Assembly (NCBI GenBank): GCA_002280475.1
Contig: NCEB01000014.1
Span: 27,261-91,260, forward strand
From: Brevundimonas subvibrioides
Lineage (GTDB): Bacteria > Pseudomonadota > Alphaproteobacteria > Caulobacterales > Caulobacteraceae
Direction: 5' to 3'
Length of the DNA stretch: 64,000 nt
Made by a program: the position numbers and the translations under genes. The notes below the pieces were generated by a model. It saw only the letters and a list, made by a program, of their open reading frames with translations. It made no database searches and was not told the DNA's origin. The stretch's first letter is position 1, and each line of letters opens with the position of its first letter. Below are positions 1-64,000 of this stretch, piece by piece.

Positions 1-486
1 CAGGCCCGAGGCGTCAGTGCGGAAATCGGCGGTGACCATCATCTGGGCGTCGGGCTGAGTCTGGACCGGCAGGGATCCGACCAGGCCCGAGACCGCATCG
101 GGTATGCCGCCCTCAATGGCGGCGAAGCCGGCGTCGCGGCCGCGGCGGAAGGTGAACTCGGCGGCTATATCGGGCAGGTCCGATCCACCCGCCCCGGTGC
201 CGAGCGGATCGCCGGTCTGGGCCATGAAGCCGGTCAGGACGCGGTGGAATTTGTGCCCGTCATAGAAGCCCTGGTCGGCCAGGGTGCGGATGCGCTGGAC
301 GTGAGCGGGCGCGGCGCGGGGCTCCAGCTCGACCAGGATGCGGCCCTTGGAGCTGTCGATGACCAGGAGGTTCTCCGGCGCGATGACGCGCCAGTCACCG
401 GCGGTGGGGGCCGGGGCGGTCTGGGCGGCGGCACCGAGAGGAGACAGGCCGAGGGCGGCGGCGAGGGCGATCAGGACAGGCTTCAA
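1..486 (-). CDS. Cyclophilin-type peptidyl-prolyl isomerase (partial)
   Basis: The reading frame leaves the window at base 1, so the C-terminus is missing. From a TTG start at 486 it has a signal peptide (hydrophobic run ending near GAAAQ). The mature part follows the cyclophilin pattern: a strand reading LLVIDSSKGRILVELEP, then FYDGHKFHRVLTGFMAQTGDP, where the HRV and QTGDP motifs mark the catalytic barrel. It should catalyse prolyl cis-trans isomerisation of proteins in the periplasm. It lies 16 bases downstream of the coaD stop on the same strand, so the two may be cotranscribed. The TTG start is chosen because no ATG or GTG precedes the signal peptide within the gap to coaD. The family assignment is firm; the start is less so. 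Confidence 0.85.
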   Translation of the reverse strand, partial: MKPVLIALAAALGLSPLGAAAQTAPAPTAGDWRVIAPENLLVIDSSKGRILVELEPRAAPAHVQRIRTLADQGFYDGHKFHRVLTGFMAQTGDPLGTGAGGSDLPDIAAEFTFRRGRDAGFAAIEGGIPDAVSGLVGSLPVQTQPDAQMMVTADFRTDASGL

Positions 487-501
487 GGCGGAAATCCGGG
501 T

Positions 502-984
502 TCAGGGTTTGACGCGGGCGCGCACGGCGGCGGCCACGGCGGGGCTGACGAAACTGTCGATTGAGCCGTCCAGGCGGGCGATCTCCTTGACCAGCCGCGA
601 GGCGATGGCCTGGTGGCGGGGGTCGGCCATCAGAAAGACGGTCTCGATGTCGTCATTGAGGCGCTGGTTCATCGCAGTCATCTGGAACTCGTACTCGAAG
701 TCCGCGACGGCGCGCAGCCCGCGCACGATGACGTTGGCGCTCAGGTGTTCGGCGAAATGCATCAGCAGGGACGAGAAGGGCTGGACGTCGATGTCGGCGT
801 TCAGGCCCGCGACCTCGGCCTTCACCATCTGGACACGCTCGGCGGTCGTGAACAAGGGGCCCTTGTCGTCGTTCTGGGCGACGCCGATCACGAGACGATC
901 GACCAGCTTCACCGCCCGACCGATGATGTCCATGTGGCCGTTCGTGACCGGATCGAAGGTGCCGGGATAGAGCCCGATGCGCAT
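502..984 (-). CDS. coaD: Phosphopantetheine adenylyltransferase
   Basis: CoaD joins ATP and 4-phosphopantetheine to give dephospho-CoA, the fourth step of CoA synthesis in the cytosol. The protein is 160 residues, the normal family length. The N-terminus MRIGLYPGTFDPVTNGH carries the TxGH nucleotidyl-transfer motif, and the later stretch NVIVRGLRAVADFEYE is typical of the pantetheine pocket. The frame stays open about 96 codons upstream, but that extension is Arg/Pro-rich sequence read from an intergenic repeat, so the ATG at 984 is preferred. A cyclophilin gene follows directly. Confidence 0.95.
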   Translation of the reverse strand: MRIGLYPGTFDPVTNGHMDIIGRAVKLVDRLVIGVAQNDDKGPLFTTAERVQMVKAEVAGLNADIDVQPFSSLLMHFAEHLSANVIVRGLRAVADFEYEFQMTAMNQRLNDDIETVFLMADPRHQAIASRLVKEIARLDGSIDSFVSPAVAAAVRARVKP

Positions 985-1033
985 GCGATTCCTCCCCGCG
1001 TCCCGTCTGAGTAGCAGGCGACGACGCGGGCGT

Positions 1034-1211
1034 CTCCTCCCTCCCCCTTGGGGTCGACGAAGGCTCGCCTGCGAGCCGAGGAGAGGTGGAAGCGGAGCGG
1101 AGACCGGGTGGGGGCGGCCGGGCGATGCGGGCGCGAACATCGCCTTTGTCGCGCGGGGCCGCCCCCACCCGATCGCTGCGCGATCTGCCCTCCCCTGAAG
1201 GGGAGGGAGAG
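1034..1211. repeat. Palindromic intergenic repeat, family A, copy 1
   Basis: Between coaD and yacG lies about 180 bp with complementary ends: CTCCTCCCTCCCCC on the left and GGGGAGGGAGAG on the right. It contains internal pieces GGAGACCGGGTGGG and CCCCCACCCG that also pair. The same order of pieces recurs at 46451-46596. It can fold into a branched hairpin and spawns spurious Arg/Pro-rich open frames in all directions. No protein is supported here. It accounts for nearly all of the 250-base gap between the two genes. Confidence 0.8.
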
Positions 1212-1234
1212 ACGGCGCGGTCCCTCGTCGCCCC

Positions 1235-1396
1235 CTACCCCTCCTCGGGGTCGGCGTCGGGGATGGCTTCATCGACCTCGGGCAGGACGTAGGCGCCGGT
1301 GAGCCAGCGTTGCAGATCCAGGTCCGCGCAGCGGCGCGAGCAGAAGGGCTTGTAGGCCTCTGCCGACGGGTTCTTCTTGCAGATGGGACAGGCCAT
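1235..1396 (-). CDS. yacG: Small zinc-ribbon protein YacG
   Basis: This is a 53-residue protein starting MACPICKK. Cysteines at about 3, 6, 19 and 23 give the CxxC-x12-CxxxC zinc site, followed by DLDLQRWL, the YacG signature. In E. coli YacG binds and inhibits DNA gyrase; that role is known of the family and not visible here. Its ATG shares bases with the TGA of the RNase E/G-like gene upstream (ATGA overlap), so the two are probably translated together. The C-terminus is short and acidic. Confidence 0.9.
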
Positions 1397-2430
1397 CAGC
1401 CCTCCTCGATGTCGGCGTGGCCGGGACGGACGGCCGAATCGGCCAGGATCGCCGCCCGGGGGCCGAGGCGGGCGATCAGGGGGGCAGCCAGGGTCGCCTC
1501 GGCAGGGGCGCAGCGGGCGGTGAAGCGCGGCGTCGCGGTGTCCTGCAGCATCCGCATGCGCAAACGGCGCGCGAGGGCGATGGCGCGGGTCATGGGCGCC
1601 TGGGCCCCGTCCCAGCCCCTCAGCCGATCCTCGATCGGGGTGCGCCGCCAGGGCAGAGACAGTTGCAGCACGCCGAACCGGTTCAGCGGGCCGAGCACCG
1701 CCTCGGGCTCGTCGGCGAAGGCGGACCGGGCGGCGCGGCCGAGGCTCTCGGCGTCAAGACGCGTGCCCACGAGGTCGATGGCCACGAGACCGCCCCAGCT
1801 CTTGAGCCGGATCAGACGGGCGGCGTGGCGCAGGCCCTCCTGATTGGCGCGGTGGCGGCCCTTTCTGGGGTCGCGGCCCGGCAGGTGGGCGTAGTCGATG
1901 TCGACGGCGATGAGGGCGCGCGTGCGCTGGACGGCCAGATCGAACGCGAGGTCGGCGAACACGGCCCCATCGGACAGGGCTTCTCCTTCCGCGTCCCAGG
2001 CGGCCTGGATGGCGGCGGGGCCGGTCTGGATCGGGACGCCGGGGGCGAGGCGGGCCAGTTCGGCGGCGACATCGGGACCCGAGGCGATCAGGCGCGGTGG
2101 GCCCTCGGTCGGGCCGAGCAATCGGACGGTCGGGCCTTTGCGCTCGCGGGGTTCGGCGGTGGTCTGGACCTCGACGGCCTCGCCCTCGCGGAGGCGAGGC
2201 CCCTGCCCCAGCGGCAGGAAGGCGGCGGGACCGGGCGCGCCCAGATCGACGAAGGCGGCGTTGAAGCCGGCCTCCACATCGACCACGCGGCCGACCGAGC
2301 GGGCACCCAGCCGGGTCTGGGGCGGATCGTCGTCGCGCTGAATCAGCAGACGCTCGAAGCGGCCGTCGCGGGCCAGGATGCCGCGCGTCTCGCCGGGGGT
2401 ATCATCCAGGAAGGCTTCGAGCCCACTCAT
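1396..2430 (-). CDS. Ribonuclease E/G family protein, short form
   Basis: The 344-residue protein shows the RNase E/G core. An S1-like N-terminal part ([23 protein letters not shown]) is followed by the catalytic-domain strand [17 protein letters not shown] and the block [10 protein letters not shown], which matches the RNase G pattern of nearby acidic residues. It lacks the zinc-link and long scaffold region of full RNase E, so it is an RNase G-like short form that would act on 5-prime-monophosphate RNA in the cytosol. It lies in the order infA, maf, this gene, yacG, seen in other Caulobacterales. It overlaps yacG by ATGA and the maf stop by 4 bases. Confidence 0.85.
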
Positions 2431-2963
2431 CGCCGCCAGCCGGTGCCCGCCAGCAGATTGACGGTCTCGGGCAGGGGCAGGCCCATGACGGCGGGGTGGC
2501 TGCCGACGATGCGGGTGACGAAGGCGGCGGCCGGGCCCTGGATGCCGTAGCCGCCCGCCTTGCCGCGCCAGTCGCCGCCCGCGACATAGGCGGCGATCTC
2601 AGGCTCCGACAGGCGTTTGATCGTCACGCGGGTCTCGACGCAGCGGTGGGTGACACGGGCGGCGGTGGCCACGGCCACGGCGGTGAAGACGCGGTGGTTG
2701 CGGCCGGACAGCAGACGCAGGAACCGCTCGGCCTCGGCCGCATCGGCGGGTTTTTCCAGCAGGCGGCGGCCGACCGCGACGACGGTGTCGGCGGACAGGA
2801 CGACAGCGTCGGGATGGCGGGCCAGCACGGCCTGGGCCTTGGCGCGGGCCAGCCGCACGGCGAGGCGCGGGGGCTCCTCGGCCTTCAGAGGGGTCTCGTC
2901 GATGTCGGCGGGGTCGATGTGAACCGGCGTTATGCCGATCAGCGCCAGCAGCTCGATGCGGCG
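2427..2963 (-). CDS. maf: Maf-type nucleotide pyrophosphatase, N-terminus missing
   Basis: Maf proteins hydrolyse non-canonical or excess nucleoside triphosphates in the cytosol. The frame shows [13 protein letters not shown], then a run with [26 protein letters not shown] and [17 protein letters not shown], and ends in [13 protein letters not shown], all standard Maf blocks. The usual first residues (an M followed by LASASP before RRxELL) are absent. At about 2958-2967 the frame runs straight into infA in another register, and no in-frame ATG precedes it. The first plausible start inside is a GTG at 2858, which would remove the substrate-binding N-terminus. See the infA entry: the two genes appear joined by a deletion. 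Confidence 0.75.
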
Positions 2964-2964
2964 C

Positions 2965-3135
2965 CATCTCGACCAGGACCTTGTCGCCGGCCAGGACGCG
3001 GATGCGGTTCTTGCGCATCTTGCCGGCGGTGTGGGCGATGATCTCGTGATCGTTCTCGAGCGTCACGCGAAAGGTGGCGTTCGGCAGCAGTTCCGACACC
3101 GTGCCGGGAAACTCGAGCAGTTCTTCCTTGGCCAT
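2965..3135 (-). CDS. infA: Translation initiation factor IF-1, C-terminus lost at junction
   Basis: IF-1 binds the ribosomal A site during initiation. Residues 1-57, starting [18 protein letters not shown] and running to [16 protein letters not shown] and VEM, match the family closely. Alphaproteobacterial IF-1 then ends with about 16 residues of the type TPYDLTKGRITYRFK. Here the frame instead continues into the maf gene in a wrong register, giving a low-complexity Arg/Pro tail until a stop at 2599. Because IF-1 is normally essential, this is either a sequence or assembly deletion or a second infA copy exists elsewhere. The ATG at 3135 is clear. Confidence 0.75.
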
Positions 3136-3239
3136 GCGGCCTCCTGCGCCCCGTGAATACGAATCGAGGCTCGCGCCGGGCGGGGACGCGAGCCGTAAGA
3201 AGTGGGCGCTAATGCACGAAAACGACGGGTTAGTCGAGT

Positions 3240-3704
3240 TCAGCCGCGCCGATACAGGGCGCAGACCAGGGTGAAGAGCCGCCGGGCGGTTTCGTGGTCG
3301 ATGGCGATATTGCCGTCGAGGCGGGCCTTGGGCAGTTCGGCCCCCTCGTTGTGCAGGCCGCGGCGGCCCATGTCGACGGCCTCGATCTGGCTGGGCGAGG
3401 AACCGCGAAGGGCCTCGTAGTAGCTGTCGCAGATCAGCAGATAGTCGCGCAGCACCTGCTTCAGCGGCGTCAGCGACAGGGCGTAGGTGCGGGCGAAGTC
3501 GATGCCGCTGATATCGAACACCAGCCGGTTGTCCTGGAGCGAGAGCTTGAGCCCATAGGGGCCGGCGTCGGCCTCGTGCGGGGCGAAGGCGTTCTTCTCG
3601 ACCAGGTCGAAGATGGCGACGCGGCGCTCGTGCTCGATCTCGGCGGTGGCGGACGGCAGCGTCGCCTCGTCCAGTTCGACGCTGGCCAGCCTCTGATCGG
3701 TCAT
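3240..3704 (-). CDS. UPF0262 family protein
   Basis: The 154-residue cytosolic protein starts [16 protein letters not shown]. The blocks [28 protein letters not shown] and [20 protein letters not shown] are diagnostic for UPF0262, a family of unknown function confined largely to alphaproteobacteria. No catalytic motif is evident. It begins inside the stop of the DUF2948 gene (ATGA overlap), so it is the second gene of a murA-linked operon on the minus strand. The longer open frame upstream is the DUF2948 gene read in another register. Confidence 0.9.
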
Positions 3705-4216
3705 TCGGCGTCCTTGCCGGACGGGGGGCCGTCCAGGTGGGTGGGGGCCATGCGGGCCTGCCAGCGCTCGGACAGATCGGCGACGACGGCGTCCAGGCAT
3801 TCGACGTCGACCCGCAGGTCGCCGCCGCCCGCGAACATCAGGATCACCTTGCCGCCCGGCGGCTCGCCCTCGATGAAGTGGATGGCGAGAAGCTCCAGCG
3901 GGGTGTCGGGCAGGCGCGGCAGGCCCCGGCTCTTGACCGCCTGGACGTCGCCGAACTGCATGGCCGCCCGCACCCAGGTGCCGCCGCATTCCCAGCAGAA
4001 GCGCGAAAGCTCGATGGTCAGGCGACGCGCGCCCTTTTCCCAGACGATGTCGGCGGGGCGAAGGATGGCGTCCTGAAGCGCGGCGGAGATGATGGCCAGG
4101 TCCTCGCCGTCCTCGGCGAGCAGGCGCAGGGGCGCGCTGGAGCCGCCCGCGGCCTGCCGCAGCGCCTCACCCTCCTCGCTCGTGATCGGCGCGCTCGCCA
4201 GATCCTCAGTGGTCAT
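3701..4216 (-). CDS. DUF2948 family protein
   Basis: The 171-residue protein has the DUF2948 pattern [22 protein letters not shown] near the start, [18 protein letters not shown] in the middle, and a strand [20 protein letters not shown] followed by an acidic [13 protein letters not shown]. The function of the family is unknown. It sits between murA (11-base overlap) and the UPF0262 gene (4-base overlap), an arrangement common in Caulobacterales and Rhizobiales, which suggests a shared transcript with cell-wall synthesis. No signal peptide or membrane segment is seen. Confidence 0.88.
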
Positions 4217-5510
4217 CGTCCGGTCCTTCGACGGGCGGGCCCTTCACCCGTCGGATGTCGGCCCCGCAGGCACCGAGCTTTTCTTCCAGACGCTCGAAAC
4301 CGCGATCCAGATGATAGACGCGACCGATCGAGGTTTCACCCTCGGCGACGAGGCCGGCGATCACCAGGCTGACCGAGGCGCGCAGGTCGGTGGCCATGAC
4401 CGGGGCCCCCTTCAGCCGATCCACGCCAGTGACGTGGGCCTCGCCCGCATGGACCGAGATGTCGGCGCCCAGACGCGCCAGCTCGGGCGCGTGCATGAAG
4501 CGGTTCTCGAAGATGTTCTCGTGAATGACGCTGACGCCGTCGGCGGTGGTCATCAGGGTCATGAACTGGGCCTGGAGGTCGGTGGCGAAGCCCGGATAGA
4601 CCTCGGTCGCGACGTTCGTGGCCCGGAGCCGGACGGACGGGTCGCGGCGGACGATGACGCCGTCGTCGGTCGGCTCGATCTCGACGCCCGCGGCGGTCAT
4701 CTTGTCCGTGAGGGCGGTGATGAGGTCGGGACGGGCGCGGGTCAGGCGGACCTCGCCCCCCGCCATGGCGGCGGCGCAGGCGTAGGAGCCCATCTCGATC
4801 CGGTCGGGGATGACCGACCAGTCGCCGCCCGAGAGGGAGGTGACGCCCTCGATCACCAGGGTATCCGTGTCGATGCCCTCGATGTTCGCGCCCATCATGA
4901 CGAGGCAGCGGGCCAGGTCGCCGATCTCGGGCTCGCGGGCGGCACGCTTCAGCACGGTGGTGCCCCGGGCGAGGACGGCGGCCATCAGGGTGTGTTCGGT
5001 CGCGCCGACCGAGACGAAGGGAAACTCGATCTCGGCCCCGCGCAGCCCACCGGGTGCCATGGCCGAGACATAACCCTCCTCCAGGTGGATGGAGGCGCCG
5101 AGCCGGGTCAGGGCGTCGATGTGCAGATCGACGGGGCGCGCGCCGATGGTGCAGCCGCCCGGCAGGGAGACCTTGGCGTGGCCGGTGCGCGCCAGCAGCG
5201 GGCCCAGGACGTTGAAGCTGGCCCGCATCTGACGGACCAGGTCGTAGGGGGCGAAGGTCGAACTGATCTCGGCGGCATGGAACAGGGTCTCCTGCTCGGA
5301 GCCGTGGCCGTTCTCCGTCACCTCGACGCCGAAGGAGCGCAGCAGCCGGCCCAGGAATTTGGTGTCGGCCAGACGCGGCATATTGGTCAGGCGCAGCGGC
5401 TGGTCCGTCAGGATCGAGGCCGCCATCAGCTTGATGGCCGAGTTCTTGGCCCCCGAGACCGGGATCTCGCCGTGCAGCGGGCCGTTGCCGTGAACCGTAA
5501 TGCTGTCCAT
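4206..5510 (-). CDS. murA: UDP-N-acetylglucosamine 1-carboxyvinyltransferase
   Basis: MurA transfers enolpyruvate from PEP to UDP-GlcNAc, the first committed step of peptidoglycan synthesis. The protein is 434 residues. It starts [24 protein letters not shown] cut by the family N-terminal loop with the Lys of SGAKN. The catalytic loop reads [14 protein letters not shown], with the fosfomycin-target Cys of GGCxIG present. The stretch [16 protein letters not shown] is the usual C-terminal signature. Fosfomycin would therefore be expected to bind. It is first in a murA, DUF2948, UPF0262 run on the minus strand. Confidence 0.96.
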
Positions 5511-5614
5511 GTCGTCCTTGAAGCCGCAAGGATCGACCGTCCCGGCGAGCCGGCTATCTAGCGCGGCCCGGGTGCGTTGCGAAAGGGGAGGATGCGGTCA
5601 CGTTCGGTGAGCGG

Positions 5615-5785
5615 TCAGCTGTCGGTGGGGCGGGCCGGTTTGGGGGCCTTGCGGCGACGGAGATTTTCCCGGAGCGCCTTGGCCAGGCGGGCGGCGCGTT
5701 CGGACTTGGCCGACGGCTCCCGCGTCGGCGCCGCCTCGAGCCGGACGGCGGGCGGGGTGGACGGTGTCTCGGGCGGCTCGGTCAT
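5615..5785 (-). CDS. Small conserved basic protein
   Basis: This is a short frame of 56 residues if started at the ATG at 5785 (MTEPPETPST); an alternative ATG lies at 5839. The C-terminal part SERAARLAKALRENLRRRKA is strongly basic and amphipathic, and resembles small basic proteins annotated next to murA in related genomes. The N-terminal half is Pro- and Ala-rich. It has no signal peptide, and I cannot assign a function. It lies about 100 bases upstream of murA on the same strand. Overlap with the tRNA promoter region is avoided with this start. Confidence 0.5.
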   Translation of the reverse strand: MTEPPETPSTPPAVRLEAAPTREPSAKSERAARLAKALRENLRRRKAPKPARPTDS

Positions 5786-5872
5786 GGTCGCAGTCAGCAC
5801 CGGGAAATCTTTCGCGGCAAGGGGCTTCCCCCCCGACACTCCAGTGGCTATACGGCCGCTTCCTCAGAACAG

Positions 5873-5947
<75 letters not shown>

Positions 5948-5958
5948 TCTGAACGAAC

Positions 5959-5987
5959 AAGGCCCGGTCACGAGACCGGGCCTTTTG
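5959..5987 (+). terminator. Rho-independent terminator of tRNA-Thr
   Basis: A perfect 11-bp stem AAGGCCCGGTC / GACCGGGCCTT with loop ACGA is followed by TT. It directly follows the tRNA on the plus strand. Confidence 0.9.
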
Positions 5988-6005
5988 CGTTTGGACATCA
6001 CCCGT

Positions 6006-6638
6006 TCAGCGGCGGCGGTCGTCGGCGCGCTTGCGGTCGCTGCCGGACTGGTAGGACAGGCCGATGGAGGTGCGGGGCTCGCGCGAGCGGTCGCGGCCCG
6101 CGTGGCTCCAACCCGGGCCGAAGAAGGAATTGGGGGCGTTCAGCGGCGGGCCGTCCAGGTCGTCGTACCCCTGACCGCGGCGATCGCCGTAGAGACCGCC
6201 GCCATAGCCGTAACCGTATCCGCCATAGCCATATCCGTAGCCGTAGCCGTAGAGGCCATGACCGTTGCGAACTTGCTGATAGGTCAGGTCGATCCGGCCG
6301 TTCTCGCCGACCGGCAGGGAGACGCCGACCTCGACCGCGCTGAAGTCGTTGGAGCCGATGGAGCCGCTGACATAGCCGTGCATCCTGCGGTCATCGACGG
6401 GGCTGCCGTCGTCGGCGAAGGGTTCGGTCTCGGCCGTCCGCGCCGACAGCCAGCGATCGATCTGCTGCTGGGTGGTGAGGTTGTGAGGCGTGATCGCCGT
6501 CGACTGAGGATCCGGCACCGCGTCGGCGACCGGCGCCTCGGCCCCCACGATCACCGAGCCGGTCCCGGCAGGCGCCGTGGCGATCAGGTCGGGGTCGGAC
6601 GCGGTAAGGGCGGCGGCGAGACCGAGGGCGATCAGCAT
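6006..6638 (-). CDS. Exported Gly/Tyr-repeat hypothetical protein
   Basis: The 210-residue protein starts with a short hydrophobic leader MLIALGLAAALTA, probably a signal peptide. The middle reads LTTQQQIDRWLSAR and GYVSGSIGSNDFSAVEVGVSLPVGENGRIDLTYQQ. This is followed by about 30 residues of alternating Gly and Tyr (GYGYGYGYGG) and a basic C-terminal tail rich in Arg and Asp. It may be a cell-envelope or surface protein; no enzyme motif is present and I do not recognise a family. It is convergent with the tRNA terminator. The Gly/Tyr tract is encoded by a low-complexity GCC/GTA-type repeat at about 6195-6260 that could vary in length by slippage. Confidence 0.7.
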   Translation of the reverse strand: MLIALGLAAALTASDPDLIATAPAGTGSVIVGAEAPVADAVPDPQSTAITPHNLTTQQQIDRWLSARTAETEPFADDGSPVDDRRMHGYVSGSIGSNDFSAVEVGVSLPVGENGRIDLTYQQVRNGHGLYGYGYGYGYGGYGYGYGGGLYGDRRGQGYDDLDGPPLNAPNSFFGPGWSHAGRDRSREPRTSIGLSYQSGSDRKRADDRRR

Positions 6639-6711
6639 GGGCGGAACTCCGGACTGACGTTCAGTCTAGCCTCAAATGCGGCGCGATGGCGACCGACCGG
6701 ATTCGACCGCG

Positions 6712-7197
6712 TCACGCGACGCCGTCGCCGCGCCCCAGGGGATCGGGCAGAGGGGTGCCCTCGGGCACGAACTGGAGCGCGACCGAGTTGATGCAGTAGC
6801 GCAGGCCGGTCGGGGGCGGACCGTCGGGGAAGACGTGGCCCTGGTGGCCGCCGCAGCGGGCGCAGACGGTCTCGGTGCGGGTCATGCCATAGGACCGGTC
6901 GACGATGGCGGTGACATGATCGTCGCTGACCGGCTGGGTGAAGCTGGGCCAGCCGGTGCCGCTCTCGAACTTGGTGCCGGCGCGGAACAGGGGCAGGCCG
7001 CACTGGCGACAGACGTAGACGCCCGACCGCTTCTCACCCAGCAGGACGCCGCAGAAGGGAGCCTCCGTGCCGTGGGAGAGGAGGACGCGTTTCTCCTCTG
7101 CGCTCAGATCGGCTTCGAGCGCGACGCGCTGGCCCTCCGACGGCGGGGTCAGGTCGAAGCCGGCGGCGGAGCGGTGGGGCGTGGCGGTCTCGGTCAT
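6712..7197 (-). CDS. msrB: Peptide-methionine (R)-S-oxide reductase
   Basis: MsrB reduces methionine-R-sulfoxide in proteins. The 161-residue protein has two zinc-binding CxxC pairs (CRQCGLPLF and CARCGGHQGHVF), the substrate block GTGWPSFTQP, and the C-terminal catalytic Cys in RYCINSVAL. No signal peptide is evident, so it should act in the cytosol. The C-terminus is slightly extended and acidic. The start MTETATPHRS at 7197 is the first ATG of the frame and gives a length typical for the family. It stands alone on the minus strand. Confidence 0.95.
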   Translation of the reverse strand: MTETATPHRSAAGFDLTPPSEGQRVALEADLSAEEKRVLLSHGTEAPFCGVLLGEKRSGVYVCRQCGLPLFRAGTKFESGTGWPSFTQPVSDDHVTAIVDRSYGMTRTETVCARCGGHQGHVFPDGPPPTGLRYCINSVALQFVPEGTPLPDPLGRGDGVA

Positions 7198-7315
7198 GAT
7201 GCGGATGTGGGGGTGGCTACGGTCGCTGCCAAGGGCGGGATGATCGGGTCGTCAACACCGGGATCAGGAGCGAGGCTGATGATCGGTTCCGACCCACCTC
7301 GAACAACCACTCAGA

Positions 7316-7342
7316 CAAAACGCCCGGCCTTTCGACCGGGCG
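7316..7342 (-). terminator. Terminator of the Cys-rich gene pair
   Basis: Stem CGCCCGG / CCGGGCG with an 8-base loop. On the minus strand it is followed by TTTT. It lies 25 bases past the stop of the 7367-7522 gene. Confidence 0.8.
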
Positions 7343-7366
7343 TTCCGCGCCTAACTCAGCAGGCAG

Positions 7367-7522
7367 TTAGGGGCAGCAAGGCATCGAAGCGCCTTGGCAG
7401 CAGGCCGCCAGAGCGTCGCAACAAGAGGCGACGGCCTGGATCACGGTCTCGGGCGACGCCGCAAACGCGGCGGTTCCAGATGCGAGTAGAATCAGGCCCG
7501 CCACGGTGAACACGTTCTTCAT
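7367..7522 (-). CDS. Small exported protein with three Cys-Cys pairs
   Basis: The 51-residue precursor starts MKNVFTVAGLILLASG, a clear signal peptide ending near AFA, and leaves a mature part of about 28 residues. This ends in three vicinal Cys pairs: CCDALAA, then CCQGASM, then PCCP. The pairs are spaced 5 and 6 residues apart, which suits soft-metal binding such as copper. I do not recognise a named family. Translation from an upstream ATG at 7567 is possible but would bury the signal peptide. It follows the Cys-containing gene 7574-7891 on the same strand and has its own terminator. Confidence 0.6.
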   Translation of the reverse strand: MKNVFTVAGLILLASGTAAFAASPETVIQAVASCCDALAACCQGASMPCCP

Positions 7523-7573
7523 TTGAAAACTCCGTATGATGATGAGTGAGTTGAGTTCGTTGAACACGCCCGC

Positions 7574-7891
7574 CTATCGAGGTGGCGGGTCATCGCCTTC
7601 AACGAGCACTGACATCAATCCCAGGCAGGAGGCCGAATAGGACACACGTTGGAACACAGTCACCTTATCCACTACTGGAGGAGACAAGACCAGCGCGTGG
7701 CAGATGACAGCGCACTCTGCCGAGCAGGGCGGTCCACCCTTTCCCGGAACCATGTCCGCGCAGTTTTCAACGGACATGCCCTGCATGGCCGACGCGGGCG
7801 CAGCGATGCTGACTGACGAAACCATCAGCAAGGCGAAAACCGCGAGAGCGGCACCAATCAGTGGGGCGATACAGCAGAAGATCGGCTTCAT
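7574..7891 (-). CDS. Hypothetical exported or membrane Cys-rich protein
   Basis: The 105-residue protein has an N-terminal hydrophobic segment (IGAALAVFALLMVSSVSIAA). It then has a Cys-rich middle with NCADMVPGKGGPPCSAECAVICHAL, and a second mildly hydrophobic part with SASCLGLMSVL. Arrangement and size resemble small accessory proteins seen near copper or heavy-metal loci, but no metal transporter is in this window and the match is only by appearance. It is upstream of the three-CC gene with about 50 bases between, so both may be one operon. Confidence 0.5.
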   Translation of the reverse strand: MKPIFCCIAPLIGAALAVFALLMVSSVSIAAPASAMQGMSVENCADMVPGKGGPPCSAECAVICHALVLSPPVVDKVTVFQRVSYSASCLGLMSVLVEGDDPPPR

Positions 7892-8065
7892 CTCAGATCG
7901 ACTCGTGAGTCCCCATCCTACGCCGCCAACCGGGCCTGAGTTACCTCAGCGGCTGAAGGGTAGTCTCGGCGTCCGCTAACCACCCACGGCGACCTCCGAC
8001 GACAAACGTCCCGCCCCTGTGCGACCAGTGCGCGACGAGCAACCCGGCGATGCTGCCAGCAATCG

Positions 8066-8098
8066 AAAGGGCCGGGCGAGGTGTTCCCTGCCCGGCCC
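8066..8098 (-). terminator. Terminator of the S41-like gene
   Basis: Stem GGGCCGGGC / GCCCGGCCC with a 12-base loop. Read on the minus strand it is followed by TTTC. It lies about 65 bases past the stop at 8164. The remaining sequence between 7892 and 8163 shows no supported gene; an Arg-rich open frame there looks like chance. Confidence 0.7.
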
Positions 8099-8163
8099 AA
8101 CTCGCTCAGATCCCGCTCAAGCAGCGGGCGACCGCGTCGCCCGCGTTAGCGCGCCAGCATGCC

Positions 8164-9654
8164 TCAGCCCCCGAACAGGGTGCCGACCCATTCGCGGACG
8201 GCGGTCTCGTCGGCGGGATTGCCGGTGTAGGCCAGGCCCTGGGCCGGGGTGAAGGGCTGGTTGTTGCCGCGCTGGCGGCTGGTCCAGGCCTTGTGGCCGT
8301 AGCTGAGGTCCGAATAGTTCGACGGCAGGCGCATGACGGTCGGTTCGATGAAGATCGAATCGGTCGCCGTGGTCGAGCCGGCGATGCGGACGTTCGGCAA
8401 GCGAACCAGAAGGTCCAGCGTGTCCAGGCAACCGCCCGAGCAGCCGGCGTCGACCAGGACCACGACCGGGCCCTGGACGGGGTTGGGCGCGCCCGTGTCC
8501 GGCACCGCGGGACGGCCGGCCAGGGTGAATATCTGCTGACCGGCGGCGAGCGCGGCGTCGAACGCCTCGACGATGGCCTGGGTCTGTTCGATGACCGGAG
8601 TGTTCTCCTGAACGAACAGGGGATCGGCCCGCATCCGGCCCAGGGTGTCGGCGTACCACTGGCGATTGCCGGCGGTGGCGCGATAGGTGATCTCGCCGGC
8701 GGCCGGCTGGCGGCTGACGGTGAACTCGGGCGTCCAGATGCGGTTGGCCAGGCCATAGCCGCGCGCGGTCGAGGTGAAGGCCGAGGTCCCGGCGGCGGCG
8801 CGCAGGTCCAGCACGAAGCCCTGGGGTCCGCGCAGGGCGGCGGCCTGGTTTTCGACCAGGCTGTTGAAGGCGCTCCAGCCGGCGCTGTCGGCGAAGGAAT
8901 GGACATGGACCCACGGGCGGCCGTTCACGGTCTCGACGTTCAGCGGCGTGGCGGGCGGCATGTAGACGGTGGCGCGGTAGGCGGCCTCGAGATCACCGGC
9001 CACCAGCGGGATGGGACGCAGATCGATGGCGCGGGCGCGGCCCCGACCGCCGCGCTGGAACTCGCAGGTCGAGGGCAGGCCCGAGACGAAGGGGTTGTTG
9101 CGGTTCCACAGCAGGTAGGGGGCCGAGGTCACGCGACCGGACTCGGTCTCCAGGTTGCCTTCCCACTTGTCGAGCTTGCCGCGGGCGTATTCCTCGATCG
9201 GGGTCAGGTTGCAGCTGACCACGACGTCGCCGACGCGGGGCGCGTTGCGGACGCCCGGCTTCACATAGGTGACCTCATAGCGGCCGTTGCGCCAGCCGGT
9301 GGCGACGCCGGGCCAGCTGATGCCGAAATAGGGGCCCAGACCCTCGAACGTCGGCCGGATGGAGATGTTGGAATCGCGGAAGCCGGCGCCGTAGTAGCGC
9401 ATCAGATAGGCGTGGGCGTCGCCGGAGTTGACCTGGCCGATGCGGCCTTGGGCGTCCGTCAAGCCGGCGTCGATCCAGGCACGGAAGGTGTCGCCCGCCG
9501 CGCCGGGGATGACTGCGGCCGGGTGGTTGGCGCGCAGCTCGTCGCGCGCGGCCACGAGGTCGGTCTGGGCCAGGGCGCGGAAGTCCTGAGCGGACGCGAC
9601 GGACGCCGTGAGCAGGAGGGCGGTCGCCGAGACGGCGGTCAGGAAGCGGTTCAT
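8164..9654 (-). CDS. Exported S41 (C-terminal protease)-like protein
   Basis: The 496-residue precursor starts MNRFLTAVSATALLLTASVASA, a signal peptide. The fold order fits the S41/tail-specific-protease family: a helical N-terminal domain (LVAARDELRANHPA), a central strand region, and a C-terminal core with FVLDLRAAAGTSAF and VVVLVDAGCSGGCLDTLDLL. The latter sits where S41 enzymes have the nucleophile Ser. The usual Lys and the TxS motif are not obvious, so proteolytic activity is uncertain. Cys residues at NLTPI-, CEF and CSGGC could form disulfides in the periplasm. It stands alone, diverging from pccA. Confidence 0.7.
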   Translation of the reverse strand: MNRFLTAVSATALLLTASVASAQDFRALAQTDLVAARDELRANHPAAVIPGAAGDTFRAWIDAGLTDAQGRIGQVNSGDAHAYLMRYYGAGFRDSNISIRPTFEGLGPYFGISWPGVATGWRNGRYEVTYVKPGVRNAPRVGDVVVSCNLTPIEEYARGKLDKWEGNLETESGRVTSAPYLLWNRNNPFVSGLPSTCEFQRGGRGRARAIDLRPIPLVAGDLEAAYRATVYMPPATPLNVETVNGRPWVHVHSFADSAGWSAFNSLVENQAAALRGPQGFVLDLRAAAGTSAFTSTARGYGLANRIWTPEFTVSRQPAAGEITYRATAGNRQWYADTLGRMRADPLFVQENTPVIEQTQAIVEAFDAALAAGQQIFTLAGRPAVPDTGAPNPVQGPVVVLVDAGCSGGCLDTLDLLVRLPNVRIAGSTTATDSIFIEPTVMRLPSNYSDLSYGHKAWTSRQRGNNQPFTPAQGLAYTGNPADETAVREWVGTLFGG

Positions 9655-9851
9655 TGGCGAACTCCAGGCCAGTCAGTCGAAGGGGTCGGCGAGGGTTAAA
9701 GCCGATCAAGGGCGACCTTGCCAACCCAGAACGGCGATCATGTGACGGTTCGCCTGAACGGGGAATGGTCGCGGCGTTCATCCATGCCCCCTGCCCGGGC
9801 CCGGCGGCGCAGGTATGGACCGACGGCGCGCCACCGCCTACGAACCGGCCC

Positions 9852-11834
<1,983 letters not shown>

Positions 11835-11840
11835 GGCGGC

Positions 11841-12404
11841 TCAGGCCGCGAGAACCGAGTCGAGGGCCGCCTTTCGCAGGGCCAAGGCCAAAGGGGCGTC
11901 CACGGCCCGCGCGGTAGACATCGCGCCGATCAGCAATATGAGCCGGCGCGTCGCCTCGACCTCTCGGTCGGCCGGTCCAACGTCGAGCGTTTCTGCGACC
12001 GCCGCGATCATGCGATCCATTCCGCGCGTAAAGACCGCGCGCGTCCCGTCGGGGGCCCAGGCGATCTCGGAGCTCAGCGCGGCCGCGGGGCAGCCGAACC
12101 CCGGGTTCAGCAGGTGGTCATCGGACAGATAGAAGCGGGCGAAGGCCTCGAAGCCCCGGCGTCCCTCGGCTGGCGGCGGGTCGGCAATGACGGTCAGCAT
12201 CTGATCGAACGCGGCGTCCAGGCAGGCCTGGACCAGGGCGTCCTTGGTCTGGAAATGCCGATAGAAGCCGCCGTGCGTGCGACCCGCAGCGGCCATGACC
12301 TCGGCCACGCTGGTTCCCTCGATGCCGCGTTCTCGGATCATCCGCGCCCCGGTCTGGACGATCAGATCGCGGCCCTCGGCCGTGGCTTCCCTCGATTTGC
12401 GCAT
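11841..12404 (-). CDS. TetR-family transcriptional repressor
   Basis: The 187-residue protein has the TetR helix-turn-helix near residues 25-55 (GTSVAEVMAAAGRTHGGFYRHFQTKDAL). The ligand domain contains FARFYLSDDHLLNPGFGCPAAALSSEIA, similar to the YcdC/AcrR-like group with a conserved GCP motif. It diverges from the small gene and NmrA-like oxidoreductase at 12471-13726. An inverted repeat in between (12427-12468) is the natural operator. It probably responds to a small electrophile or quinone-like molecule, but the inducer cannot be read from sequence. Confidence 0.88.
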   Translation of the reverse strand: MRKSREATAEGRDLIVQTGARMIRERGIEGTSVAEVMAAAGRTHGGFYRHFQTKDALVQACLDAAFDQMLTVIADPPPAEGRRGFEAFARFYLSDDHLLNPGFGCPAAALSSEIAWAPDGTRAVFTRGMDRMIAAVAETLDVGPADREVEATRRLILLIGAMSTARAVDAPLALALRKAALDSVLAA

Positions 12405-12426
12405 GATGCAGCGTAGCGGCTTGAAA

Positions 12427-12468
12427 AGATGATGACCATACTCTAAAAGAAAATGACGTTCATCATCT
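12427..12468. promoter_or_regulatory. Inverted repeat, candidate TetR operator
   Basis: Perfect 9-base arms AGATGATGA and TCATCATCT are separated by 24 bases. They lie in the AT-rich gap between the divergent tetR and the 12471 gene. The right arm touches the start of the plus-strand gene. Confidence 0.55.
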
Positions 12469-12470
12469 AA

Positions 12471-12656
12471 ATGGATTTACAGATGTCTCTTCGCCGTTTG
12501 GCCGCCCTGCGAGACGTCCTCGCGCGATTTGCGGAGGCGCTCGATCGCCGGCCCGAGGATGACCTGCGCGACGACCTGGATGGGCTGGCGCGCCGGATCG
12601 AGCGGCTGGAAGCGCGCAACGTCGACGCGGCATCCGAACAAGGGGCGGGCGCGTGA
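12471..12656 (+). CDS. Small helical hypothetical protein
   Basis: The frame codes for 61 residues from 12471, or 57 from a second ATG at 12483. The sequence LRRLAALRDVLARFAEALD and the stretch LARRIERLEARN suggest an amphipathic helical or coiled-coil peptide. No family is recognised. Its TGA lies inside the GTG start of the NmrA-like gene (GTGA overlap), the hallmark of a coupled pair. It sits directly after the candidate TetR operator, which supports it being a real leader gene of that operon. Confidence 0.5.
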   Translation: MDLQMSLRRLAALRDVLARFAEALDRRPEDDLRDDLDGLARRIERLEARNVDAASEQGAGA

Positions 12657-13726
12657 GCCGGCCCCTGATCCTGGTCACGGGCGCGACGGGCAAGACCGGC
12701 GGAGCCGTCGCGCGCCAGCTCCGGGGGCTGGACTGGCCCGTACGGGTTCTGGTGCGCAGCGCCGACGCGCGGGCCCGCGTCCTCGCCGACCTGGGCTGCG
12801 AGGTTCAGGTCGGGGACCTGTTCGATCCCGCAGTGATGCAGACGGCCATGCGCGGCGTCGGCCGGGCCTATCTGGTGCCGCCGTTCGACCCCCGCATGAT
12901 CGAGGCGGCCGACCTGTTCCTGAGGGCGGCGCAGGAAGCCCGGCTGGAGTCCACCGTCGCCCTCGGACAGTGGCTGGCGTGCGAGCGGCACCCGGCGTTC
13001 GAGACGCGCCAGCTTTGGCAGATGGAGCAGAGGCTGAGAGGACTGAGCCTGGGTGTGACCCTGGTCGCGCCGGGCTTTTTCGCCGACAACTATCTGAGGC
13101 TGATCAATTTCGCAGCACAGCTGGGCGTGCTGCCGTCGCTGACCGGGAACAGCCTGAATGCGCCTCCGTCGAACGAGGACATCGCCGCTGTGATCGTCGG
13201 GGCCCTGATCGATCCCGACCGCCATGCAGGACGCGCCTATCGACCGACCGGACCCCAACTCCTGTCGACAGCCGGCATGGCGAAAGAGGTCGCGACGGCG
13301 CTGGACCGCGGTGTGATGCGGTTCGAGATGCCGATGTGGCTCTTCCTGAAGGCCGCGCGCATGCAAGGCGTGCCGGCGGCGGAACTCAGCGGGTTCCGCC
13401 ACCGGGTGAGGGATCACAAACAGGGCGCTTTCGCCTTTCACGGCTTGACCGATCACGTCGAACGGGTGACGGGTCGACCGCCTGAAGCCTTCGGAGCCAC
13501 CGCCCGGCGCTATGCCGCCCTGCCCGAGGCCCGCGTGACCTTCGCCTCGCGCACGGGGGCCTTTCTCGACTTCATGCGCACGCCGATAGCCCCGGGCTAC
13601 GATCTGGCACGGTTCGAGCGCGACGCCGGGGTCGTCGCGCCCGCCAAGGCCCGGTATGCGATGCAGGATCCGGTCTGGAAGGCCTCGCGCGAACGGCTGG
13701 CGCGGGACGCGGTGCTGACGGCCTGA
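12653..13726 (+). CDS. NmrA-like NAD(P)-binding oxidoreductase
   Basis: The 357-residue protein begins LILVTGATGKTGGAVARQL, the Rossmann GxxGxxG dinucleotide motif. It continues with RVLVRSADARARVLADLGCEVQVGDL, typical of the NmrA/HSCARG atypical SDR group. The region LVAPGFFADNYLRL is also family-like. A C-terminal extension of about 130 residues is less typical and looks like a second all-helical domain. Members act as NADPH sensors or as quinone reductases. With the divergent TetR and the small upstream ORF it forms a self-contained stress-response unit. The start is GTG. Confidence 0.8.
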   Translation: MSRPLILVTGATGKTGGAVARQLRGLDWPVRVLVRSADARARVLADLGCEVQVGDLFDPAVMQTAMRGVGRAYLVPPFDPRMIEAADLFLRAAQEARLESTVALGQWLACERHPAFETRQLWQMEQRLRGLSLGVTLVAPGFFADNYLRLINFAAQLGVLPSLTGNSLNAPPSNEDIAAVIVGALIDPDRHAGRAYRPTGPQLLSTAGMAKEVATALDRGVMRFEMPMWLFLKAARMQGVPAAELSGFRHRVRDHKQGAFAFHGLTDHVERVTGRPPEAFGATARRYAALPEARVTFASRTGAFLDFMRTPIAPGYDLARFERDAGVVAPAKARYAMQDPVWKASRERLARDAVLTA

Positions 13727-13744
13727 CCCTGCGGGAGGGCCCGC

Positions 13745-14950
13745 CTAGAACGCGCTCTCGCCCGTGATCGCCCGCCCGAGGATCAGGGCATGCACGTCGT
13801 GCGCGCCTTCGTAGGTGTTGACGGTCTCCAGGTTCATGGCGTGGCGCATGACGTGGAGTTCGCCGGTGATGCCGGCGCCGCCATGCATGTCGCGGGCCTC
13901 GCGCGCGATGGCCAGGGCCTTGCCGCAGTTGTTGCGCTTCATCATCGAGATGGCTTCGGGCACGAAGGCACCGGTGTCGAGCAGGCGGCCGAGCGCATAG
14001 GCCCCCTCGAAGCCGAGGGCGATGTCGGTCGACATGTCGGCCAGCTTCTTCTGCACCAGCTGGCGTGACGACAGCGGGCGGCCGAACAGCATGCGCTCGG
14101 CGACATAGTCGCGGGTGGCGTGCAGGCAGAACTCGGCGGCACCCATGGCCCCCCAGGCGATGCCGTAGCGGGCCTTGTTCAGGCAGGAGAAGGGGCCGCG
14201 CAGGCCCTTGACGCCCGGCAACAGGTTGTCCTCTGGCACAAAGACGTCGTTCAGGCCGATGTCGCCGGTGATGGAGGCGCGGAGCGACAGCTTGTCGCCG
14301 ATCTTGCCGGTGGTGAAGCCGTCGAAGTCGCGCTCGACGATGAAGCCGCGGATGACGTCATCAAGCTTGGCCCAGACGATGGCCAGGTCGGCGATGGCGG
14401 AGTTGGTGATCCAGTATTTGCCGCCGTTCAGGCGGTAGCCGCCCTCGACCTTGACCGCCTTGGTCTTCATCGAGGCGGGGTCGGACCCCCCGTCGGCCTC
14501 GGTCAGGCCGAAGCAGCCGATCAGCTCGCCCGCCGCCATCCGGGGCAGGAAGCGCATGCGCTGTTCCTCAGAGCCGAAGGCGTAGATCGGATACATGGCC
14601 AGCGACGACTGGACCGACATGGCCGAGCGATAGCCGCTGTCGATCGCCTCGATCTCGCGCGCGATCAGGCCATAGGCGACGTGGCTGGCGCCCGCGCCGC
14701 CGTACTGTTCGGGCAGCATGGCGCCGAGGAAGCCCATCTCGCCCATCTCGGTCATGATGGCGCGGTCGAAGACCTCGTCCCGGAAGGCGGCGACGACGCG
14801 GGGCAGCAGCCGGTCCCGGGCATAGGACCGGGCGGCGTCACGGATCATCCGCTCGTCATCGGTCAGGCGGCCGTCGAGATCGAACGGGTCGTCCCAGCGA
14901 TAGGTCTGGGTGGCATCTTGGTTCTGGGGGGAGGGGCTGCCGTCGGCCAT
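13745..14950 (-). CDS. gcdH: Glutaryl-CoA dehydrogenase
   Basis: GcdH is an FAD flavoenzyme that oxidises and decarboxylates glutaryl-CoA to crotonyl-CoA. The protein is 401 residues, from [12 protein letters not shown] at 14950. The sequence follows GcdH closely: [60 protein letters not shown], and the C-terminal [20 protein letters not shown] with the catalytic Glu of TYEG. The frame is open far upstream, but that part is the leuC-like operon read backwards. It diverges from the leuC-like operon, and the two share a 26-bp operator (15005-15030). This ties glutarate oxidation to the lyase pathway across the gap. Confidence 0.93.
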
Positions 14951-15004
14951 GGGTCGGTCCTTCGTCGTTTCGTCGGCGGAATTGCCTTGGCAAGTCCACG
15001 AGAG

Positions 15005-15030
15005 CAAATGATATAAGATTATATCTTTTG
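15005..15030. promoter_or_regulatory. GntR1-type operator, site A
   Basis: 26-bp palindrome with arms CAAATGATATA and TATATCTTTTG. It sits between divergent gcdH (55 bases away) and the leuC-like gene (35 bases away). It is one of seven copies in the island. Confidence 0.75.
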
Positions 15031-15064
15031 CGCGGTCCACCGCCGCGCGCGTGTCGGTGTGAGA

Positions 15065-16375
15065 ATGGCTGGAGCCAAGGCCATAGAGGGCAGGACGCTC
15101 GTCGAAAAGGTCGCCGCCAAGGCGTCCGGCCGCGCGGACACCCGCGCGGGCGATCTGGTGACGGCCGAAGTCGACCTGTGCTTCGCCCACGATTCGTCGG
15201 GTCCGAGGCGGTGGGGACCCATGCTGGCCGAGCTGGGCCGGGGGCTGTGGGACCCGTCGAAGGTGGTGATCGCGTCCGATCATTATGTCCCGGCGGTCGA
15301 CGCCGAAAGCGCGGCGATCCTGAGCCTGACGCGACGGTTCGCGGCCGAGCATGGGGTGGGCCGGTTCTACGACATGGAGGGCATCGGCCACATGCTGCTG
15401 GCCGAACGGGGGCTGGTGCGACCGGGCATGCTGGTGGCGGGCGGCGACAGCCACACGCCGATGGCGGGGGCGTTCGGGGCCTATGCGGCGGGGTATGGCG
15501 CGACCGACATGGCGGCGATCGCGGCGACCGGTCGCACCTGGCTGCAGGTGCCGGCGACGATCCGGGTGGAGTGGCGTGGGGCGCTGAGGGGCGGCGTCAC
15601 GGCCAAGGACATGATGCTGTTCCTGTGCCGCGAACTGGGCATGGACAACGCCTTCCGGGCGGTGGAGTTCGCCGGCCCGACGGTCGAGGCCATGTCCATG
15701 CCCGAGCGGCTGGTCCTGACCAATATGGCGGCCGAACTGGGGGCCGAGACCGGGGTGGTGGCCCCGGACGCGACGACCTTCGGCTGGCTGCGAGAGGCCG
15801 GAACTCCGGTCGAGGACGAGGCGGCGGCGCGGGCCTGGGCGTCGGATCCGGACGCGGACTACGAGGCCGTCCACCGGTTCGACGCGGGCGCGCTGCCGCC
15901 CATGATCGCCCTGCCTCATTCGCCCGCCAACAGCGTGGCGGTGGCCGAGGCCGAGGGCCGCCGGATCGACCAGGCCTATGTCGGGGCCTGCGTGGGGGCC
16001 AAGCTGGAGGACCTGCGGATGGCGGCGCGCGTCCTGGCGGGCCAGAGGGTCGCGGCGGGCGTGCGCCTGCTGGTAGCCCCGGCGTCTTCGCGGGTGACGG
16101 AGGCGGCGTCGCGCGACGGCACCTTGGCGACCCTGATGGCGGCGGGGGCGACCCTGATGCCGTCGGGATGCGGCGCCTGCGCGGGCATGGGAGCGGGATT
16201 GCTGGCCGACGGCGAGGTCTGCATCTCGACCACCAACCGCAACTTCAAGGGCCGGATGGGCCATGCGGGGGCGGAGGTCTATCTGGGCTCCCCCTACAGC
16301 GTTGCGGCGGCGGCGATCGCGGGCCGGATCGTCGATCCGCGCGGGTATCTGGGCCAGCGGAGGGCGGCGGCATGA
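15065..16375 (+). CDS. Aconitase-superfamily dehydratase, large subunit (LeuC/DmdA-like)
   Basis: The 436-residue protein has the LeuC/homoaconitase core. It shows [11 protein letters not shown] and [17 protein letters not shown], then iron-sulfur cysteines in [14 protein letters not shown] and in [10 protein letters not shown], and the strand [14 protein letters not shown]. It should need a 4Fe-4S cluster and a small subunit, supplied by the next gene (ATGA overlap). Leucine synthesis is unlikely because leuB and leuA are absent and a C-C lyase follows. The order large subunit, small subunit, isocitrate-lyase-family lyase matches 2,3-dimethylmalate dehydratase plus lyase of nicotinate fermentation. 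Hydration of a substituted maleate is the best guess. Confidence 0.82.
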
Positions 16376-16884
16376 CCCCCTCTCCTATCGGCCGCGCCTT
16401 CGTCTTCGGCGATCAGATCGACACCGATCTGCTGGCCCCCGGCCATCGGATGAAGCTGGAGCCGGACGCGCTCGCCGCCCACTGCCTGGAGGCGGTCGAT
16501 CCGACGTTCGCGAGCGCGGTGCGGCCCGGCGACTTCGTGGTGGCGGGGCTGAACTTCGGCCTGGGGTCGTCGCGTGAGCAGGCGGCGGTTTCGCTGAAGC
16601 GGCTGGGGGTGCGGGCCGTGATCGCCCGATCGTTCGCGCGGATATTCTGGCGCAACGCCATCAACCTGGGCCTGCCCGCCGTCACCCTGGCCGAGGCCGA
16701 TCAAATCACCGCCGGAGACCGGCTGAGCCTCGATCTGGAGGCCGGGCGATTGACCAACGAGACCCAGGGACGGAGCTACGCCTTCGCCCCCTTCCCCGAC
16801 CACCTGACGGCGATGATGCGCGACGGAGGGCTGATCGCCCATCTGAAGCGTTCCGCCCAACCCGAGACCGGAGCCGCCGCGTGA
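16372..16884 (+). CDS. Aconitase-superfamily dehydratase, small subunit (LeuD/DmdB-like)
   Basis: The 170-residue swivelling-domain protein has [21 protein letters not shown], typical of the LeuD N-terminus. It also has the active-site loop [27 protein letters not shown] cut at its familiar SSRE residues. Usual LeuD reads FGCGSSREHAP; the Cys to Leu and His to Gln changes may adapt the pocket to another substrate. It starts within the stop of the large subunit and overlaps the next gene by a GTGA. It completes the heterodimeric hydro-lyase. Confidence 0.82.
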
Positions 16885-17759
16885 GCCTGAGAAGCCGCCT
16901 GACCCAGCCCGGCGCGCCGGTCCATGCTCCCGGAGCCTTCGACGCCCTGTCGGCCCTGCTGATCGAACAGGCCGGGTTCGAGGCCGTCTATCTGTCGGGG
17001 GCGTCGATCGCCTATACCCAGCTGGGGCGGCCGGACCTGGGGCTGGTCAGCTTCGACCATGTCGCCGATGTGGTGGCTCGCATCTGCGAGCGGGTGGACA
17101 TCCCCCTGATCGTCGATGCCGACACCGGCTTCGGCAACGCCCTGAACGTCGCCCGCACGGTCAAGGTGTTCGAGCGCAACGGGGCGCGCGCGATCCAGCT
17201 GGAAGACCAGACCTTTCCCAAGCGGTGCGGCCATCTGGCGGGCAAGGGCGTCGCGTCGCTGGAGGACATGGTGGGCAAGGTCCACGCGGCGCTGGACGCC
17301 CGGCGATCCGAAGAGACCCTCATCATCGCCCGGACCGACGCCATCGCCGTGGAGGGGTTCGAGCCGGCCATGGAGCGCGCCGTCGCCTATGCCCAGGCCG
17401 GGGCCGACGTTGTGTTCGTCGAGGCGCCGGGCGATCTTGAGCAGATGAAACGGATCGTGGCGACGCTGGGCCGCACGCCCGCCATGGCCAATATGGTCGA
17501 GGGCGGAAAGACGCCGATCCTGACGCGCGATGCGCTGGGCGAACTGGGCTTCAAGCTGGTCATCAGCCCGGGGGCGCTGGTGAGGGCGCTGATTCCGGCG
17601 GCGGAAAGCTTTCTGCGCGCGCTGAAAGCCGAGGGGTCCACGGTCGGCTACAAGGACCGGATGACGGACCTCGCCGGGGTCAATGCCCGCATCGGGCTGG
17701 AAGAGATGCTGGCGCTGGGCGACCGCTATGAGCCGGAGCGGCAGGAAGCGGCCGAGTGA
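16881..17759 (+). CDS. Isocitrate lyase / PEP mutase family C-C lyase (dimethylmalate lyase-like)
   Basis: The 292-residue protein has the family barrel: YLSGASIAYTQLGRPDLGL, then VDADTGFGNALNVARTV, IQLEDQTFPKRCGHL with the catalytic Cys, and IIARTDAIAVEGFEPAMERA. KRCGH is shared by methylisocitrate lyase and 2,3-dimethylmalate lyase. It lacks the insertions of true isocitrate lyase. In this operon it should cleave the hydroxy-diacid made by the LeuCD-like pair into pyruvate or a related oxoacid plus a carboxylate. A methylisocitrate lyase role is less likely since no prpC is adjacent. GTG start inside the previous stop. Confidence 0.82.
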   Translation: MSLRSRLTQPGAPVHAPGAFDALSALLIEQAGFEAVYLSGASIAYTQLGRPDLGLVSFDHVADVVARICERVDIPLIVDADTGFGNALNVARTVKVFERNGARAIQLEDQTFPKRCGHLAGKGVASLEDMVGKVHAALDARRSEETLIIARTDAIAVEGFEPAMERAVAYAQAGADVVFVEAPGDLEQMKRIVATLGRTPAMANMVEGGKTPILTRDALGELGFKLVISPGALVRALIPAAESFLRALKAEGSTVGYKDRMTDLAGVNARIGLEEMLALGDRYEPERQEAAE

Positions 17760-18703
17760 ACCGGTCCGATCCCAACCTCTATGACCACTGGCCGTACCGG
17801 GATCGCCCGAAGATCGTCTGGCCCGGCGGCAAGGCCCTGGCCTTCTGGATCGCGCCGAACATCGAGTTCTACGAATTCGATCCGCCAGTGAACCCGTCGC
17901 GTCCCGGCTGGCCGAGGCCGGCCCCTGACGTGGTGGGGTATTCCCAGAGGGACTGGGGCAACCGGGTCGGACACTGGCGGCTGCAGGACCTGCTGGACCG
18001 GCATGGCCTGCGCGGGTCGGTGTCGCTGTCGATCGGCCTGATCGACCACCATCCGGAGATCATCGAGGCGGCCAACGCGCGGGGCTGGGAGTTCTTCAGC
18101 CACGGCATCTACAACACCCGCTACTCCTACGGCATGGACGAGGCCCAGGAGCGGGCGGTGCTGGAGGACTCGATCCGGTCGGTCGAGGCGGCGACGGGCC
18201 AGCGCATCCGGGGCTATCTGGCGCCGGCCCTGACCCATACGGCGCGAACGCTGGATCTGATCGCCGAGCACGACTTCTGGTACAGCTGCGACCTGTTCCA
18301 GGACGACCAGCCCCAGCCGCTGAAGACCCGGACCGGGCGGCTGGTGTCCATGCCCTATTCGCTCGAGGTCAACGACGTCATCGGCTATTCGGTGATGGGT
18401 CTGGACCCGTGGCGATACGCCGACATCCTGAAGCGGCATTTCGACCAGCTGCTGGCCGAGGGACGGGAATCGGGCACGGTCATGTGCATCCCGCTGCACG
18501 CCTATCTGGTCAGCCAGCCGCACCGCATCCAGGCCTTCGAGAGCGCGTTGGAGCACATCCTGGGGCACAGCGACGAGGTCTGGTTCGCCACGGGATCGGA
18601 GATCGCGGCCCACTACCGCGAGCACTGCTGGGACCAGACAGTGGCGGACATCCAGCGGCGCGGACTGGCGACGGGTGGCCATGGGTTCGACGATGCTGCC
18701 TGA
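17756..18703 (+). CDS. NodB-fold amidohydrolase, PuuE / cyclic imidase-like (1)
   Basis: The 315-residue protein is a polysaccharide-deacetylase-family homologue of the allantoinase PuuE and cyclic imide hydrolase type. It shows WPGGKALAFWIAPNIEFYEFD, QDLLDRHGLRGSVSLSIGLIDHHPEII and WEFFSHGIYNTRYSYG. The canonical metal Asp of sugar deacetylases is replaced (NIE instead of FDD), as in PuuE, so a ring amide or imide substrate is more likely than chitin. No signal peptide is present. It overlaps the lyase gene by GTGA and the next NodB gene, as part of a five-gene operon. Opening of a maleimide-type ring is inferred from context. Confidence 0.75.
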   Translation: MNRSDPNLYDHWPYRDRPKIVWPGGKALAFWIAPNIEFYEFDPPVNPSRPGWPRPAPDVVGYSQRDWGNRVGHWRLQDLLDRHGLRGSVSLSIGLIDHHPEIIEAANARGWEFFSHGIYNTRYSYGMDEAQERAVLEDSIRSVEAATGQRIRGYLAPALTHTARTLDLIAEHDFWYSCDLFQDDQPQPLKTRTGRLVSMPYSLEVNDVIGYSVMGLDPWRYADILKRHFDQLLAEGRESGTVMCIPLHAYLVSQPHRIQAFESALEHILGHSDEVWFATGSEIAAHYREHCWDQTVADIQRRGLATGGHGFDDAA

Positions 18704-19631
18704 GGAGCATCTGATCTATCCGCATCGACGGCGCGGCATGGACCAGTCGCTGTACGGCTGGCGGCCGGTGGCGGAGCGGCCCAAGGGACGCTGGCCGGGC
18801 GACCGGGGGCTGGCGGTCATGATCGTGATGCCGGTCGAGTGGCATATGCTCGACCCGTCGGGAAAGCCGTTCAAGCACCCCGGGGCGATGCAGACGCCCT
18901 GGCCGGATTTGAGGCACTACACGACCCGCGACTATGGCCCGCGCATCGGAGCGTATCGCTTGCTGAGGGCATTGAAGGAGGCGGGGCTAAAGGCGACGGT
19001 GCCGGTGAACGGGATCGCCCTGGAGCGGTATCGGCCGCTGGTCGAGGCGGCGCTGGAGGACGGGCACGAGATCGCGGCGCATGGCTGGTCGACGGACGCG
19101 ATCCATCATTCGGGCCTGAGCGAGGACGAGGAGCGGGCGCTGGTGGGTCGGACACGCGAGGCGTTCGAGCGGGCTGGCCTGACGCCGCGAACCTGGATGA
19201 GCCCGGCCCGGCAGCAGTCGTTCCGCACCCTGCCCCTGATCGCCGAGGCGGGGTTCGACGTCTGTCTGGACTGGGAACAGGACGAGGTGCCGGTGGCGAT
19301 GACGACCGACGCGGGCGTCGTCCAGGCCGTACCACTGATGAACGAGCTGGACGACCGGACCCTGCTGATCGACCGGCGTCAGACCGAGGACGCCTGGGCC
19401 GATCAGGTGCTGGAGGCTGCGGCGTTTCTGAAGGCGGCCGCGGGGGCGGACGACCGGCGGGTGTTGGGGTTCACGTTGACGAGTTATGTCGCCGGGCAGC
19501 CGTTCCGGATGAGCGCGGTGCGGCGGATGCTGGCGGGGCTGGCGGATGGTGGGGCGTGGTCGGCGACGGCGTCGGAGATCGCCCGTTGTTTGGACTCTGG
19601 CGATACCGAGTCCAAGGAGTCCAAATCCTAG
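18693..19631 (+). CDS. NodB-fold amidohydrolase, PuuE / cyclic imidase-like (2)
   Basis: The 312-residue protein starts MLPEEHLIYPHRRRGMDQ. The LIYPHRR..GMD opening is typical of PuuE-like proteins. Further blocks are LAVMIVMPVEWHML, DGHEIAAHGWSTDAIHHSG and WMSPARQQSFRTLPLIAEAGFDVCLDWEQDE (in order). Alternative starts at 18675 (GTG) and 18681 (ATG) exist. It is a divergent paralogue of the preceding gene, and the pair may form a hetero-oligomer or handle two ring forms. It ends the operon; a GC-rich hairpin lies about 105 bases downstream. Confidence 0.75.
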   Translation: MLPEEHLIYPHRRRGMDQSLYGWRPVAERPKGRWPGDRGLAVMIVMPVEWHMLDPSGKPFKHPGAMQTPWPDLRHYTTRDYGPRIGAYRLLRALKEAGLKATVPVNGIALERYRPLVEAALEDGHEIAAHGWSTDAIHHSGLSEDEERALVGRTREAFERAGLTPRTWMSPARQQSFRTLPLIAEAGFDVCLDWEQDEVPVAMTTDAGVVQAVPLMNELDDRTLLIDRRQTEDAWADQVLEAAAFLKAAAGADDRRVLGFTLTSYVAGQPFRMSAVRRMLAGLADGGAWSATASEIARCLDSGDTESKESKS

Positions 19632-19735
19632 GTCGCAACATCAGACTTGGACGATAAGTTTCTGATATTAAATTATTTTTGTCTTTCAGTGGTCAACACT
19701 AACCTATAGCCCAGCTCGGTACTGCGGGTGCCTAA

Positions 19736-19772
19736 CGTCTCCTCCCCGTCGCGCAGCGATGGGGAGGAGACG
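19736..19772. terminator. Hairpin between convergent operons
   Basis: Perfect 12-bp stem CGTCTCCTCCCC / GGGGAGGAGACG with a 13-base loop. It lies between the 3-prime ends of the leuC-like operon (+) and the VOC gene (-). There is no long T-run, so it may be a terminator or a processed repeat. The AT-rich stretch 19632-19735 holds nothing else I can name. Confidence 0.55.
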
Positions 19773-19777
19773 GTGTT

Positions 19778-20269
19778 CTACTCCCCCACCGGCAGATCGC
19801 TCAGCACCTGGTTCAGTTCGATGTAGTGGCCGTCGGGGTCGTAGACGGACGAGAAATTGACCCGTATCACGCTGGCACCGTCGTAGATGTCGCCGGGATG
19901 CAGGATGCGATCGTCCTCGGCGCGGGCCGGGCGCGGCTCGCGCTCGGGCTTGGCGTATTCCATCAGGCCGATGATGCCGATGTAGTCGTCGTTGGCGCGC
20001 AGAAAGACCAGGCGGAGGGACCGCTCGGCCGCCGCATCGGTGGGGGCGTCGCGCGGGGTGCGGATGATGTTGTCGTAGATCGGGACGAGGCCGATGGCGC
20101 GGTAGAAGGCCAGAGACGCCTCCATGTCGCGGACCACCAGGGTGGTGCGACGGAAATCCAGCGGCACGCGCTGGTCGGCGGGCACGCGATCCGGCGCAGG
20201 CTCGGCGACGGCGGTGGAGGCGCAGGCGGAAATCGCCAGGGCCGTGGCCAGCATGAGGGCGCGGATCAT
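19778..20269 (-). CDS. VOC-fold lipoprotein (glyoxalase/dioxygenase superfamily)
   Basis: The 163-residue precursor has a lipoprotein leader MIRALMLATALAISACA, with the lipobox Cys near residue 16, so it should be anchored in the periplasm. The mature part follows the VOC repeat: RRTTLVVRDMEASLAFYRAIGL, and at the end YDPDGHYIELNQV, which keeps the metal Glu of the YIEL motif. The substrate is unknown; VOC proteins include dioxygenases, lyases and isomerases. It overlaps the isochorismatase-type hydrolase by ATGA and is transcribed with it from operator B. Confidence 0.75.
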   Translation of the reverse strand: MIRALMLATALAISACASTAVAEPAPDRVPADQRVPLDFRRTTLVVRDMEASLAFYRAIGLVPIYDNIIRTPRDAPTDAAAERSLRLVFLRANDDYIGIIGLMEYAKPEREPRPARAEDDRILHPGDIYDGASVIRVNFSSVYDPDGHYIELNQVLSDLPVGE

Positions 20270-20961
20270 CGGGCGGTCTCCAGGTGCTTGAGGACTTCGG
20301 CCGCCGGCAGGACATCGGCGTATTTGAGCAGCAGGTCCGTCAGGTTGGCGTAGTGGTAGCTCTCGTGCTTGTCGGCGACGCACTCGACCGGGACGATGGT
20401 CCGGTATCCGCGCGACAGGCTGTCGACGGCGGTGGCGCGCACGCAGCCCGAGGTCGAGCCGCCGGTGACGATCACCGTGTCGATCCGGTGCCAGACCAGA
20501 TAGCTCTGCAGCGGGCTTTCGTGGAAGGCGGACGGCATGCGCTTGTCGAAGATCAGGTCGGTCTCGCAGTCGGGCCGGGCGCGGGGATCGAAAGCGTGGC
20601 GCGGTGACCCGAACTTGATGTTCTGCAGGCTGTCGGGCGTGTCGGTGCGGGTGCCCCAGATGCCGGCGTCGCCGCCGTCGGGTTTGTAGCAGACCCGGGT
20701 CCAGACCACGGGCAGCCCCCCTGCCCGCGCCGCATCGCTGAGCCGGTTGATCCAGTCGATCTGGTCCGGGTCGGTGACATAGGCGGATTTCGGGAACAGA
20801 TCGGGGCGGGTGTAGGCCTGCTGCACGTCGATGTTCACGACCGCCGCCCGATCGCCGAAACCGAAGCCGCGACGCGCCGGATTGGCCAGAACCTCCTCAT
20901 AGATCGTGCGCGCGGGCCGGTCGTCGCGGACCATGGTGGAGGCGAATGTCAGTTCCGTCAT
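20266..20961 (-). CDS. Isochorismatase-family amidohydrolase
   Basis: The 231-residue cysteine hydrolase has the family triad: Asp in AAVVNIDVQQAY, Lys in LIFDKRMPSAFHES, and Cys in GGSTSGCVRATAVDSLSRGY. Relatives include N-carbamoylsarcosine amidohydrolase and maleamate amidohydrolase. In this island it is a good candidate half-amidase: it would remove ammonia from the maleamate-type product of a cyclic imidase. The start MTELTFASTMV at 20961 is preferred over the upstream in-frame ATG at 21030, which would run into the operator. It is first in a two-gene operon under site B, divergent from a TonB receptor. Confidence 0.85.
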   Translation of the reverse strand: MTELTFASTMVRDDRPARTIYEEVLANPARRGFGFGDRAAVVNIDVQQAYTRPDLFPKSAYVTDPDQIDWINRLSDAARAGGLPVVWTRVCYKPDGGDAGIWGTRTDTPDSLQNIKFGSPRHAFDPRARPDCETDLIFDKRMPSAFHESPLQSYLVWHRIDTVIVTGGSTSGCVRATAVDSLSRGYRTIVPVECVADKHESYHYANLTDLLLKYADVLPAAEVLKHLETAR

Positions 20962-21027
20962 AAGCGTGACCGTGGCCTGTAAAACACGACGATGCGACGA
21001 CAGGGTAGCGACGCTTGTGGGACGTCG

Positions 21028-21053
21028 CAAATGATATAAGGATATACCATTAG
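21028..21053. promoter_or_regulatory. GntR1-type operator, site B
   Basis: Arms CAAATGATATA and TATACCATTAG, spacing as in the other copies. It lies between the divergent isochorismatase gene and the TonB receptor gene. Confidence 0.7.
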
Positions 21054-21106
21054 AACCGACCGATCAGAGTCGGGTTCGCCGTCATCCAGAGCCAGGAGAA
21101 CCACCG

Positions 21107-23422
21107 ATGTGTAGGTCCGCGTTGCTGTTCACGAGCGTTTCCAGCCTGATCCTTCTGTCCGCGCTTCCGGCCACGGCCCAGACCGCGCCCGCCCAGGAGC
21201 AGGCGTCGCGGATCGAGGACATCGTCGTCACGGCCCAGCGCCGCGAGCAGAACATCCAGGACGTGCCCCTGGCCGTCACCGCCTTCACCGACACCCAGCT
21301 GGAAATCGCCATCGTCGAGGACACCACCGACCTGGTGCGCGTCACGCCCAGTCTGACGGGCGGTCTGAACACCGGCACCGGCGGGGCGGTCAGCTACTTC
21401 ATCCGGGGCCTGGGCTCGACCGAACAGGTCGCCACCTTCGACGTGCCGGTCGCGACCTATGTCGATGAGGTCTATGTCGCGCGTCAGATCGCCAACAACA
21501 TCACCCTGCTGGACGTGGACCGGATCGAGGTCCTGCGCGGGCCGCAGGGAACACTGTTCGGACGCAACACCACCGGTGGGGCGATCTCGATCACGACGCG
21601 GAAGCCGGGACAGGATTTCCGGGGCAGTCTGGAAGCCAGCTATGGCTCCTTCGAGCGCATGCACGTCCGGGGAAACGTCAGCGGGCCGCTGAATGACAGG
21701 GTCGCAGCCGGCTTCACCTTTCTGCGGATCGACGACGACGGCTATGCCGACAGCCTCGTCACCGGTGAAGGCCTGAACGGCGAGGCGACCTGGGGCGTCC
21801 GGGGCGCGCTTCGCATCACCCCTTCGGACAACTGGGACTGGAACATCTCGGCGGACTACGTCGACCAGCAGAAGACCACGATCGGCGTGAACCCGCTCGA
21901 CCCCGAATACACCAGCCGCACAGGCCTGAGGCAGGGCGAGTGCGACAACGGATCGATCAACGATTACCTGTTCCAGCGGCTCGGCAACTGCGCGCGAAAC
22001 GAGGTGTCGACCGTGATTTCGAACCTCAGCCACGAGATGGACTGGGCGACGATCAGCTTCATCACGGGCTACATCAACACCTCGCAGGACTTCTCGATCG
22101 ACTTCGGTCTGGGCGGCAGCCCCACGCCGTTCGGCGGCTTCACCATCTCCAACGAGGTCGACTCCAAGCAATTCTCGCAGGAGGTCAAGCTGGCCGGCGA
22201 GCACGGCCGGGTGAACTGGGTCGCTGGCCTGTTCTACTTCACCGAGGACAACTCGACCTATCAGGTCGACACCTTCGCCACCACGCCGACGGCCACATCG
22301 GCTCTGGTCCTGGGCGACCGGCTGCTGGAAAACTCGACCGACAGCTTCGCCGTCTATGCCCAGGCGGACATCGGGCTGACCGACCAGTTGATCCTGACGC
22401 TCGGCGGTCGGTACACGGACGAAGAAAAGGAGGTCGATTTCATCGACCGCACCCGCGCCAGCTATCCTGCAGGCTTCATCCCCTTCACCGGGGCCGCCAC
22501 TACGCGGCCGACGACGGCAAACCTTATCGCCGCCGGTATCCCCGTCGAGCAATCGACGTCCCGGTTCACGCCGCGCGTGGCCCTGGCCTATGAGGTCAGC
22601 GACGACGTGATGGTCTTCGCCTCGGCGACCAACGGCTTCAAGTCCGGCGGCTGGAACGCCCGGGGCACGACGGCGGTCACCAACTCGGCCTTCGGGCCGG
22701 AAGAGGCCTGGTCCTACGAACTGGGCCTGCGCTCGGACCTGTTCGACGACAGCCTGCGCCTGAACCTGACGCTTTATCGTCTGGACGTCGAGGACCTGCA
22801 ATTGCTGTCCGGCCAACCCCGGCCGGGCGGCGGCATCGATTTCGTGACCCGCAACGCCGGCGGACTGGAAGCCACCGGGCTCGAGGCCGAGATCACCTGG
22901 CGGCCGACCGATGCCCTCGAGATCTATGCCACAGGGTCCATCGCGGATCGCGAGTATGTCGACATCCCGCCGGTCAACGGTGCCGGCGGCGTGCCCTGCT
23001 CGTCCACGCCGGAACCCTTGAACTGCGTCACCGAGCGAGACGAGCCGGTGCGGTTCCCGGAGAGCCAGGCGACGCTCGGCGCGCGCTACACCCTGCCGAC
23101 GACCTTGCTGAACGGCAGTTGGTCACTGAACGGCTCCATCAGCTATTCGGACGAATACTGGACCTCCAGCTACAACGACGCGAGGACGGTCACGGGCGTG
23201 CCGTTCGGTGGCACCACGCCGATCACCGTGCCGCTGTCGCTCACGCCCACGACGACCGTCTACAACATCGGCATCCGCTACGAGAGCCTGGACGGCGGCT
23301 GGGAAGCCTCGCTCGACTGCTCGAACTGCGGCGAGGAATACTATCTGACGTCGTCGCTGGTGGGTCTCGGCTACCCCAACGATCCGCGCCGGGTGACCTT
23401 CCGTCTGCGCCGGAACTTCTGA
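21107..23422 (+). CDS. TonB-dependent outer-membrane receptor (1)
   Basis: The 771-residue receptor is full length. It has a signal peptide, an N-terminal TonB-box region (RIEDIVVTAQRREQNIQDVP) and a plug domain with RIEVLRGPQGTLFGRNTTGGAIS. A long beta-barrel follows, with repeated aromatic-ended strands and a terminal FRLRRNF ending in Phe, as expected for BAM recognition. It should import the pathway substrate, or a chelate of it, across the outer membrane with energy from TonB. It is controlled by site B with the isochorismatase gene and followed by an exported VOC gene. A cysteine pair near the end (CSNCGEEYYL) is unusual. Confidence 0.93.
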   Translation: MCRSALLFTSVSSLILLSALPATAQTAPAQEQASRIEDIVVTAQRREQNIQDVPLAVTAFTDTQLEIAIVEDTTDLVRVTPSLTGGLNTGTGGAVSYFIRGLGSTEQVATFDVPVATYVDEVYVARQIANNITLLDVDRIEVLRGPQGTLFGRNTTGGAISITTRKPGQDFRGSLEASYGSFERMHVRGNVSGPLNDRVAAGFTFLRIDDDGYADSLVTGEGLNGEATWGVRGALRITPSDNWDWNISADYVDQQKTTIGVNPLDPEYTSRTGLRQGECDNGSINDYLFQRLGNCARNEVSTVISNLSHEMDWATISFITGYINTSQDFSIDFGLGGSPTPFGGFTISNEVDSKQFSQEVKLAGEHGRVNWVAGLFYFTEDNSTYQVDTFATTPTATSALVLGDRLLENSTDSFAVYAQADIGLTDQLILTLGGRYTDEEKEVDFIDRTRASYPAGFIPFTGAATTRPTTANLIAAGIPVEQSTSRFTPRVALAYEVSDDVMVFASATNGFKSGGWNARGTTAVTNSAFGPEEAWSYELGLRSDLFDDSLRLNLTLYRLDVEDLQLLSGQPRPGGGIDFVTRNAGGLEATGLEAEITWRPTDALEIYATGSIADREYVDIPPVNGAGGVPCSSTPEPLNCVTERDEPVRFPESQATLGARYTLPTTLLNGSWSLNGSISYSDEYWTSSYNDARTVTGVPFGGTTPITVPLSLTPTTTVYNIGIRYESLDGGWEASLDCSNCGEEYYLTSSLVGLGYPNDPRRVTFRLRRNF

Positions 23423-23542
23423 GGCCAAGAGGTTGCGTCGCCGGACTCTCCTGGCCGGCGGCGCGATGGGGGCGGACCTGAACGCCACCTACAGCGGGGC
23501 GCGGGCGGTGAGCTCGCGCCCCGTCTTCTTACGGAGGATACG

Positions 23543-24088
23543 ATGATGCCCGACCGCCGCGCCGTGTTGATCGGCTCCGCCCTGGCCCCCGCCGTGATGG
23601 CCGGGGCCGCCGTGGGTCAGGCCCCGCCCTCCACCGGCCAGCTGGTGCGATGCGCCCTGTTCGTGTCGGATCTGGAGGCGTCGACCGCCTTCTATCGCGA
23701 CGGGATCGGCCTGCCGGAACTGCTGTTCGAAGGGGCCTTGCAGGGCGCGCCGCTGGAGCGGCTGCTGGGTCTGGCCGAGGGCGCGGGCGTGCGGTTCCGC
23801 ATCCTGAAGGCGGAGGGTCCGCCCTATGGCATGATCGCCCTGTTCCAGGTGACGGGGCAGGACCTGACGCGGGTCGAGAAGACGCAAGGATCGGTCAACA
23901 TCGGCGAGGGCGTGCTGGTGTTCCACCGGCCGGACCTGGACGCCCTGGCCGCGCGGCTGGCACCCATGGGCCACGCCTTCATCGGCCCGGCGGAACGGCT
24001 GGTGGACACGCCACAGCGACGAACGGATCGCGAGGTGATGCTGCGCGACCCGGACGGGGTGCTGATCAATGTGATCGAGCGGGCCTGA
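23543..24088 (+). CDS. VOC-fold protein with Tat-like leader
   Basis: The 181-residue protein starts MMPDRRAVLIGSALAPAVMAG, with two arginines before a hydrophobic run, which suits a Tat signal. The mature part is VOC-like: RCALFVSDLEASTAFYRDGIGLPELLF and, at the end, RDPDGVLINVIERA. The position of the metal Glu (YVEL in typical members) is occupied by Asn, and no strand-1 His is evident, so it may bind a ligand without classical metal chemistry. It is 120 bases downstream of TonB receptor 1 and probably in the same transcript. It is closely similar to the VOC protein at 54308-54802. Confidence 0.72.
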   Translation: MMPDRRAVLIGSALAPAVMAGAAVGQAPPSTGQLVRCALFVSDLEASTAFYRDGIGLPELLFEGALQGAPLERLLGLAEGAGVRFRILKAEGPPYGMIALFQVTGQDLTRVEKTQGSVNIGEGVLVFHRPDLDALAARLAPMGHAFIGPAERLVDTPQRRTDREVMLRDPDGVLINVIERA

Positions 24089-24127
24089 TACCGGTCAGGC
24101 TCCGAGCGGGTGTCGGTTCGAAGGGTT

Positions 24128-24340
24128 TCATCACAACGAGCACAACGAAGGCACAAAGGACACGACGAGACTGAGTGCGCGTCTAGATCGCCGACTACAA
24201 ACCCATGATGCTCGGGCAGAAAAGAAGGGGCGGCTTCGCCGCCGATCTTCGTGCTCAATCTCACCGGGGCGGATCGGCCCTGCGAACGCGCGCTCGGTCC
24301 CGTCGTGTCCTTCGTGCCTTCGTTGTGCTCGTTGTGATGA
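24128..24340. repeat. Long inverted repeat element
   Basis: Two 40-base arms (24128-24167 and 24301-24340) are reverse complements with one mismatch. They begin TCATCACAACGAG and end with GACACGACG. The 133-base core holds a smaller hairpin GGGGCGGC-TTC-GCCGCC. No open frame is supported. It lies between the convergent VOC gene and the 24368 gene, and looks like a MITE or REP-type element. Confidence 0.75.
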
Positions 24341-24367
24341 ACCTCTTCTACCAGGCTCGGCGCGGGC

Positions 24368-25081
24368 TCAACGCTCGAGCGCGATCAGCTCGTACCAGGT
24401 CTGCATGTAGCCGCCGACACCGCCCTGGAGCATGATCCCGTCGGCGTCGTCGGTGATCCAGACATCGTAGGGCGGATGCTGGCCGGCCATGCCGGAGGTG
24501 CCGTCGTCGATGAACTGAAAGTGTTTGGCGGCGAAGGTCCCGGCCCTGACCGTCACCGCCTCGCGGCCCAGGAAGACGGCGTCGATGTTGACCTCGGAGA
24601 TCATCGGCGGGGTGGCGCCGCGGTGGTCGGGGCTGGGGAGCAGGACACGCAGCTTCTTCTTCTCGCCCTCGGCCCAGTCGAACAGGGCCAGCAGATAGCC
24701 GTCGGCCACGACCGGATGGGTGCCCATGCCGTCGATGGGAGCGTCCAGCGGCATGAACTGGCTGAGCCGTCCGATGGCGGGGCCATGGCTTTCGCACTCG
24801 ACGCCGTCGGGCGTGAAGCGGAACCAGCCCGAGCCCATGAAGCGGTCGTCGACCGTCAGGCGGACGTGGCAGTCCATCGGCCGCCCATGCTCGTCCAGCG
24901 AATAGACGATGTCGCGCAGGACGCTGGGATGCGGCTCCTCGATCTCGCAGTGGGCGCGCAGGGTGCGCTTGCCGTCGGTATGATGGGTGAAGCGGAAATG
25001 CTCGATGCCGCGCGGCTGGTCGAGGCGCTCGGGCTTCTTCGAAGTGTACAGGATGGTGCCGGTGATGGAGCGGTGCTTCAC
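24368..25081 (-). CDS. Unrecognised conserved-looking protein, probable beta-barrel
   Basis: The 237-residue protein (GTG start inside the aldehyde dehydrogenase stop) is rich in alternating strand patterns. Examples are LRAHCEIEEPHPSVLRDIV, CHVRLTVDDRFMGSGWFRF and KHFQFIDDGTSGMAGQHPPYDVWITDD, ending MQTWYELIALER. This looks like a ligand-binding beta-barrel of the lipocalin or START-like type, but I do not recognise the family. No signal peptide is present with this start. It is the last gene of the operon running from 28729, so it belongs to the pathway under site C. Confidence 0.7.
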   Translation of the reverse strand: MKHRSITGTILYTSKKPERLDQPRGIEHFRFTHHTDGKRTLRAHCEIEEPHPSVLRDIVYSLDEHGRPMDCHVRLTVDDRFMGSGWFRFTPDGVECESHGPAIGRLSQFMPLDAPIDGMGTHPVVADGYLLALFDWAEGEKKKLRVLLPSPDHRGATPPMISEVNIDAVFLGREAVTVRAGTFAAKHFQFIDDGTSGMAGQHPPYDVWITDDADGIMLQGGVGGYMQTWYELIALER

Positions 25082-26505
25082 GTCGAACCCTCTTCGGAAA
25101 AGGCGGCCAGCGGCAGGGGCCGGGCGGTGTTGGCGATCAGCGCCTGACGACGGAGAAAGCGGCGATAGCCGTCCTCGCCCATGCGGGAGGGGCCCAGGCC
25201 CGAGCATTTGAAGCCCTGTTTGGCGGCCTCGTAGAAGATGGAGGTGAGGGCGGCGTCGTTCAGGCTGATCGCCCCGGCCTCAAGCCGTCGGCCGACCGCC
25301 TCGGCCTCGTCCAGGGCGGCGGCGAAGACGGCGGCGGACAGACCGTATTCGCCGTCATTGGCCAGGGCGACGGCCTCCTCGACCGTGTCGAACGCCATGA
25401 CCGGCAGGAGGGGGCCGAAGGTCTCGTCGCGCATCACGGCCATGTCGGGGGTGACCTCGGCGATGACGGTGGGCCGCAGCCACAGGCCGCCGCCGTGGGT
25501 CTCGATCTCGCCGCCGGTCAGGACGCGGGCGCCCCTCTGGCGGGCATCGGCGATCTGGGCGGACAGGATATCGACCTGGCGGTCGAAGATGATGGGGCCG
25601 ATCTCTCCCACCGTGATGTCGGGCCAATTCAGGCGGGCGGCCTGCGCCTTCTCGACCAGCCGGGCCAGGAAGGCGTCGTGGATCGGTCGGGCGACATAGA
25701 TGCGCTCGATCGACTGGCAGGCCTGGCCAGTGGACAGGACCGAGCCCCGCAACGCTGCGTCGGTGGCGGCGTCGAGGTCGGCACCCTCCAGCACGATCAG
25801 CGGGTCCTTGCCGCCGAGCTCCAGATAGGCGGGGATCAGGCGGCCGGCGGCCTGGACGGCGACCTTGCGGCCCGTCGCGACCGAGCCGGTGAAGCAGACG
25901 CAGTCGGCGAGGTCGACCACGGCCTGTCCGGTGATCCCGTCGCCGGGGACGAAGGCGAAGACAGCGGCGAGCTCGGGCACCTCGGCCACGGCGGCCATGA
26001 CGGGAGCGATGAAGCGGGGCGTAACCTCGGACGGCTTCACCAGGACGGCGCATCCGGCCAGCAACGCCGGGACCGCATCGATCATGCCCAGAAGAAGGGG
26101 AAAGTTCCACGGGCTGACCACGCCGACGAGGGCATAGGCCTTCCAGGCGGCGGTGTGGCGCACCGACGGCAGACCCCGGCCCTGGATCCATTCCGGCGGG
26201 GCGTCGGCGGCGATGACGCGAGCCCAGGCCTCGATGGAGCCGACGACGCTGTCGATCTCAAGCCGGGCGATGCGGCGGCGGCCGGTGTCGGTCTCCAGCG
26301 CCGCACCGATGGGCTCGGCGTGGCGGCGCAGCGCCTGGGCGAAGGCGCGCAGCACCTCCAACCGGGAGGCGCCCCCCCTCGCCTCCCACCCTTGCTGGGC
26401 GGCGCGAAGGCGGGCGGCGACCTCCAAGACCTCGGCCGGGTCGAGCGCCTGACCGCGCCAGTCGTGGACGCCGGTGCGTGGGTCGCGGGCGGTGAAGCTC
26501 CTCAC
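25078..26505 (-). CDS. Aldehyde dehydrogenase
   Basis: The 475-residue NAD(P)-dependent enzyme has VVSPWNFPLLL, the cofactor loop CFTGSVATGRKVA, the general-base Glu in YLELGGKDPLIVL, and the catalytic Cys in STGQACQSIERIYVA. The C-terminus SRMGEDGYRRF is also typical. It oxidises an unknown aldehyde to the acid. The GTG start at 26505 lies within the stop of the FAD oxidase gene, and the longer upstream frame is that gene read in another register. Pairing with an FAD oxidase suggests alcohol-to-aldehyde-to-acid steps or side-chain clean-up. Confidence 0.9.
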   Translation of the reverse strand: MRSFTARDPRTGVHDWRGQALDPAEVLEVAARLRAAQQGWEARGGASRLEVLRAFAQALRRHAEPIGAALETDTGRRRIARLEIDSVVGSIEAWARVIAADAPPEWIQGRGLPSVRHTAAWKAYALVGVVSPWNFPLLLGMIDAVPALLAGCAVLVKPSEVTPRFIAPVMAAVAEVPELAAVFAFVPGDGITGQAVVDLADCVCFTGSVATGRKVAVQAAGRLIPAYLELGGKDPLIVLEGADLDAATDAALRGSVLSTGQACQSIERIYVARPIHDAFLARLVEKAQAARLNWPDITVGEIGPIIFDRQVDILSAQIADARQRGARVLTGGEIETHGGGLWLRPTVIAEVTPDMAVMRDETFGPLLPVMAFDTVEEAVALANDGEYGLSAAVFAAALDEAEAVGRRLEAGAISLNDAALTSIFYEAAKQGFKCSGLGPSRMGEDGYRRFLRRQALIANTARPLPLAAFSEEGST

Positions 26506-28082
26506 AGGCCCAGCACGCCGGGGTTCATGCGGTTCGTCGGATCGAGTTCGGCCTTGATCGCGCGGATCAGGCGGCGGGAGCCCTCGTCCAGGCTGTCGAG
26601 CCAGGGGTAGGTCCGGCCGATCTGGAAGTGGGCGGCGCCGATCTCGGTGAAGGCCTCGATACAGGCGGCCCGCGCCTCGGCGACGAGAGCGGTGACCTCG
26701 GGGTTCTCGCCATGGCGGGGCAGTTTGGACAGGATGTGCGGCTCCACCGTCGCCTCGTGCAGGGCGCGGCGTTCCTCGGGCCAGACGAACACGGGTTCGA
26801 TCAGCAGGGCGTTTGTGGACAGGGCCGTCAGCATCATGCCCGTCTGCACTCGGCCGGCCTCGAACCGAGGCTTCAGCACCTCGAACCGGGCCATGATGGC
26901 GCGATAGGCGGCCGGGCCGTCGTGGAGCGCGACGAGGCCGTGGACCGGAACCCACCGCTCGCCGTCGGGGCCGAGCACATTGTTCAGCGGGGTGAAGGGG
27001 CTGGCGCGGACCACGCGGGGGATGGAGGCCTCGACCTCTCGACCGCCCAACCCCAGGCAGATGCGCCGCGCCTCGGCCAGATCGGCGTCGGCCCCGGCGG
27101 CGGAGCGGGCTTCGGCGGTCAGGTGGATCGACCAGTCGTCAGCCCCAAGAAAGCCGCGTCCGGCCATGGCCGTGCGGGCCGCGGCCGCCACGCCCTTCAG
27201 GCCGCCCGAGGTCGCCATGGCCCCCAGCGCCTTGATCCCCTGCACGAGAGACGCCCGCTTCAGCCGCATGGCCGACAGGGCCGGGTCGAAGCCGAACATG
27301 TCCGCCGCCACGCCGGCACGACTGATCTCGGCGGTCGCCGCCAGCGCCTGATCCGCCGTGTCGAAGGCGAAGGAACCGTGCGACTCGTGCGCGGGGCTGC
27401 GCATCAGACGCAGGGTGATCTCGGCCTTGACGCCGAGGGCCCCGCAGTCACCGCAGAACAGGCCGGTCAGATCAGGGCCGTAGTGGCGATAGAAGGCGCG
27501 CCCGTCGGCCTTGCGCCGCGCGCCCGTCGAGACCAGCCCCCCGTCGGCGAGCACGACCGTCAGGCCGACGACGCTCTCGGACGTCGTGCCCCAGTGGCCG
27601 GCGCCGAAGACGGCGTTCAGCTGGGACAGGCCGCCGCCGATGGTCGAGGACACGCCCGACAGCGGGCCCCAGAAAGGCGTCCGCAGGCCCTGGGGCTTGA
27701 GCGTTTCCAGCAGGGTCTTCCAGGTGCAGCCGGCCTCGACCGTCACCGTCATGGCCTCGGCGTCGACGTGCAGCACCCGGTCCATGCGGGACAGGTCGAT
27801 CAGGGCGACGGGTCCGGCGTCCGAGGCATAGCCGCCGGTGTAGCTCATGCCCCCGCCGCGCGGGGCGACAGGCAGGTTGAGCCGCGCGGTCTCGGCCAGC
27901 GCGCGCGACAGGCCGTCGGTGTCGGCAGGGCGCAGGATGGCGACGGGGCGGCGGCCTACCTTCCAGATGTCCTGGCCGTAGAGGTCCAGCAGGCGGGGAT
28001 CGGTCAAGACGACATCGGGGCCGAGCGACGCGCGGAGGCTGTCGGCGGGGGACGGGCGGGACAGGTCGTCGGCAGGGCTCAT
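26502..28082 (-). CDS. FAD-binding oxidoreductase (VAO / D-lactate dehydrogenase type)
   Basis: The 526-residue protein has the FAD_binding_4 domain. It shows ILRPADTDGLSRAL, the pyrophosphate loop VAPRGGGMSYTGGY, TVTVEAGCTWKTLLETL, and SSTIGGGLSQLNAVFGAGHWGTTSE cut in family fashion. The C-terminal FAD-oxidase cap ends AELDPTNRMNPGVLGL. Such enzymes oxidise hydroxy acids or alcohols and pass electrons to oxygen, a cytochrome or a membrane partner. Its neighbour is a multi-span membrane protein (ATGA overlap) that could be that partner. The substrate is not predictable from sequence. ATG at 28082 is chosen for the overlap. Confidence 0.87.
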   Translation of the reverse strand: MSPADDLSRPSPADSLRASLGPDVVLTDPRLLDLYGQDIWKVGRRPVAILRPADTDGLSRALAETARLNLPVAPRGGGMSYTGGYASDAGPVALIDLSRMDRVLHVDAEAMTVTVEAGCTWKTLLETLKPQGLRTPFWGPLSGVSSTIGGGLSQLNAVFGAGHWGTTSESVVGLTVVLADGGLVSTGARRKADGRAFYRHYGPDLTGLFCGDCGALGVKAEITLRLMRSPAHESHGSFAFDTADQALAATAEISRAGVAADMFGFDPALSAMRLKRASLVQGIKALGAMATSGGLKGVAAAARTAMAGRGFLGADDWSIHLTAEARSAAGADADLAEARRICLGLGGREVEASIPRVVRASPFTPLNNVLGPDGERWVPVHGLVALHDGPAAYRAIMARFEVLKPRFEAGRVQTGMMLTALSTNALLIEPVFVWPEERRALHEATVEPHILSKLPRHGENPEVTALVAEARAACIEAFTEIGAAHFQIGRTYPWLDSLDEGSRRLIRAIKAELDPTNRMNPGVLGL

Positions 28083-28729
28083 AGCGGTTTCCACAGACCG
28101 AGGAGGGCCGCCGCCAGAAGCAGCAGCCAGATGAGGAGGACGGCGGGGCGGGTGACCGCCAGAGACCGGGCGATGCGGGCGTCGGCGTCCGCCTGTCCGG
28201 CGGCGAGGGCACCCAGGGCCGGGCCGAGGTCGGCGGTCAGGCGGCGGACCAGGAGGCCTGTCAGGACGCAGGCCGCCAGGATCAGCAGCTTCAGGTTCAG
28301 GAACAGGGGCCAGCCGGTCGCCCCGGCCAGACCTGCCAGTCCGCCCGCGCCCAGCAATGCCGCCGCCGTCCAGCGCAGGCCGAGATCGAACCGACGCAGG
28401 CCGGACGTCGGCGCTGCGTGCTTCAGATGGATGCGCCAGGCGAGGCCCAGCCAGACCAGACCCGCAGCCCAGGCGGCCACGATCCAGACCGGCTCCAGCG
28501 CCAGCCAGCCGCGCGCCACCGCGAGGGTGAACCCCGTGGGAAAGGCCAGGATCAGGGCGGTGCGTGGCGCCATGTCGACGTCGCCCAGCAGCCCTGCCGC
28601 GCCGAGACGGGCGGCGCGGTCCCTCGTCGGATCGGCGATCAGGTACGACGCCACGAACGCGCCGAGGTCGCCCCCCAGCCAGTAGACCAGGATCAGGACA
28701 TGCAGCAGGAGAAGGAGCGCGTCGGCCAA
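28079..28729 (-). CDS. Integral membrane protein
   Basis: The 216-residue protein has about five or six hydrophobic segments. It starts MADALLLLLHVLILVYWLGGDLGAFVASYL and includes WIVAAWAAGLVWLGLAW and AVLLIWLLLLAAALLGLW. Histidines in the first segment and in WRIHLKHAAP could bind haem, as in small cytochrome-like or CopD/DUF2269-like proteins, but this is only a resemblance. It is first in the operon with the FAD oxidase, aldehyde dehydrogenase and the 24368 gene. Site C lies 12 bases upstream of its start, so repression would block initiation directly. Confidence 0.75.
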   Translation of the reverse strand: MADALLLLLHVLILVYWLGGDLGAFVASYLIADPTRDRAARLGAAGLLGDVDMAPRTALILAFPTGFTLAVARGWLALEPVWIVAAWAAGLVWLGLAWRIHLKHAAPTSGLRRFDLGLRWTAAALLGAGGLAGLAGATGWPLFLNLKLLILAACVLTGLLVRRLTADLGPALGALAAGQADADARIARSLAVTRPAVLLIWLLLLAAALLGLWKPL

Positions 28730-28740
28730 GGCGTCGTCCG

Positions 28741-28766
28741 CAAATGATCTATTTCTATATCATTTG
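28741..28766. promoter_or_regulatory. GntR1-type operator, site C
   Basis: Arms CAAATGATCTA and TATATCATTTG, nearly perfect. It sits just upstream of the membrane protein gene at 28729, between it and the 3-prime end of gntR1. Confidence 0.8.
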
Positions 28767-28798
28767 CTGGAGGGGCGGTTGGCAAGCGCAATCGGCCG

Positions 28799-29629
28799 TC
28801 AGGTCCAGCCTTCGGTGCCCGACTGGCGCTGGGACTTCATGTGATACTGGAAGCGATCGGGCCGGTAGTGACCGACGATCATCTGGACCGGAGCCCCGTC
28901 GGCACCGATCATGGTCCGCTCGATCTTGAGCACCGGCGAGCCCGAGGGCACGTCCAGACAGGCGGACACGGTGGGCGAGGCCGAGGCGGCGGTGATCCAC
29001 TGTTCGGCCTCAACAGCCCCCGCCCCCGCCCGCTCCAGCAGCATCAGCAGCGGCGTGGAGCGCAGTTCCTCGATCGAATAGCGGCCGGCGATGACCGAGG
29101 GGACATAGGTCGTCAGATAGGAGAAGGGCTCGCCCTGAAGCTTGCGCAGGCGCACGGCCCGCTGAACCGTCGCGCCGGGTTCGAGCTTCAGCCGGGCGGC
29201 GACCAAAGCGTCGGCGGGTTCGTCGGCCACCTCCAGCAGCTCGACCTCGGTCGCCAGACCCATGGACCTCAGCGAGGAGATCAGGGTCTCGAACGAGCCC
29301 GACACCATCGGAATGACGCCACCGAGGGTGACGATGGTCCCGCGACCCCGATGGCGGGTGACCAGATTGTTGGCGGCGAGTTCGTTCAGGGCGCGCTTGA
29401 CCGTGATGCGCGACACGTCGAAGGCGCGGGCCAGCTCCTGCTCGCCCGGCAGGGTCGATCCCTCGGCGTATATGCCCGACTGGATCCGCTCGCGCAGGAC
29501 CAGATAGACCTGATGATACAGCGGCGTCGGCAGGGTCCCGTTCAGCAGCCCCGCATAGTCCCCGCCGATGTCCGAAGCGCCGTCGGCCAAATGACCTATT
29601 CCTATACCAACTGAGTCCGCGCTAGGCAT
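28799..29629 (-). CDS. GntR/HutC-family regulator with UTRA domain (GntR1)
   Basis: The winged helix covers about residues 35-100: PTPLYHQVYLVLRERIQSG, then PGEQELARAFDVSRITVKRALNEL and LVTRHRGRGTIV. The UTRA ligand domain follows, with FSYLTTYVPSVIAGRY and PVLKIERTMIGADGAPVQ. The ATG at 29629 places the first 14 codons over operator D; a TTG at 29590 just after it is an alternative start. It is surrounded by 26-bp operators and is the best candidate to bind all seven. It diverges from the nitrilase-fold gene. The effector is probably a pathway acid or imide. Confidence 0.9.
   Translation of the reverse strand: MPSADSVGIGIGHLADGASDIGGDYAGLLNGTLPTPLYHQVYLVLRERIQSGIYAEGSTLPGEQELARAFDVSRITVKRALNELAANNLVTRHRGRGTIVTLGGVIPMVSGSFETLISSLRSMGLATEVELLEVADEPADALVAARLKLEPGATVQRAVRLRKLQGEPFSYLTTYVPSVIAGRYSIEELRSTPLLMLLERAGAGAVEAEQWITAASASPTVSACLDVPSGSPVLKIERTMIGADGAPVQMIVGHYRPDRFQYHMKSQRQSGTEGWT
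29588..29613. promoter_or_regulatory. GntR1-type operator, site D (degenerate)
   Basis: Arms CAAATGACCTA and TATACCAACTG, the weakest match. It overlaps the 5-prime end of gntR1 and lies about 40 bases before the nitrilase-fold gene, consistent with autoregulation. Confidence 0.6.
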
Positions 29630-29653
29630 AGGACGATCCGCACGGAGCGCGCA

Positions 29654-30700
29654 ATGTCCGACCCATCACCCTACATCGCCCTCGCCTTGCAGACGACCTG
29701 CTTCGCCGTCAACGGCGATGCCGACGCCCGCGCCGCTCGGCCGCGGATGGCGGAGGCCATTCGTCGGATCGGCGGACAGATCGCGGCGTCCAAACGCTTC
29801 ATCGGACCCGACGTGCGGCTGGTGGTTCTGCCCGAATATTTCCTGACGGGTTTCCCGATGGGCGAGCCGACGGCGGTATGGGCCGAGAAGGCCTGTCTGG
29901 CCCCCGACGGCGCGGAATACCGGGCGCTGGGCGAGGTGGCGCGGGCCAATGACGTCTTTCTGGCCGGCAACGCCTATGAGACCGACGCGCATTTTCCGGG
30001 GCTGTATTTCCAGTGCAGCTTCGTGATCGCCCCGGCGGGCCAGGTCGTGCTGCGGTACCGGCGGCTGGTGACCCTTTTCGGACCCAGCCCCTATGACGTG
30101 TGGGATCACTATATCGCCCGCTACGGGCTGGACGGGGTGTTTCCAGTGGCGGACACCGAGATCGGGCGGCTGTCGGCGATCGCGTCCGAGGAAATCCTGT
30201 ATCCGGAGATCGCGCGCGCCCATGCCGTTCGGGGCGCGGAGGTCTTCGTCCATTCTTCCAGCGAGATCGCAGCGGCCCTGACCACACCCAAGAACGTGGC
30301 GAAACAGGCTCGCGCCATCGAGAACCTGGCCTATGTCGTCAGCGCCAACTCGGCGGGCATCGAGGGCATCGCCATCCCCAAGGCCTCGACCGACGCCTCG
30401 TCCAAGGTCATCGACTTCCGCGGCCTGGTGCTGGCCGAGGCCGGCTATGGCGAGAGCATGGCGGGCTACGCCGAGATCGATGTCGCGGCCCTGCGCCGGT
30501 ATCGCCGCCGACCGGGCATGCCCAACATCCTGTCGCGGCAGCCGATGCACCTGTGGACCCAGGCCTATGCCGGGGTCGACATCCAGCCGCGCAACACCCT
30601 GCTGGACGGCTCCGGCGGGCTGAACGTGCCCACGCCGGCCTTCTACGCCCAGCGGCAGCGGGCAGTGATCGACAAGCTGGCGGACGCCGGCCTCATCTGA
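29654..30700 (+). CDS. Nitrilase-superfamily protein lacking the catalytic Cys
   Basis: The 348-residue protein has the carbon-nitrogen hydrolase fold, with the catalytic Glu in RLVVLPEYFLTGFP. At the Lys position it reads RYRRLVTLFGP, with Arg. At the nucleophile elbow it reads LSAIASEEILYPE where active members have ICYD-type sequence, so Ser replaces Cys. It may be a non-classical amidase, a Ser-variant or a binding protein. The C-terminal extension of about 60 residues (RNTLLDGSGGLNVPTPAFY) is unusual. It diverges from gntR1 and is probably controlled by site D. Confidence 0.78.
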   Translation: MSDPSPYIALALQTTCFAVNGDADARAARPRMAEAIRRIGGQIAASKRFIGPDVRLVVLPEYFLTGFPMGEPTAVWAEKACLAPDGAEYRALGEVARANDVFLAGNAYETDAHFPGLYFQCSFVIAPAGQVVLRYRRLVTLFGPSPYDVWDHYIARYGLDGVFPVADTEIGRLSAIASEEILYPEIARAHAVRGAEVFVHSSSEIAAALTTPKNVAKQARAIENLAYVVSANSAGIEGIAIPKASTDASSKVIDFRGLVLAEAGYGESMAGYAEIDVAALRRYRRRPGMPNILSRQPMHLWTQAYAGVDIQPRNTLLDGSGGLNVPTPAFYAQRQRAVIDKLADAGLI

Positions 30701-30805
30701 CCGGTGTTCACCGTGTTCTGACGGTTACGGTCCAACAGCGCGTCGGCTCTTCCGCGCGAGGTCGTTACATTACAGCGTTGACGCCGGGCGAACACGGCCC
30801 ATAGT

Positions 30806-30831
30806 CAAATGATCTATAAGTATATCATTTG
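30806..30831. promoter_or_regulatory. GntR1-type operator, site E
   Basis: Arms CAAATGATCTA and TATATCATTTG with centre TAAG. It lies about 20 bases upstream of the second TonB receptor gene. The rest of 30701-30851 holds no gene. Confidence 0.8.
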
Positions 30832-30851
30832 GCCAATCGGAGGGGCTGGTT

Positions 30852-32964
30852 ATGATGTCGCAGACCAATCGTGCTCATGGAACCCGGACGGTGATACTCG
30901 CCGGCGTCGCCTTCGCCGCCTTGGCTTCGGTCGCGGCCCCGGCCTCGGCGCAGGACGCTCCGGGCGGCCAGGAGGCCAGCGCGGTCGAGGATATCGTCGT
31001 CACCGCCCGCCGTCGGGAAGAAGCCCTGCAGGACGTGCCGATCGCGGTGACCGCCTTCACCGAAGAGGCCCTGCAGAACCAGCAGATCGAGGATCTGATC
31101 GACGTCGCCCGCTATACGCCCGGGGTGCAGATCCAGCAGGCGTTCGGCCGCGACGGCGATCGCCCGGTGATCCGGGGCGCGTCCAACATCCTGACCGGCG
31201 ACGGCAAGGTCGGCATCTTCCTGGACGGCGTGCCGTGGTTCGGTGACTTCTCGACCCTGGACCTGGACCTGGCTCAGCGCGTCGAAGTGATCCGGGGCCC
31301 GCAGTCGGCGGTCGGGGGATGTCGACGCCTCGATCCGCTACTTCCGCAACGACGATCGCGATTCGCATTTCCCGATCTCGCTGCTGCCGGCGGCCGCCAA
31401 CAACTGCTTCCTGACCACCCGGCCGTATTACTGCGGCGAGATTCCGGTGCCGACCAGCTATGCGCTGAACACCGATCAGATCCTGGTGCCCGGGATCGTG
31501 CGCGAGGGCGAACGCTGGGTCGCCGACGTGAACTGGGACATCGCCGGCTCGGGCTATGTCCTGTCCTATCTGGGCGGTCAGAACGACGTCTATGAGTCGG
31601 CCGGCTACGACGGGACCTACGACGCGCGCGACTTCTTCGTGCTCGGCGCGGGTTGCCCCTTCATCCCGATCGCGAACCGGTTCTGCCCCCGCTCGGCCTT
31701 CTACGACACCTCGGCGTCGGATCGGTCGACCCAGACCCATGAGCTGCGGCTGTCCAGCCCCGGAGACAACCGCTTCCGCTGGAGCCTGGGCTACTACACC
31801 GCCGAGGACGAGCTGACGCCGCTGGCCAAGTATCTGGAGGTGACGGAGGTCGGCTTCGACGTCCTGGGGGCGATCAATCTGGTGGAGACCGAGGCCTGGT
31901 TCGCCAGCGCGGACTTCGACTTCACCGAGGATCTGACCCTGACGCTGGAGGTGCGGCACCAGGAGGACCAGATCACCTCGACCAACCAGACCTATGTCGC
32001 GTCGCAGTATTTCGGACCGGAAGTCTTCGCCCGGGTGCGCAGCCCCAATCCAAACGCCGTCGTCGGCACGCCGGGCACGCGCAACACCTCGTTCGACGCC
32101 ACCCTGCCCCGCGTGACCCTGACGTGGGAGCCGTCGCCCGAACTGACGCTGTACGCGCAGTACGCCCAGGGCAACTCGCCCGGCGGCTTCAACGACCCGG
32201 CCGCGCCGATCACCACCTACGAGGAAGAGACCCTCACCAACTACGAGATCGGGGCCAAGACCCGGATGTTCGGGTTCGATTATCTGAACGCCTCGCTGTT
32301 CTTCAACAGCTACGAGGACCAGGTCCTGACCAACACCTTCGTGGCGTTGACCGCGATCCAGAGCTACCGGGCCAACATCGGCGAGACGGAGCTGAAGGGG
32401 CTGGAGCTGGAGGGCGGCTATAGCCTGACGGACAACATCCGGGCCCGGTTCACCTATTCCTACATCGACGCCGAGATCGTCGAGGGCGTGGACGGCGACC
32501 AGGCCGTGCTGCTGCTCGGTCGGACCTGCATCCTGGGCACGGCCAACAACCTGGACGGTCCCGGTTGTCGCGCCGCCGGCGACATCTCGGGCAAGGAGCC
32601 GCCGCTGGTGTCGCGCCATCTGGGAAGCGCCGGCATCCGCTGGGACGGTGACACGATGGACAACGGCTGGAACCTGTTCGCCTCGGCCGACCTGACCTAT
32701 CGCGGCGAGTTCTTCGAGCAGGTCCATAACAACATCACCATCCCGGCCTCGACCCGCGTCGACCTGCAGGTGGGGGTCCAGAACGACAATCTGCGCCTGT
32801 CGATCTGGGGCAAGAACGTGGGCGACGACGACGCGCCCGTGGGGGTTCTGCGCTACGTCGATTTCATCGCTCCGAACGGACCGGCGGGGGTTCGCCCGCG
32901 CGCCTTCGGCGTGACCCCCGGCGAACTCAGCAGCTACGGCGTGACCCTGAGCGCCCGCTTCTGA
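30852..32964 (+). pseudogene. TonB-dependent receptor (2), internal deletion and frameshift
   Basis: The first frame gives a signal peptide, a TonB-box region (VEDIVVTARRREEALQDVP) and plug as far as RVEVIRGPQSAV at about 31310. The frame then fails. In the next register the sequence picks up in the barrel (DVDASIRYFRNDDRDSHFP) and runs uninterrupted to a terminal Phe in TLSARF at 32964. Compared with receptor 1, roughly 250-300 bases between the plug and the barrel are missing and the register changes. The rest of the barrel is well preserved, so the lesion is either recent or an assembly error. It is the first gene after site E and is followed by the CpcT-like gene with a TGATG overlap. Confidence 0.85.
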
Positions 32965-33941
32965 TGAGAGCGGCCTTGCCCGTCGTCTCCCTGCTGGCCC
33001 TGTCGGCCGGGCGGGCGGCGGCGGGCGATCCGGCGCCCGCGCCTCAGGCCGTCGCGGTGCTGGAGCGCGATCTGCCCCGGCTGGTCGAGATGTTCCAGGG
33101 CGACTGGGACAACGCCGACCATATCGGCTTCGCGGCCGAGCTGGGCTTTCCCGACGACACGCCGCCGATACGTCGCCATCTGACAATCCGGCGGGTCGAA
33201 GCCCCGGGTCTGGGCCCGATCGTCCTGCGCCTGGACGAGTATCGGAACAACGATTCCGCCGATCTCGGGCGTCAGCGGCTGTACGCCTTCGCCGTCGATC
33301 CGGCGAAGATGGCGATCCGGATGGACGTGCTGACGCCGCCCGGTGAGGATCGGCTGGACCCGGACGCGGATCACTCCGGGCTGACGCGCGCGGCGATGCG
33401 GTTCAATCCGGGCTGCGAGACCCTGTGGCGAAGGAATGCCGATCAGTTCGTCGGCTGGATCGAGGACGGGGCGTGCCGGGTTCGCTCGCAGGGTGGCGCG
33501 GGGCCGGAGCTGACAATCGGGGCCGAGATCGCCCTGTCGGCGGACCAGCTGTGGATGACCGAAACGGCGCGGGACGGCCGGGGCCGGAACGCTTTTCCCG
33601 ACCAGCCCGAGGCCCCGGTCCAATACCGCCGCGCCACGGCCTTCACCTGCTGGATCGCCGTGCCCCGGCAGGCCCCGCAAGAGGGCTGGTTCCATGCTCG
33701 GGACCTGGCCATCCACGACCAGGGCGGCGAGGCCTGGGTGACCACCGACGAGGCCACCCCCCGGACCTATGGCTTCAGGATGCGCAACGTCCGCTGGCCG
33801 ACGGGCCTGAACGCCGACGCCCTGACGCTTTACGTCCATGACCAAAGGGACGCGCCCGCGATCAGCTACGCCTGGGCCAGCCCGGACGCGACGCGGATCG
33901 GGATCAATCTGCGCACCCTGCAGGGCAGCTGTTCGCGCTAA
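32964..33941 (+). CDS. Exported CpcT/CpeT-like (bilin lyase family-like) protein
   Basis: The 325-residue precursor has a signal peptide (LPVVSLLALSAGRAAA). The body resembles the CpcT/CpeT chromophore-lyase family: LPRLVEMFQGDWDNADHI, a strand ending VLRLDEYRN, then GCETLWRRNADQFVGWIEDGACRV and LTIGAEIALSADQLWMTETARDGRG. Known members fold as lipocalin-like barrels that hold linear tetrapyrroles for attachment to phycobiliproteins. No phycobiliprotein exists here, so a binding or processing role for a pyrrolic ligand is an inference. The last 100 residues (TAFTCWIAVPRQ onward) form an extra domain. It follows TonB receptor 2 and is convergent with the lipocalin-like pair. Confidence 0.6.
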   Translation: MRAALPVVSLLALSAGRAAAGDPAPAPQAVAVLERDLPRLVEMFQGDWDNADHIGFAAELGFPDDTPPIRRHLTIRRVEAPGLGPIVLRLDEYRNNDSADLGRQRLYAFAVDPAKMAIRMDVLTPPGEDRLDPDADHSGLTRAAMRFNPGCETLWRRNADQFVGWIEDGACRVRSQGGAGPELTIGAEIALSADQLWMTETARDGRGRNAFPDQPEAPVQYRRATAFTCWIAVPRQAPQEGWFHARDLAIHDQGGEAWVTTDEATPRTYGFRMRNVRWPTGLNADALTLYVHDQRDAPAISYAWASPDATRIGINLRTLQGSCSR

Positions 33942-34384
33942 GCCACTCTGCGCTCATCGATCAAGGTGCGCTGGTAGCATTCCCCGTCGCGGAACCAGTG
34001 CCAGGTCCGCGCCCGCGTCCGGCCGTCCGGAGCCAGGACGATCAGTTCGTACAGATGGGCGCCAGGCGCGTCGGTTCGTTCCCAGGTCAGGATGCAGGTG
34101 CGCGCGTCGCCCTGCCAGGCGTGGCCGCTGATCAGGCCGGTGTCCCACCACAGTCGCCCGTCGCGATAGACGCCGGGGTGGGTCGCCTCCACCACCCGGC
34201 CATCGGGCCAGGCGAAGCGGTTCTTCTGGACATAGGCGTAGGGCCCGTCGTCGGGAAACGACACCTCGATGCGCGAGGCGTGGCGGTCGACCTCGATCCC
34301 GTCCGTCGTGGCGGTGCGATAGGTCCCCTCCCAGACGCCGGCGTGGCGGACCAGGGCGGGCATGTGCTGATGCAGAGGGTTCAC
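33938..34384 (-). CDS. Lipocalin-like / DUF3598-like protein (B)
   Basis: The 148-residue protein (GTG start inside the upstream stop) is a paralogue of its upstream neighbour. It shows VRHAGVWEGTYRTATTDG, PDDGPYAYVQKNRFAWPDGR and RTRARTWHWFRDGECYQRTLIDERRVA cut into alternating strands. The GxWEG motif and overall strand order resemble the lipocalin-type barrels of the DUF3598 and CpeS-like group, but I am not certain of the family. No signal peptide is seen. A shorter ATG start at 34363 is possible. The 3-prime end overlaps that of the CpcT-like gene by 4 bases. Confidence 0.65.
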   Translation of the reverse strand: MNPLHQHMPALVRHAGVWEGTYRTATTDGIEVDRHASRIEVSFPDDGPYAYVQKNRFAWPDGRVVEATHPGVYRDGRLWWDTGLISGHAWQGDARTCILTWERTDAPGAHLYELIVLAPDGRTRARTWHWFRDGECYQRTLIDERRVA

Positions 34385-34827
34385 GCGACCCGGCGTTCCG
34401 TGATGCAGGTGCGCCTGAACAGGGTGTCGTTCTCGAACCAGTGCCAGGTGCGGGCGCGCTTGTTGCCGTCCTCGGACAGCTGGATCATCTCGTAGAGATA
34501 GGCGCCGGGCATGTCCTTCCTCGTCCAGGTCAGGCAGACGGTGCGGGGGTCGATCTCCCATGCGCGGCCGTCGATGCGGTCGGTGTCCCACCAGATCTGG
34601 CCGTCGCGATAAGTGGCGGGGAAGTGGATTTCTTCCTTTCGGCCGTCGTCCCAGATGTAGGTGTTGATCTGATAGTAGGCGTAGGGACCCTCGTCGGGGA
34701 ATTGGCACTGGAGGCGCGAGCGGTGGCGGTCGATGACATTGTTGTCGGGATCGACGTGGATGTAGTCGCCTTCCCACTCGCCGGCGTGGCGTGCCAGGAC
34801 CGGCATGCCTTCGCGGATTCCACTCAT
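34381..34827 (-). CDS. Lipocalin-like / DUF3598-like protein (A)
   Basis: The 148-residue protein starts MSGIREGMPVLARHAGEWEGDY and continues with FPDEGPYAYYQINTYIWDDGR, WWDTDRIDGRAWEID, CLTWTRKDMPGAYLYEMIQL and ARTWHWFENDTLFRRTCITERRVA. About half of its residues match protein B by eye, so the pair arose by tandem duplication. It is probably a small-molecule-binding barrel in the cytosol. Site F lies 40 bases upstream of its start, between it and the divergent enoyl-CoA hydratase gene. The longer frame to 34869 would cross the operator. Confidence 0.7.
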   Translation of the reverse strand: MSGIREGMPVLARHAGEWEGDYIHVDPDNNVIDRHRSRLQCQFPDEGPYAYYQINTYIWDDGRKEEIHFPATYRDGQIWWDTDRIDGRAWEIDPRTVCLTWTRKDMPGAYLYEMIQLSEDGNKRARTWHWFENDTLFRRTCITERRVA

Positions 34828-34866
34828 CGTCCTCTCCCTCGCTGGGGCGGCGCGATCCGCCCTTGG

Positions 34867-34892
34867 CAAATGGTATAGACTTAGATCATTTG
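34867..34892. promoter_or_regulatory. GntR1-type operator, site F
   Basis: Arms CAAATGGTATA and TAGATCATTTG. It lies between the divergent lipocalin-like pair and the enoyl-CoA hydratase gene, 28 bases before the latter. Confidence 0.75.
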
Positions 34893-34919
34893 GTCGGGAA
34901 AGCCTTTTTGGAACTGCAC

Positions 34920-35699
34920 ATGAATGACGCGCTGAAGGTCGAGGTCGCGGGCGATGTGGCGACCCTGATCCTGAACCGACCCGAGAAGAAGAACGCCCTG
35001 ACCCTGGCCATGTGGAGCGCCCTGCCCGGCCTGTTGGCGGGCGTAGCGGCGGACACGTCGGCCAAGGTGCTGGTGGTGCGGGGCACCGGCGGGACCTTCG
35101 CGGCCGGTGCCGACATCGGCGAGTTCGAGACCGTCTATGCGACGCCGGACAGCACGCGCGCCTATTTCGACCGGGTGGGCGAGGCGATGGAGGCGCTGGC
35201 GACGTTCGAGAAGCCGACCGTGGCGATGATCGAGGGGGCCTGCGTGGGCGGTGGGCTGGGGCTGGCGCTGGCGTGCGATCTGCGGATCGCGGCGACCGAC
35301 GCGCGGCTGGCGCTGACGCCCGGCAAGCTGGGGCTGGTGTATTCGCTGCCGGATACGCGGCGGCTGGTGCAGGCGGTGGGGTTGTCGAAGGCCAAGGACA
35401 TCCTGTTCACCGGGCGGCTGATCAGGGCGGAGGAGGCGCTGGCGATCGGGCTGGTGGACGCCCTGCATGCGCCTGACGCGCTGGAGGCCACGGTGGCGGA
35501 GAAGACGGCACAGATCGCGGCGGCCAGCCAATGGACCGCGCGCCGGGCCAAGGAGATCGTGGGTCTGATCGCCGACGGGGAGACGGCGGATACGGACGCG
35601 ACGGCGCGCTGGCTGATCGAGGCGGTCGAGGGCGAGGATTTCCACGAGGGGCGGGATGCGTTTCTGGGGAAGCGGAAGCCGGTGTTTCCGTTTCGGTGA
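34920..35699 (+). CDS. Enoyl-CoA hydratase/isomerase family protein
   Basis: The 259-residue crotonase-fold protein has VATLILNRPEKKNALT, the oxyanion-hole region GGTFAAGADIGEF, and IEGACVGGGLGLALACDLRIA. Where classical hydratases carry the two catalytic Glu residues, it reads ACVGGG and PGKLGLVYSL, so only part of the pair is evident and it may be an isomerase or hydratase of unusual substrate. The C-terminal FLGKRKPVFPFR is typical of crotonases. It stands alone under site F and could act on crotonyl-CoA or a related enoyl-CoA formed in the island. Confidence 0.85.
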   Translation: MNDALKVEVAGDVATLILNRPEKKNALTLAMWSALPGLLAGVAADTSAKVLVVRGTGGTFAAGADIGEFETVYATPDSTRAYFDRVGEAMEALATFEKPTVAMIEGACVGGGLGLALACDLRIAATDARLALTPGKLGLVYSLPDTRRLVQAVGLSKAKDILFTGRLIRAEEALAIGLVDALHAPDALEATVAEKTAQIAAASQWTARRAKEIVGLIADGETADTDATARWLIEAVEGEDFHEGRDAFLGKRKPVFPFR

Positions 35700-35752
35700 G
35701 GCGGTCGGAAACACGGTGCGAACCGTCTGAAACGTCTGAAATCGACGGATGT

Positions 35753-35773
35753 GCACTGTGAAAAACACAGTGC
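35753..35773. repeat. Small perfect hairpin
   Basis: Stem GCACTGTG / CACAGTGC with loop AAAAA, between the enoyl-CoA hydratase stop and repeat B. It could be a weak terminator or a processed RNA end. Confidence 0.4.
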
Positions 35774-35866
35774 TCATGGTGGACATTGGGCGGTTCGGCG
35801 GGGCGGATCGGGTCATCGGGACAGCGTAAGTGAGCGGTGCGTCAGGATCGGACGCATCGAGCTTTT

Positions 35867-35967
35867 CCCTCTCCCGTAGGGAGAGGGCTTGAGGCTCGGA
35901 GAGCGAAGCGATCCGCAAGGACGACGCTGCGCGCCTTGCGCTCAAGCCCTCTCCCTCTGGGAGAGGG
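35867..35967. repeat. Palindromic intergenic repeat, family B
   Basis: Two hairpins, CCCTCTCCC-GTA-GGGAGAGGG and CCCTCTCCC-TCT-GGGAGAGGG, flank a centre in which CTTGAG pairs with CTCAAG. The right end overlaps the last codons and stop of the amidase gene. Confidence 0.8.
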
Positions 35968-37267
35968 GGAGCGGTGTGGCCAGCTTCCCCGCCAACTCCA
36001 GGATCGCCCCGCTGTCCCGCCCGATGATCTGCGCCGACAGGGGCATCCCGTCACCTGACAGGCCCATCGGAAACGCCACCGCCGGCAGACCGGCCATGTT
36101 GGCGAGGCAGGTGATGTCGGCCTGGTCCGCCGGAATATGAGAGCCGAAGGGGAAGGCGGGGCCGCCCGTCGTGGGGCCCAGGAGGCCGACGCGGTCGCCG
36201 ATCAGGGCCTCGACCGCCGCCTTGGCGGACGCGATCTCGGCGCGGGCCTCGGCGAGCTTCTCCGGCGGCTGGGCCGCGCCCCAGCGGAGCATGCCGGCGA
36301 AGGTCTCGGAGAAGCCGTCCGGTCGGGCCTCCAGCATGTCGGCGTGTTCGGCCAGGCCTTCGACCTCGGAGATAAGAAGACCGCGACGGCGAATGCGGCC
36401 GAGATCAATGTCGAGGGGGACCGAGCCTTGAAGCAGCCCTTGGGCTTCGGCGACGGCGATCACGGCGAGGAAGGCGGCGCGGACGTCGTCGGACAGGGTC
36501 GCACGGTCTGTCACGTCCAGCGCGGCGAGCGGGCCGGAGGGCGACGCGGGGTCCGGCGTGGCGATCTCGGCCAGCAAAGCGGCACAGTCCCCGGCCGAAC
36601 GGGCGTGGACGCCGACGTGGTCGAGGCTGGGCGCCAGGGGCGTGACCCCCTCGTCCGAGATCGCACCGTAGCGGGGCTTGATGCCGAACACGCCGCAGTA
36701 GGCGGACGGAATGCGAACCGAGCCCATGGTGTCGGTGCCCAGCGCCGCCGCGCACAGGCCCGCCGCCACCGCCGCGCCCGAGCCGCCCGACGATCCGCCC
36801 GCCGTGAAGCCCTCGCGCCAAGGGTTCTGGGTACGGCCGAACCAGGGATTGTCCGTGACCGCGCCCAGCGCCCCCTCCTCCATGTTCAGAGTGCCGAGGA
36901 GGATCGCGCCCGCCGCCCGCAGCCGTCTGACGCAGGCGGCGTCGCGGTCGGCGATGCGGTCGCGATAGGCACCGATGCCCGCCGTCCAGGGTAGGCCGGC
37001 GACGGCGATGTTCGACTTCACCCCCACGACGCAGCCGTCGAGTGGAGACAGGGCCATGCCGGAAGCCCAACGGTAGGATGAGGCGCGGGCCGCGTCGCGG
37101 GCGCCATCGATGTCGAGGTCAATGAAGGCGTGAATCGCCGGGTTCATCCGCTCGATGCGGGTGAGATAGGTCGCCAGCACCGCGTCCGGACGGGTCGAGC
37201 CCTCTGCGTAGGCGGCGGACAGGGCCACGACGCCGGCAGTCACCTCTGGCTCGAACGGGCCGATCAT
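35942..37267 (-). CDS. Amidase (amidase signature family)
   Basis: The 441-residue hydrolase has the Ser-cisSer-Lys triad: the Lys in CVVGVKSNIAVAG, and the two serines in FTAGGSSGGSGAAVAAGLC. The region GTDTMGSVRIPSAYCGVFGIKP is also diagnostic. It could hydrolyse a half-amide, or an acyl amide, of the pathway. It is last in the operon running from MmgE1 through MmgE2 and the PaaK-like ligase, all joined by ATGA overlaps, under the second GntR operator. Its last residues, ATPLPLSQRERA, are read from repeat B, so the native C-terminus has probably been replaced. Confidence 0.9.
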   Translation of the reverse strand: MIGPFEPEVTAGVVALSAAYAEGSTRPDAVLATYLTRIERMNPAIHAFIDLDIDGARDAARASSYRWASGMALSPLDGCVVGVKSNIAVAGLPWTAGIGAYRDRIADRDAACVRRLRAAGAILLGTLNMEEGALGAVTDNPWFGRTQNPWREGFTAGGSSGGSGAAVAAGLCAAALGTDTMGSVRIPSAYCGVFGIKPRYGAISDEGVTPLAPSLDHVGVHARSAGDCAALLAEIATPDPASPSGPLAALDVTDRATLSDDVRAAFLAVIAVAEAQGLLQGSVPLDIDLGRIRRRGLLISEVEGLAEHADMLEARPDGFSETFAGMLRWGAAQPPEKLAEARAEIASAKAAVEALIGDRVGLLGPTTGGPAFPFGSHIPADQADITCLANMAGLPAVAFPMGLSGDGMPLSAQIIGRDSGAILELAGKLATPLPLSQRERA

Positions 37268-38664
37268 CAGAACCGCTCGTCGATCAGGCGGATGGGTTTC
37301 TGGCGGACGTCGATCTGGGTCAGGGCGGCGGTCTGGCCCCGTTCGACCAGTTCGACCTCGACCTCGATGCCGATCTTGCGCTTCAGGATCTCGCCGAACC
37401 GGTCCGCCAGAGCCGGATCGCCGGGGGCCGAGGCCTCGGCGACGACGACGAAGGTGTCGCGGCCGGCGGCGTCGCGGCGGGTCTTGCAGACGAACTCGCC
37501 CGCGAACTCCGGCGCCTCGTCCAGCATGGGGCCGATGGCCTGGGGGAAGATGTTGATGCCGCGCACCTTCACCATGTTGTCCGAGCGGCCCAGGAACCCC
37601 TCGATCCGCTGGAAGGCGGCCCCGATCGACGAGGGCCGGGTGATGACCTCGGTCACGTCATGGGTGTTGAAGCGGATGATGGGATACAGGTCGTCCTTGT
37701 AGAGACAGGTCACAACCATGTCGCCGAGGGCCCCGTCGGCCACAGGCCTGCCGGTGTCGATGTCGCAGACCTCCAGATACTGGGCGTCCTCCATGACATA
37801 GAGACCGTCGCGGTCGGGGCCTTCGCCCGCGATGCAGCCGGTGTCGCCGACGCCGTACCAGTCGAAGCATTCCGCCCCGCCCCAGGCGTCGGACAGGGCC
37901 TGTTTGTCCTCGCGGCCCATGTGGCCGGAAATCATGCGGACGGGGATATCGACGCCGGGGACGAGGCCCGCCTCGCGGGCGACCTCGGCCAGGCGTTTGA
38001 TGTAGTCGGCGAAGCCGACGATGGCGGTGGCGCCGAAGGTCGTCATCAGCTCGACCTGCTGGGCCGAACGGGTCTCCACCCCCGTGCCCGCAGACATGAA
38101 GACGGCGCTGGTCCAGTGGGTCACGGCCTCGCGCACATAGTGGCCGCCGTTGATCATGCCGTGGCCATAGACGGAGTGGACCACGTCGCCCGAGCGCAGA
38201 CCCTGCCAGCGGTAGAGGCGGGCCAGCAGCAGGTTCTGGACCTCGCGCGACTTGGGCCCGAACAGCAGGACCTGGGGCTTTCCGGTGGTGCCCGACGTGG
38301 TGTGGAAGATGACCGGCGGGCGCTGATCCTCTGGGTAGGACTCGAAGCCCGCGAAGTCGCCGAAGGGGGGGGCGATCTCCAGCGACTTCATGATATCGGA
38401 CTTGTCGAAACTGGGCAGGTTCGGGAGGTCGTCGAGGCCCCGGATGTCGCCCTCGGCGATGCCGGCGGCGCCCCACAGGCGACGGTAGAAGGCGGTCTTC
38501 CAGGCGCGGGCGACGCAACGGGCGAACAGCTTTTCCTGATGCGCGCGGAGCTCGTCGCGGCTGATCGAGGTCACCAGCCGGGTGAAGGCGTCGCCGATGG
38601 GGTGGTCGCGGGCGATGGCCGCGAAATCGATCTCGTCCCAGTAGGTGCGGTGGGTGTCGGTCAT
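37267..38664 (-). CDS. Phenylacetate-CoA ligase-like adenylate-forming enzyme
   Basis: The 465-residue protein resembles PaaK-type aryl/acyl-CoA ligases: the P-loop VIFHTTSGTTGKPQ, DLPNLPSFDKSDI near the N-terminus, WYGVGDTGCIAGEG in the active site, and the C-terminal hinge FLGRSDNMVKVRGINIFP. It makes an acyl-CoA from a carboxylate, ATP and CoA. The acid is unknown; PaaK members also act on aliphatic and heteroaromatic acids. ATG at 38664 is within the MmgE2 stop, and the long frame beyond is MmgE2 in another register. It feeds the CoA-dependent enzymes of the second regulon. Confidence 0.85.
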   Translation of the reverse strand: MTDTHRTYWDEIDFAAIARDHPIGDAFTRLVTSISRDELRAHQEKLFARCVARAWKTAFYRRLWGAAGIAEGDIRGLDDLPNLPSFDKSDIMKSLEIAPPFGDFAGFESYPEDQRPPVIFHTTSGTTGKPQVLLFGPKSREVQNLLLARLYRWQGLRSGDVVHSVYGHGMINGGHYVREAVTHWTSAVFMSAGTGVETRSAQQVELMTTFGATAIVGFADYIKRLAEVAREAGLVPGVDIPVRMISGHMGREDKQALSDAWGGAECFDWYGVGDTGCIAGEGPDRDGLYVMEDAQYLEVCDIDTGRPVADGALGDMVVTCLYKDDLYPIIRFNTHDVTEVITRPSSIGAAFQRIEGFLGRSDNMVKVRGINIFPQAIGPMLDEAPEFAGEFVCKTRRDAAGRDTFVVVAEASAPGDPALADRFGEILKRKIGIEVEVELVERGQTAALTQIDVRQKPIRLIDERF

Positions 38665-40028
38665 CGGTGGGCTCCGAGCAGGGAGAGGATCGAAGAGGCG
38701 TCGTCCAGGGTCTCGAACCGATCGATGGTGTCGGCGAGGGTGGCGGCGTTGGCGCCGAGGCCGGCGAAGTCGAGGCAGGCGGCCTGTTTGGCCAGGTGCT
38801 GGTCGCGGGTCAGGGGCTGGGCGGGCGAGCCGAGCTGGGCGGTGACGGTGTGGGTCAGGGCGCGGCCGTCGGAGGTGGTGACGGTGAGCGTCGCGGGCGT
38901 GAAGGCGGCGGGGTCGGGGTTGGCGTCGGCCTCGACCCGGATGCGCTCGGCGAGGATCAGCAGGGCGGGGTTGGACAGGTGCTCGGGCGTGAAGTCGGCG
39001 AGGCCGACCGTGCCGCGCGTCAGGACGACGGCCCCAAGCCACGGCAGACACAGCCGCGCCCAGGCCGGGGCCATGTCCGGGCTGGGGCGGCGGCCGACCA
39101 GGCGGGGGATCAAAGGCGGCGCGCGATAGACGGCCTCTGCGACGTCGGCGGCGGACAGTCCGTGCTGCGTCATCAGGGTCTGGAGGGCGACGATGCCGCC
39201 GTGGGCCGCCCGGCCGGTCGGGAAAGGCTTCCAGCTGACCTCGGCGATGCGGAAGCCGGGGGCGGGATCGGTCAGGGGGGTCAGATCGTGGGCGGTCTCG
39301 AACAGGGTGAGATAACCGAAGGGGCCCTCGATCGAGGCCTCCGGTCCGGGCAGGCCGGCCTCGGCGAGGTCGGCGGCCATGACAGCGGCACGGGCGGCGT
39401 TGGCGATCTGGATCGGCAGGGCGGGCTTGCCCTCGGCGTGGGCCTGCATGGTGCCCGACGCGAAGGCGAGGGCGTATCCGAAGGCGGAGACGCCCTGATC
39501 GGGCGACAGGCGGCGAAGCGAGATCAGGGCGGCGACGCAGCCGAAGATGCCCGCCGTCGCGGGGCGGAAGAACTTGAGCGGCGTCGTGGCGCAAAGGCCC
39601 AGGGAGGCGGCGATTTCGGCACCCGCTACGAGGGCGGTCAGCAGGGCCTCGCCGGAGATGGGTTTGCCCTCGGCGGAGGCGCGGTCGGCCTCGGACAGAA
39701 TCACGGCCCCGACCGTCGCCATGGGGTGGACCACGGCCGGTTCGTGGACGCAGTCGAACTCCTGGGCGTGGATCTGGACGGCGTTGACGAAGGCCGCCGA
39801 GGGCTGGGGCAGGCGCACGCCGGGGTGGCCGAGGACGCCGCAGTGGGTCCCCTCGCCCCAGCCACGAGCGGCGGTCAGGACATTGTCGGCCAGCGGCGCG
39901 CGGGCCCCGGCGGCGCCAACGCAGAGGGTGTCGTGCAGGAAGGTCCTGGCGGCGGCGCGGGCCGCCGGGTCGAGGTCGGCCCAGGTCAGGGCCAGGGCGC
40001 GCTCGGCGAGGGTGCGCGACAGGGTCAT
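38661..40028 (-). CDS. MmgE/PrpD family protein (2)
   Basis: The 455-residue protein has the family pattern FLHDTLCVGAAGARAP near the start. It also has FVNAVQIHAQEFDCVHEPAVVHPMATV, which carries the conserved His/Asp region, then LKFFRPATAGIFGCVAA and SWKPFPTGRAAHGGI. Known members include 2-methylcitrate dehydratase, cis-aconitate decarboxylase and iminodisuccinate epimerase, so a hydro-lyase, decarboxylase or epimerase acting on a branched di- or tricarboxylate is expected. It is next to a paralogue (4-base overlap), and the two may form a heterodimer. Confidence 0.85.
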   Translation of the reverse strand: MTLSRTLAERALALTWADLDPAARAAARTFLHDTLCVGAAGARAPLADNVLTAARGWGEGTHCGVLGHPGVRLPQPSAAFVNAVQIHAQEFDCVHEPAVVHPMATVGAVILSEADRASAEGKPISGEALLTALVAGAEIAASLGLCATTPLKFFRPATAGIFGCVAALISLRRLSPDQGVSAFGYALAFASGTMQAHAEGKPALPIQIANAARAAVMAADLAEAGLPGPEASIEGPFGYLTLFETAHDLTPLTDPAPGFRIAEVSWKPFPTGRAAHGGIVALQTLMTQHGLSAADVAEAVYRAPPLIPRLVGRRPSPDMAPAWARLCLPWLGAVVLTRGTVGLADFTPEHLSNPALLILAERIRVEADANPDPAAFTPATLTVTTSDGRALTHTVTAQLGSPAQPLTRDQHLAKQAACLDFAGLGANAATLADTIDRFETLDDASSILSLLGAHR

Positions 40029-41407
40029 GCGGCCCTGCCCGGCAAGGCGATGGACAAGTCGGCGACGGTGAAGGTCAGGCCCAATCCCTCGACGGCAATG
40101 ATCAGTGCTTCGGCCGCATCCGGGGTCATGCCGCCCCAGGCCATCAGGGCGCGCGCCTTGTCGCGGACGGCGTCGGGCGACAGGGGGTTCTCGGGATCGC
40201 CGAGGGCGTCCAGCGCCTCGATGCGGTGTTCGACGCCGCCCGCCGTGGCGATCAGGCGCGCGCCGAAGCGGGCCGGATAGGCGGCGGTCAGGTCGTCGGC
40301 GACGGCGACCGAGACGCGGGCGCGCAGGGCGGCGACGCCGGGGTCGGTCAGGGCGGCGGGCTCGAACCGCGCGAGGCCCGCGTCGCCGTGGATCAGGGCG
40401 ACGGCCACGCTGTGCTGGAGCGAGAACTTGGCCTCGGGGACGGTCGTCGGGCTCGGCTTGTCGCAGAAGAGGACGCTGTCGCGGTAGGTCTCGACGCGGA
40501 TTGTCCGAAGAACTGGGTCCCCGCTTTCGCGGGGATGAGCGGAGAAGGGAAGGAGCCGCGCGCGCAGGGCCAGCGCCGCGTCGATGGTGGGGTGGGCGTG
40601 GCGGCAGGCGGCGTGGGGTTTGAAGCTGACCTCGTGGATCAGCCAGCCGTCGGCGGGCGCCAGCACGGCCTCGGGATCGGCGTCGGGGGCCATGGCGGGG
40701 AAGAGGCCCTGCTCGCCCTCCAGCACCCGGAGCGGTCCTCGAAAGCCGTCGCGGGCCAGCAGAGCGGCCGCCACGCCGTTCGCCGCCGCCCGGCCGTCGT
40801 GCAGCGCCTTGACCGAGCCGGGCTCGTGCCGCGCGCGCCACAGGCCCGCGCCCTGCTGGCCCGCGAGGCCCAGCGCCCAGGCCGTCCGTTCGCCGTCCAG
40901 CCGCATCAGGCTGGCCCCCGCCGCCGCCGCGCCGAAGCCGCCGATCGTGCCGGTCGGGTGAAAGAAGCGATAGTGCGACGGCCCCGCCGCCCGGCCGATG
41001 CGGATCATGGCCTCATAGCCTCGGACGACCGCGTCCAGCAGGACCTCGCCGTCGGTCACGTCCAGATGCTGGACGAGGGCCAGGGCGGCGGGCATGACCA
41101 CCGGGCCGGGGTGCAGCAGCGCGCGGCGGTCGACGTCGTCCATCTCCAGGATCGCGCCCGCCGGGCCGTTGGCGAACGCGGCCGCCTGGGGCCCGACCCG
41201 GCCGCCGCCGACAATGCGGCAAGGCCCCTGCCCCTCGGTCTCGGCCAAGGCGGCGACGCGGGCCACGTCGGCCTCCCGCGCGCCCGCCACGGCGCACCCG
41301 ACCCAGTCCAGAAGGTGCAGTCGCGCCCGCGCGCGATCCCCGGCGGAGACCGGCCGGCCCAGCCGTTCGACCAGCCGCTCGGTGATAGAGGACAAATGTC
41401 CGGACAT
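40025..41407 (-). CDS. MmgE/PrpD family protein (1), with in-frame repeat insertion
   Basis: The 460-residue protein shows HLLDWVGCAVAGAREAD, FANGPAGAILEMDDVDRRALLHPGPVVMPAALA and FFHPTGTIGGFGAAAAGASLM, all family blocks. Near residue 295 it contains a foreign peptide, SAHPRESGDPVLRT, encoded by a palindromic repeat (40505-40545). The stretch after it (DSVLFCDKPSPTTVPEAKFSLQHSVA) resumes family sequence, so the insertion is in-frame and perhaps tolerated in a loop. The ATG at 41407 lies inside the second GntR operator; a later start is possible. It is first in the operon to 35942. Confidence 0.82.
   Translation of the reverse strand: MSGHLSSITERLVERLGRPVSAGDRARARLHLLDWVGCAVAGAREADVARVAALAETEGQGPCRIVGGGRVGPQAAAFANGPAGAILEMDDVDRRALLHPGPVVMPAALALVQHLDVTDGEVLLDAVVRGYEAMIRIGRAAGPSHYRFFHPTGTIGGFGAAAAGASLMRLDGERTAWALGLAGQQGAGLWRARHEPGSVKALHDGRAAANGVAAALLARDGFRGPLRVLEGEQGLFPAMAPDADPEAVLAPADGWLIHEVSFKPHAACRHAHPTIDAALALRARLLPFSAHPRESGDPVLRTIRVETYRDSVLFCDKPSPTTVPEAKFSLQHSVAVALIHGDAGLARFEPAALTDPGVAALRARVSVAVADDLTAAYPARFGARLIATAGGVEHRIEALDALGDPENPLSPDAVRDKARALMAWGGMTPDAAEALIIAVEGLGLTFTVADLSIALPGRAA
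40505..40545. repeat. Palindromic repeat inside MmgE1
   Basis: Stem CCCCGC / GCGGGG with loop TTTC at 40519-40534, in the sequence context that codes for HPRESGDPV. This peptide signature marks a widespread short palindromic repeat of proteobacteria that is usually intergenic. Confidence 0.7.
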
Positions 41408-41409
41408 AT
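41394..41409. promoter_or_regulatory. GntR2-type operator, site 1
   Basis: AAATGTCCGGACATAT, with the 12-bp core ATGTCCGGACAT a perfect palindrome. It lies between divergent MmgE1 and the CoA-transferase gene and overlaps the annotated MmgE1 start. Confidence 0.7.
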
Positions 41410-41463
41410 GCTGTTATCGCGTCCTGGACCCTCGCCGGTCAAGCCGGAGACGACCGCCGACAC

Positions 41464-42714
41464 ATGCCGATCTCGATGACGATGGACGCCGCGATCGACG
41501 CCCTCAAGACGGCCGTGCCCAATGGCGGGCGCGTCTTCATTCCCGGCTGCGCGGGCGAGCCTCTGGCGCTGGCGGAAACGCTGGCGCGGCGGCCCGAGGC
41601 AGCGGCGGGGCTGACCTTCGAAGGGGTCTGGATTCCGGGCGTCAACCGCACCGACTGGGCGGGACTGCATGACGACGCGCGGGCGGAGGCGATCTTCCTG
41701 GCCCCCGAATGGCGCGACAGCTTCGTCGCCGGGCGGATGACCTTCGCGCCCCTGACCTACACCCAGGTTTGGCGGCGGCTGTCGGGCCGGGCGTTCGATG
41801 CGGGCGTGTTCACCGTCGCGCCGCCGGGAGCCGATGGCCGATGCAGCCTGGGCGTCGCCGCCGATTTCAGCCCTGCGGTGTTCGAGCGGACGCGGTTCCG
41901 GATCGGTCTGATCCATGCGGGAATGCCCGCCGTCGCCGACGGTCCGACCGTGCCGCTGGCCGCCTTCGACGCCGTGGTGGAGGTCGACACCCCCCTGCCT
42001 GGCTATGGCGCGGGCGCGATCGATCCGGTCAGTGCCGCCATCGCCTCGAGGGTCGCAGCCTTGATCCCCGACGGCGCGACCGTGCAGACGGGGCTGGGTA
42101 AGAGCGGGGTGGCCACCCTGGCCGCGCTCGGCGATCGCAGGGGCATGCGCGTCCATTCCGGCATGGTGACCGAGCCGTTGATCGACCTGCTGGACCGGGA
42201 TACGGTGGACGCCGTGACGACCGGCGTGGCGCTGGGGTCGGCCGCCCTCTACGCCCGCGTCGCCGCCGATCCGCGCGTTCGCTTCCGCCCGGTGGGTCAG
42301 ACCCATGCCATCGCGACGCTCGCCTCCATCCCGCGCTTCGTCGCCGTCAACTCGGCCATCGAGGTCGACCTTTTCGGGCAGGTCAACGCGGAGTGGATGG
42401 ACGGGAGGCAGGTGTCGGGCGCGGGCGGGCTGATCGACTTTCTGCGGGGGGCCTGGGCGTCGGAGACCGGCGTGCCCGTCGTCGCCCTGACCGCCTCGGC
42501 GAAGGGCGGCGCGCTCAGCCGTATCGTGCCGCGCCTGGCGTGCCCGCCCAGCGTCGCGCGCGGCGATCCGGTCGTCGTGGTCACCGAACACGGCGTGGCC
42601 GATCTGCGCGGCCTGTCGATCGACGGGCGCGCCGAAGCCCTGATCGCCGTCGCCTCGCCCGCGCACCGCGACCGATTGGCCGACGACTGGTCGGCGATGC
42701 GCCGGGCGATGTAG
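41464..42714 (+). CDS. Acetyl-CoA hydrolase/transferase-type CoA-transferase
   Basis: The 416-residue protein resembles class I CoA-transferases of the 4-hydroxybutyrate or acetyl-CoA hydrolase family. It shows ALIPDGATVQTGLGKSGVATLAAL, RVHSGMVTEPLIDLLD, and FVAVNSAIEVDLFGQVNAEW, the last containing the usual active-site Glu region. TEHGVADLRGLSIDGRAEALI is the standard C-terminal block. It would move CoA between a donor such as acetyl- or succinyl-CoA and a carboxylate of the pathway. It diverges from MmgE1 and is followed within 8 bases by gntR2. Confidence 0.87.
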   Translation: MPISMTMDAAIDALKTAVPNGGRVFIPGCAGEPLALAETLARRPEAAAGLTFEGVWIPGVNRTDWAGLHDDARAEAIFLAPEWRDSFVAGRMTFAPLTYTQVWRRLSGRAFDAGVFTVAPPGADGRCSLGVAADFSPAVFERTRFRIGLIHAGMPAVADGPTVPLAAFDAVVEVDTPLPGYGAGAIDPVSAAIASRVAALIPDGATVQTGLGKSGVATLAALGDRRGMRVHSGMVTEPLIDLLDRDTVDAVTTGVALGSAALYARVAADPRVRFRPVGQTHAIATLASIPRFVAVNSAIEVDLFGQVNAEWMDGRQVSGAGGLIDFLRGAWASETGVPVVALTASAKGGALSRIVPRLACPPSVARGDPVVVVTEHGVADLRGLSIDGRAEALIAVASPAHRDRLADDWSAMRRAM

Positions 42715-42722
42715 GGAGAGCC

Positions 42723-43436
42723 ATGGCCGCGCCCCGCTATCGCCAGCTCGCCGAGACTCTGCGCGCCGCCATCGCGCGCGGAGACTTCGCCGTGGGGACA
42801 CAGTTGCCGCCCGAGCTGGAGCTGGCCCAGACCCATGGCGTGTCGCGCCACACGGCCCGCGACGCCATCCGCCTGTTGACCGAGGCCGGGCTGATCGCAC
42901 GGCGGCGGGGTGCCGGGACGACGGTGATCGCGGCGGCCAGCCCGCAGGCCTATGTCCAGCCGCTGGGCGGCGTCGAGGACCTGATGCAGTACGCCCAGAC
43001 GGCGAAGCTGACGGTTCTGGCACAGAAGGAGCGACGTCTGACTCCGGACGAGGCGGCCCGGATCGGCGGGGATGTGGAGCGGACCTGGCTGGTGATCGAC
43101 GGCCTGCGGATCGCGGAGGCCCTGCCTCTGGCCCTTTCGCGCATCTATGTGCCCCAGCCGTTCACGGGGGTCGCGGGCGACCTCGGCGAGGGGCGGTCGG
43201 TGCATGCCCTGCTGGACGAGCGGTTCGGCGTGGCGGCCGGGCGGATCGACCAGGAGATCACGGCGGAGCTGCTGTCGGCGACCGATGCGAAGGCGCTTCA
43301 GGCCGAGGCTGGCGGGGCGGCGTTGCGGACGCTGCGGCGCTATCACGGCGATGACGGGGCGCTGATCCTGGCGTCGGACTCGGTCCATCCGGGCGGGCGG
43401 TTCGTCTATGCGATGACGTATCGGCGGGAGGGATGA
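42723..43436 (+). CDS. GntR/HutC-family regulator with UTRA domain (GntR2)
   Basis: The 237-residue protein starts MAAPRYRQLAETLRAAIARGDFAVG. The helix-turn-helix is ELELAQTHGVSRHTARDAIRLL, followed by the wing LIARRRGAGTTV. The UTRA domain includes RIAEALPLALSRIYVPQPF and LRTLRRYHGDDGALILASDSVHP. It lies directly behind the CoA-transferase gene and a good ribosome-binding site (GGGAGAG). The palindromes ATGTCCGGACAT at 41.4 and 49.1 kb are its likely targets, which makes it autoregulatory and the controller of two outward operons. Confidence 0.9.
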   Translation: MAAPRYRQLAETLRAAIARGDFAVGTQLPPELELAQTHGVSRHTARDAIRLLTEAGLIARRRGAGTTVIAAASPQAYVQPLGGVEDLMQYAQTAKLTVLAQKERRLTPDEAARIGGDVERTWLVIDGLRIAEALPLALSRIYVPQPFTGVAGDLGEGRSVHALLDERFGVAAGRIDQEITAELLSATDAKALQAEAGGAALRTLRRYHGDDGALILASDSVHPGGRFVYAMTYRREG

Positions 43437-43453
43437 CGTACCCGGTTTGAACC

Positions 43454-43586
43454 CGTCATCCTCGGACTTGATCCGAGGATCGGACGTCGTTCGAATGATG
43501 AGCCAGACGGTCGTGCACGATCGGGGGTCGCTGCCAGCATGTCCGCCACGGCGGGTCCGATCCTCGGATCAAGTCCGAGGATGACG
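43454..43586. repeat. Perfect 32-bp inverted repeat, family C
   Basis: Arms 43454-43485 and 43555-43586 are exact reverse complements (beginning CGTCATCCTCGGACTTG). Each arm is itself palindromic. The core of 69 bases is non-coding. The right arm supplies the last codons and stop of the CaiB-type gene at 43569. Confidence 0.85.
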
Positions 43587-44690
43587 GAGTCGGATTTCGC
43601 TTCCGTGTTCGTCCAGTCCCGGCACGCGCGGGTCGATCACCGCGGGCTCTTCGCGGAAGCGGATGGGCGTGCCGACGATCTCGTTGCCGTCGGCGTCTCT
43701 TGTCAGCATGCCTCGGGCCTCCAGCGCCGGGTCGTCGAACGCGTCCTTCAGCGTCCGGACCGGCGCCCAGCACACGTCCTTGTCGGCGAACCAGGCCTCC
43801 CAGTCCGCCAGCGTCCGCTCCGCGAAGACCTCGCGCAAGAAGGCCCGCAAGGGCTCCTGCCCCGATCCCGGCGGAAGCTCGGCGTAGTGGATCAGGTCCT
43901 CGCGCCCCAGCGGCGTCAGGAGGTTCCTCGCGAACTTCACCTCCGCCCCGCCCAGCGCCAGCCAGCGGTGGTCGGCGGTGCGGTAGAGGCCATACATCGC
44001 ATTGCCGCCCCAGGAGCGTTCGTCCTTGACGACGTGGGGTTCACCCGTGGCGAAGATCCGGCCGGTGACATTGGGCGTCCAGGCCAGGACGCTGTCGAAC
44101 ATGGCGACGTCGAGGTAGTCGCCAACCCCCGTCTCGCGCTTTCGCAGCAGGGCCATCAGCACGCCGGACAGGGCCGTCAGCGACGCCAGCGCGTCCGCCA
44201 CCGGCATGGCCGGCATGGCGGGCAGGCCGTCCTGCCCCTCGTTCAGCGACACGACGCCCGCCAGGGCCTGAACCGCCACGTCGTGCGCGGGCCGGTCGCG
44301 ATACGGGCCGTCCTGACCAAAGGCCGAGACGGCGCAGTAGACCACGCCCGGATTGATCGCCCGCACCGTGTCGTAGTCGACGCCCAGACGCTTCGCCACA
44401 CCGGGGCGGAAGGCCTCGACCACCACGTCGGCTTCGGCGGCCAGTGCCATGAAGACGGCGTGATCCGAAGGGTCCTTCAGGTTCAGCTGGATGGAGCGCT
44501 TGCCGCGATGGGTGTTCCGGAACCAGACGCTCTCGCCGTTCTTGCGATAGCCGACGTGGCGGGTGGGCTCGCCCTCCCCGGCCGGTTCGACCTTGATCAC
44601 CTCGGCCCCGTGGTCGGCCATCATCAGGGTCAGCATCGGCCCCGGCAGGAACAGGCTGAGGTCGAGGACGCGGATACCGGAGAGTTTCAT
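43569..44690 (-). CDS. CaiB/BaiF-family CoA-transferase (1)
   Basis: The 373-residue class III CoA-transferase starts MKLSGIRVLDLSLFLPGPMLT and has GAEVIKVEPAGEGEPTR, the catalytic Asp in YRDRPAHDVAVQALAGV, and NAMYGLYRTADHRWLALGG. Class III enzymes move CoA directly between acids; glutarate CoA-transferase (SUGCT) belongs here, as do mesaconate and itaconate enzymes. The C-terminus SEIRLRHPRT is read from repeat C, replacing the usual family ending. It is last in the citE operon and overlaps the DUF5615 toxin gene by ATGA. Confidence 0.9.
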   Translation of the reverse strand: MKLSGIRVLDLSLFLPGPMLTLMMADHGAEVIKVEPAGEGEPTRHVGYRKNGESVWFRNTHRGKRSIQLNLKDPSDHAVFMALAAEADVVVEAFRPGVAKRLGVDYDTVRAINPGVVYCAVSAFGQDGPYRDRPAHDVAVQALAGVVSLNEGQDGLPAMPAMPVADALASLTALSGVLMALLRKRETGVGDYLDVAMFDSVLAWTPNVTGRIFATGEPHVVKDERSWGGNAMYGLYRTADHRWLALGGAEVKFARNLLTPLGREDLIHYAELPPGSGQEPLRAFLREVFAERTLADWEAWFADKDVCWAPVRTLKDAFDDPALEARGMLTRDADGNEIVGTPIRFREEPAVIDPRVPGLDEHGSEIRLRHPRT

Positions 44691-45043
44691 GGCTCGACAG
44701 CCAGCCAGCCGATCGGTCGCATTCGGGGCGGCTTGTCCGGTTCAATCGTGGTGATCTGGCCCGGCAGCTGATTGAGCAGCGGAGCGATCAGGTCAGCAGT
44801 CTGGTAGACGAGCAGCTCATCAACGACGACGATCCCCCGAGGCACAAACTCGCCGTACCGGACCAGCGTGCTCATCCGCCGGTCGTGGGTCAGAACGACA
44901 CGGTCCTCGCGCTCGGCCCAGTCGAGCACGTCCTCGTCCGCCAGGCCGGGCGAGACCAGGACGACATAGGCGACGTCGTGACCCCGCTCCGAAAGGGCGC
45001 CACCGACGCCTTTCCAGAGACATTCGTCGATCAGAAACTTCAA
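44687..45043 (-). CDS. DUF5615 PIN-like toxin
   Basis: The 118-residue protein starts (TTG) with MKFLIDECLWKGVGGALSERGHDVAYV and contains DEDVLDWAEREDRVVLTHDRRM, the acidic pattern of the PIN-like DUF5615/Mut7-C RNase fold. Such proteins pair with DUF433 antitoxins, as here (1-base gap). The conserved Asp residues at the start and in THDRR suggest an active metal nuclease. It overlaps the following CaiB gene, so a toxin-antitoxin pair has been spliced into a metabolic operon. Confidence 0.85.
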   Translation of the reverse strand: MKFLIDECLWKGVGGALSERGHDVAYVVLVSPGLADEDVLDWAEREDRVVLTHDRRMSTLVRYGEFVPRGIVVVDELLVYQTADLIAPLLNQLPGQITTIEPDKPPRMRPIGWLAVEP

Positions 45044-45044
45044 T

Positions 45045-45278
45045 CTAGGCGGCCGCGCGATCGTCGAACGTCCGCCGCATCATGGCTGCGGAAAAGCGAA
45101 ACGCCGCGCGGATGTCGTCTTCGGTGATGCTGGGATAGTTTTCCAGGATTTCCGGGATGGGCACGCCATCCGCCACGAGGATCAGCAGGATGCTGACAGG
45201 CACACGCGTTCCGCTGATGACCGGCTGACCGGACATGATGTTCGGATCGATATTGATGCGCGGATGGCGGACGGTCAT
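45045..45278 (-). CDS. DUF433 antitoxin
   Basis: The 77-residue protein starts MTVRHPRINIDPNIMSGQPVISGTRVPVS, the diagnostic DUF433 helix-turn-helix pattern, and continues ILENYPSITEDDIRAAFRFSA. It neutralises the adjacent DUF5615 toxin and may autoregulate it. Its ATG overlaps the CaiB2 stop (ATGA). The larger frame in this register upstream is not a real protein; it reads CaiB2 backwards in register. Confidence 0.88.
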   Translation of the reverse strand: MTVRHPRINIDPNIMSGQPVISGTRVPVSILLILVADGVPIPEILENYPSITEDDIRAAFRFSAAMMRRTFDDRAAA

Positions 45279-46444
45279 GGACGCACCATACCCGATCCGG
45301 GGCCATCGCCCAACACCGCGCTCGTCTGCTCGCCGAGTTTGGGCGCTCGAACACCGGGTGCCCTCTGGCCGTCGATCTTCACCGGGCTGGCCAGCATGTG
45401 CAGGCCGCCGTCGCGGTCCGGGTGGTCGACCACGTCGCGCATACCGACCTCGGCGACGAAGGGATTGGCGAGCGCCTCGGTGACATCGCGCACCGGGGCG
45501 AAGGGGACTTCGCCGCCAAGGATGCCCAGCCACTCGTCGGTCGTGCGGGTCGAAGTCACGGCGTCCACCGCCTCGCTGAGCGCGGCGAGATTGGCCCGGC
45601 GCGCGGGGATGTCGGCGAACCGGGCGTCGGCCTTCAGATGCGCCGCACCCGCCAGCTCGCAGAAGCGGTCCCAGAACCTGGGCGTCTGGCACATGAGCAG
45701 GCCCCAGCCGTCCTGGGTCTTCACCAGCTGGGACGGGGCGATCGAGGGGTGGGCGCCGCGCGGCAGGCGGCCGACGTCGTGGCCCTCGTTCATGGCCCAG
45801 ACGGCGGGGTAGCTGAGCTGATGGAGCGCCACGTCGAACAGGCTGACGTCCACGTCGCAGCCGATGCCGGTCTCGCGCGCCTTCAGGATCGCGCTGACGG
45901 TCGCCATGGCCCACATCGTCCCGGTCATGAAGTCGACCATCGACAGGCCGAAGCGCGTCGGCGGGGCGTCCGGCTCTCCGGTCAGGCTCATGAACCCGGC
46001 CTCGGCCTGCATGAGGTAGTCGTAGCCGGGCCAGGCCTGACGACTGTTGTTGCGCCCATAGGCCGACAGATGGGCGCAGACGATCGACGGCTTGACCGCC
46101 TTCAGGCTCGGGTAATCGAGGCGGAGTTTCGCGGGCTGGTCGCCGCGCAGATTGTTGACCACGGCATCCGCCGACTGCACCAGCCGCTCCAAGTCGGCGC
46201 GGCCCTCCGGCGTCTTGATCTCCAGGGCGACCGACGACTTGGAGCGCGAGAAGGTCTGGAAGAACTGGCTGTCGCCCTCGCCCAGGAAATAGGGCCCGGT
46301 CTGGCGCGACACGTCTCCGCCCATCGAGGGCGCCTCGATCTTGATGACCTCGGCGCCGAGCTCCGCCATCAGCATGGTGCCGTAGGGACCGGCCCCGTAC
46401 TGCTCGACCGCCAGGACGCGGACACCGGAGAGAGGGAGGTTCAT
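45275..46444 (-). CDS. CaiB/BaiF-family CoA-transferase (2)
   Basis: The 389-residue protein starts MNLPLSGVRVLAVEQYGAGPYGTMLMAELGAEVIKIEAP, has SRSKSSVALEIKTPEGRADLERLV, and the catalytic Asp in WPGYDYLMQAEAGFMSLTGEPD. FVAEVGMRDVVDHPD is a typical late block. It is a second class III CoA-transferase; with CaiB1 it may form a heteromer or serve a separate acid. Upstream lies repeat A2, then the acyl-CoA dehydrogenase gene. The start at 46444 is the ATG before the family N-terminus; the extension to 46555 is repeat sequence. Confidence 0.9.
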   Translation of the reverse strand: MNLPLSGVRVLAVEQYGAGPYGTMLMAELGAEVIKIEAPSMGGDVSRQTGPYFLGEGDSQFFQTFSRSKSSVALEIKTPEGRADLERLVQSADAVVNNLRGDQPAKLRLDYPSLKAVKPSIVCAHLSAYGRNNSRQAWPGYDYLMQAEAGFMSLTGEPDAPPTRFGLSMVDFMTGTMWAMATVSAILKARETGIGCDVDVSLFDVALHQLSYPAVWAMNEGHDVGRLPRGAHPSIAPSQLVKTQDGWGLLMCQTPRFWDRFCELAGAAHLKADARFADIPARRANLAALSEAVDAVTSTRTTDEWLGILGGEVPFAPVRDVTEALANPFVAEVGMRDVVDHPDRDGGLHMLASPVKIDGQRAPGVRAPKLGEQTSAVLGDGPGSGMVRP

Positions 46445-46450
46445 GAGCCT

Positions 46451-46596
46451 CTCCCTCCCCCTCGGGGGAGGGTGGTCGGAGCGAAGCGGAGACCGGGTGG
46501 GGCGGGCCAGGCGACCCAAGCTCCCCTTGCGTGCGTTTCGCCTTGCCGTCCCCACCCGGCCGCTGCGCGGCCTGCCCTCCCCCGAGGGGGAGGGAG
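46451..46596. repeat. Palindromic intergenic repeat, family A, copy 2
   Basis: Outer arms CTCCCTCCCCC and GGGGGAGGGAG, inner GGAGACCGGGTGGGG and CCCCACCCGG. Same architecture as 1034-1211. It fills the gap between CaiB2 and the acyl-CoA dehydrogenase gene. Confidence 0.8.
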
Positions 46597-46613
46597 AAAG
46601 ACTGCCGCCCGCG

Positions 46614-47807
46614 TCACACCTTGTTCCTCGCCACCAGCTGTTTGGCGATGATGATGCGCTGCATTTCGTTGGTGCCCTCGCCGATGCACATCAATGGGGC
46701 GTCGCGGTAGAGGCGCTCGATGACGTACTCCTTGGAATAGCCGTAGCCACCGAAGATCCGCATCGCCTCGGTCGCAACCTCGACGGCGGTTTCGGAGGCG
46801 AAGTATTTCGCCATGCCCGCCTCCATGTCGATGCGACCGCCGGCGTCGAAGGCCCGCGCCGCGTCCTCGACCAACAGCTCCGCCGCCCGGGTCCTGGCGG
46901 CCATGTCGCCCAGTTTCAGCTGGATCGCCTGGTGCTCGGCGATCGGCTTGCCCATGGTCTTGCGGGTCTGTGCGTAGATGACGCTCTCCTTCAGCGCCCG
47001 CTTGGCGATCCCCACCGAGCGGGCAGCGATGTTGACGCGGCCGATCTCGAGGCCCCCCGTCGCCATCAGGAAGCCCTTGCCCTCCTCGCCGCCGACCAGG
47101 CTGAGCTCGGCGTCGCAGCGGTAGCCGTCGAAGATGAACTCGCCCGAGTCGATGCCCTTGTAGCCCAGCTTCTCCAGCTTCTTGCCGTTGGAGATGCCCG
47201 GCAGGGGTGCCTTGGTCTCCGGGTCGATCTTGGACACAATCAGCATCGACATGCCCTTGTGGCGCGGCTGCGCCTCCGGGTCGGTCTTCACCAGAAGGGC
47301 GCAGCAGTGGCCCATGATGGCGTTGGAAATCCAGGTCTTGGTCCCGGTCACGACATAGTCCGAGCCGTCGCGCGTGGCGACGGCGCGGATGGCCTGAAGA
47401 TCGGTGCCGGCGTCCGGTTCGGTCAGGCCGAGGCCGCCGCGCATCTCTCCGGTGACGAACCGGCGCAGCCAGTACTCTTTCTGCCGATCCGTGCCGAACC
47501 GCTGGACGACGGTGGCCATCATCAGGTGGGAGTTGAAGATGCCTGTCAGGCTCATCCACTCCTCGGCGATGCGCATGACGATGCGCGAATAGGTCGTCGC
47601 CGACAGGCCGAGCCCCCCGTATTCCGGATCGACGATGGCCCCGAACAGGCCCAGCTCGGCCATGTCGTCCACCAGATCGGCGGGCCAGATGTCGCCGTGC
47701 TCCAGCGCCATGGCGACCGGGCGGACCTTCTGCTCGATCCACTTGTCGATGGCGTCGAGGATGGCGCGTTCGTCGGCGTCGGAGATGATGGGCGAGTGAA
47801 CGTTCAT
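46614..47807 (-). CDS. Acyl-CoA dehydrogenase
   Basis: The 397-residue flavoenzyme has GLGLTEPDAGTDLQAIRAVA, DYVVTGTKTWISNAIMGH, and the C-terminal YSKEYVIERLYRDAPLMCIGEGTNEMQRIIIAKQLV cut at its familiar EGTNE, which carries the catalytic Glu. It oxidises an unknown acyl-CoA to the 2-enoyl-CoA and passes electrons to ETF. Next to a MaoC hydratase and a CitE-like lyase it could act on a branched succinyl-CoA such as methylsuccinyl-CoA, which is an inference from context. It is third in the operon from citE. Confidence 0.9.
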   Translation of the reverse strand: MNVHSPIISDADERAILDAIDKWIEQKVRPVAMALEHGDIWPADLVDDMAELGLFGAIVDPEYGGLGLSATTYSRIVMRIAEEWMSLTGIFNSHLMMATVVQRFGTDRQKEYWLRRFVTGEMRGGLGLTEPDAGTDLQAIRAVATRDGSDYVVTGTKTWISNAIMGHCCALLVKTDPEAQPRHKGMSMLIVSKIDPETKAPLPGISNGKKLEKLGYKGIDSGEFIFDGYRCDAELSLVGGEEGKGFLMATGGLEIGRVNIAARSVGIAKRALKESVIYAQTRKTMGKPIAEHQAIQLKLGDMAARTRAAELLVEDAARAFDAGGRIDMEAGMAKYFASETAVEVATEAMRIFGGYGYSKEYVIERLYRDAPLMCIGEGTNEMQRIIIAKQLVARNKV

Positions 47808-47808
47808 G

Positions 47809-48330
47809 TCAGTAGTTCCCGACGCGATCCTCGACCGCGTTGCCGCGACCGGGGATCAGCATGTTGCGCACGAAGGTGCAGACCTGAACGCCGTCCTGGT
47901 TCAGGCCGATGGTGCGGATGGTGACGATGCCCTGGCCCGGACGGGACTGGCTCTCGCGCTTGGCCAGCACCTCGCTCTCGCCATAGATGGTGTCGTCGGC
48001 GAAGACGGGGGCGGTGAACTTGACCTCGTCCATGCCCAGGTTGGCGATGGCCTTCTGGCTGCAGTCCGTGACGCTCATGCCGATCAGCAGCGCGAGGGTG
48101 TAGGGGCTGACCACGATGTTCCGCTTGAACTCCGAGGCCTTTGCGAACTCGGCGTCGAAATGCATCGGGTGGGTGTTCATCGTCATCAGCGTGAACAGGT
48201 GGTTGTCGTACTCCGTCACCGTCTTGCCGGGGCGGTGCTCATAGACGTCTCCGACGATGAAATCCTCGAAGTACCGCCCGAAGGTCTCGCGGTAGCGTTG
48301 CGGGCCGACCTCTTTGAACTGCTGAACCAT
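47809..48330 (-). CDS. MaoC-like enoyl-CoA hydratase (mesaconyl-CoA hydratase-like)
   Basis: The 173-residue hot-dog protein starts MVQQFKEVGPQRYRETFGRYFEDFIVGDVYEHRPGKTVTEYDNHLFTLM. The hydratase motif sits around DNHLFTLMTMNTHPMHFD, whose Asp and His are catalytic. The later MDEVKFTAPVFADDTIYGESEV is typical of MaoC/mesaconyl-CoA hydratase-like proteins. It would add water to a mesaconyl-, itaconyl- or similar enoyl-CoA to give a citramalyl-type CoA. It lies directly after CitE (no gap). Confidence 0.88.
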   Translation of the reverse strand: MVQQFKEVGPQRYRETFGRYFEDFIVGDVYEHRPGKTVTEYDNHLFTLMTMNTHPMHFDAEFAKASEFKRNIVVSPYTLALLIGMSVTDCSQKAIANLGMDEVKFTAPVFADDTIYGESEVLAKRESQSRPGQGIVTIRTIGLNQDGVQVCTFVRNMLIPGRGNAVEDRVGNY

Positions 48331-49119
48331 TCAGGCGTCTCCGACGTGTTCGAGCGTGCGCATCGCGGCGCGGATCAGGGGTTTCTCGATCAGCCTGCCG
48401 TCCAGCAGGGCCACACCGCCGCCGGCCGCCTCGAAAGCCTCGAGCACGCGGCGGGCCCGAGCGATCTCGGCCTCGGTGGAGGTGAAGACGGCGTGGACCG
48501 GCCCGATCTGGGACGGATGGATGCAGGCCCGGCCGGTGAAGCCCATGGCCTTGATCCGGCGGGTCGAGGCGATCAAGTCGGCCTCGTCGGCGATGTCGAG
48601 ATGGGGCACGTCCAGCAGCTCGACCCCCGCCCGCGCGCAGGCCGCGGCGAGCATGCCCCGGGCATGGAACAGCGGTTCCCAGTCCATGGTGCAGCCGAGG
48701 TCGGCGGCGTAGTCGGCCCCGCCGAACAGGACGCCCGCGACGCCCGGCGCGGCGGCGATGTCCCAGGCGGCGTGCAGGGCCTCGGCGCTCTCGACGATGG
48801 GCCACAGCGGGGCAGCGGTCGCTGCGCGGACGGCGGCGACGTCGGCGGCGGAGGCGGCCTTGGGGATCATGACGAAGACCGGTCGGGCGTCCGAGAGGGC
48901 CTTCAGATCCGTCTCGCCGTCTGCGGTGCCGACCGCATTGACCCTGACGCCGAACCCACCGTTCAGCGCGGCTATGGCTGCCGCTCGCGCCGCGTCCTTG
49001 GCGTCCGGCGGCACGGCGTCCTCCAGGTCGATGCAGACGGCGTCCGCCCCCGCCCCGGCCGCCTTGTCGAAGCGGTCGGGCCTTGAAGCGGGCACGAACA
49101 GGAGCGAGCGATAGGCCAT
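48331..49119 (-). CDS. HpcH/CitE-family lyase (citramalyl/malyl-CoA lyase-like)
   Basis: The 262-residue TIM-barrel protein starts MAYRSLLFVPASRPDRFDKA and has GADAVCIDLEDAVPP, PIVESAEALHAAWDI, the Mg-binding FGGADYAADLG and GFTGRACIHPSQIGPVH. CitE-like lyases split citramalyl-CoA or malyl-CoA into acetyl- or propionyl-CoA plus pyruvate or glyoxylate. With the adjacent MaoC hydratase and CoA-transferases it forms a complete activate-hydrate-cleave module. The ATG at 49119 is preferred; the longer start at 49146 lies inside the operator. Confidence 0.88.
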   Translation of the reverse strand: MAYRSLLFVPASRPDRFDKAAGAGADAVCIDLEDAVPPDAKDAARAAAIAALNGGFGVRVNAVGTADGETDLKALSDARPVFVMIPKAASAADVAAVRAATAAPLWPIVESAEALHAAWDIAAAPGVAGVLFGGADYAADLGCTMDWEPLFHARGMLAAACARAGVELLDVPHLDIADEADLIASTRRIKAMGFTGRACIHPSQIGPVHAVFTSTEAEIARARRVLEAFEAAGGGVALLDGRLIEKPLIRAAMRTLEHVGDA

Positions 49120-49132
49120 GACGCCTCGGATC

Positions 49133-49148
49133 AAATGTCCGGACATTT
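49133..49148. promoter_or_regulatory. GntR2-type operator, site 2
   Basis: AAATGTCCGGACATTT, a perfect 16-bp palindrome. It lies 14 bases upstream of the citE start and after the GST stop. Confidence 0.72.
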
Positions 49149-49169
49149 AGTCTGAGCGGGGTGCGAACG

Positions 49170-49799
49170 TCAATCTGCGCCGACGGCCATCCCGCGCTGA
49201 ACGGCTGGCCGCAGGGCCGTCCCGTCATGCCAGCGCCTCAGCGCGGGGTAAGCCTCCAGCCAGCCGTCAAGCCGCTTCGCCGACGTCGCCACCACCGGGA
49301 ACAGCAGGCAATCGACCACGCTGAACGCCTCGCCGCAGACGAACTCGCGCTCGGCCAATCGCGCCTCGAACACCGCCAAAACGCCCTTCGCGCCGCTGGT
49401 CATGGTCTCGATCAGCCAGGGATTCGGCGTCGGGGCCAGCTGGCTTGCGAAGAACTGCATGGCGAAGGGCATGGCGACCGAGGAAGAGATGGCGGCGGCC
49501 CACATCATCTGTTCGGCCCGGATCGCCGGGTCGCCGGAGATCAGGCCGTTCGCCCCCTTCTCGGCCGCGTACCAGGCGATGGCCAGGGTCTCGGCGAGCA
49601 CCAGAGGCCGCCCGCCCGGCCCGTCCGGATCGCGCATCACCGGGGCCTTGCCGAAGGGGTTGAGCGCCAGGAACTCCGGCGTCCGGTGCTCGCCGGCCAC
49701 CAGATCGACGAGGGTGGCGCGATAAGGCAGCCTGGCCTCCTCCAGAGCGATCTGGACTTTCTGACCATTCGTCGTCGTCACGGTCCAAAGCTCGATCAT
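49170..49799 (-). CDS. Glutathione S-transferase family protein
   Basis: The 209-residue protein starts MIELWTVTTTNGQKVQIALEEARLPY and has NPFGKAPVMRDPD and LVLAETLAIAWYAAE, the thioredoxin-like glutathione site, with the helical domain behind (FVCGEAFSVVDCLLFPVV). It may isomerise or detoxify a pathway electrophile such as a maleyl compound, where GST-type isomerases are known, but this is a guess. It overlaps the NodB-type gene upstream by ATGA, and no operator of either class lies before that pair. Confidence 0.85.
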   Translation of the reverse strand: MIELWTVTTTNGQKVQIALEEARLPYRATLVDLVAGEHRTPEFLALNPFGKAPVMRDPDGPGGRPLVLAETLAIAWYAAEKGANGLISGDPAIRAEQMMWAAAISSSVAMPFAMQFFASQLAPTPNPWLIETMTSGAKGVLAVFEARLAEREFVCGEAFSVVDCLLFPVVATSAKRLDGWLEAYPALRRWHDGTALRPAVQRGMAVGAD

Positions 49800-50692
49800 G
49801 CGCTCGGCACCGGAACGGCCTCGGCGAAGGCGGCGGCGATCTTCTGGCGGCTGGTGATCCAGACGCCGGGCTTTCCAGCGATGTGCTCGAGGAAGCCCCG
49901 GAAGGCACCGATCCGGCCCGGCCGACCGATGATCCGCAGGTGGAGGCCCAGGCTCATCATCCTGGTTTCGCCGTCCATGGCCTCGGCGTGCATCTGGTCG
50001 AAAGTGTCTGTGGCGTACTGTAGCCAGTCGCGCGCCGTCAGCGCCGGGGCCAGCCAGAACTTCATATCGTTGGAATCCAGCGCGTAGGGCAGGATGACGA
50101 TCGGCTTTTGGCCCTCCGCCGTTTCGACCACGTCCCAGAAGGGGAAATCGTCGGAATAGTCGTCCATGTGATAGGCGAACCCCTCCTCGACCAGCAGTCG
50201 CCGGGTCGCCTCGGTATGCAGATAGCGGCTGAGCCACCCGGTCGGGCGCTTGCCCGTCGTGCGCTCGATCGACTCCCAGCCCTTTCGGATGAAGTCGCGC
50301 TCCTTGTCCTCGTCCATCCAGAACTGGTGGGCCCAGCGCCAGCCGTGGCAGCAGACCTCGTCGCCCCGCGCGACGACTTGCGCCGCCAAATCGGGCGCCC
50401 GCTCCAGCGCCAGGGCCGCCGCCGTCCAGGTCGCCTCGATCCGGTGCTCGTCCAACAGCTTCAGGATGCGCGGCGCGCCGGCCTTGATGCCGTACTGGTA
50501 GTTGGACTCGTTGCCGTGCATGCGCATAGGCCGCTTCGGCACGGCGGACAGCTCATCGACCGGCTCGGGCCCCTTGTCGCCGTCGCGGATGTTCTGCTCG
50601 GCGCCCTCCTCGACGTTTACGACGATGGACAGGGCCAGGCGACGACCGCCGGGCCAGGTGAAATCAGCGGGCGCGGGCATGGGCGGTCTCAT
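49796..50692 (-). CDS. NodB-fold amidohydrolase, PuuE / cyclic imidase-like (3)
   Basis: The 298-residue protein starts MRPPMPAPADFTWPGGRRLALSIVVNVEEGAE and has GDEVCCHGWRWAHQF and LLVEEGFAYHMDDYSDDFPFW. The VNVEEGAE motif, with Glu in place of Asp, is the mark of PuuE-like enzymes. It is a third member of the same group, less like the other two than they are to each other, and closest in look to allantoinase-type PuuE. Ring-amide opening is likely. It is grouped with a GST. Alternative start MPAPAD at 50680. Confidence 0.78.
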   Translation of the reverse strand: MRPPMPAPADFTWPGGRRLALSIVVNVEEGAEQNIRDGDKGPEPVDELSAVPKRPMRMHGNESNYQYGIKAGAPRILKLLDEHRIEATWTAAALALERAPDLAAQVVARGDEVCCHGWRWAHQFWMDEDKERDFIRKGWESIERTTGKRPTGWLSRYLHTEATRRLLVEEGFAYHMDDYSDDFPFWDVVETAEGQKPIVILPYALDSNDMKFWLAPALTARDWLQYATDTFDQMHAEAMDGETRMMSLGLHLRIIGRPGRIGAFRGFLEHIAGKPGVWITSRQKIAAAFAEAVPVPSA

Positions 50693-50706
50693 TGAAGTTT
50701 GCGAAG

Positions 50707-50729
50707 TGGTCCAGTATGACTGGTCCAGT
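50707..50729. promoter_or_regulatory. Repeat-based operator before the phd/vapC-type pair
   Basis: TGGTCCAGT occurs twice (50707-50715 and 50721-50729), the second within the palindrome ACTGGTCCAGT. It sits just before the antitoxin start, as expected for antitoxin autoregulation. Confidence 0.55.
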
Positions 50730-50745
50730 TGAGAAGGAGGCCCTC

Positions 50746-51069
50746 ATGGCCGACGACGCCGGACACATCGGCAAGCGGGTGCGCGAGATCGGCGTCACCG
50801 AATTCAAGGCGAAAAGCCTCGGCTTGATAAACGATGTCGAGAAGGGCCGTTTGGACCAGGTGGTCCTGACCAAGCGCGGGCGACCGGTCGCGCGGCTATC
50901 GCGTCCAGACGACGGCTCCGCCGCGACGAACCCCGATGGTCCCCTGTTCGGATGCATGAAAGGCCTGATCAGCGTTCCCGCCGATCTCGACCTCACCGCG
51001 CCCACCACGACCGAAGAGGAATGGGAAGAACAGGTTGAAAGCATGTCGACGTTCTTGCGCGAGACATGA
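50746..51069 (+). CDS. Phd/YefM-type antitoxin
   Basis: The 107-residue protein starts MADDAGHIGKRVREIGVTEFKAKSLGLINDVEKG, then VVLTKRGRPVARLSRPDD, the standard Phd/YefM dimerisation and DNA-binding part. The acidic C-terminal half (TTTEEEWEEQVESMST) should wrap the toxin. The ATG at 50746 is chosen over 50692 because AAGGAGG lies at the right distance. It overlaps the PIN toxin by ATGA. Confidence 0.85.
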   Translation: MADDAGHIGKRVREIGVTEFKAKSLGLINDVEKGRLDQVVLTKRGRPVARLSRPDDGSAATNPDGPLFGCMKGLISVPADLDLTAPTTTEEEWEEQVESMSTFLRET

Positions 51070-51476
51070 CCCACCTGCTGCTGGATACCTGCGCCGCCAT
51101 CTGGCTTGCCGATGATGCCCCGTTCGCGGCAGATGCGAGAACGGCGGTAGAGACAGCGGCGTCCAATCACGCCCTCTGGATTAGCCCCTTCTCGGCCTGG
51201 GAAATGGCGGTCCTGATCCGAAAAAAGCGGATGCCTCAAACCATATCCGCCATCGAATGGTTCGACAGACTTGCGCGAAGACGTGACATCAGGGTCGCGA
51301 CGGCTGACGCGGAAATTCTTGTTGAGTCCCAATCCTTGCCCGGCGGGTTTCACAATGACCCAGCCGACCGCTTCATCGTCGCGACAGCGCGCAGATTGAA
51401 CGCCGCTGTTGTCACACGCGACAAGCCCATCTTGAACTACGCCGCCTTCGGCCACGTTCGCGTTCTGCCCTGCTGA
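51066..51476 (+). CDS. VapC-type PIN-domain toxin
   Basis: The 136-residue RNase has the PIN acidic residues: LLLDTCAAIWLADD at the start, SAWEMAVLIRKKRM in the middle, and DPADRFIVATARRLNAAVVTRDKPIL. These are the usual four to five acidic positions. It presumably cleaves RNA when freed from the preceding antitoxin. Convergent with the SDR gene 4 bases away. A separate TA pair is at 44687-45278; two complete systems within 6 kb is notable. Confidence 0.88.
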   Translation: MTHLLLDTCAAIWLADDAPFAADARTAVETAASNHALWISPFSAWEMAVLIRKKRMPQTISAIEWFDRLARRRDIRVATADAEILVESQSLPGGFHNDPADRFIVATARRLNAAVVTRDKPILNYAAFGHVRVLPC

Positions 51477-51479
51477 CAC

Positions 51480-52319
51480 CTAGTGTGGCTCCTCGCCGCC
51501 GGAGACGTTCAGGCTTTCGGCGGTGATGTATTTCGCGTCGTCCGAGCACAGGAAGGCGACGGCGTCGGCGGTGTCCTGGGGCAGGCCGGGACGGCGCATC
51601 GGGATGCGGTCGGCCATGGCCTTCAGGTAGTCGTCGACCGATGCCGCGCCGACGACCTTGGCGAAATACTCGTTCTGCCAGGCCCCGAGGCCCGTCGTGA
51701 CGTGGTTGGGGCAGACGTTGTTCAGGGTGATGCCGTGCGGCCCCAGCTCGATCGCGGCGGACCGCGTCAGGCCGACGAGCCCATGCTTGGAGGCGGTGTA
51801 GGCCTGGGCGTGGGGAAAGCCGGATTTGGCGGCTTGCGAGGCGATGTTGACGATACGTCCGCCGCGACCCCCATTCTTGGCGTTCTGGGCGATCATCACC
51901 TCGGCCGCCGCCTGGATGCCGTAGAAACAGCCCGACAGATTGACGTCGATCACGGCGCGCCAGTCTTCGGGCGTCACTTCCATCAAGGGCTTCATGATGT
52001 AGCCGATGCCGGCGTTGTTGACCCAGATGTCCAGCCCGCCGTGGGTCTGAACCGCGTGGGCCGCGAGCGCCCTGACCTGAGCCGGATCGCGCACGTCGCA
52101 GACGCAGGTACTGGAGCCGGGCAGTTCGACCGCGATGGCGGCCATCTCCTCGGTCGCGCCGATCATGGCCCCGGGTGTTGCCGCGTCCTTCGAGGTGCCG
52201 ATGTCGGAGATGACGACGTGGGCTCCCTCACCGGCCAGCTTCCTGGCGATCGCCTCGCCCAAACCCTTGCGGCGGCCCGAGCCCGTGACGACCGCCACCC
52301 TGCCGTCGAAGCGCCCCAT
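51480..52319 (-). CDS. Short-chain dehydrogenase/reductase
   Basis: The 279-residue protein has GRVAVVTGSGRRKGLGEAIARKLA for cofactor binding, DIWVNNAGIGYI, the active-site Tyr and Lys in AQAYTASKHGLVGLTRS, and PHGITLNNVCPNHV. It is slightly longer than a typical SDR because of an insertion after DIGTSKDAATPGAM. It oxidises or reduces an unknown alcohol or ketone. It follows the RedY/HapK-like gene with a TGATG overlap, under site G. A GTG three bases upstream is an alternative start. Confidence 0.88.
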   Translation of the reverse strand: MGRFDGRVAVVTGSGRRKGLGEAIARKLAGEGAHVVISDIGTSKDAATPGAMIGATEEMAAIAVELPGSSTCVCDVRDPAQVRALAAHAVQTHGGLDIWVNNAGIGYIMKPLMEVTPEDWRAVIDVNLSGCFYGIQAAAEVMIAQNAKNGGRGGRIVNIASQAAKSGFPHAQAYTASKHGLVGLTRSAAIELGPHGITLNNVCPNHVTTGLGAWQNEYFAKVVGAASVDDYLKAMADRIPMRRPGLPQDTADAVAFLCSDDAKYITAESLNVSGGEEPH

Positions 52320-52639
52320 CACAGCGCCTTGGTGACGAGGAAGGTCACGTCGACCATGGACTGGAACTCGCCGGCGATCTTCTGGGCGGCGGGGGTCGAG
52401 ACCTCCTCGAAGAATTTGCCCATGTCGTTGACGTCGATGGTTTCGATATAGGCGTAAGGCGGCGCTGCGTCGGACCCGAGCAGGCCCTCGACCTTCTGCA
52501 CCTGGAAATCGTCGACCGAGCTCATGGCGCGCACGGCCGGCATGTCGCTGGCCCTGGCCCAGGCCTCATAGGCCGCCGGGTCCTGGCCCGGCTTCAGGTT
52601 GAACAGGGCGAAGATGCGGGTCGCGGCCATATGCGTCAT
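52319..52639 (-). CDS. RedY/HapK-like small protein
   Basis: The 106-residue ferredoxin-like protein reads ATRIFALFNLKPGQDPAAYEAWARASDMPAVRAMSSVDDFQV broken by the usual family positions, then YIETIDVNDMGKFFEEVST and AGEFQSMVDVTFL. The opening pattern (I.ALFNLKPG...YE.WAR..D.P.VR) resembles the RedY/HapK family, named for small proteins in prodigiosin-type tripyrrole gene clusters. The exact role of those is unsettled. Start 52639 (MTHMAATR) or 52630. It is first in the operon with the SDR, with site G 28 bases upstream. Confidence 0.68.
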   Translation of the reverse strand: MTHMAATRIFALFNLKPGQDPAAYEAWARASDMPAVRAMSSVDDFQVQKVEGLLGSDAAPPYAYIETIDVNDMGKFFEEVSTPAAQKIAGEFQSMVDVTFLVTKAL

Positions 52640-52666
52640 CCTTGATGGTTCGGAACCCTCGACGGG

Positions 52667-52692
52667 CAAATGATATAATCCTATATCATTTG
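52667..52692. promoter_or_regulatory. GntR1-type operator, site G
   Basis: Arms CAAATGATATA and TATATCATTTG, a perfect pair with centre ATCC. It lies between the divergent RedY-like/SDR and methyltransferase operons, 17 kb from the next GntR1 site. Confidence 0.82.
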
Positions 52693-52719
52693 CGCGCGGC
52701 AAGCCCCCGGAGGTCGATC

Positions 52720-53949
52720 ATGGACGGTTCACCCGATCTGAAGAACGCAGGACCCGCCCAGTCCTATTCCGGCCCGCCCGACTATCGCGTGGTCGGCCGC
52801 CATGGCGTGTTCCCCGAAACCAGCCACGACGAGATCGCGCGGTTCAACTTCCTGGCCCACATGAACCGGCACCTGTCGACCAAGGTCATGCCGGCGGTGA
52901 AGACGGCCTGGGAGCGCCGGGCCGGCCCCGCCTTCGAGGCCCGCGAAGGCCGCACGCCCAAAGACCGGCATGAGGTGAGGAAGGCCCTGTTGCAGGACCC
53001 CTACTATCAGGCCTGGTCCGCGCTGAGGCGGGCGACGATGGAACAGCGCCAGCAGGCGGGTCGGTGGATCGCCCTGCGCCAGGCCGAGTCCCTGTCGGCC
53101 AGGGTCGATTCCCTGACCAAGACGGGCGACCGGCTGGAGCTGGATCCTGCCCTGCCGATCCCGCGCTATGTGTCGGCGGTCGATCATCACTGCATGCCCG
53201 GCAGCTATCACCGCGAGGTCTTCCCCGGCGACGTGTCGGGGGCGGCCAACTACGACAGCGGCATCTTCGCCACCACGGGTGGGGCGCTGGGCCGGTTTTC
53301 GGACGGCGGCGGCCATGCGGTGGTGCGGTGGGTCAGGAAGAACCTGCCGGACTTCCAGCCGCGCCGCATCCTCGATATCGGCGCGAACCTGGGCCAGAAC
53401 GTCCTGCCGATCGCGGAAGCCTTCCCCGACGCGGAGGTCATCGCCCTGGATGTCGGAGCCCCGATGCTGCGCTACGGCGCGGCGCGGGCGAAGTCGCTGG
53501 GGGTCGAGAATGTGCGCTTCGTCCAGGGCGACGGGTCGGACCTGTCGCGCTGGGCCGACGGATCGTTCGACTGGGTGCAGACGACCATGACCCTGCACGA
53601 GCTGTCGCTGTCCTCGATGAAGGCGATCTTCGCCGAGACGCACCGCGTGCTGAGGCCCGGTGGCATCGTGCTGCACGTCGAACAACCGCAGTATGCCGCC
53701 GCCATGCCCCTGTTCGAACAGGCCATGCGCGACTGGGACGCCTTCTTCAATAACGAGCCCTTCTGGAGCACGATGCATGAGCTAGACATCGACGGCTTCA
53801 TGGTCGAGGCGGGCTTCGACCGGGCCAGGCTGATTCACGACGGAGTCACGGCCGTGGTCGACCGGGACGTCTTTCCCGACGCCGCCGACGACGACGGCGA
53901 GGACTACGGTCGCAAGGCCGCCTGGCACGTCGTCGGGGCCCGGAAATGA
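52720..53949 (+). CDS. Class I SAM-dependent methyltransferase with novel N-terminal domain
   Basis: The 409-residue protein has a class I methyltransferase domain from about residue 212: RILDIGANLGQNVLPIAEA, VIALDVGAPMLRYGAARA, DWVQTTMTLHELS and RPGGIVLHVEQPQY. The first 200 residues (ARFNFLAHMNRHLSTKVMPAV, RYVSAVDHHCMPGSYHRE and others) are not recognised and could be a substrate-binding domain. Start ATG at 52720 follows GGAGG. It is first of three genes (methyltransferase, small helical protein, VOC) with 4- and 1-base overlaps under site G. The methyl acceptor is unknown. Confidence 0.82.
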   Translation: MDGSPDLKNAGPAQSYSGPPDYRVVGRHGVFPETSHDEIARFNFLAHMNRHLSTKVMPAVKTAWERRAGPAFEAREGRTPKDRHEVRKALLQDPYYQAWSALRRATMEQRQQAGRWIALRQAESLSARVDSLTKTGDRLELDPALPIPRYVSAVDHHCMPGSYHREVFPGDVSGAANYDSGIFATTGGALGRFSDGGGHAVVRWVRKNLPDFQPRRILDIGANLGQNVLPIAEAFPDAEVIALDVGAPMLRYGAARAKSLGVENVRFVQGDGSDLSRWADGSFDWVQTTMTLHELSLSSMKAIFAETHRVLRPGGIVLHVEQPQYAAAMPLFEQAMRDWDAFFNNEPFWSTMHELDIDGFMVEAGFDRARLIHDGVTAVVDRDVFPDAADDDGEDYGRKAAWHVVGARK

Positions 53950-54308
53950 GCGTCGATCTGGCGCTGGGACTGTCCTCGGCCAAGCCGGCAGGCAAGCGGC
54001 CTCACTTCATGGATCCGTCCGTCGAGCGGGTCCTGAACATCCTGATGGCCACGGTCCAGGAACTGGCGGTCACGCGCGAGCGGCTGGACACGGTGGAACG
54101 GCTGCTGGAGGCCAAGGGCGTCGTCGCCCGATCCGAGGTCGAGCAGTTCGAGCCGACCAAGGAACAGGCGGCGGAGCGCGGCCTGTGGATGCAAGAGTAT
54201 CTGAACCGCGTGCTCAGAACCCTCCAGCAGGAGGCCGAGGCGATGCAGGCCAAGGACGACCTGGCCTCCGAAGAGGTCGCGGTCGAAGTGTCGAAGGCGG
54301 ACGCCTGA
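53946..54308 (+). CDS. Small helical protein, function unknown
   Basis: The 120-residue protein reads VERVLNILMATVQELAVTRERLDTVERLLEAKG and EYLNRVLRTLQQEAEAMQAKDD, long amphipathic helices likely to form a coiled coil. It has no signal peptide and no recognised family. Wedged between the methyltransferase (ATGA) and the VOC gene (TGATG), it may be a structural partner of one of them. Confidence 0.7.
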   Translation: MSVDLALGLSSAKPAGKRPHFMDPSVERVLNILMATVQELAVTRERLDTVERLLEAKGVVARSEVEQFEPTKEQAAERGLWMQEYLNRVLRTLQQEAEAMQAKDDLASEEVAVEVSKADA

Positions 54309-54802
54309 TGCCGGTCTCAAGCCTGATTCGGTCCGCCGTCTTCTGTTCGGACCTGGAGCGATCGACGATCTTCTATCGCGCGCTCGGCCTCGATGCGGTC
54401 TATTTCGAGGGCGACCTCGATCCGGAATCGTCGCAAGGCGCGCTGCAGGTGCCCGAGGGCTCGACCCTGCGCTGTCGCATCCTGAAGCGCGGGGCGGACG
54501 CGGCAAACTTTGGCATGGTGGGCCTGTTCGAACTGACGCCGGCACCGGAGCCCCTGCCCGCCCCGGTGGGTCCGCCGCGCCTCGGAGAGACGGCGCTGGT
54601 CTTCTACGCCCGGCCCTTCATGGAGGTGCTGACCGCGGCGCGCGGGGCCGGCGCGACCTGGTCGCCCGATCCCATCACCTTCACCATGCCGCACCGCAGC
54701 CAGATGGAAGTCTGCCTGCGCGATCCGGATGGGGTGCTGATCAATCTGATCGACCGCGACCCGGCCGAACAGTTCCGCAACGCGGCGGTCAGCGTCGGCT
54801 GA
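54308..54802 (+). CDS. VOC-fold protein, cytosolic
   Basis: The 164-residue protein reads IRSAVFCSDLERSTIFYRALGLDAVYFEGD, MVGLFELTPAPEPLP and, at the end, CLRDPDGVLINLIDRDP. It is a VOC-superfamily protein similar to the exported one at 23543-24088; both have Asn at the position of the usual metal Glu. A cytosolic location fits the lack of a leader. It ends the methyltransferase operon and is convergent with pleD, 3 bases away. Confidence 0.78.
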   Translation: MPVSSLIRSAVFCSDLERSTIFYRALGLDAVYFEGDLDPESSQGALQVPEGSTLRCRILKRGADAANFGMVGLFELTPAPEPLPAPVGPPRLGETALVFYARPFMEVLTAARGAGATWSPDPITFTMPHRSQMEVCLRDPDGVLINLIDRDPAEQFRNAAVSVG

Positions 54803-54805
54803 CGA

Positions 54806-56170
54806 TCAGGCGACGCGGGCGATGACTCGATCGCGGCCGGCGGCCTTGGCCTCGTAGACGCCTTCGTCGGCGCGCTTCAGCAGGGCTTCGGGCGTGTCGC
54901 CAGGGCCCGAACAGGCGGCGACGCCGATCGAGATGGTAACGGTCAGATGCTCTCGCCCCCCCATGACGCGGAACGGGGTGGAGCCCACGTCACGACGGAT
55001 GCGCTCGGCGATGCGGCGGGCGTCCTCCATGTCGGTCCCCGGCATGACCACGACGAACTCCTCGCCACCGAGGCGACACGGGAGATCGACCGCGCGGACG
55101 TTGGTGGCCAGGCGCACGGCGAACTCGCGCAGCACCTCGTCGCCCGCATCGTGGCCGAAGCCGTCGTTGACCGCCTTGAAGTGATCGATGTCCATCACCA
55201 GCACCGAGACAGGCTCTCCGCCCAGGCCCGCGCGGCTGACGAAGGCCTGGAGCTGTCCGGCCATGTAGCGGCGGTTGTGCAGGCCGGTCAGGGCGTCGGT
55301 GACGGCCATCTCGAGGCTGTAGTCCAGCTTTTCGCGCAGGAAGTCGGTGTAGCGTTTGCGCCGGACCTGGGTGCGGGCGCGGGCGGCCAGTTCCTCGGGG
55401 TCGACCGGCTTGGTCAGAATGTCGTTGACGCCCAGCTCCAGCGCCTTGACCAGGCGCGGCCGGTCGGCCGGATCGACGACGGCCAGGATCGGCAGATGGC
55501 GCGTGGTCTCGGCCGAGCGGACCTGGGCGATCAGGCGCAGACCGTCGAACTCAGCGGCCGCGACGTTGACGATCATCAGGTCGATCGGAGTCTTCGAGGC
55601 CGCCAACCCCGCCGCCGCGTCGGTCTCGATCGCCGGTCGGTGCTCGCGGATCAGCTCCTCGGCGATGCGGGCGGCCTGGCGATCATTGTCGTCGACGACC
55701 AGGACGCGGCCGCCGGAGCCCCGCAGGCGACCCGCGCCGTCGGTGGCGACGCCCAGGCGACGGCTGGCGTCCTCGCGCTCGCGCAGTTCGTCCATGATCA
55801 TCTTGAGTCGCGTCAGGGAGCGGACCCGGGCGAACAGGACGACGTCGTCGATCGGCTTGGTGACGAAGTCGTCGGCCCCGGCTTCCAGCCCCTTGATCCG
55901 GTCCTCGCGGCCGTCGAGCGCCGTGACGAGAACGATCGGGATATGGCTCGACGCCGGATCGGCCTTGATGCGGCGGCAGGTCTCGAACCCGTCCATGCCC
56001 GGCATCATGACGTCCAGCAGGATGATGTCCGGCTTCTCGTCGGCGGCCAGGCGCACCGCCGTGGCCCCGTCCGAGCAGGTCAGGACGTCGTAGTACTCGA
56101 TCGTGAGCTTGGCCTCGAGCAGGCGGACATTCGCCTCGACGTCATCGACCACCAGGATGCGCGCGGTCAT
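54806..56170 (-). CDS. pleD: Diguanylate cyclase response regulator PleD
   Basis: The 454-residue protein has a receiver domain (ILVVDDVEANVRLLEAKL, phospho-acceptor Asp in IILLDVMMPGMDG, Lys in FVTKPIDD). A second receiver-like adaptor domain (VLVVDDNDRQAARIA) has lost the acceptor motif (MIVNVAAAEFDG). The GGEEF cyclase domain has LPCRLGGEEFVVVMPGTD. PleD makes cyclic di-GMP at the stalked pole in Caulobacter. It follows divK with a 4-base gap, the conserved arrangement. Confidence 0.96.
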   Translation of the reverse strand: MTARILVVDDVEANVRLLEAKLTIEYYDVLTCSDGATAVRLAADEKPDIILLDVMMPGMDGFETCRRIKADPASSHIPIVLVTALDGREDRIKGLEAGADDFVTKPIDDVVLFARVRSLTRLKMIMDELREREDASRRLGVATDGAGRLRGSGGRVLVVDDNDRQAARIAEELIREHRPAIETDAAAGLAASKTPIDLMIVNVAAAEFDGLRLIAQVRSAETTRHLPILAVVDPADRPRLVKALELGVNDILTKPVDPEELAARARTQVRRKRYTDFLREKLDYSLEMAVTDALTGLHNRRYMAGQLQAFVSRAGLGGEPVSVLVMDIDHFKAVNDGFGHDAGDEVLREFAVRLATNVRAVDLPCRLGGEEFVVVMPGTDMEDARRIAERIRRDVGSTPFRVMGGREHLTVTISIGVAACSGPGDTPEALLKRADEGVYEAKAAGRDRVIARVA

Positions 56171-56174
56171 GGTC

Positions 56175-56558
56175 TCAGGCCACCGCGACCGGCAGGTTGA
56201 GGTGCTTCTTCACCGTCTCGAGGAAGTGCATCACCGAGATGGGCTTGGAGATATAGGCCTCGCAGCCGCCCTGGCGGATCCGCTCCTCGTCGCCCTTCAT
56301 GGCGAAGGCGGTCACGGCGATGATCGGGATGTGATTGAGCTCTTCGTCGTCCTTGAGCCATTTGGTGACTTCCAGGCCGCTGATCTCGGGCAGCTGGATA
56401 TCCATCAGGATCAGATCGGGCATGTGCTGGCGCGCCAGGGCCATGGCCTGCAATCCCTCGCGGGTTTGCAGGGTCTGGTAACCCTGGGAATCGAGCAGAT
56501 CATGAAAGAGCTTCATGTTCAGCTCGTTATCCTCGACGATGAGGACTTTCTTGGACAT
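56175..56558 (-). CDS. divK: Cell-fate response regulator DivK
   Basis: The 127-residue single-domain response regulator starts [27 protein letters not shown]. The acceptor Asp is in [16 protein letters not shown], and [15 protein letters not shown] and [12 protein letters not shown] match DivK of Caulobacter almost word for word. It controls PleC/DivJ/DivL and thereby CtrA. An ATG at 56564 is an alternative. Upstream, the divergent dinB begins about 95 bases away. Confidence 0.96.
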
Positions 56559-56652
56559 CGGCATCCGGCGGTCGTGGCGGCGATCATTTCGCCGTCTTCG
56601 GTTTCGATCCTGCCGATCCAGTCTTAAGTTGGCGTGAAGTCGGATCGCCAGC

Positions 56653-57912
56653 GTGACCATAACCGCCGTTTGTCGCGAGTGCCTCTGGACCGGAGCGGTG
56701 CCCGTGACGCGCTGCCCGGGCTGCGGATCGCCGCGCGTGGTGTCGGACCCGGAGCTGTCCGGCCTGTCGATCGCCCATTTGGACTGCGACGCCTTCTATG
56801 CCTCGGTCGAGAAGCGCGACCGGCCCGAACTGCGCGACAAGCCGGTGATCGTGGGTGGCGGGGTGCGTGGCGTGGTGACCACCGCCTGTTATATCGCGCG
56901 CCAGTCCGGCGTCGGCTCGGCCATGCCGATGTTCAAGGCGTTGAAAGCCTGCCCCGACGCGGTGGTGATCAAGCCCAGCTTTCCGAAATACATCGCGGAA
57001 TCGAAACGCATCTTCGAGAAGGTGCGCGCCCTGACGCCCCTGGTGCAGACCCTGTCGCTGGACGAGGCGTGGATCGATCTGTCGGGGACCGAGCGGCTGA
57101 ACGGCGGGCCGCCGGCGCTGCAGTTGATCCGACTGCAGCGCGAGATCGAGGCGGAGATCGGGCTGAGCGTCTCCATCGGCCTGGCCACCAACCGGTTTCT
57201 GGCCAAGATCGCGTCGGAGTTGGACAAGCCACGCGGGTTCTCGGTGATCGGCGCGGCAAACGCCCAGGCCATGCTGGCACCGAAGTCGGTGCGGGTGCTC
57301 CCCGGGGTCGGGCCGGTGTTCGGCAAGACCCTGGTGTCGGACGGCTATGCCACAGTCGGCGACCTGGCCGCAGCGGATGTGCGAGACCTGGTCAGACGCT
57401 ATGGCGAGACGGGGCTGCGGCTGCACGATCTCAGCCACGCGAGGGACGCGCGGTCGGTGAACCCGGAGCACGACCGGCGCGGCATGAGCGCGGAGACCAC
57501 CTTCAACACCGACCTGACGACGGGCGAGGATCTGGAAGCCGAGCTGTGGCCCCTGTGCGAAAAGGTGGCGTCCAAGGCGCGGCGCGACGGGGTGGCCAGC
57601 CGGGTGATCGTGCTGAAGCTGAGGCGCACCGACTTCAAGATCGTGACGCGCCGAAAGACTCTGCCCGAGCCGGTGCAGACGGCGCGGGGTCTGTTCGCCG
57701 TGGGGCGCGAGCTGCTGAAGCCGGAGCTGGGGCAGCCCTATCGCCTGATCGGCATCGGACTGGCGGATATCGCGGACGCCGAGGACGCGCCTGAGGGCCT
57801 GTTCGCCTCGTCCGAAACGCGGACGCTGAAGACCGAGACGACCATAGACGCCCTGCGCGAGAAGTTCGGAGCGAGCGCTGTGGTCGCCGGGCGGGCGTTG
57901 AAGCGGCCTTAA
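56653..57912 (+). CDS. dinB: DNA polymerase IV with N-terminal zinc-ribbon
   Basis: The 419-residue Y-family polymerase (GTG start) has [44 protein letters not shown], the catalytic [11 protein letters not shown], and [18 protein letters not shown]. Before the polymerase core, about 35 residues carry CRECLWTG and CPGCGSPRV, a four-Cys zinc-binding extension found in Caulobacterales relatives. The C-terminal little-finger domain is complete; the sequence ends RALKRP without a typical beta-clamp motif that I can identify. Confidence 0.93.
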
Positions 57913-57935
57913 GTCTCGCCCGCTAGGCTTTGGCC

Positions 57936-58673
57936 ATGTCCGCATTTCTCGACAAGATGCGTCGCCGGGCCGGTCGCTGGCTGGATGTGCGCCCCATGCC
58001 GGTCGCGCCCGAACGCGGGCTGTTCAGCCTGTCTTTCGACGATATCCCCGAGACCGCCTGGACCGAGGCGGGGCCGATCCTGGCCGAGCACGGGGTCAAG
58101 GCGACCTATTATGTCTGTGGCGGGCTGGAGAGCGGCGAGAACCTGGGCCTGCCCCAGTTCACCACCCGGCATCTGCAAGACCTCCATGCGGCGGGGCACG
58201 AGGTGGGGTGCCACACCTTCAGCCATCTGAGTTCGTTGCGGGCCACGCCCGCCGCCTATGCCGCCGACCTCGACCGGAATGCCTACTGGATCGCGGAGCG
58301 GCTGGACGGGCATCGGATGGAGACCTTCGCCTGGCCTTTCGGCGACGTGTCGGTCATCGGCAAGGCCGTGGTGGCGGAACGGTTCGGACTGGCGCGGGGG
58401 GTTCGGGATGGCGTCAACGTCGGACGCGCGGACCGGGCGGCGGTTCAGGCCATCGGTCTGGAGAGCCGCCGGCTGCCGGGCTACGACCTGGAGGCGCTGA
58501 TGGCGGAGGCGGCGTCGGGGAAGGGCTGGCTGATCGCCTATGGCCACGAGGTGATGGACGGGCCGACGCCATATGGCTGCACGCCCGACGACCTGGACCG
58601 GGTGATCCGGCTGGCCAAGGTGGCGGGGCTGGACATCCTGCCGGTCGGACAGGCGCTGACGCGGGTCGGCTGA
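57936..58673 (+). CDS. NodB-domain polysaccharide deacetylase
   Basis: The 245-residue protein has the canonical CE4 metal-site motifs FSLSFDDIPETAWT, with the Asp pair, and HEVGCHTFSHLSSL, with the two His. A later YGHEVMDGPTPYGC block forms the active-site His. This differs from the PuuE-like proteins of the island, so it should de-N-acetylate a polysaccharide. No clear signal peptide is seen, though the basic start precedes a weak hydrophobic stretch. A TTG-based start six bases earlier is possible. The stop lies 4 bases from that of the convergent HIT gene. Confidence 0.85.
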   Translation: MSAFLDKMRRRAGRWLDVRPMPVAPERGLFSLSFDDIPETAWTEAGPILAEHGVKATYYVCGGLESGENLGLPQFTTRHLQDLHAAGHEVGCHTFSHLSSLRATPAAYAADLDRNAYWIAERLDGHRMETFAWPFGDVSVIGKAVVAERFGLARGVRDGVNVGRADRAAVQAIGLESRRLPGYDLEALMAEAASGKGWLIAYGHEVMDGPTPYGCTPDDLDRVIRLAKVAGLDILPVGQALTRVG

Positions 58674-58677
58674 CCGC

Positions 58678-59115
58678 CTAGTCGAGCGCCGCCGCGATCT
58701 TCGCCGCTGTGGTCTTCAGCTGATCCATGTCGGCCATGCCGGCCTGACCGTGAGACTTCAGCGGCCGGTCGGCCCAGCGCGGGATGACGTGGAAATGCAG
58801 GTGGAAGACGGTCTGGCCCCCGGCCTCGCCGTTGAACTGCATGACCGAAACGCCGTCGCAGCAGAGCGCCTTCACGACGGCGCGCGCGACCCGCTGGGTC
58901 GCGGCGACCAAGACCGCCAGCGTCCCGGGCTCGGCCTCCAGCAGGTTGCGGGCGGTCGAGGTCTTCGAGATCAGCAGGACATGCCCCTCGGACTGGGGGA
59001 AGACGTCCATGAAGGCCAGGACGGCGTCGTCCTCGAACACCTTCACCGCCGGCATCTCGCCGCGAAGGATCTTCGCGAAGACGTTGGCGGGGTCGTAGGC
59101 GGCGTGGAGCGTCAT
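58678..59115 (-). CDS. HIT family nucleotide hydrolase
   Basis: The 145-residue protein starts MTLHAAYDPANVFAKILRGEMPAVKVFEDD and carries the HIT motif in FHLHFHVIPRW (HxHxH). DVFPQSEGHVLLISK is typical of the Hint/YcfF group that hydrolyses nucleoside phosphoramidates or related adducts. It lies 7 bases after dxs on the same strand, so is likely cotranscribed. The longer frame beyond 59115 is dxs in another register. Confidence 0.92.
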   Translation of the reverse strand: MTLHAAYDPANVFAKILRGEMPAVKVFEDDAVLAFMDVFPQSEGHVLLISKTSTARNLLEAEPGTLAVLVAATQRVARAVVKALCCDGVSVMQFNGEAGGQTVFHLHFHVIPRWADRPLKSHGQAGMADMDQLKTTAAKIAAALD

Positions 59116-59122
59116 CGGGCGA

Positions 59123-61033
59123 TCAGGCGCGGGCCGCGCCCCTCGCCTGCGCGACGCCCAGGGCCTTGAGCGCGGCGGCGGCGATATGCTCGGCGTCGAG
59201 ACCGGCCTCGGCGTACTGCAGGGCCGGGTTGTCGTGGTCCTGGAAGACGTCGGGCAAGTGCAGGGTGCGGATCTTGAGGCCCGCGTCCAGCGCGCCCTCA
59301 CCGGCCAGGAACTGAAGCACGAAGGCACCGAAGCCGCCCATGGCGCCTTCCTCGATCGTGATGAGGGCCTCGTGCTCGCGCGCGAGGCGGGTAATCAGGT
59401 CGTGGTCCAGAGGCTTGGCGAAGCGGGCGTCGGCGACCGTGGCCGAGACGCCGTGGGCGGCGAGGATGTCGGCGGCCTTGAGCGTCTCCTGCAACCGCGT
59501 GCCGAAGCTGAGCAGGGCGACGGCGGTCCCTTCGCGGACGATGCGGCCCTTGCCGATTTCCAGAGGGGCGGCCAGTTCGGGGATCTCGACGCCCACGCCG
59601 TCGCCGCGAGGATAACGGAAGGCCGAGGGACGATCGTCGATCTCGCAGGCGGTGGCGATCATGGCGGCGAGGTCGGCCTCGTCGGCGGCGGCCATCAGGA
59701 TCATGCCGGGAAGCGCGCCCATATAGCCGATGTCGAACGATCCCGCGTGGGTGCAGCCGTCGGCCCCGACCAGACCGGCCCGGTCCATGGCGAAGCGCAC
59801 CGGCAGCGACTGGATCGCCACGTCGTGGACGACCTGGTCGTAGCCGCGCTGGAGGAAGGTCGAATAGATGGCGCAGAAGGGCTTCATGCCGTCCGCCGCC
59901 AGACCGGCCGCGAAGGTCACCGCGTGCTGCTCGGCGATGCCGACGTCATAGGTGCGGTCCGGGAAGGCCTGGCCGAACAGGTCCAGCCCCGTGCCCGACG
60001 GCATGGCGGCGGTGATGGCCACGACCTTGGGATCGCGCTCGGCCCGCTTGATCAGCTCGGTGCCGAACACCTTGGTGTAGCTGGGCGCGTTGGAGACGGA
60101 CTTGTTCTGCTTGCCCGACACCACGTCGAACTTGACGACCGCGTGGAGCTTGTCGGCGCTGGATTCCGCCGGGGCATAACCTTTGCCCTTTTGCGTGACG
60201 ACGTGGACGACCACCGGACGGTCGGTGATGGCGGCGGCGTTCTTGAGGATCGGCACCAGGTTGTCCAGGTCGTGCCCGTCGACCGGCCCGATGTAGTAGA
60301 AGCCCAGTTCCTCGAAGAAGGTGCCGCCGGTGACCATGCCCCGGGCGTATTCCTCAGCCTTGCGCGCTGCCTCGCGGAAGGGGCGCGGCATGTGCTCGGC
60401 GACCTTCTTTCCGAACTGGCGGAAGTTCTGATAGGCGCCGCCCGAGACCTGTTTGGCCAGGTAGGCGCTCATGCCGCCGACTGGCGGAGCGATCGACATG
60501 TCGTTGTCGTTGAGGATGACGGTCAACTGGCCGGTGGTCTCGGCGGCGTTGTTCATCGCCTCATAGGCCATGCCGGCCGACATCGACCCGTCGCCGATCA
60601 CGGCCACGACCTTGTTGTTCTTGTTCTGCTGGTCGCGCGCGGCCGCGAAGCCGAGGGCGGCCGAGATGGAGGTCGAGGCGTGGGCCGCGCCGAAGGGGTC
60701 GTATTCGCTCTCGGACCGCTTGGTGAAGCCGCTGAGCCCGCCACCCTGGCGCAGGGTGCGGATACGGTCGCGTCGGCCGGTCAGGATCTTGTGCGGATAG
60801 CACTGATGCCCGACGTCCCAGATCAGGATGTCGTCCGGCGTCCGGAACACATGGTGGAGCGCCACTGTCAGCTCGACGACGCCGAGCCCGGCCCCGAGAT
60901 GGCCGCCGGTGGTGGAGACCGCGTCGATGGTCTCGGCCCTGAGTTCATCGGCCAGTTGCCGCAGCTGAGCCGCGTCGAAGCCGCGGGTGTCGGCGGGAAT
61001 GCGGACCTTGTCGAGGAGAGGCGTATCGGGCAT
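59123..61033 (-). CDS. dxs: 1-Deoxy-D-xylulose-5-phosphate synthase
   Basis: The 636-residue thiamine enzyme makes DXP from pyruvate and glyceraldehyde 3-phosphate for isoprenoids. It has [35 protein letters not shown], the TPP motif [20 protein letters not shown], and [17 protein letters not shown]. The extra upstream codons belong to the ispA gene in another register, so the start is the ATG at 61033 ([10 protein letters not shown]). ispA lies 65 bases upstream on the same strand. Confidence 0.96.
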
Positions 61034-61098
61034 CGGGAAATCGGTACCTTGGTTTCTTGTCGTTGCGACGCCGGCCCCGAGAGCCGACGTCCTCCCTA

Positions 61099-62004
61099 TC
61101 AGGACCGACGGTTTAGCACGAAGTCCACACTCGCCTTGAGGTTTTCGGCGTCGGTGCCGAACACGTCCAGATGGCCACGCGCCTGATCGGCCAGGTGCGC
61201 GACGCGATGCCGCGCCTGATCGACCCCCAGCAGGGTGACGAAATTGGTCTTGCCCTGGGCCGCGTCCTTCTGGGCCGCCTTGCCCAGCTCGGCCTCGTCG
61301 CCGTCGAAATCCAGCAGGTCGTCGACAATCTGATAGGCGAGGCCGATGTCGTGGGCGAAGTTGGTCAGGGCCTGCTGATGCCGCTCCTCGGCCTTGGCAA
61401 CGATCAGCGGGATCTCGAAGGCATAGGTGAACAGGGCCCCGGTCTTGAGCCGCTGCATCCGCGCGACGCCCCCCAGGTCGTCGCGCACGCCCAGCAGGTC
61501 GATCATCTGGCCTCCGGCCATGCCGCGCGCGCCCGAAGCCAGAGACAGCCGGGCCGCGAGCGCGCAGCGGACCTCGGCGTCCTCGTGGGTGTCCTTGTGC
61601 AGGATGATGTCGAAGGCGGCGGTCTGGAGCGCGTCGCCGGCCAGCACGGCCGTGGCCTCGTCGTAGGCCCTGTGCAGGGTCGGCCGGCCCCGGCGCATGT
61701 CGTCGTCGTCCATGCAGGGCAGGTCGTCGTGGACCAGGCTGTAGGCGTGGACGCATTCCAGGGCGCAGGCGGCGCGCAGCACCGGCCGCTCCTCGATGTC
61801 GAACAGGCGCGACGCCTCCATGGCGAAATAGGGCCGCAGGCGCTTGCCGGGTCCGAGCGCGGCATAGCGCATGGCCTCAGTCAGGCGGGACTCGGGGCCG
61901 TCGGCGCGGGGCAGCAGTTCGTCCAGCGCGACCGTGACCAGATCGGCGACCTCGGCCACACGCTCGGCGACGGTCTGGACGGGGGCGTTGGCGGCGAGGC
62001 GCAT
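61099..62004 (-). CDS. ispA: Polyprenyl diphosphate synthase (farnesyl-type)
   Basis: The 301-residue trans-prenyltransferase has [12 protein letters not shown], the first Asp-rich motif [44 protein letters not shown], and the second motif [20 protein letters not shown]. Chain length is probably C15 because bulky residues precede the first Asp motif. It overlaps the csaA gene by ATGA and precedes dxs, the usual alphaproteobacterial xseB, ispA, dxs cluster with csaA inserted. Confidence 0.95.
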
Positions 62005-62354
62005 CAGAACAGTCTCCCGCCGTTGGGCACATCGCGATCGACGCCGACCAGCACGACCTCGCCCTCCGCGTCCGGGAACCCCAACGTCAGCACCTCGGAC
62101 ATGAAGGGCCCGATCTGGCGCGGGGGGAAGTTGACGACCGCCGCGACCTTGCGGCCGGTCAGCTGGGCGGTCGTGTAGTGGCGGGTGATCTGGGCCGATG
62201 ACCGCTTGACGCCGACATCGGGCCCGAAGTCGATCGTCAGCTTGTAGGCCGGCTTGCGGGCCTCAGGGAACGGCTCGGCGCGGACGACCTCGCCTACGCG
62301 CACATCGACCTTCATGAAGTCGTCGAAGGCGATGCGTTCGGCGATCGCTCCCAT
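62004..62354 (-). CDS. csaA: tRNA-binding domain protein CsaA
   Basis: The 116-residue protein starts [39 protein letters not shown]. The OB-fold tRNA-binding motif continues with [43 protein letters not shown] cut into blocks. Such proteins act as a dimer and are thought to be export-related chaperones or tRNA binders. It is sandwiched between xseB and ispA with ATGA overlaps on both sides. The start at 62354 is the ATG in the overlap. Confidence 0.92.
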
Positions 62355-62611
62355 CAACCGAACTCGGCGGGTTCGAGGCCCCTGGCGGCGCCGTCGGAGC
62401 CCACGACGATCTTGTCGACGCGAAGCTGCGCGGATTTGAGCCGGGCCTCGCAGTGTTCCTTAAGCCGCGCGCCCTCCTCATAGAGGGTAATGGATTCCTC
62501 CAGCGGAGCCTGACCGGACTCCAGGCGCGAGACGATGGTCTCGAGGCGCGAGAGGGCATCCTCGAAGGACAGGTCGGCGGGAACGGGGGACGCGGGCTCT
62601 GACATCGTCAC
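62354..62611 (-). CDS. xseB: Exodeoxyribonuclease VII small subunit
   Basis: The 85-residue protein reads LSFEDALSRLETIVSRLESGQAPLEESITLYEEGARLKEHCEARL in the standard helical-hairpin pattern of XseB. It binds XseA (not in the window) to degrade single-stranded DNA from both ends. It is the first gene of the xseB, csaA, ispA, dxs, HIT run. The start may be 62611 or MSEPAS at 62605. Confidence 0.93.
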   Translation of the reverse strand: MTMSEPASPVPADLSFEDALSRLETIVSRLESGQAPLEESITLYEEGARLKEHCEARLKSAQLRVDKIVVGSDGAARGLEPAEFG

Positions 62612-62652
62612 AGACCCTAGAGGGGCCGCGCTTTCGCTTCAACGGGGAAGCG

Positions 62653-63309
62653 TCAGCCGCGCTCGTAACGGCGCTGGCTCCAGTATTTGAAGCCCTGGTT
62701 GTGGACGAGGCTCCAGCCGTCGGCCTTCAGGCGGCGGCCGACCATGTGGTTGAAGTAGCCGTGGGCCAGGACCAGCACGTCCTCCCCGGCCTCGGCGCGG
62801 GCGATGAGCAGCTGGGCGGCGCGCTCGGCGCGGGCCTCGGCCTGGGCCCGCGTCTCCTGGCCGTCGTGATGATCGAAGGCGTGCCACCAGACCCGGGCCA
62901 CCGCGCCCCAGTATTTTGGGGGCAGCTTGAACCAGCTGGGGAAATGCGGCGGCGGAAGCGGGGCCTCGATGAACAGGACGTCCGAGACGACGTCACGGCC
63001 CGCCGAGACGGCCACGGCGGTCTCCTGCGCCCTCTGCCGGGTCGAGGCGAAGATGACCCCCGCGCCCTGGGCTGTGGCCAGAAGGTCGGGCGGCGGGGTC
63101 TGACCGGCCAGCAGGCCGCCTTGTTCGTATTTGGCCCACCAGGCGCGGTACTGGTCCGAGGTCAGATAGCATTTGCGCGACAGGGCCGGTTCGCCGTGAC
63201 GGGCCAGGGTGATCGAGCCGACGCGGCCTGGCGTCGCGCGCACGGGAGGGGCGGCCGGCTCGGGCACGGCGAGGTCGATGCGATCCTTGTGGAGAGTATC
63301 GGGGCTCAT
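62653..63309 (-). CDS. Histidine phosphatase family protein
   Basis: The 218-residue protein has the phosphohistidine motif ITLARHGEPALSRK, the second Arg in FASTRQRAQETAVAV, and the second His in VLVLAHGYFNHMVGRRL. These are the core residues of the branch 1 family (phosphoglycerate mutase, SixA and others). A long middle insertion with PPPHFPSWFKLPPKYW may form a membrane-facing or substrate loop. No signal peptide. The substrate is unknown. Confidence 0.88.
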   Translation of the reverse strand: MSPDTLHKDRIDLAVPEPAAPPVRATPGRVGSITLARHGEPALSRKCYLTSDQYRAWWAKYEQGGLLAGQTPPPDLLATAQGAGVIFASTRQRAQETAVAVSAGRDVVSDVLFIEAPLPPPHFPSWFKLPPKYWGAVARVWWHAFDHHDGQETRAQAEARAERAAQLLIARAEAGEDVLVLAHGYFNHMVGRRLKADGWSLVHNQGFKYWSQRRYERG

Positions 63310-63342
63310 GGCGCGAGGGTTCGGCGGCGACGCCTTCGGTCC

Positions 63343-64000
63343 TCAATCCTCCCCCAAAGCCCGCACATGGGCGGCGGCCGAACGGCCGAGCCCTTCGAGG
63401 TCGTAACCGCCCTCCAGCGAGGACACAACCTTGCCGCCGCATCGACGCCGCGCGACCTCCAGAACCGCCCGCGTCGCCCAGGCGAAATCCTCGGCCTCCA
63501 GGCTCTGGTGGGCGAGCGGATCGCGGCGATGGGCGTCGAAACCGGCGGAGATCAGAATCAAGTCGGGCTCGAACGCATCGAGCGCCGGCATCAGTCCGCC
63601 GGCGAAGGTGGCGCGCCATGATTCGCGCGCGGCATGGGGTTCGACCGGCGCATTGACGACATTGCCGACGCCCGTCTCATGCGCCGCGCCCGTGCCGGGA
63701 TAGAGCGGCATCTGGTGTATGGAGGCGAAGAACAGGCTGGCGTCCGTCTCGAACGCGGCCTGGGTGCCGTTGCCGTGGTGGACGTCGAAATCGACGACGG
63801 CGACCTTGAGCATGCCGAGCGACTGGGCCACGCGGGCGGCGATCGCGACGGAGGAGAACAGGCAGAACCCCATGGCCCGATCCGGTTCGGCGTGGTGGCC
63901 CGGCGGGCGCACGGCGGCGAAGGCGCGGGCGGTCTCTCCGGCGGACACGGCCTTGACCCCGTCGATGACCGCTCCTGCCGCGAGCCGGGCGGCGCGCACG
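63343..64000 (-). CDS. Histone deacetylase family protein (partial)
   Basis: The frame enters from beyond base 64000 and its N-terminus is missing. The visible 218 residues have [29 protein letters not shown] with the catalytic His pair, [21 protein letters not shown] with the zinc-binding Asp and His, and [17 protein letters not shown] with the second zinc Asp. [19 protein letters not shown] is the last typical block. It is probably an acetylpolyamine or acetoin-utilisation-type deacetylase in the cytosol. It ends 33 bases upstream of the histidine phosphatase gene. Confidence 0.93.

Follow-up and report, generated by a model that had tools for sequence, protein, structure and literature searches.

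The T-type bilin lyases CpcT and CpeT (PF06206; structures 4o4o/4o4s and 5hi8) and the plant protein CRL (6lix) are the closest described relatives of a CpcT-like protein encoded in the DNA presented here. They share with its residues 31-225 a common fold (Z 14.8-19.7) and, in a profile alignment, the cysteine pair PGC...GxC. For the single barrels encoded beside it, the closest folds are those of DUF3598 (2o62) and chloroplast BFA1 (5yvf). Nitrobindin and FABP/lipocalin pigment binders such as UnaG are ten-stranded barrels of the same kind (Z about 15 and 11.2), with an identity of about 7-12%. A literature search on DUF3598 and DUF1838 found no paper naming either in title or abstract, and among the papers listed by one on bilin and maleimide catabolism there was none on bacterial genes degrading these rings. 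The amount of chlorophyll made and degraded annually is on the scale of 10^12 kg.

The window, that is the whole stretch analysed, comprises 64,000 nucleotides of Brevundimonas subvibrioides (contig NCEB01000014.1, positions 27,261 to 91,260; Table 1). An earlier note, made from the letters alone, had proposed that the CpcT-like protein and two adjacent barrels serve the use of a pyrrolic pigment. Here, relatives of pigment-handling proteins share one genetic switch with receptors of the outer membrane and putative ring-opening enzymes. This suggests the import of a nitrogen-ring compound as food, perhaps chlorophyll or bilin remains.

Table 1. Positions, strands and characteristics of window features
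Feature	Position	Strand	Remarks
Operator	15006..15029	.	Upstream of aconitase L/S-lyase-CE4 hydrolase operon
Aconitase/isopropylmalate-isomerase-like large and small subunits	15065..16884	+	
Methylisocitrate/2,3-dimethylmalate lyase-like enzyme	16881..17759	+	
Two polysaccharide-deacetylase-family (CE4) hydrolases	17756..19631	+	First PuuE-like; candidate cyclic-imide hydrolases
Isochorismatase-family amidase	20266..20961	-	Nearest solved: N-carbamoylsarcosine amidohydrolase
Operator	21029..21052	.	Between isochorismatase-family amidase and TonB1
TonB1 receptor	21122..23422	+	
Aldehyde dehydrogenase and GlcD-like flavoprotein	25078..28082	-	
Operator	28742..28765	.	Upstream of membrane protein-FADox-ALDH operon
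GntR1, GntR/UTRA regulator	28799..29629	-	
Weak operator-like site	29589..29612	.	GntR1/nitrilase-like divergent start, score 25.0
Nitrilase-superfamily protein	29654..30700	+	E-R-S replaces E-K-C active site
Operator	30807..30830	.	Upstream of TonB2-CpcT
TonB2, TonB-dependent receptor	30852..32964	+	Copy here disrupted; several relatives have 791-794 aa
CpcT-like gene	32964..33941	+	Two-domain protein, signal-like N-terminus by eye
LipA	33938..34384	-	DUF3598_N-like single barrel, LipB paralogue; GTG start, internal ATG at 34363
LipB	34381..34827	-	DUF3598_N single barrel, conserved across phyla
Operator	34868..34891	.	Between LipB and enoyl-CoA hydratase gene
Enoyl-CoA hydratase/isomerase family	34920..35699	+	
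Amidase, AMP-ligase-like protein, two MmgE/PrpD proteins	35942..41395	-	
CoA-transferases, acyl-CoA dehydrogenase, MaoC hydratase, RipC-like C-C lyase, third CE4-family hydrolase, SDR, HapK-like protein (GST, small ORFs included)	43569..52639	-	
Operator	52668..52691	.	Between HapK/SDR and methyltransferase

The CpcT-like protein and its receptor gene

As the earlier note had described, a CpcT/CpeT-like protein directly follows the second TonB receptor, the ATG of its gene sharing one base with the TGA of the TonB2 ORF. The receptor itself is read as two ORFs (30852-31595 and 31447-32964), with a change of frame and without residues 157-243 of a relative's 793-aa copy. The CpcT-like protein passes PF06206 with 28.9 bits against a cut-off of 21 (E 1.3e-6; 30.6 bits in the search of its own genome) and looks exported, to judge by eye from its signal-like start. 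A single-sequence phmmer search of the PDB returned neither CpcT nor any barrel relative, and a profile of 16 sequences (the window's protein and 15 relatives) retrieved CpcT 4o4o at E 0.0023. The model of residues 31-225 matched CpcT-phycocyanobilin 4o4s at Z 19.7 (rmsd 2.7, 180 aligned), 4o4o at 19.6, CRL 6lix at 17.3 and phage CpeT 5hi8 at 14.8, the next fold after this T-type set standing at Z 9.4. By profile and predicted structure, the N-domain (about 31-225) sits inside the T-type bilin-lyase-fold barrels; residues 226-325 form a conserved additional domain. Since plant CRL has the same fold, the fold is no proof of bilin binding.

A true phycobiliprotein lyase obtained from cyanobacteria would account for the PF06206 match and the CpcT fold. 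Phycobilisome family PF00502 was found in none of 10 genomes, the window's included, which bears out the earlier statement that phycobiliproteins are missing here and argues against a lyase role; the exported look of the protein and its additional domain speak in the same direction. We consider this origin extremely improbable and have rejected it. The label 'non-photosynthetic', also given previously, suits the neighbourhood, the window genes searched having included none for photosynthesis, but not the organism, whose genome carries two Photo_RC genes. An aerobic anoxygenic phototroph might salvage its own bacteriochlorophyll or bilin, and Photo_RC genes do occur in 5/10 LipB-positive against 18/289 LipB-negative genomes of the family (p 3.4e-4), a correlation for which habitat or descent may account. 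With 5 of the 10 LipB-positive genomes lacking a reaction centre and the TonB receptors pointing to uptake, such salvage is quite improbable.

Another role, without any pigment ligand, would be to assist the TonB receptor in the periplasm as its partner or chaperone. A TonB-type gene lies directly upstream of the CpcT-like gene in the window and in 9 of 16 neighbourhoods fetched by choice, and the C-terminal extra domain is conserved; in eight other loci, however, the CpcT-like gene follows CE4 hydrolase genes, with DUF1838 or others between it and the receptor genes. This role appears unlikely.

The LipA and LipB barrels

LipA and LipB, of 148 aa each, are encoded in tandem with a 4-base overlap on the strand opposite to the CpcT-like gene, and share a divergent promoter region with the enoyl-CoA hydratase gene, not with the CpcT-like gene. 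Their identity of 54% makes them paralogues, and by eye neither has an obvious signal peptide. The pair of DUF3598-like barrels announced by the earlier note is real, in tandem and adjoining, but only LipB passes DUF3598_N (PF12204; 24.6 against a cut-off of 22), LipA remaining below it (13 vs 22). The barrel alignment joined the window's two barrels to 35 of 78 gene-called ones.

The assignment of both barrels to bilin-lyase-like lipocalins is not supported as it stood. The LipB fold matched BFA1 at Z 17.8, DUF3598 at 16.1 and nitrobindin at about 15; CpeS (4tq2, 3bdr), at 12.8, ranked under these and others, and a Pfam search of the barrels at E up to 1 gave no CpeS family match. The barrels are therefore probably not bilin-lyase-like in the strict sense, and we have set aside an S-type lyase identity as unlikely. 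Against the PDB, single-sequence phmmer with LipB found no barrel relative, and the LipB profile reached 2o62 at E 1.6 only. We attribute to chance the weak phmmer matches of LipB to green fluorescent protein in the PDB, all at E 0.046 or above.

A shared operator and its distribution in relatives

The genes are linked by a palindromic operator with the consensus AAATGATnTAnnnnTATATCATTT. A search pattern drawn from the window's own site at 30809 had 10 strand-matches in the window, at six places, and none in 100 shuffles; genome-wide it matched seven places, the seventh lying 0.5 kb before DUF1838. GntR1 would be the likely binder. Related loci were defined as the best 80 of 419. A first scan, with a single-base shuffle as control, set aside loci below 55% GC, which a later scan counted apart. 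At score 20, the 56 related loci of at least 55% GC held 65 sites, against 0.2 per shuffled set; in 27 of these loci a barrel gene had a site upstream. In the 24 loci below 55% GC no operator reached score 30. Lowering the threshold there to 20 gave 39 sites, little above the 28.6 of shuffled sequences, and no barrel gene was preceded by one.

Among 398 genomes of the order, the CpcT-like protein occurs in 52, LipB in 54 and both in 41, leaving 11/52 with the former without LipB and 13/54 the reverse; by genus, 17 have both, 4 and 3 only one, and 35 neither. These co-occurrence figures are inflated by shared ancestry and habitat. Of the 16 CpcT neighbourhoods chosen, seven (L133, L139, L142-L145, L148) also contained LipB, whereas in three (L138, L146, L147) the module's own genes were all absent. 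An apparent leuB stands near the aconitase-like pair of L135 and L137, which may there belong to leucine biosynthesis. Our own gene calls were faulty at L080, L124 and part of L133, where neighbour labels are incomplete. Within the best 80 of 419 loci, the CpcT-like protein was recovered in only 15 by a profile built from these very sequences, and eight loci, mostly from gammaproteobacterial MAGs, have CpcT-like genes beside CE4 hydrolases. In the LipB-positive genome G011 the PF06206 gene stands in an ordinary neighbourhood. In Nostoc, HisS- and AroA-like genes, named by eye from sequence, lie beside LipB and look like housekeeping neighbours. Operator and co-occurrence led us to reject chance neighbours as the explanation of the cluster; together with synteny, they support the CpcT-like protein and the two barrels as parts of one regulon.

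A possible ring catabolism and its known counterparts

The best explanation as a whole is a regulon for the uptake and breakdown of a ring compound containing nitrogen, a reading in which our confidence falls just short of even. The earlier idea that these proteins bind, import or process a pigment for catabolism fits, because one operator is common to the CpcT-like protein, the barrels, the amide/imide-type hydrolases and the dialkylmalate-type enzymes, and because the T-type fold is present; it lacks support where it took the barrels for strictly bilin-lyase-like.

In outline, the TonB receptor would import the ligand, and the exported barrel, as its fold and the one-base overlap with the receptor gene suggest, may receive or shield it in the periplasm. 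Oxidases of the periplasm and cytosol would then cleave it, yielding small imides and aldehydes of pyrrole origin. Going by their families, the CE4/PuuE-type hydrolases would open the cyclic imides, and the isochorismatase-type amidase together with the amidase would set ammonia free. By the same reasoning, the dialkylmaleate so formed would be cleaved to pyruvate plus an acid by the aconitase-like dehydratase and the methylisocitrate-lyase-like enzyme, leaving the side products to the CoA genes. LipB, conserved across phyla, could be a cytosolic binder or a non-redox enzyme acting on an intermediate common to pathway variants.

As to the substrate, our guess is a tetrapyrrole remnant, either a bilin or a catabolite of chlorophyll, from which methyl-ethyl maleimide and hematinic acid would be formed; tetrapyrrole-derived maleimides are to our mind the most coherent choice. 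PMC7318184 describes hematinic acid and maleimides among the products of chlorophyll or heme, and reports hematinic acid but no maleimides from the leaves studied. Among the genes of the regulon, none was identified for a known enzyme that opens tetrapyrroles. The same regulon logic might serve another cyanobacterial or algal nitrogenous ring, a hydantoin-, ureide- or imide-containing natural product, with the T-type barrel recruited to bind it. Two of the enzymes have PuuE (allantoinase) and N-carbamoylsarcosine amidohydrolase as their nearest named relatives of solved structure, an amidohydrolase (Pfam Amidohydro_1; hydantoinase-like by eye) lies near LipB in some cyanobacterial and acidobacterial loci, and HyuA/HyuB-looking ORFs were seen by eye in one deltaproteobacterial MAG locus (L077). 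The pair of aconitase and methylisocitrate-lyase-like enzymes nevertheless suits a dialkylmaleate better than a ureide, and under this alternative the presence of the CpcT/CpeT fold would be accidental; we regard such a substrate as a serious possibility, if on the doubtful side.

The nitrilase superfamily has a Glu-Lys-Cys active-site triad; Glu-Arg-Ser stands in 26 of 27 aligned nitrilase-like sequences, the 27th being without these segments. Returning to tetrapyrroles, we tentatively propose, with rather more doubt than belief, a widespread bacterial regulon for their complete catabolism as bilins or chlorophyll catabolites, in which TonB uptake and a periplasmic CpcT-type pigment carrier would precede cleavage to substituted maleimides and succinimides, imide hydrolysis and dialkylmalate cleavage. 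A core part of it (LipB, the E-R-S nitrilase-like protein and the aldehyde dehydrogenase) is shared by Nostocales and Acidobacteria, which may use it to recycle their own pigments. If this is true, a CpeT-type protein gains a use outside phycobilisome assembly, and single-barrel DUF3598 proteins and DUF1838 gain a functional setting. Because the operator is defined, the regulator likely and the proposed carrier of T-type lyase fold, the question of bacterial ring degradation becomes directly testable.

HapK was dismissed as a sign of prodiginine synthesis, with one small protein only, at 37.1 bits. Unlike the CpcT/CpeT lyases and CRL, the CpcT-like protein looks exported, has a second domain fused to it, is linked to a TonB receptor and belongs to a genome without phycobiliprotein; LipB is a single 148-aa barrel in a catabolic regulon, whereas 2o62 and 5yvf have chains of 269 and 322 residues. 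The enzyme families of the window (MaoC, RipC-like lyase, aconitase-like and PrpB-like enzymes) resemble those of the itaconate (RipABC) and 2-methylcitrate pathways and of the dimethylmalate pathway of nicotinate fermentation. The window's set differs from these pathways in that the RipC-like (205 vs 375) and PrpB-like (281.6 vs 354.4) lyases score under their NCBIfam equivalog cut-offs, as does the PuuE-like protein scored (17756-18703; 121.7 vs 424.6), and in the addition of imide/amide-type hydrolases and TonB receptors.

Fold of the CpcT-like protein and of the adjoining barrels

The earlier note had placed a CpcT/CpeT-like protein in the window, and profile search and structure prediction both put its N-terminal part within that fold. 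Residues 72-209 match PF06206 (CpeT) at 28.9 bits against a Pfam cut-off of 21, and in an AlphaFold2 model (mean pLDDT 83) computed from 16 aligned sequences, the window's and 15 relatives, residues 31-225 match CpcT with phycocyanobilin (4o4s, Z 19.7). The same residues match CpcT 4o4o (Z 19.6), plant CRL 6lix (17.3) and phage CpeT 5hi8 (14.8), after which structural matches drop to Z 9.4. By sequence, CpcT is reached with the CpcT-like profile (E 0.0023) and from the relative at locus L077 (E 3e-5), not with the window's sequence alone. We count the T-type lyase fold as established, though it is a predicted one; residues 226-325 make up an additional domain, also conserved. The draft genome that contains the window, on its contig C29, amounts to 3.13 Mb and holds one PF06206 match and one DUF3598_N match in all.

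Two DUF3598-like barrels do adjoin this gene as claimed, in the form of tandem ORFs, LipA and LipB, that overlap by four bases and are 54% identical. The LipB model (pLDDT 96.5) is a ten-stranded barrel whose nearest folds are BFA1 (Z 17.8), DUF3598 2o62 (16.1) and then nitrobindin (about 15), followed by the spirocyclases OssO and OlmO (14.7 and 14.1), CpeS 4tq2 and Ycf58 3bdr (both 12.8) and UnaG (11.2). The ligand is not deducible from this modelled barrel fold alone.

Elsewhere, a Caulobacterales genome (L143:681-1343) carries a second signal-bearing ORF with, by eye, a CpeT-family look, near the gene for the third polysaccharide-deacetylase-family (CE4) hydrolase. At L117, a gene at about 10239-10916 whose PF06206 match is strong (129 bits) and whose start looks lipoprotein-like by eye stands in ordinary surroundings, apart from the regulon.

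Features of the window and putative operator sites
Feature	Position	Strand	Remarks
CpcT-like ORF	32964-33941	+	325 aa; hydrophobic, signal-like N-terminus (by eye); PF06206 match
LipA	33938-34384	-	opposite to CpcT-like gene; DUF3598_N 13, below cut-off 22
LipB	34381-34827	-	opposite to CpcT-like gene; DUF3598_N 24.6, above cut-off 22
TonB2 (second TonB receptor)	30852-32964		two pieces, different frames
Nitrilase-like protein	29654-30700		
Second GntR/UTRA regulator	42723-43436		in the island
237-aa protein	24371-25081		kept in relatives; no Pfam (E 1e-4) or NCBIfam (1e-12) match
Methyltransferase and 120-aa protein	52720-54305		
Operator site	15006		before aconitase-lyase-hydrolase operon
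Operator site	21029		between amidase and TonB1 (first TonB receptor)
Operator site	28742		before membrane protein-FADox (GlcD-like flavoprotein)-ALDH (aldehyde dehydrogenase) operon
Operator site	30807		before TonB2-CpcT
Operator site	34868		between LipB and enoyl-CoA hydratase
Operator site	52668		between HapK/SDR and methyltransferase
Weak operator-like site	29589		at GntR1/nitrilase-like start

A common operator and the receptor gene

Two AT-rich palindromes spotted by eye prompted an operator search with the pattern ATGATNTAYAANTATAYCAT, for which the 30809 site served as the model. Allowing three mismatches or fewer, it matched six places in the window (10 strand-matches in all) and nothing in any of 100 shuffles. 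Genome-wide, the looser pattern ATGATNTANNNNTATANCAT with at most one mismatch occurs at seven places, against 0 in the control. The last of these, C35:7895, has a VOC-like gene on one side and a gene for a small protein on the other, both assigned by eye, with a DUF1838 gene nearby at C35:8417-9139.

The window offers no independent evidence for the operator because its sites trained the matrix, and the relatives' sites are partly independent. Among the best 80 of 419 loci with LipB relatives, 56 have at least 55% GC; at a score of 20 the operator is found in 32 of these (65 sites, against 0.2 per shuffled set), before the barrel gene in 27, and at a score of 30 in 17 (33 sites, none in shuffles), before the barrel gene in 13. 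The 24 loci below 55% GC gave no such signal. We consider one operator sequence common to these genes to be established at the level of sequence, and the GntR/UTRA gene inside the cluster (GntR1) likely encodes its regulator.

The CpcT-like gene directly follows the second TonB receptor gene as had been noted, its ATG sharing one base with the receptor's stop codon; the receptor itself is broken, and lacks residues 157-243 of the 793-aa copy of genome G216. Six other gene-called copies, two from strain AAP58 and two from Root700, measure 791-794 aa, and a seventh, at the MAG locus L035, 492 aa. The break could be an assembly error.

Genomic company and photosynthesis

LipB relatives occur in 10 of 299 family genomes, and the nearest named ones among the best 80 of 419 loci of the species collection belong to Caulobacteraceae/Brevundimonas. 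Five of the nine other LipB-positive family genomes (G216, G088, G148, G294 and G237) retain synteny with the island, the window's putative catabolic cluster, over its right half; in G135 the contig ends at the LipB region, in G011 the enoyl-CoA hydratase alone remains beside LipB, and G105 and G106 show little synteny around it. All ten LipB-positive family genomes, the set examined, carry DUF1838. PF06206 passes in 2 of the 299, both LipB-positive, a lower bound, since the copy in the window itself escaped that search; in one of the two, G011, the gene lies in ordinary surroundings.

Within the same best 80 loci, a nitrilase-like gene and ALDH both lie near LipB in 16 of 27 cyanobacterial and acidobacterial loci. 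In eight loci, the majority from gammaproteobacterial MAGs, LipB and a TonB receptor occur together with a CpcT-like protein, two CE4 hydrolases, DUF1838-type and flavin-amine-oxidase-type genes (Pfam-scored in L061 only) and, in most, FADox and the amidase. The CpcT-like profile, built from the very sequences counted, detects the protein in 15 of the 80 (E <1e-45), and tblastn adds one more at L039. In a set of 398 genomes from the order, the CpcT-like protein is present in 52, LipB in 54 and both in 41 (Fisher p 3e-34, descent ignored); by genus, 17 have both, 4 CpcT only, 3 LipB only and 35 neither (p 2e-8, descent ignored). Among 16 neighbourhoods hand-picked from the 52 CpcT-positive genomes, LipB lies in the same stretch in 7, a TonB-type gene stands directly upstream in 9, and 3 (L138, L146, L147) contain none of the module's own genes. 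We regard the conserved company of the CpcT-like protein and the barrels as established. L038, filed as a Methylocystis MAG, holds a Brevundimonas-type cluster (72-95% identity, all labelled genes except the receptor), probably through misbinning.

The non-photosynthetic setting proposed earlier describes the neighbourhood and not the organism, whose genome contains two Photo_RC genes that we infer to be pufL and pufM. Photo_RC genes occur in 5 of 10 LipB-positive versus 18 of 289 LipB-negative family genomes; no phycobilisome proteins were found in the ten LipB-positive ones. Several organisms with LipB loci, among them Aquidulcibacter, Niveispirillum lacus, Phycosocius, UKL13-1 and Alkalicaulis satelles, were presumably obtained in company with cyanobacteria or algae, though the sample is not a random one.

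Enzymes of the island and candidate substrates

Pfam and NCBIfam assign to the island aconitase-type large and small subunits, a methylisocitrate-lyase-like enzyme, three CE4 hydrolases (the one scored being PuuE-like), an isochorismatase-family amidase, an amidase, an AMP-ligase-like protein, two MmgE/PrpD proteins, CoA-transferases, an acyl-CoA dehydrogenase, a MaoC hydratase, a RipC-like C-C lyase and an aldehyde dehydrogenase; the PuuE-, PrpB- and RipC-like proteins all score under their NCBIfam equivalog cut-offs. In the nitrilase-superfamily protein the active site Glu-Lys-Cys is replaced by Glu-Arg-Ser, as in 26 of the 27 sequences aligned, which are the window's own and those of 26 relatives among L035-L114 and span Proteobacteria, Nostocales and Acidobacteria; these segments are missing from the 27th. 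The replacement, being conserved, predicts a different chemistry or a loss of hydrolysis. The methyltransferase and 120-aa protein pair, which also adjoins LipB in the cyanobacterial MAG L112 (55% and 53% identity), has no evident role in a catabolic cluster.

We infer that the regulon imports and catabolizes a nitrogenous ring compound, which at a guess is a tetrapyrrole remnant. Hydrolase, amidase, dehydratase and lyase would act in the order required for a dialkylmaleimide, and by our own reasoning methyl-ethyl maleimide or hematinic acid would yield by that route pyruvate plus butyrate or glutarate. Both hematinic acid and maleimides have been reported as products of chlorophyll and heme, though the leaves of that study yielded hematinic acid and no maleimides (PMC7318184).

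The nearest solved relatives of the enzymes are of PuuE type for the scored CE4 hydrolase, N-carbamoylsarcosine amidohydrolase for the isochorismatase-family amidase, and 2-methylisocitrate lyases, with 2,3-dimethylmalate lyase lower, for the lyase. Ureide-type substrates stay candidates because ureides and N-carbamoyl compounds are the substrates of the closest solved relatives of the hydrolases. The CE4 family includes cyclic imide hydrolases as well. Towards the guess of a tetrapyrrole remnant points the predicted carrier fold, which is that of bilin handlers.
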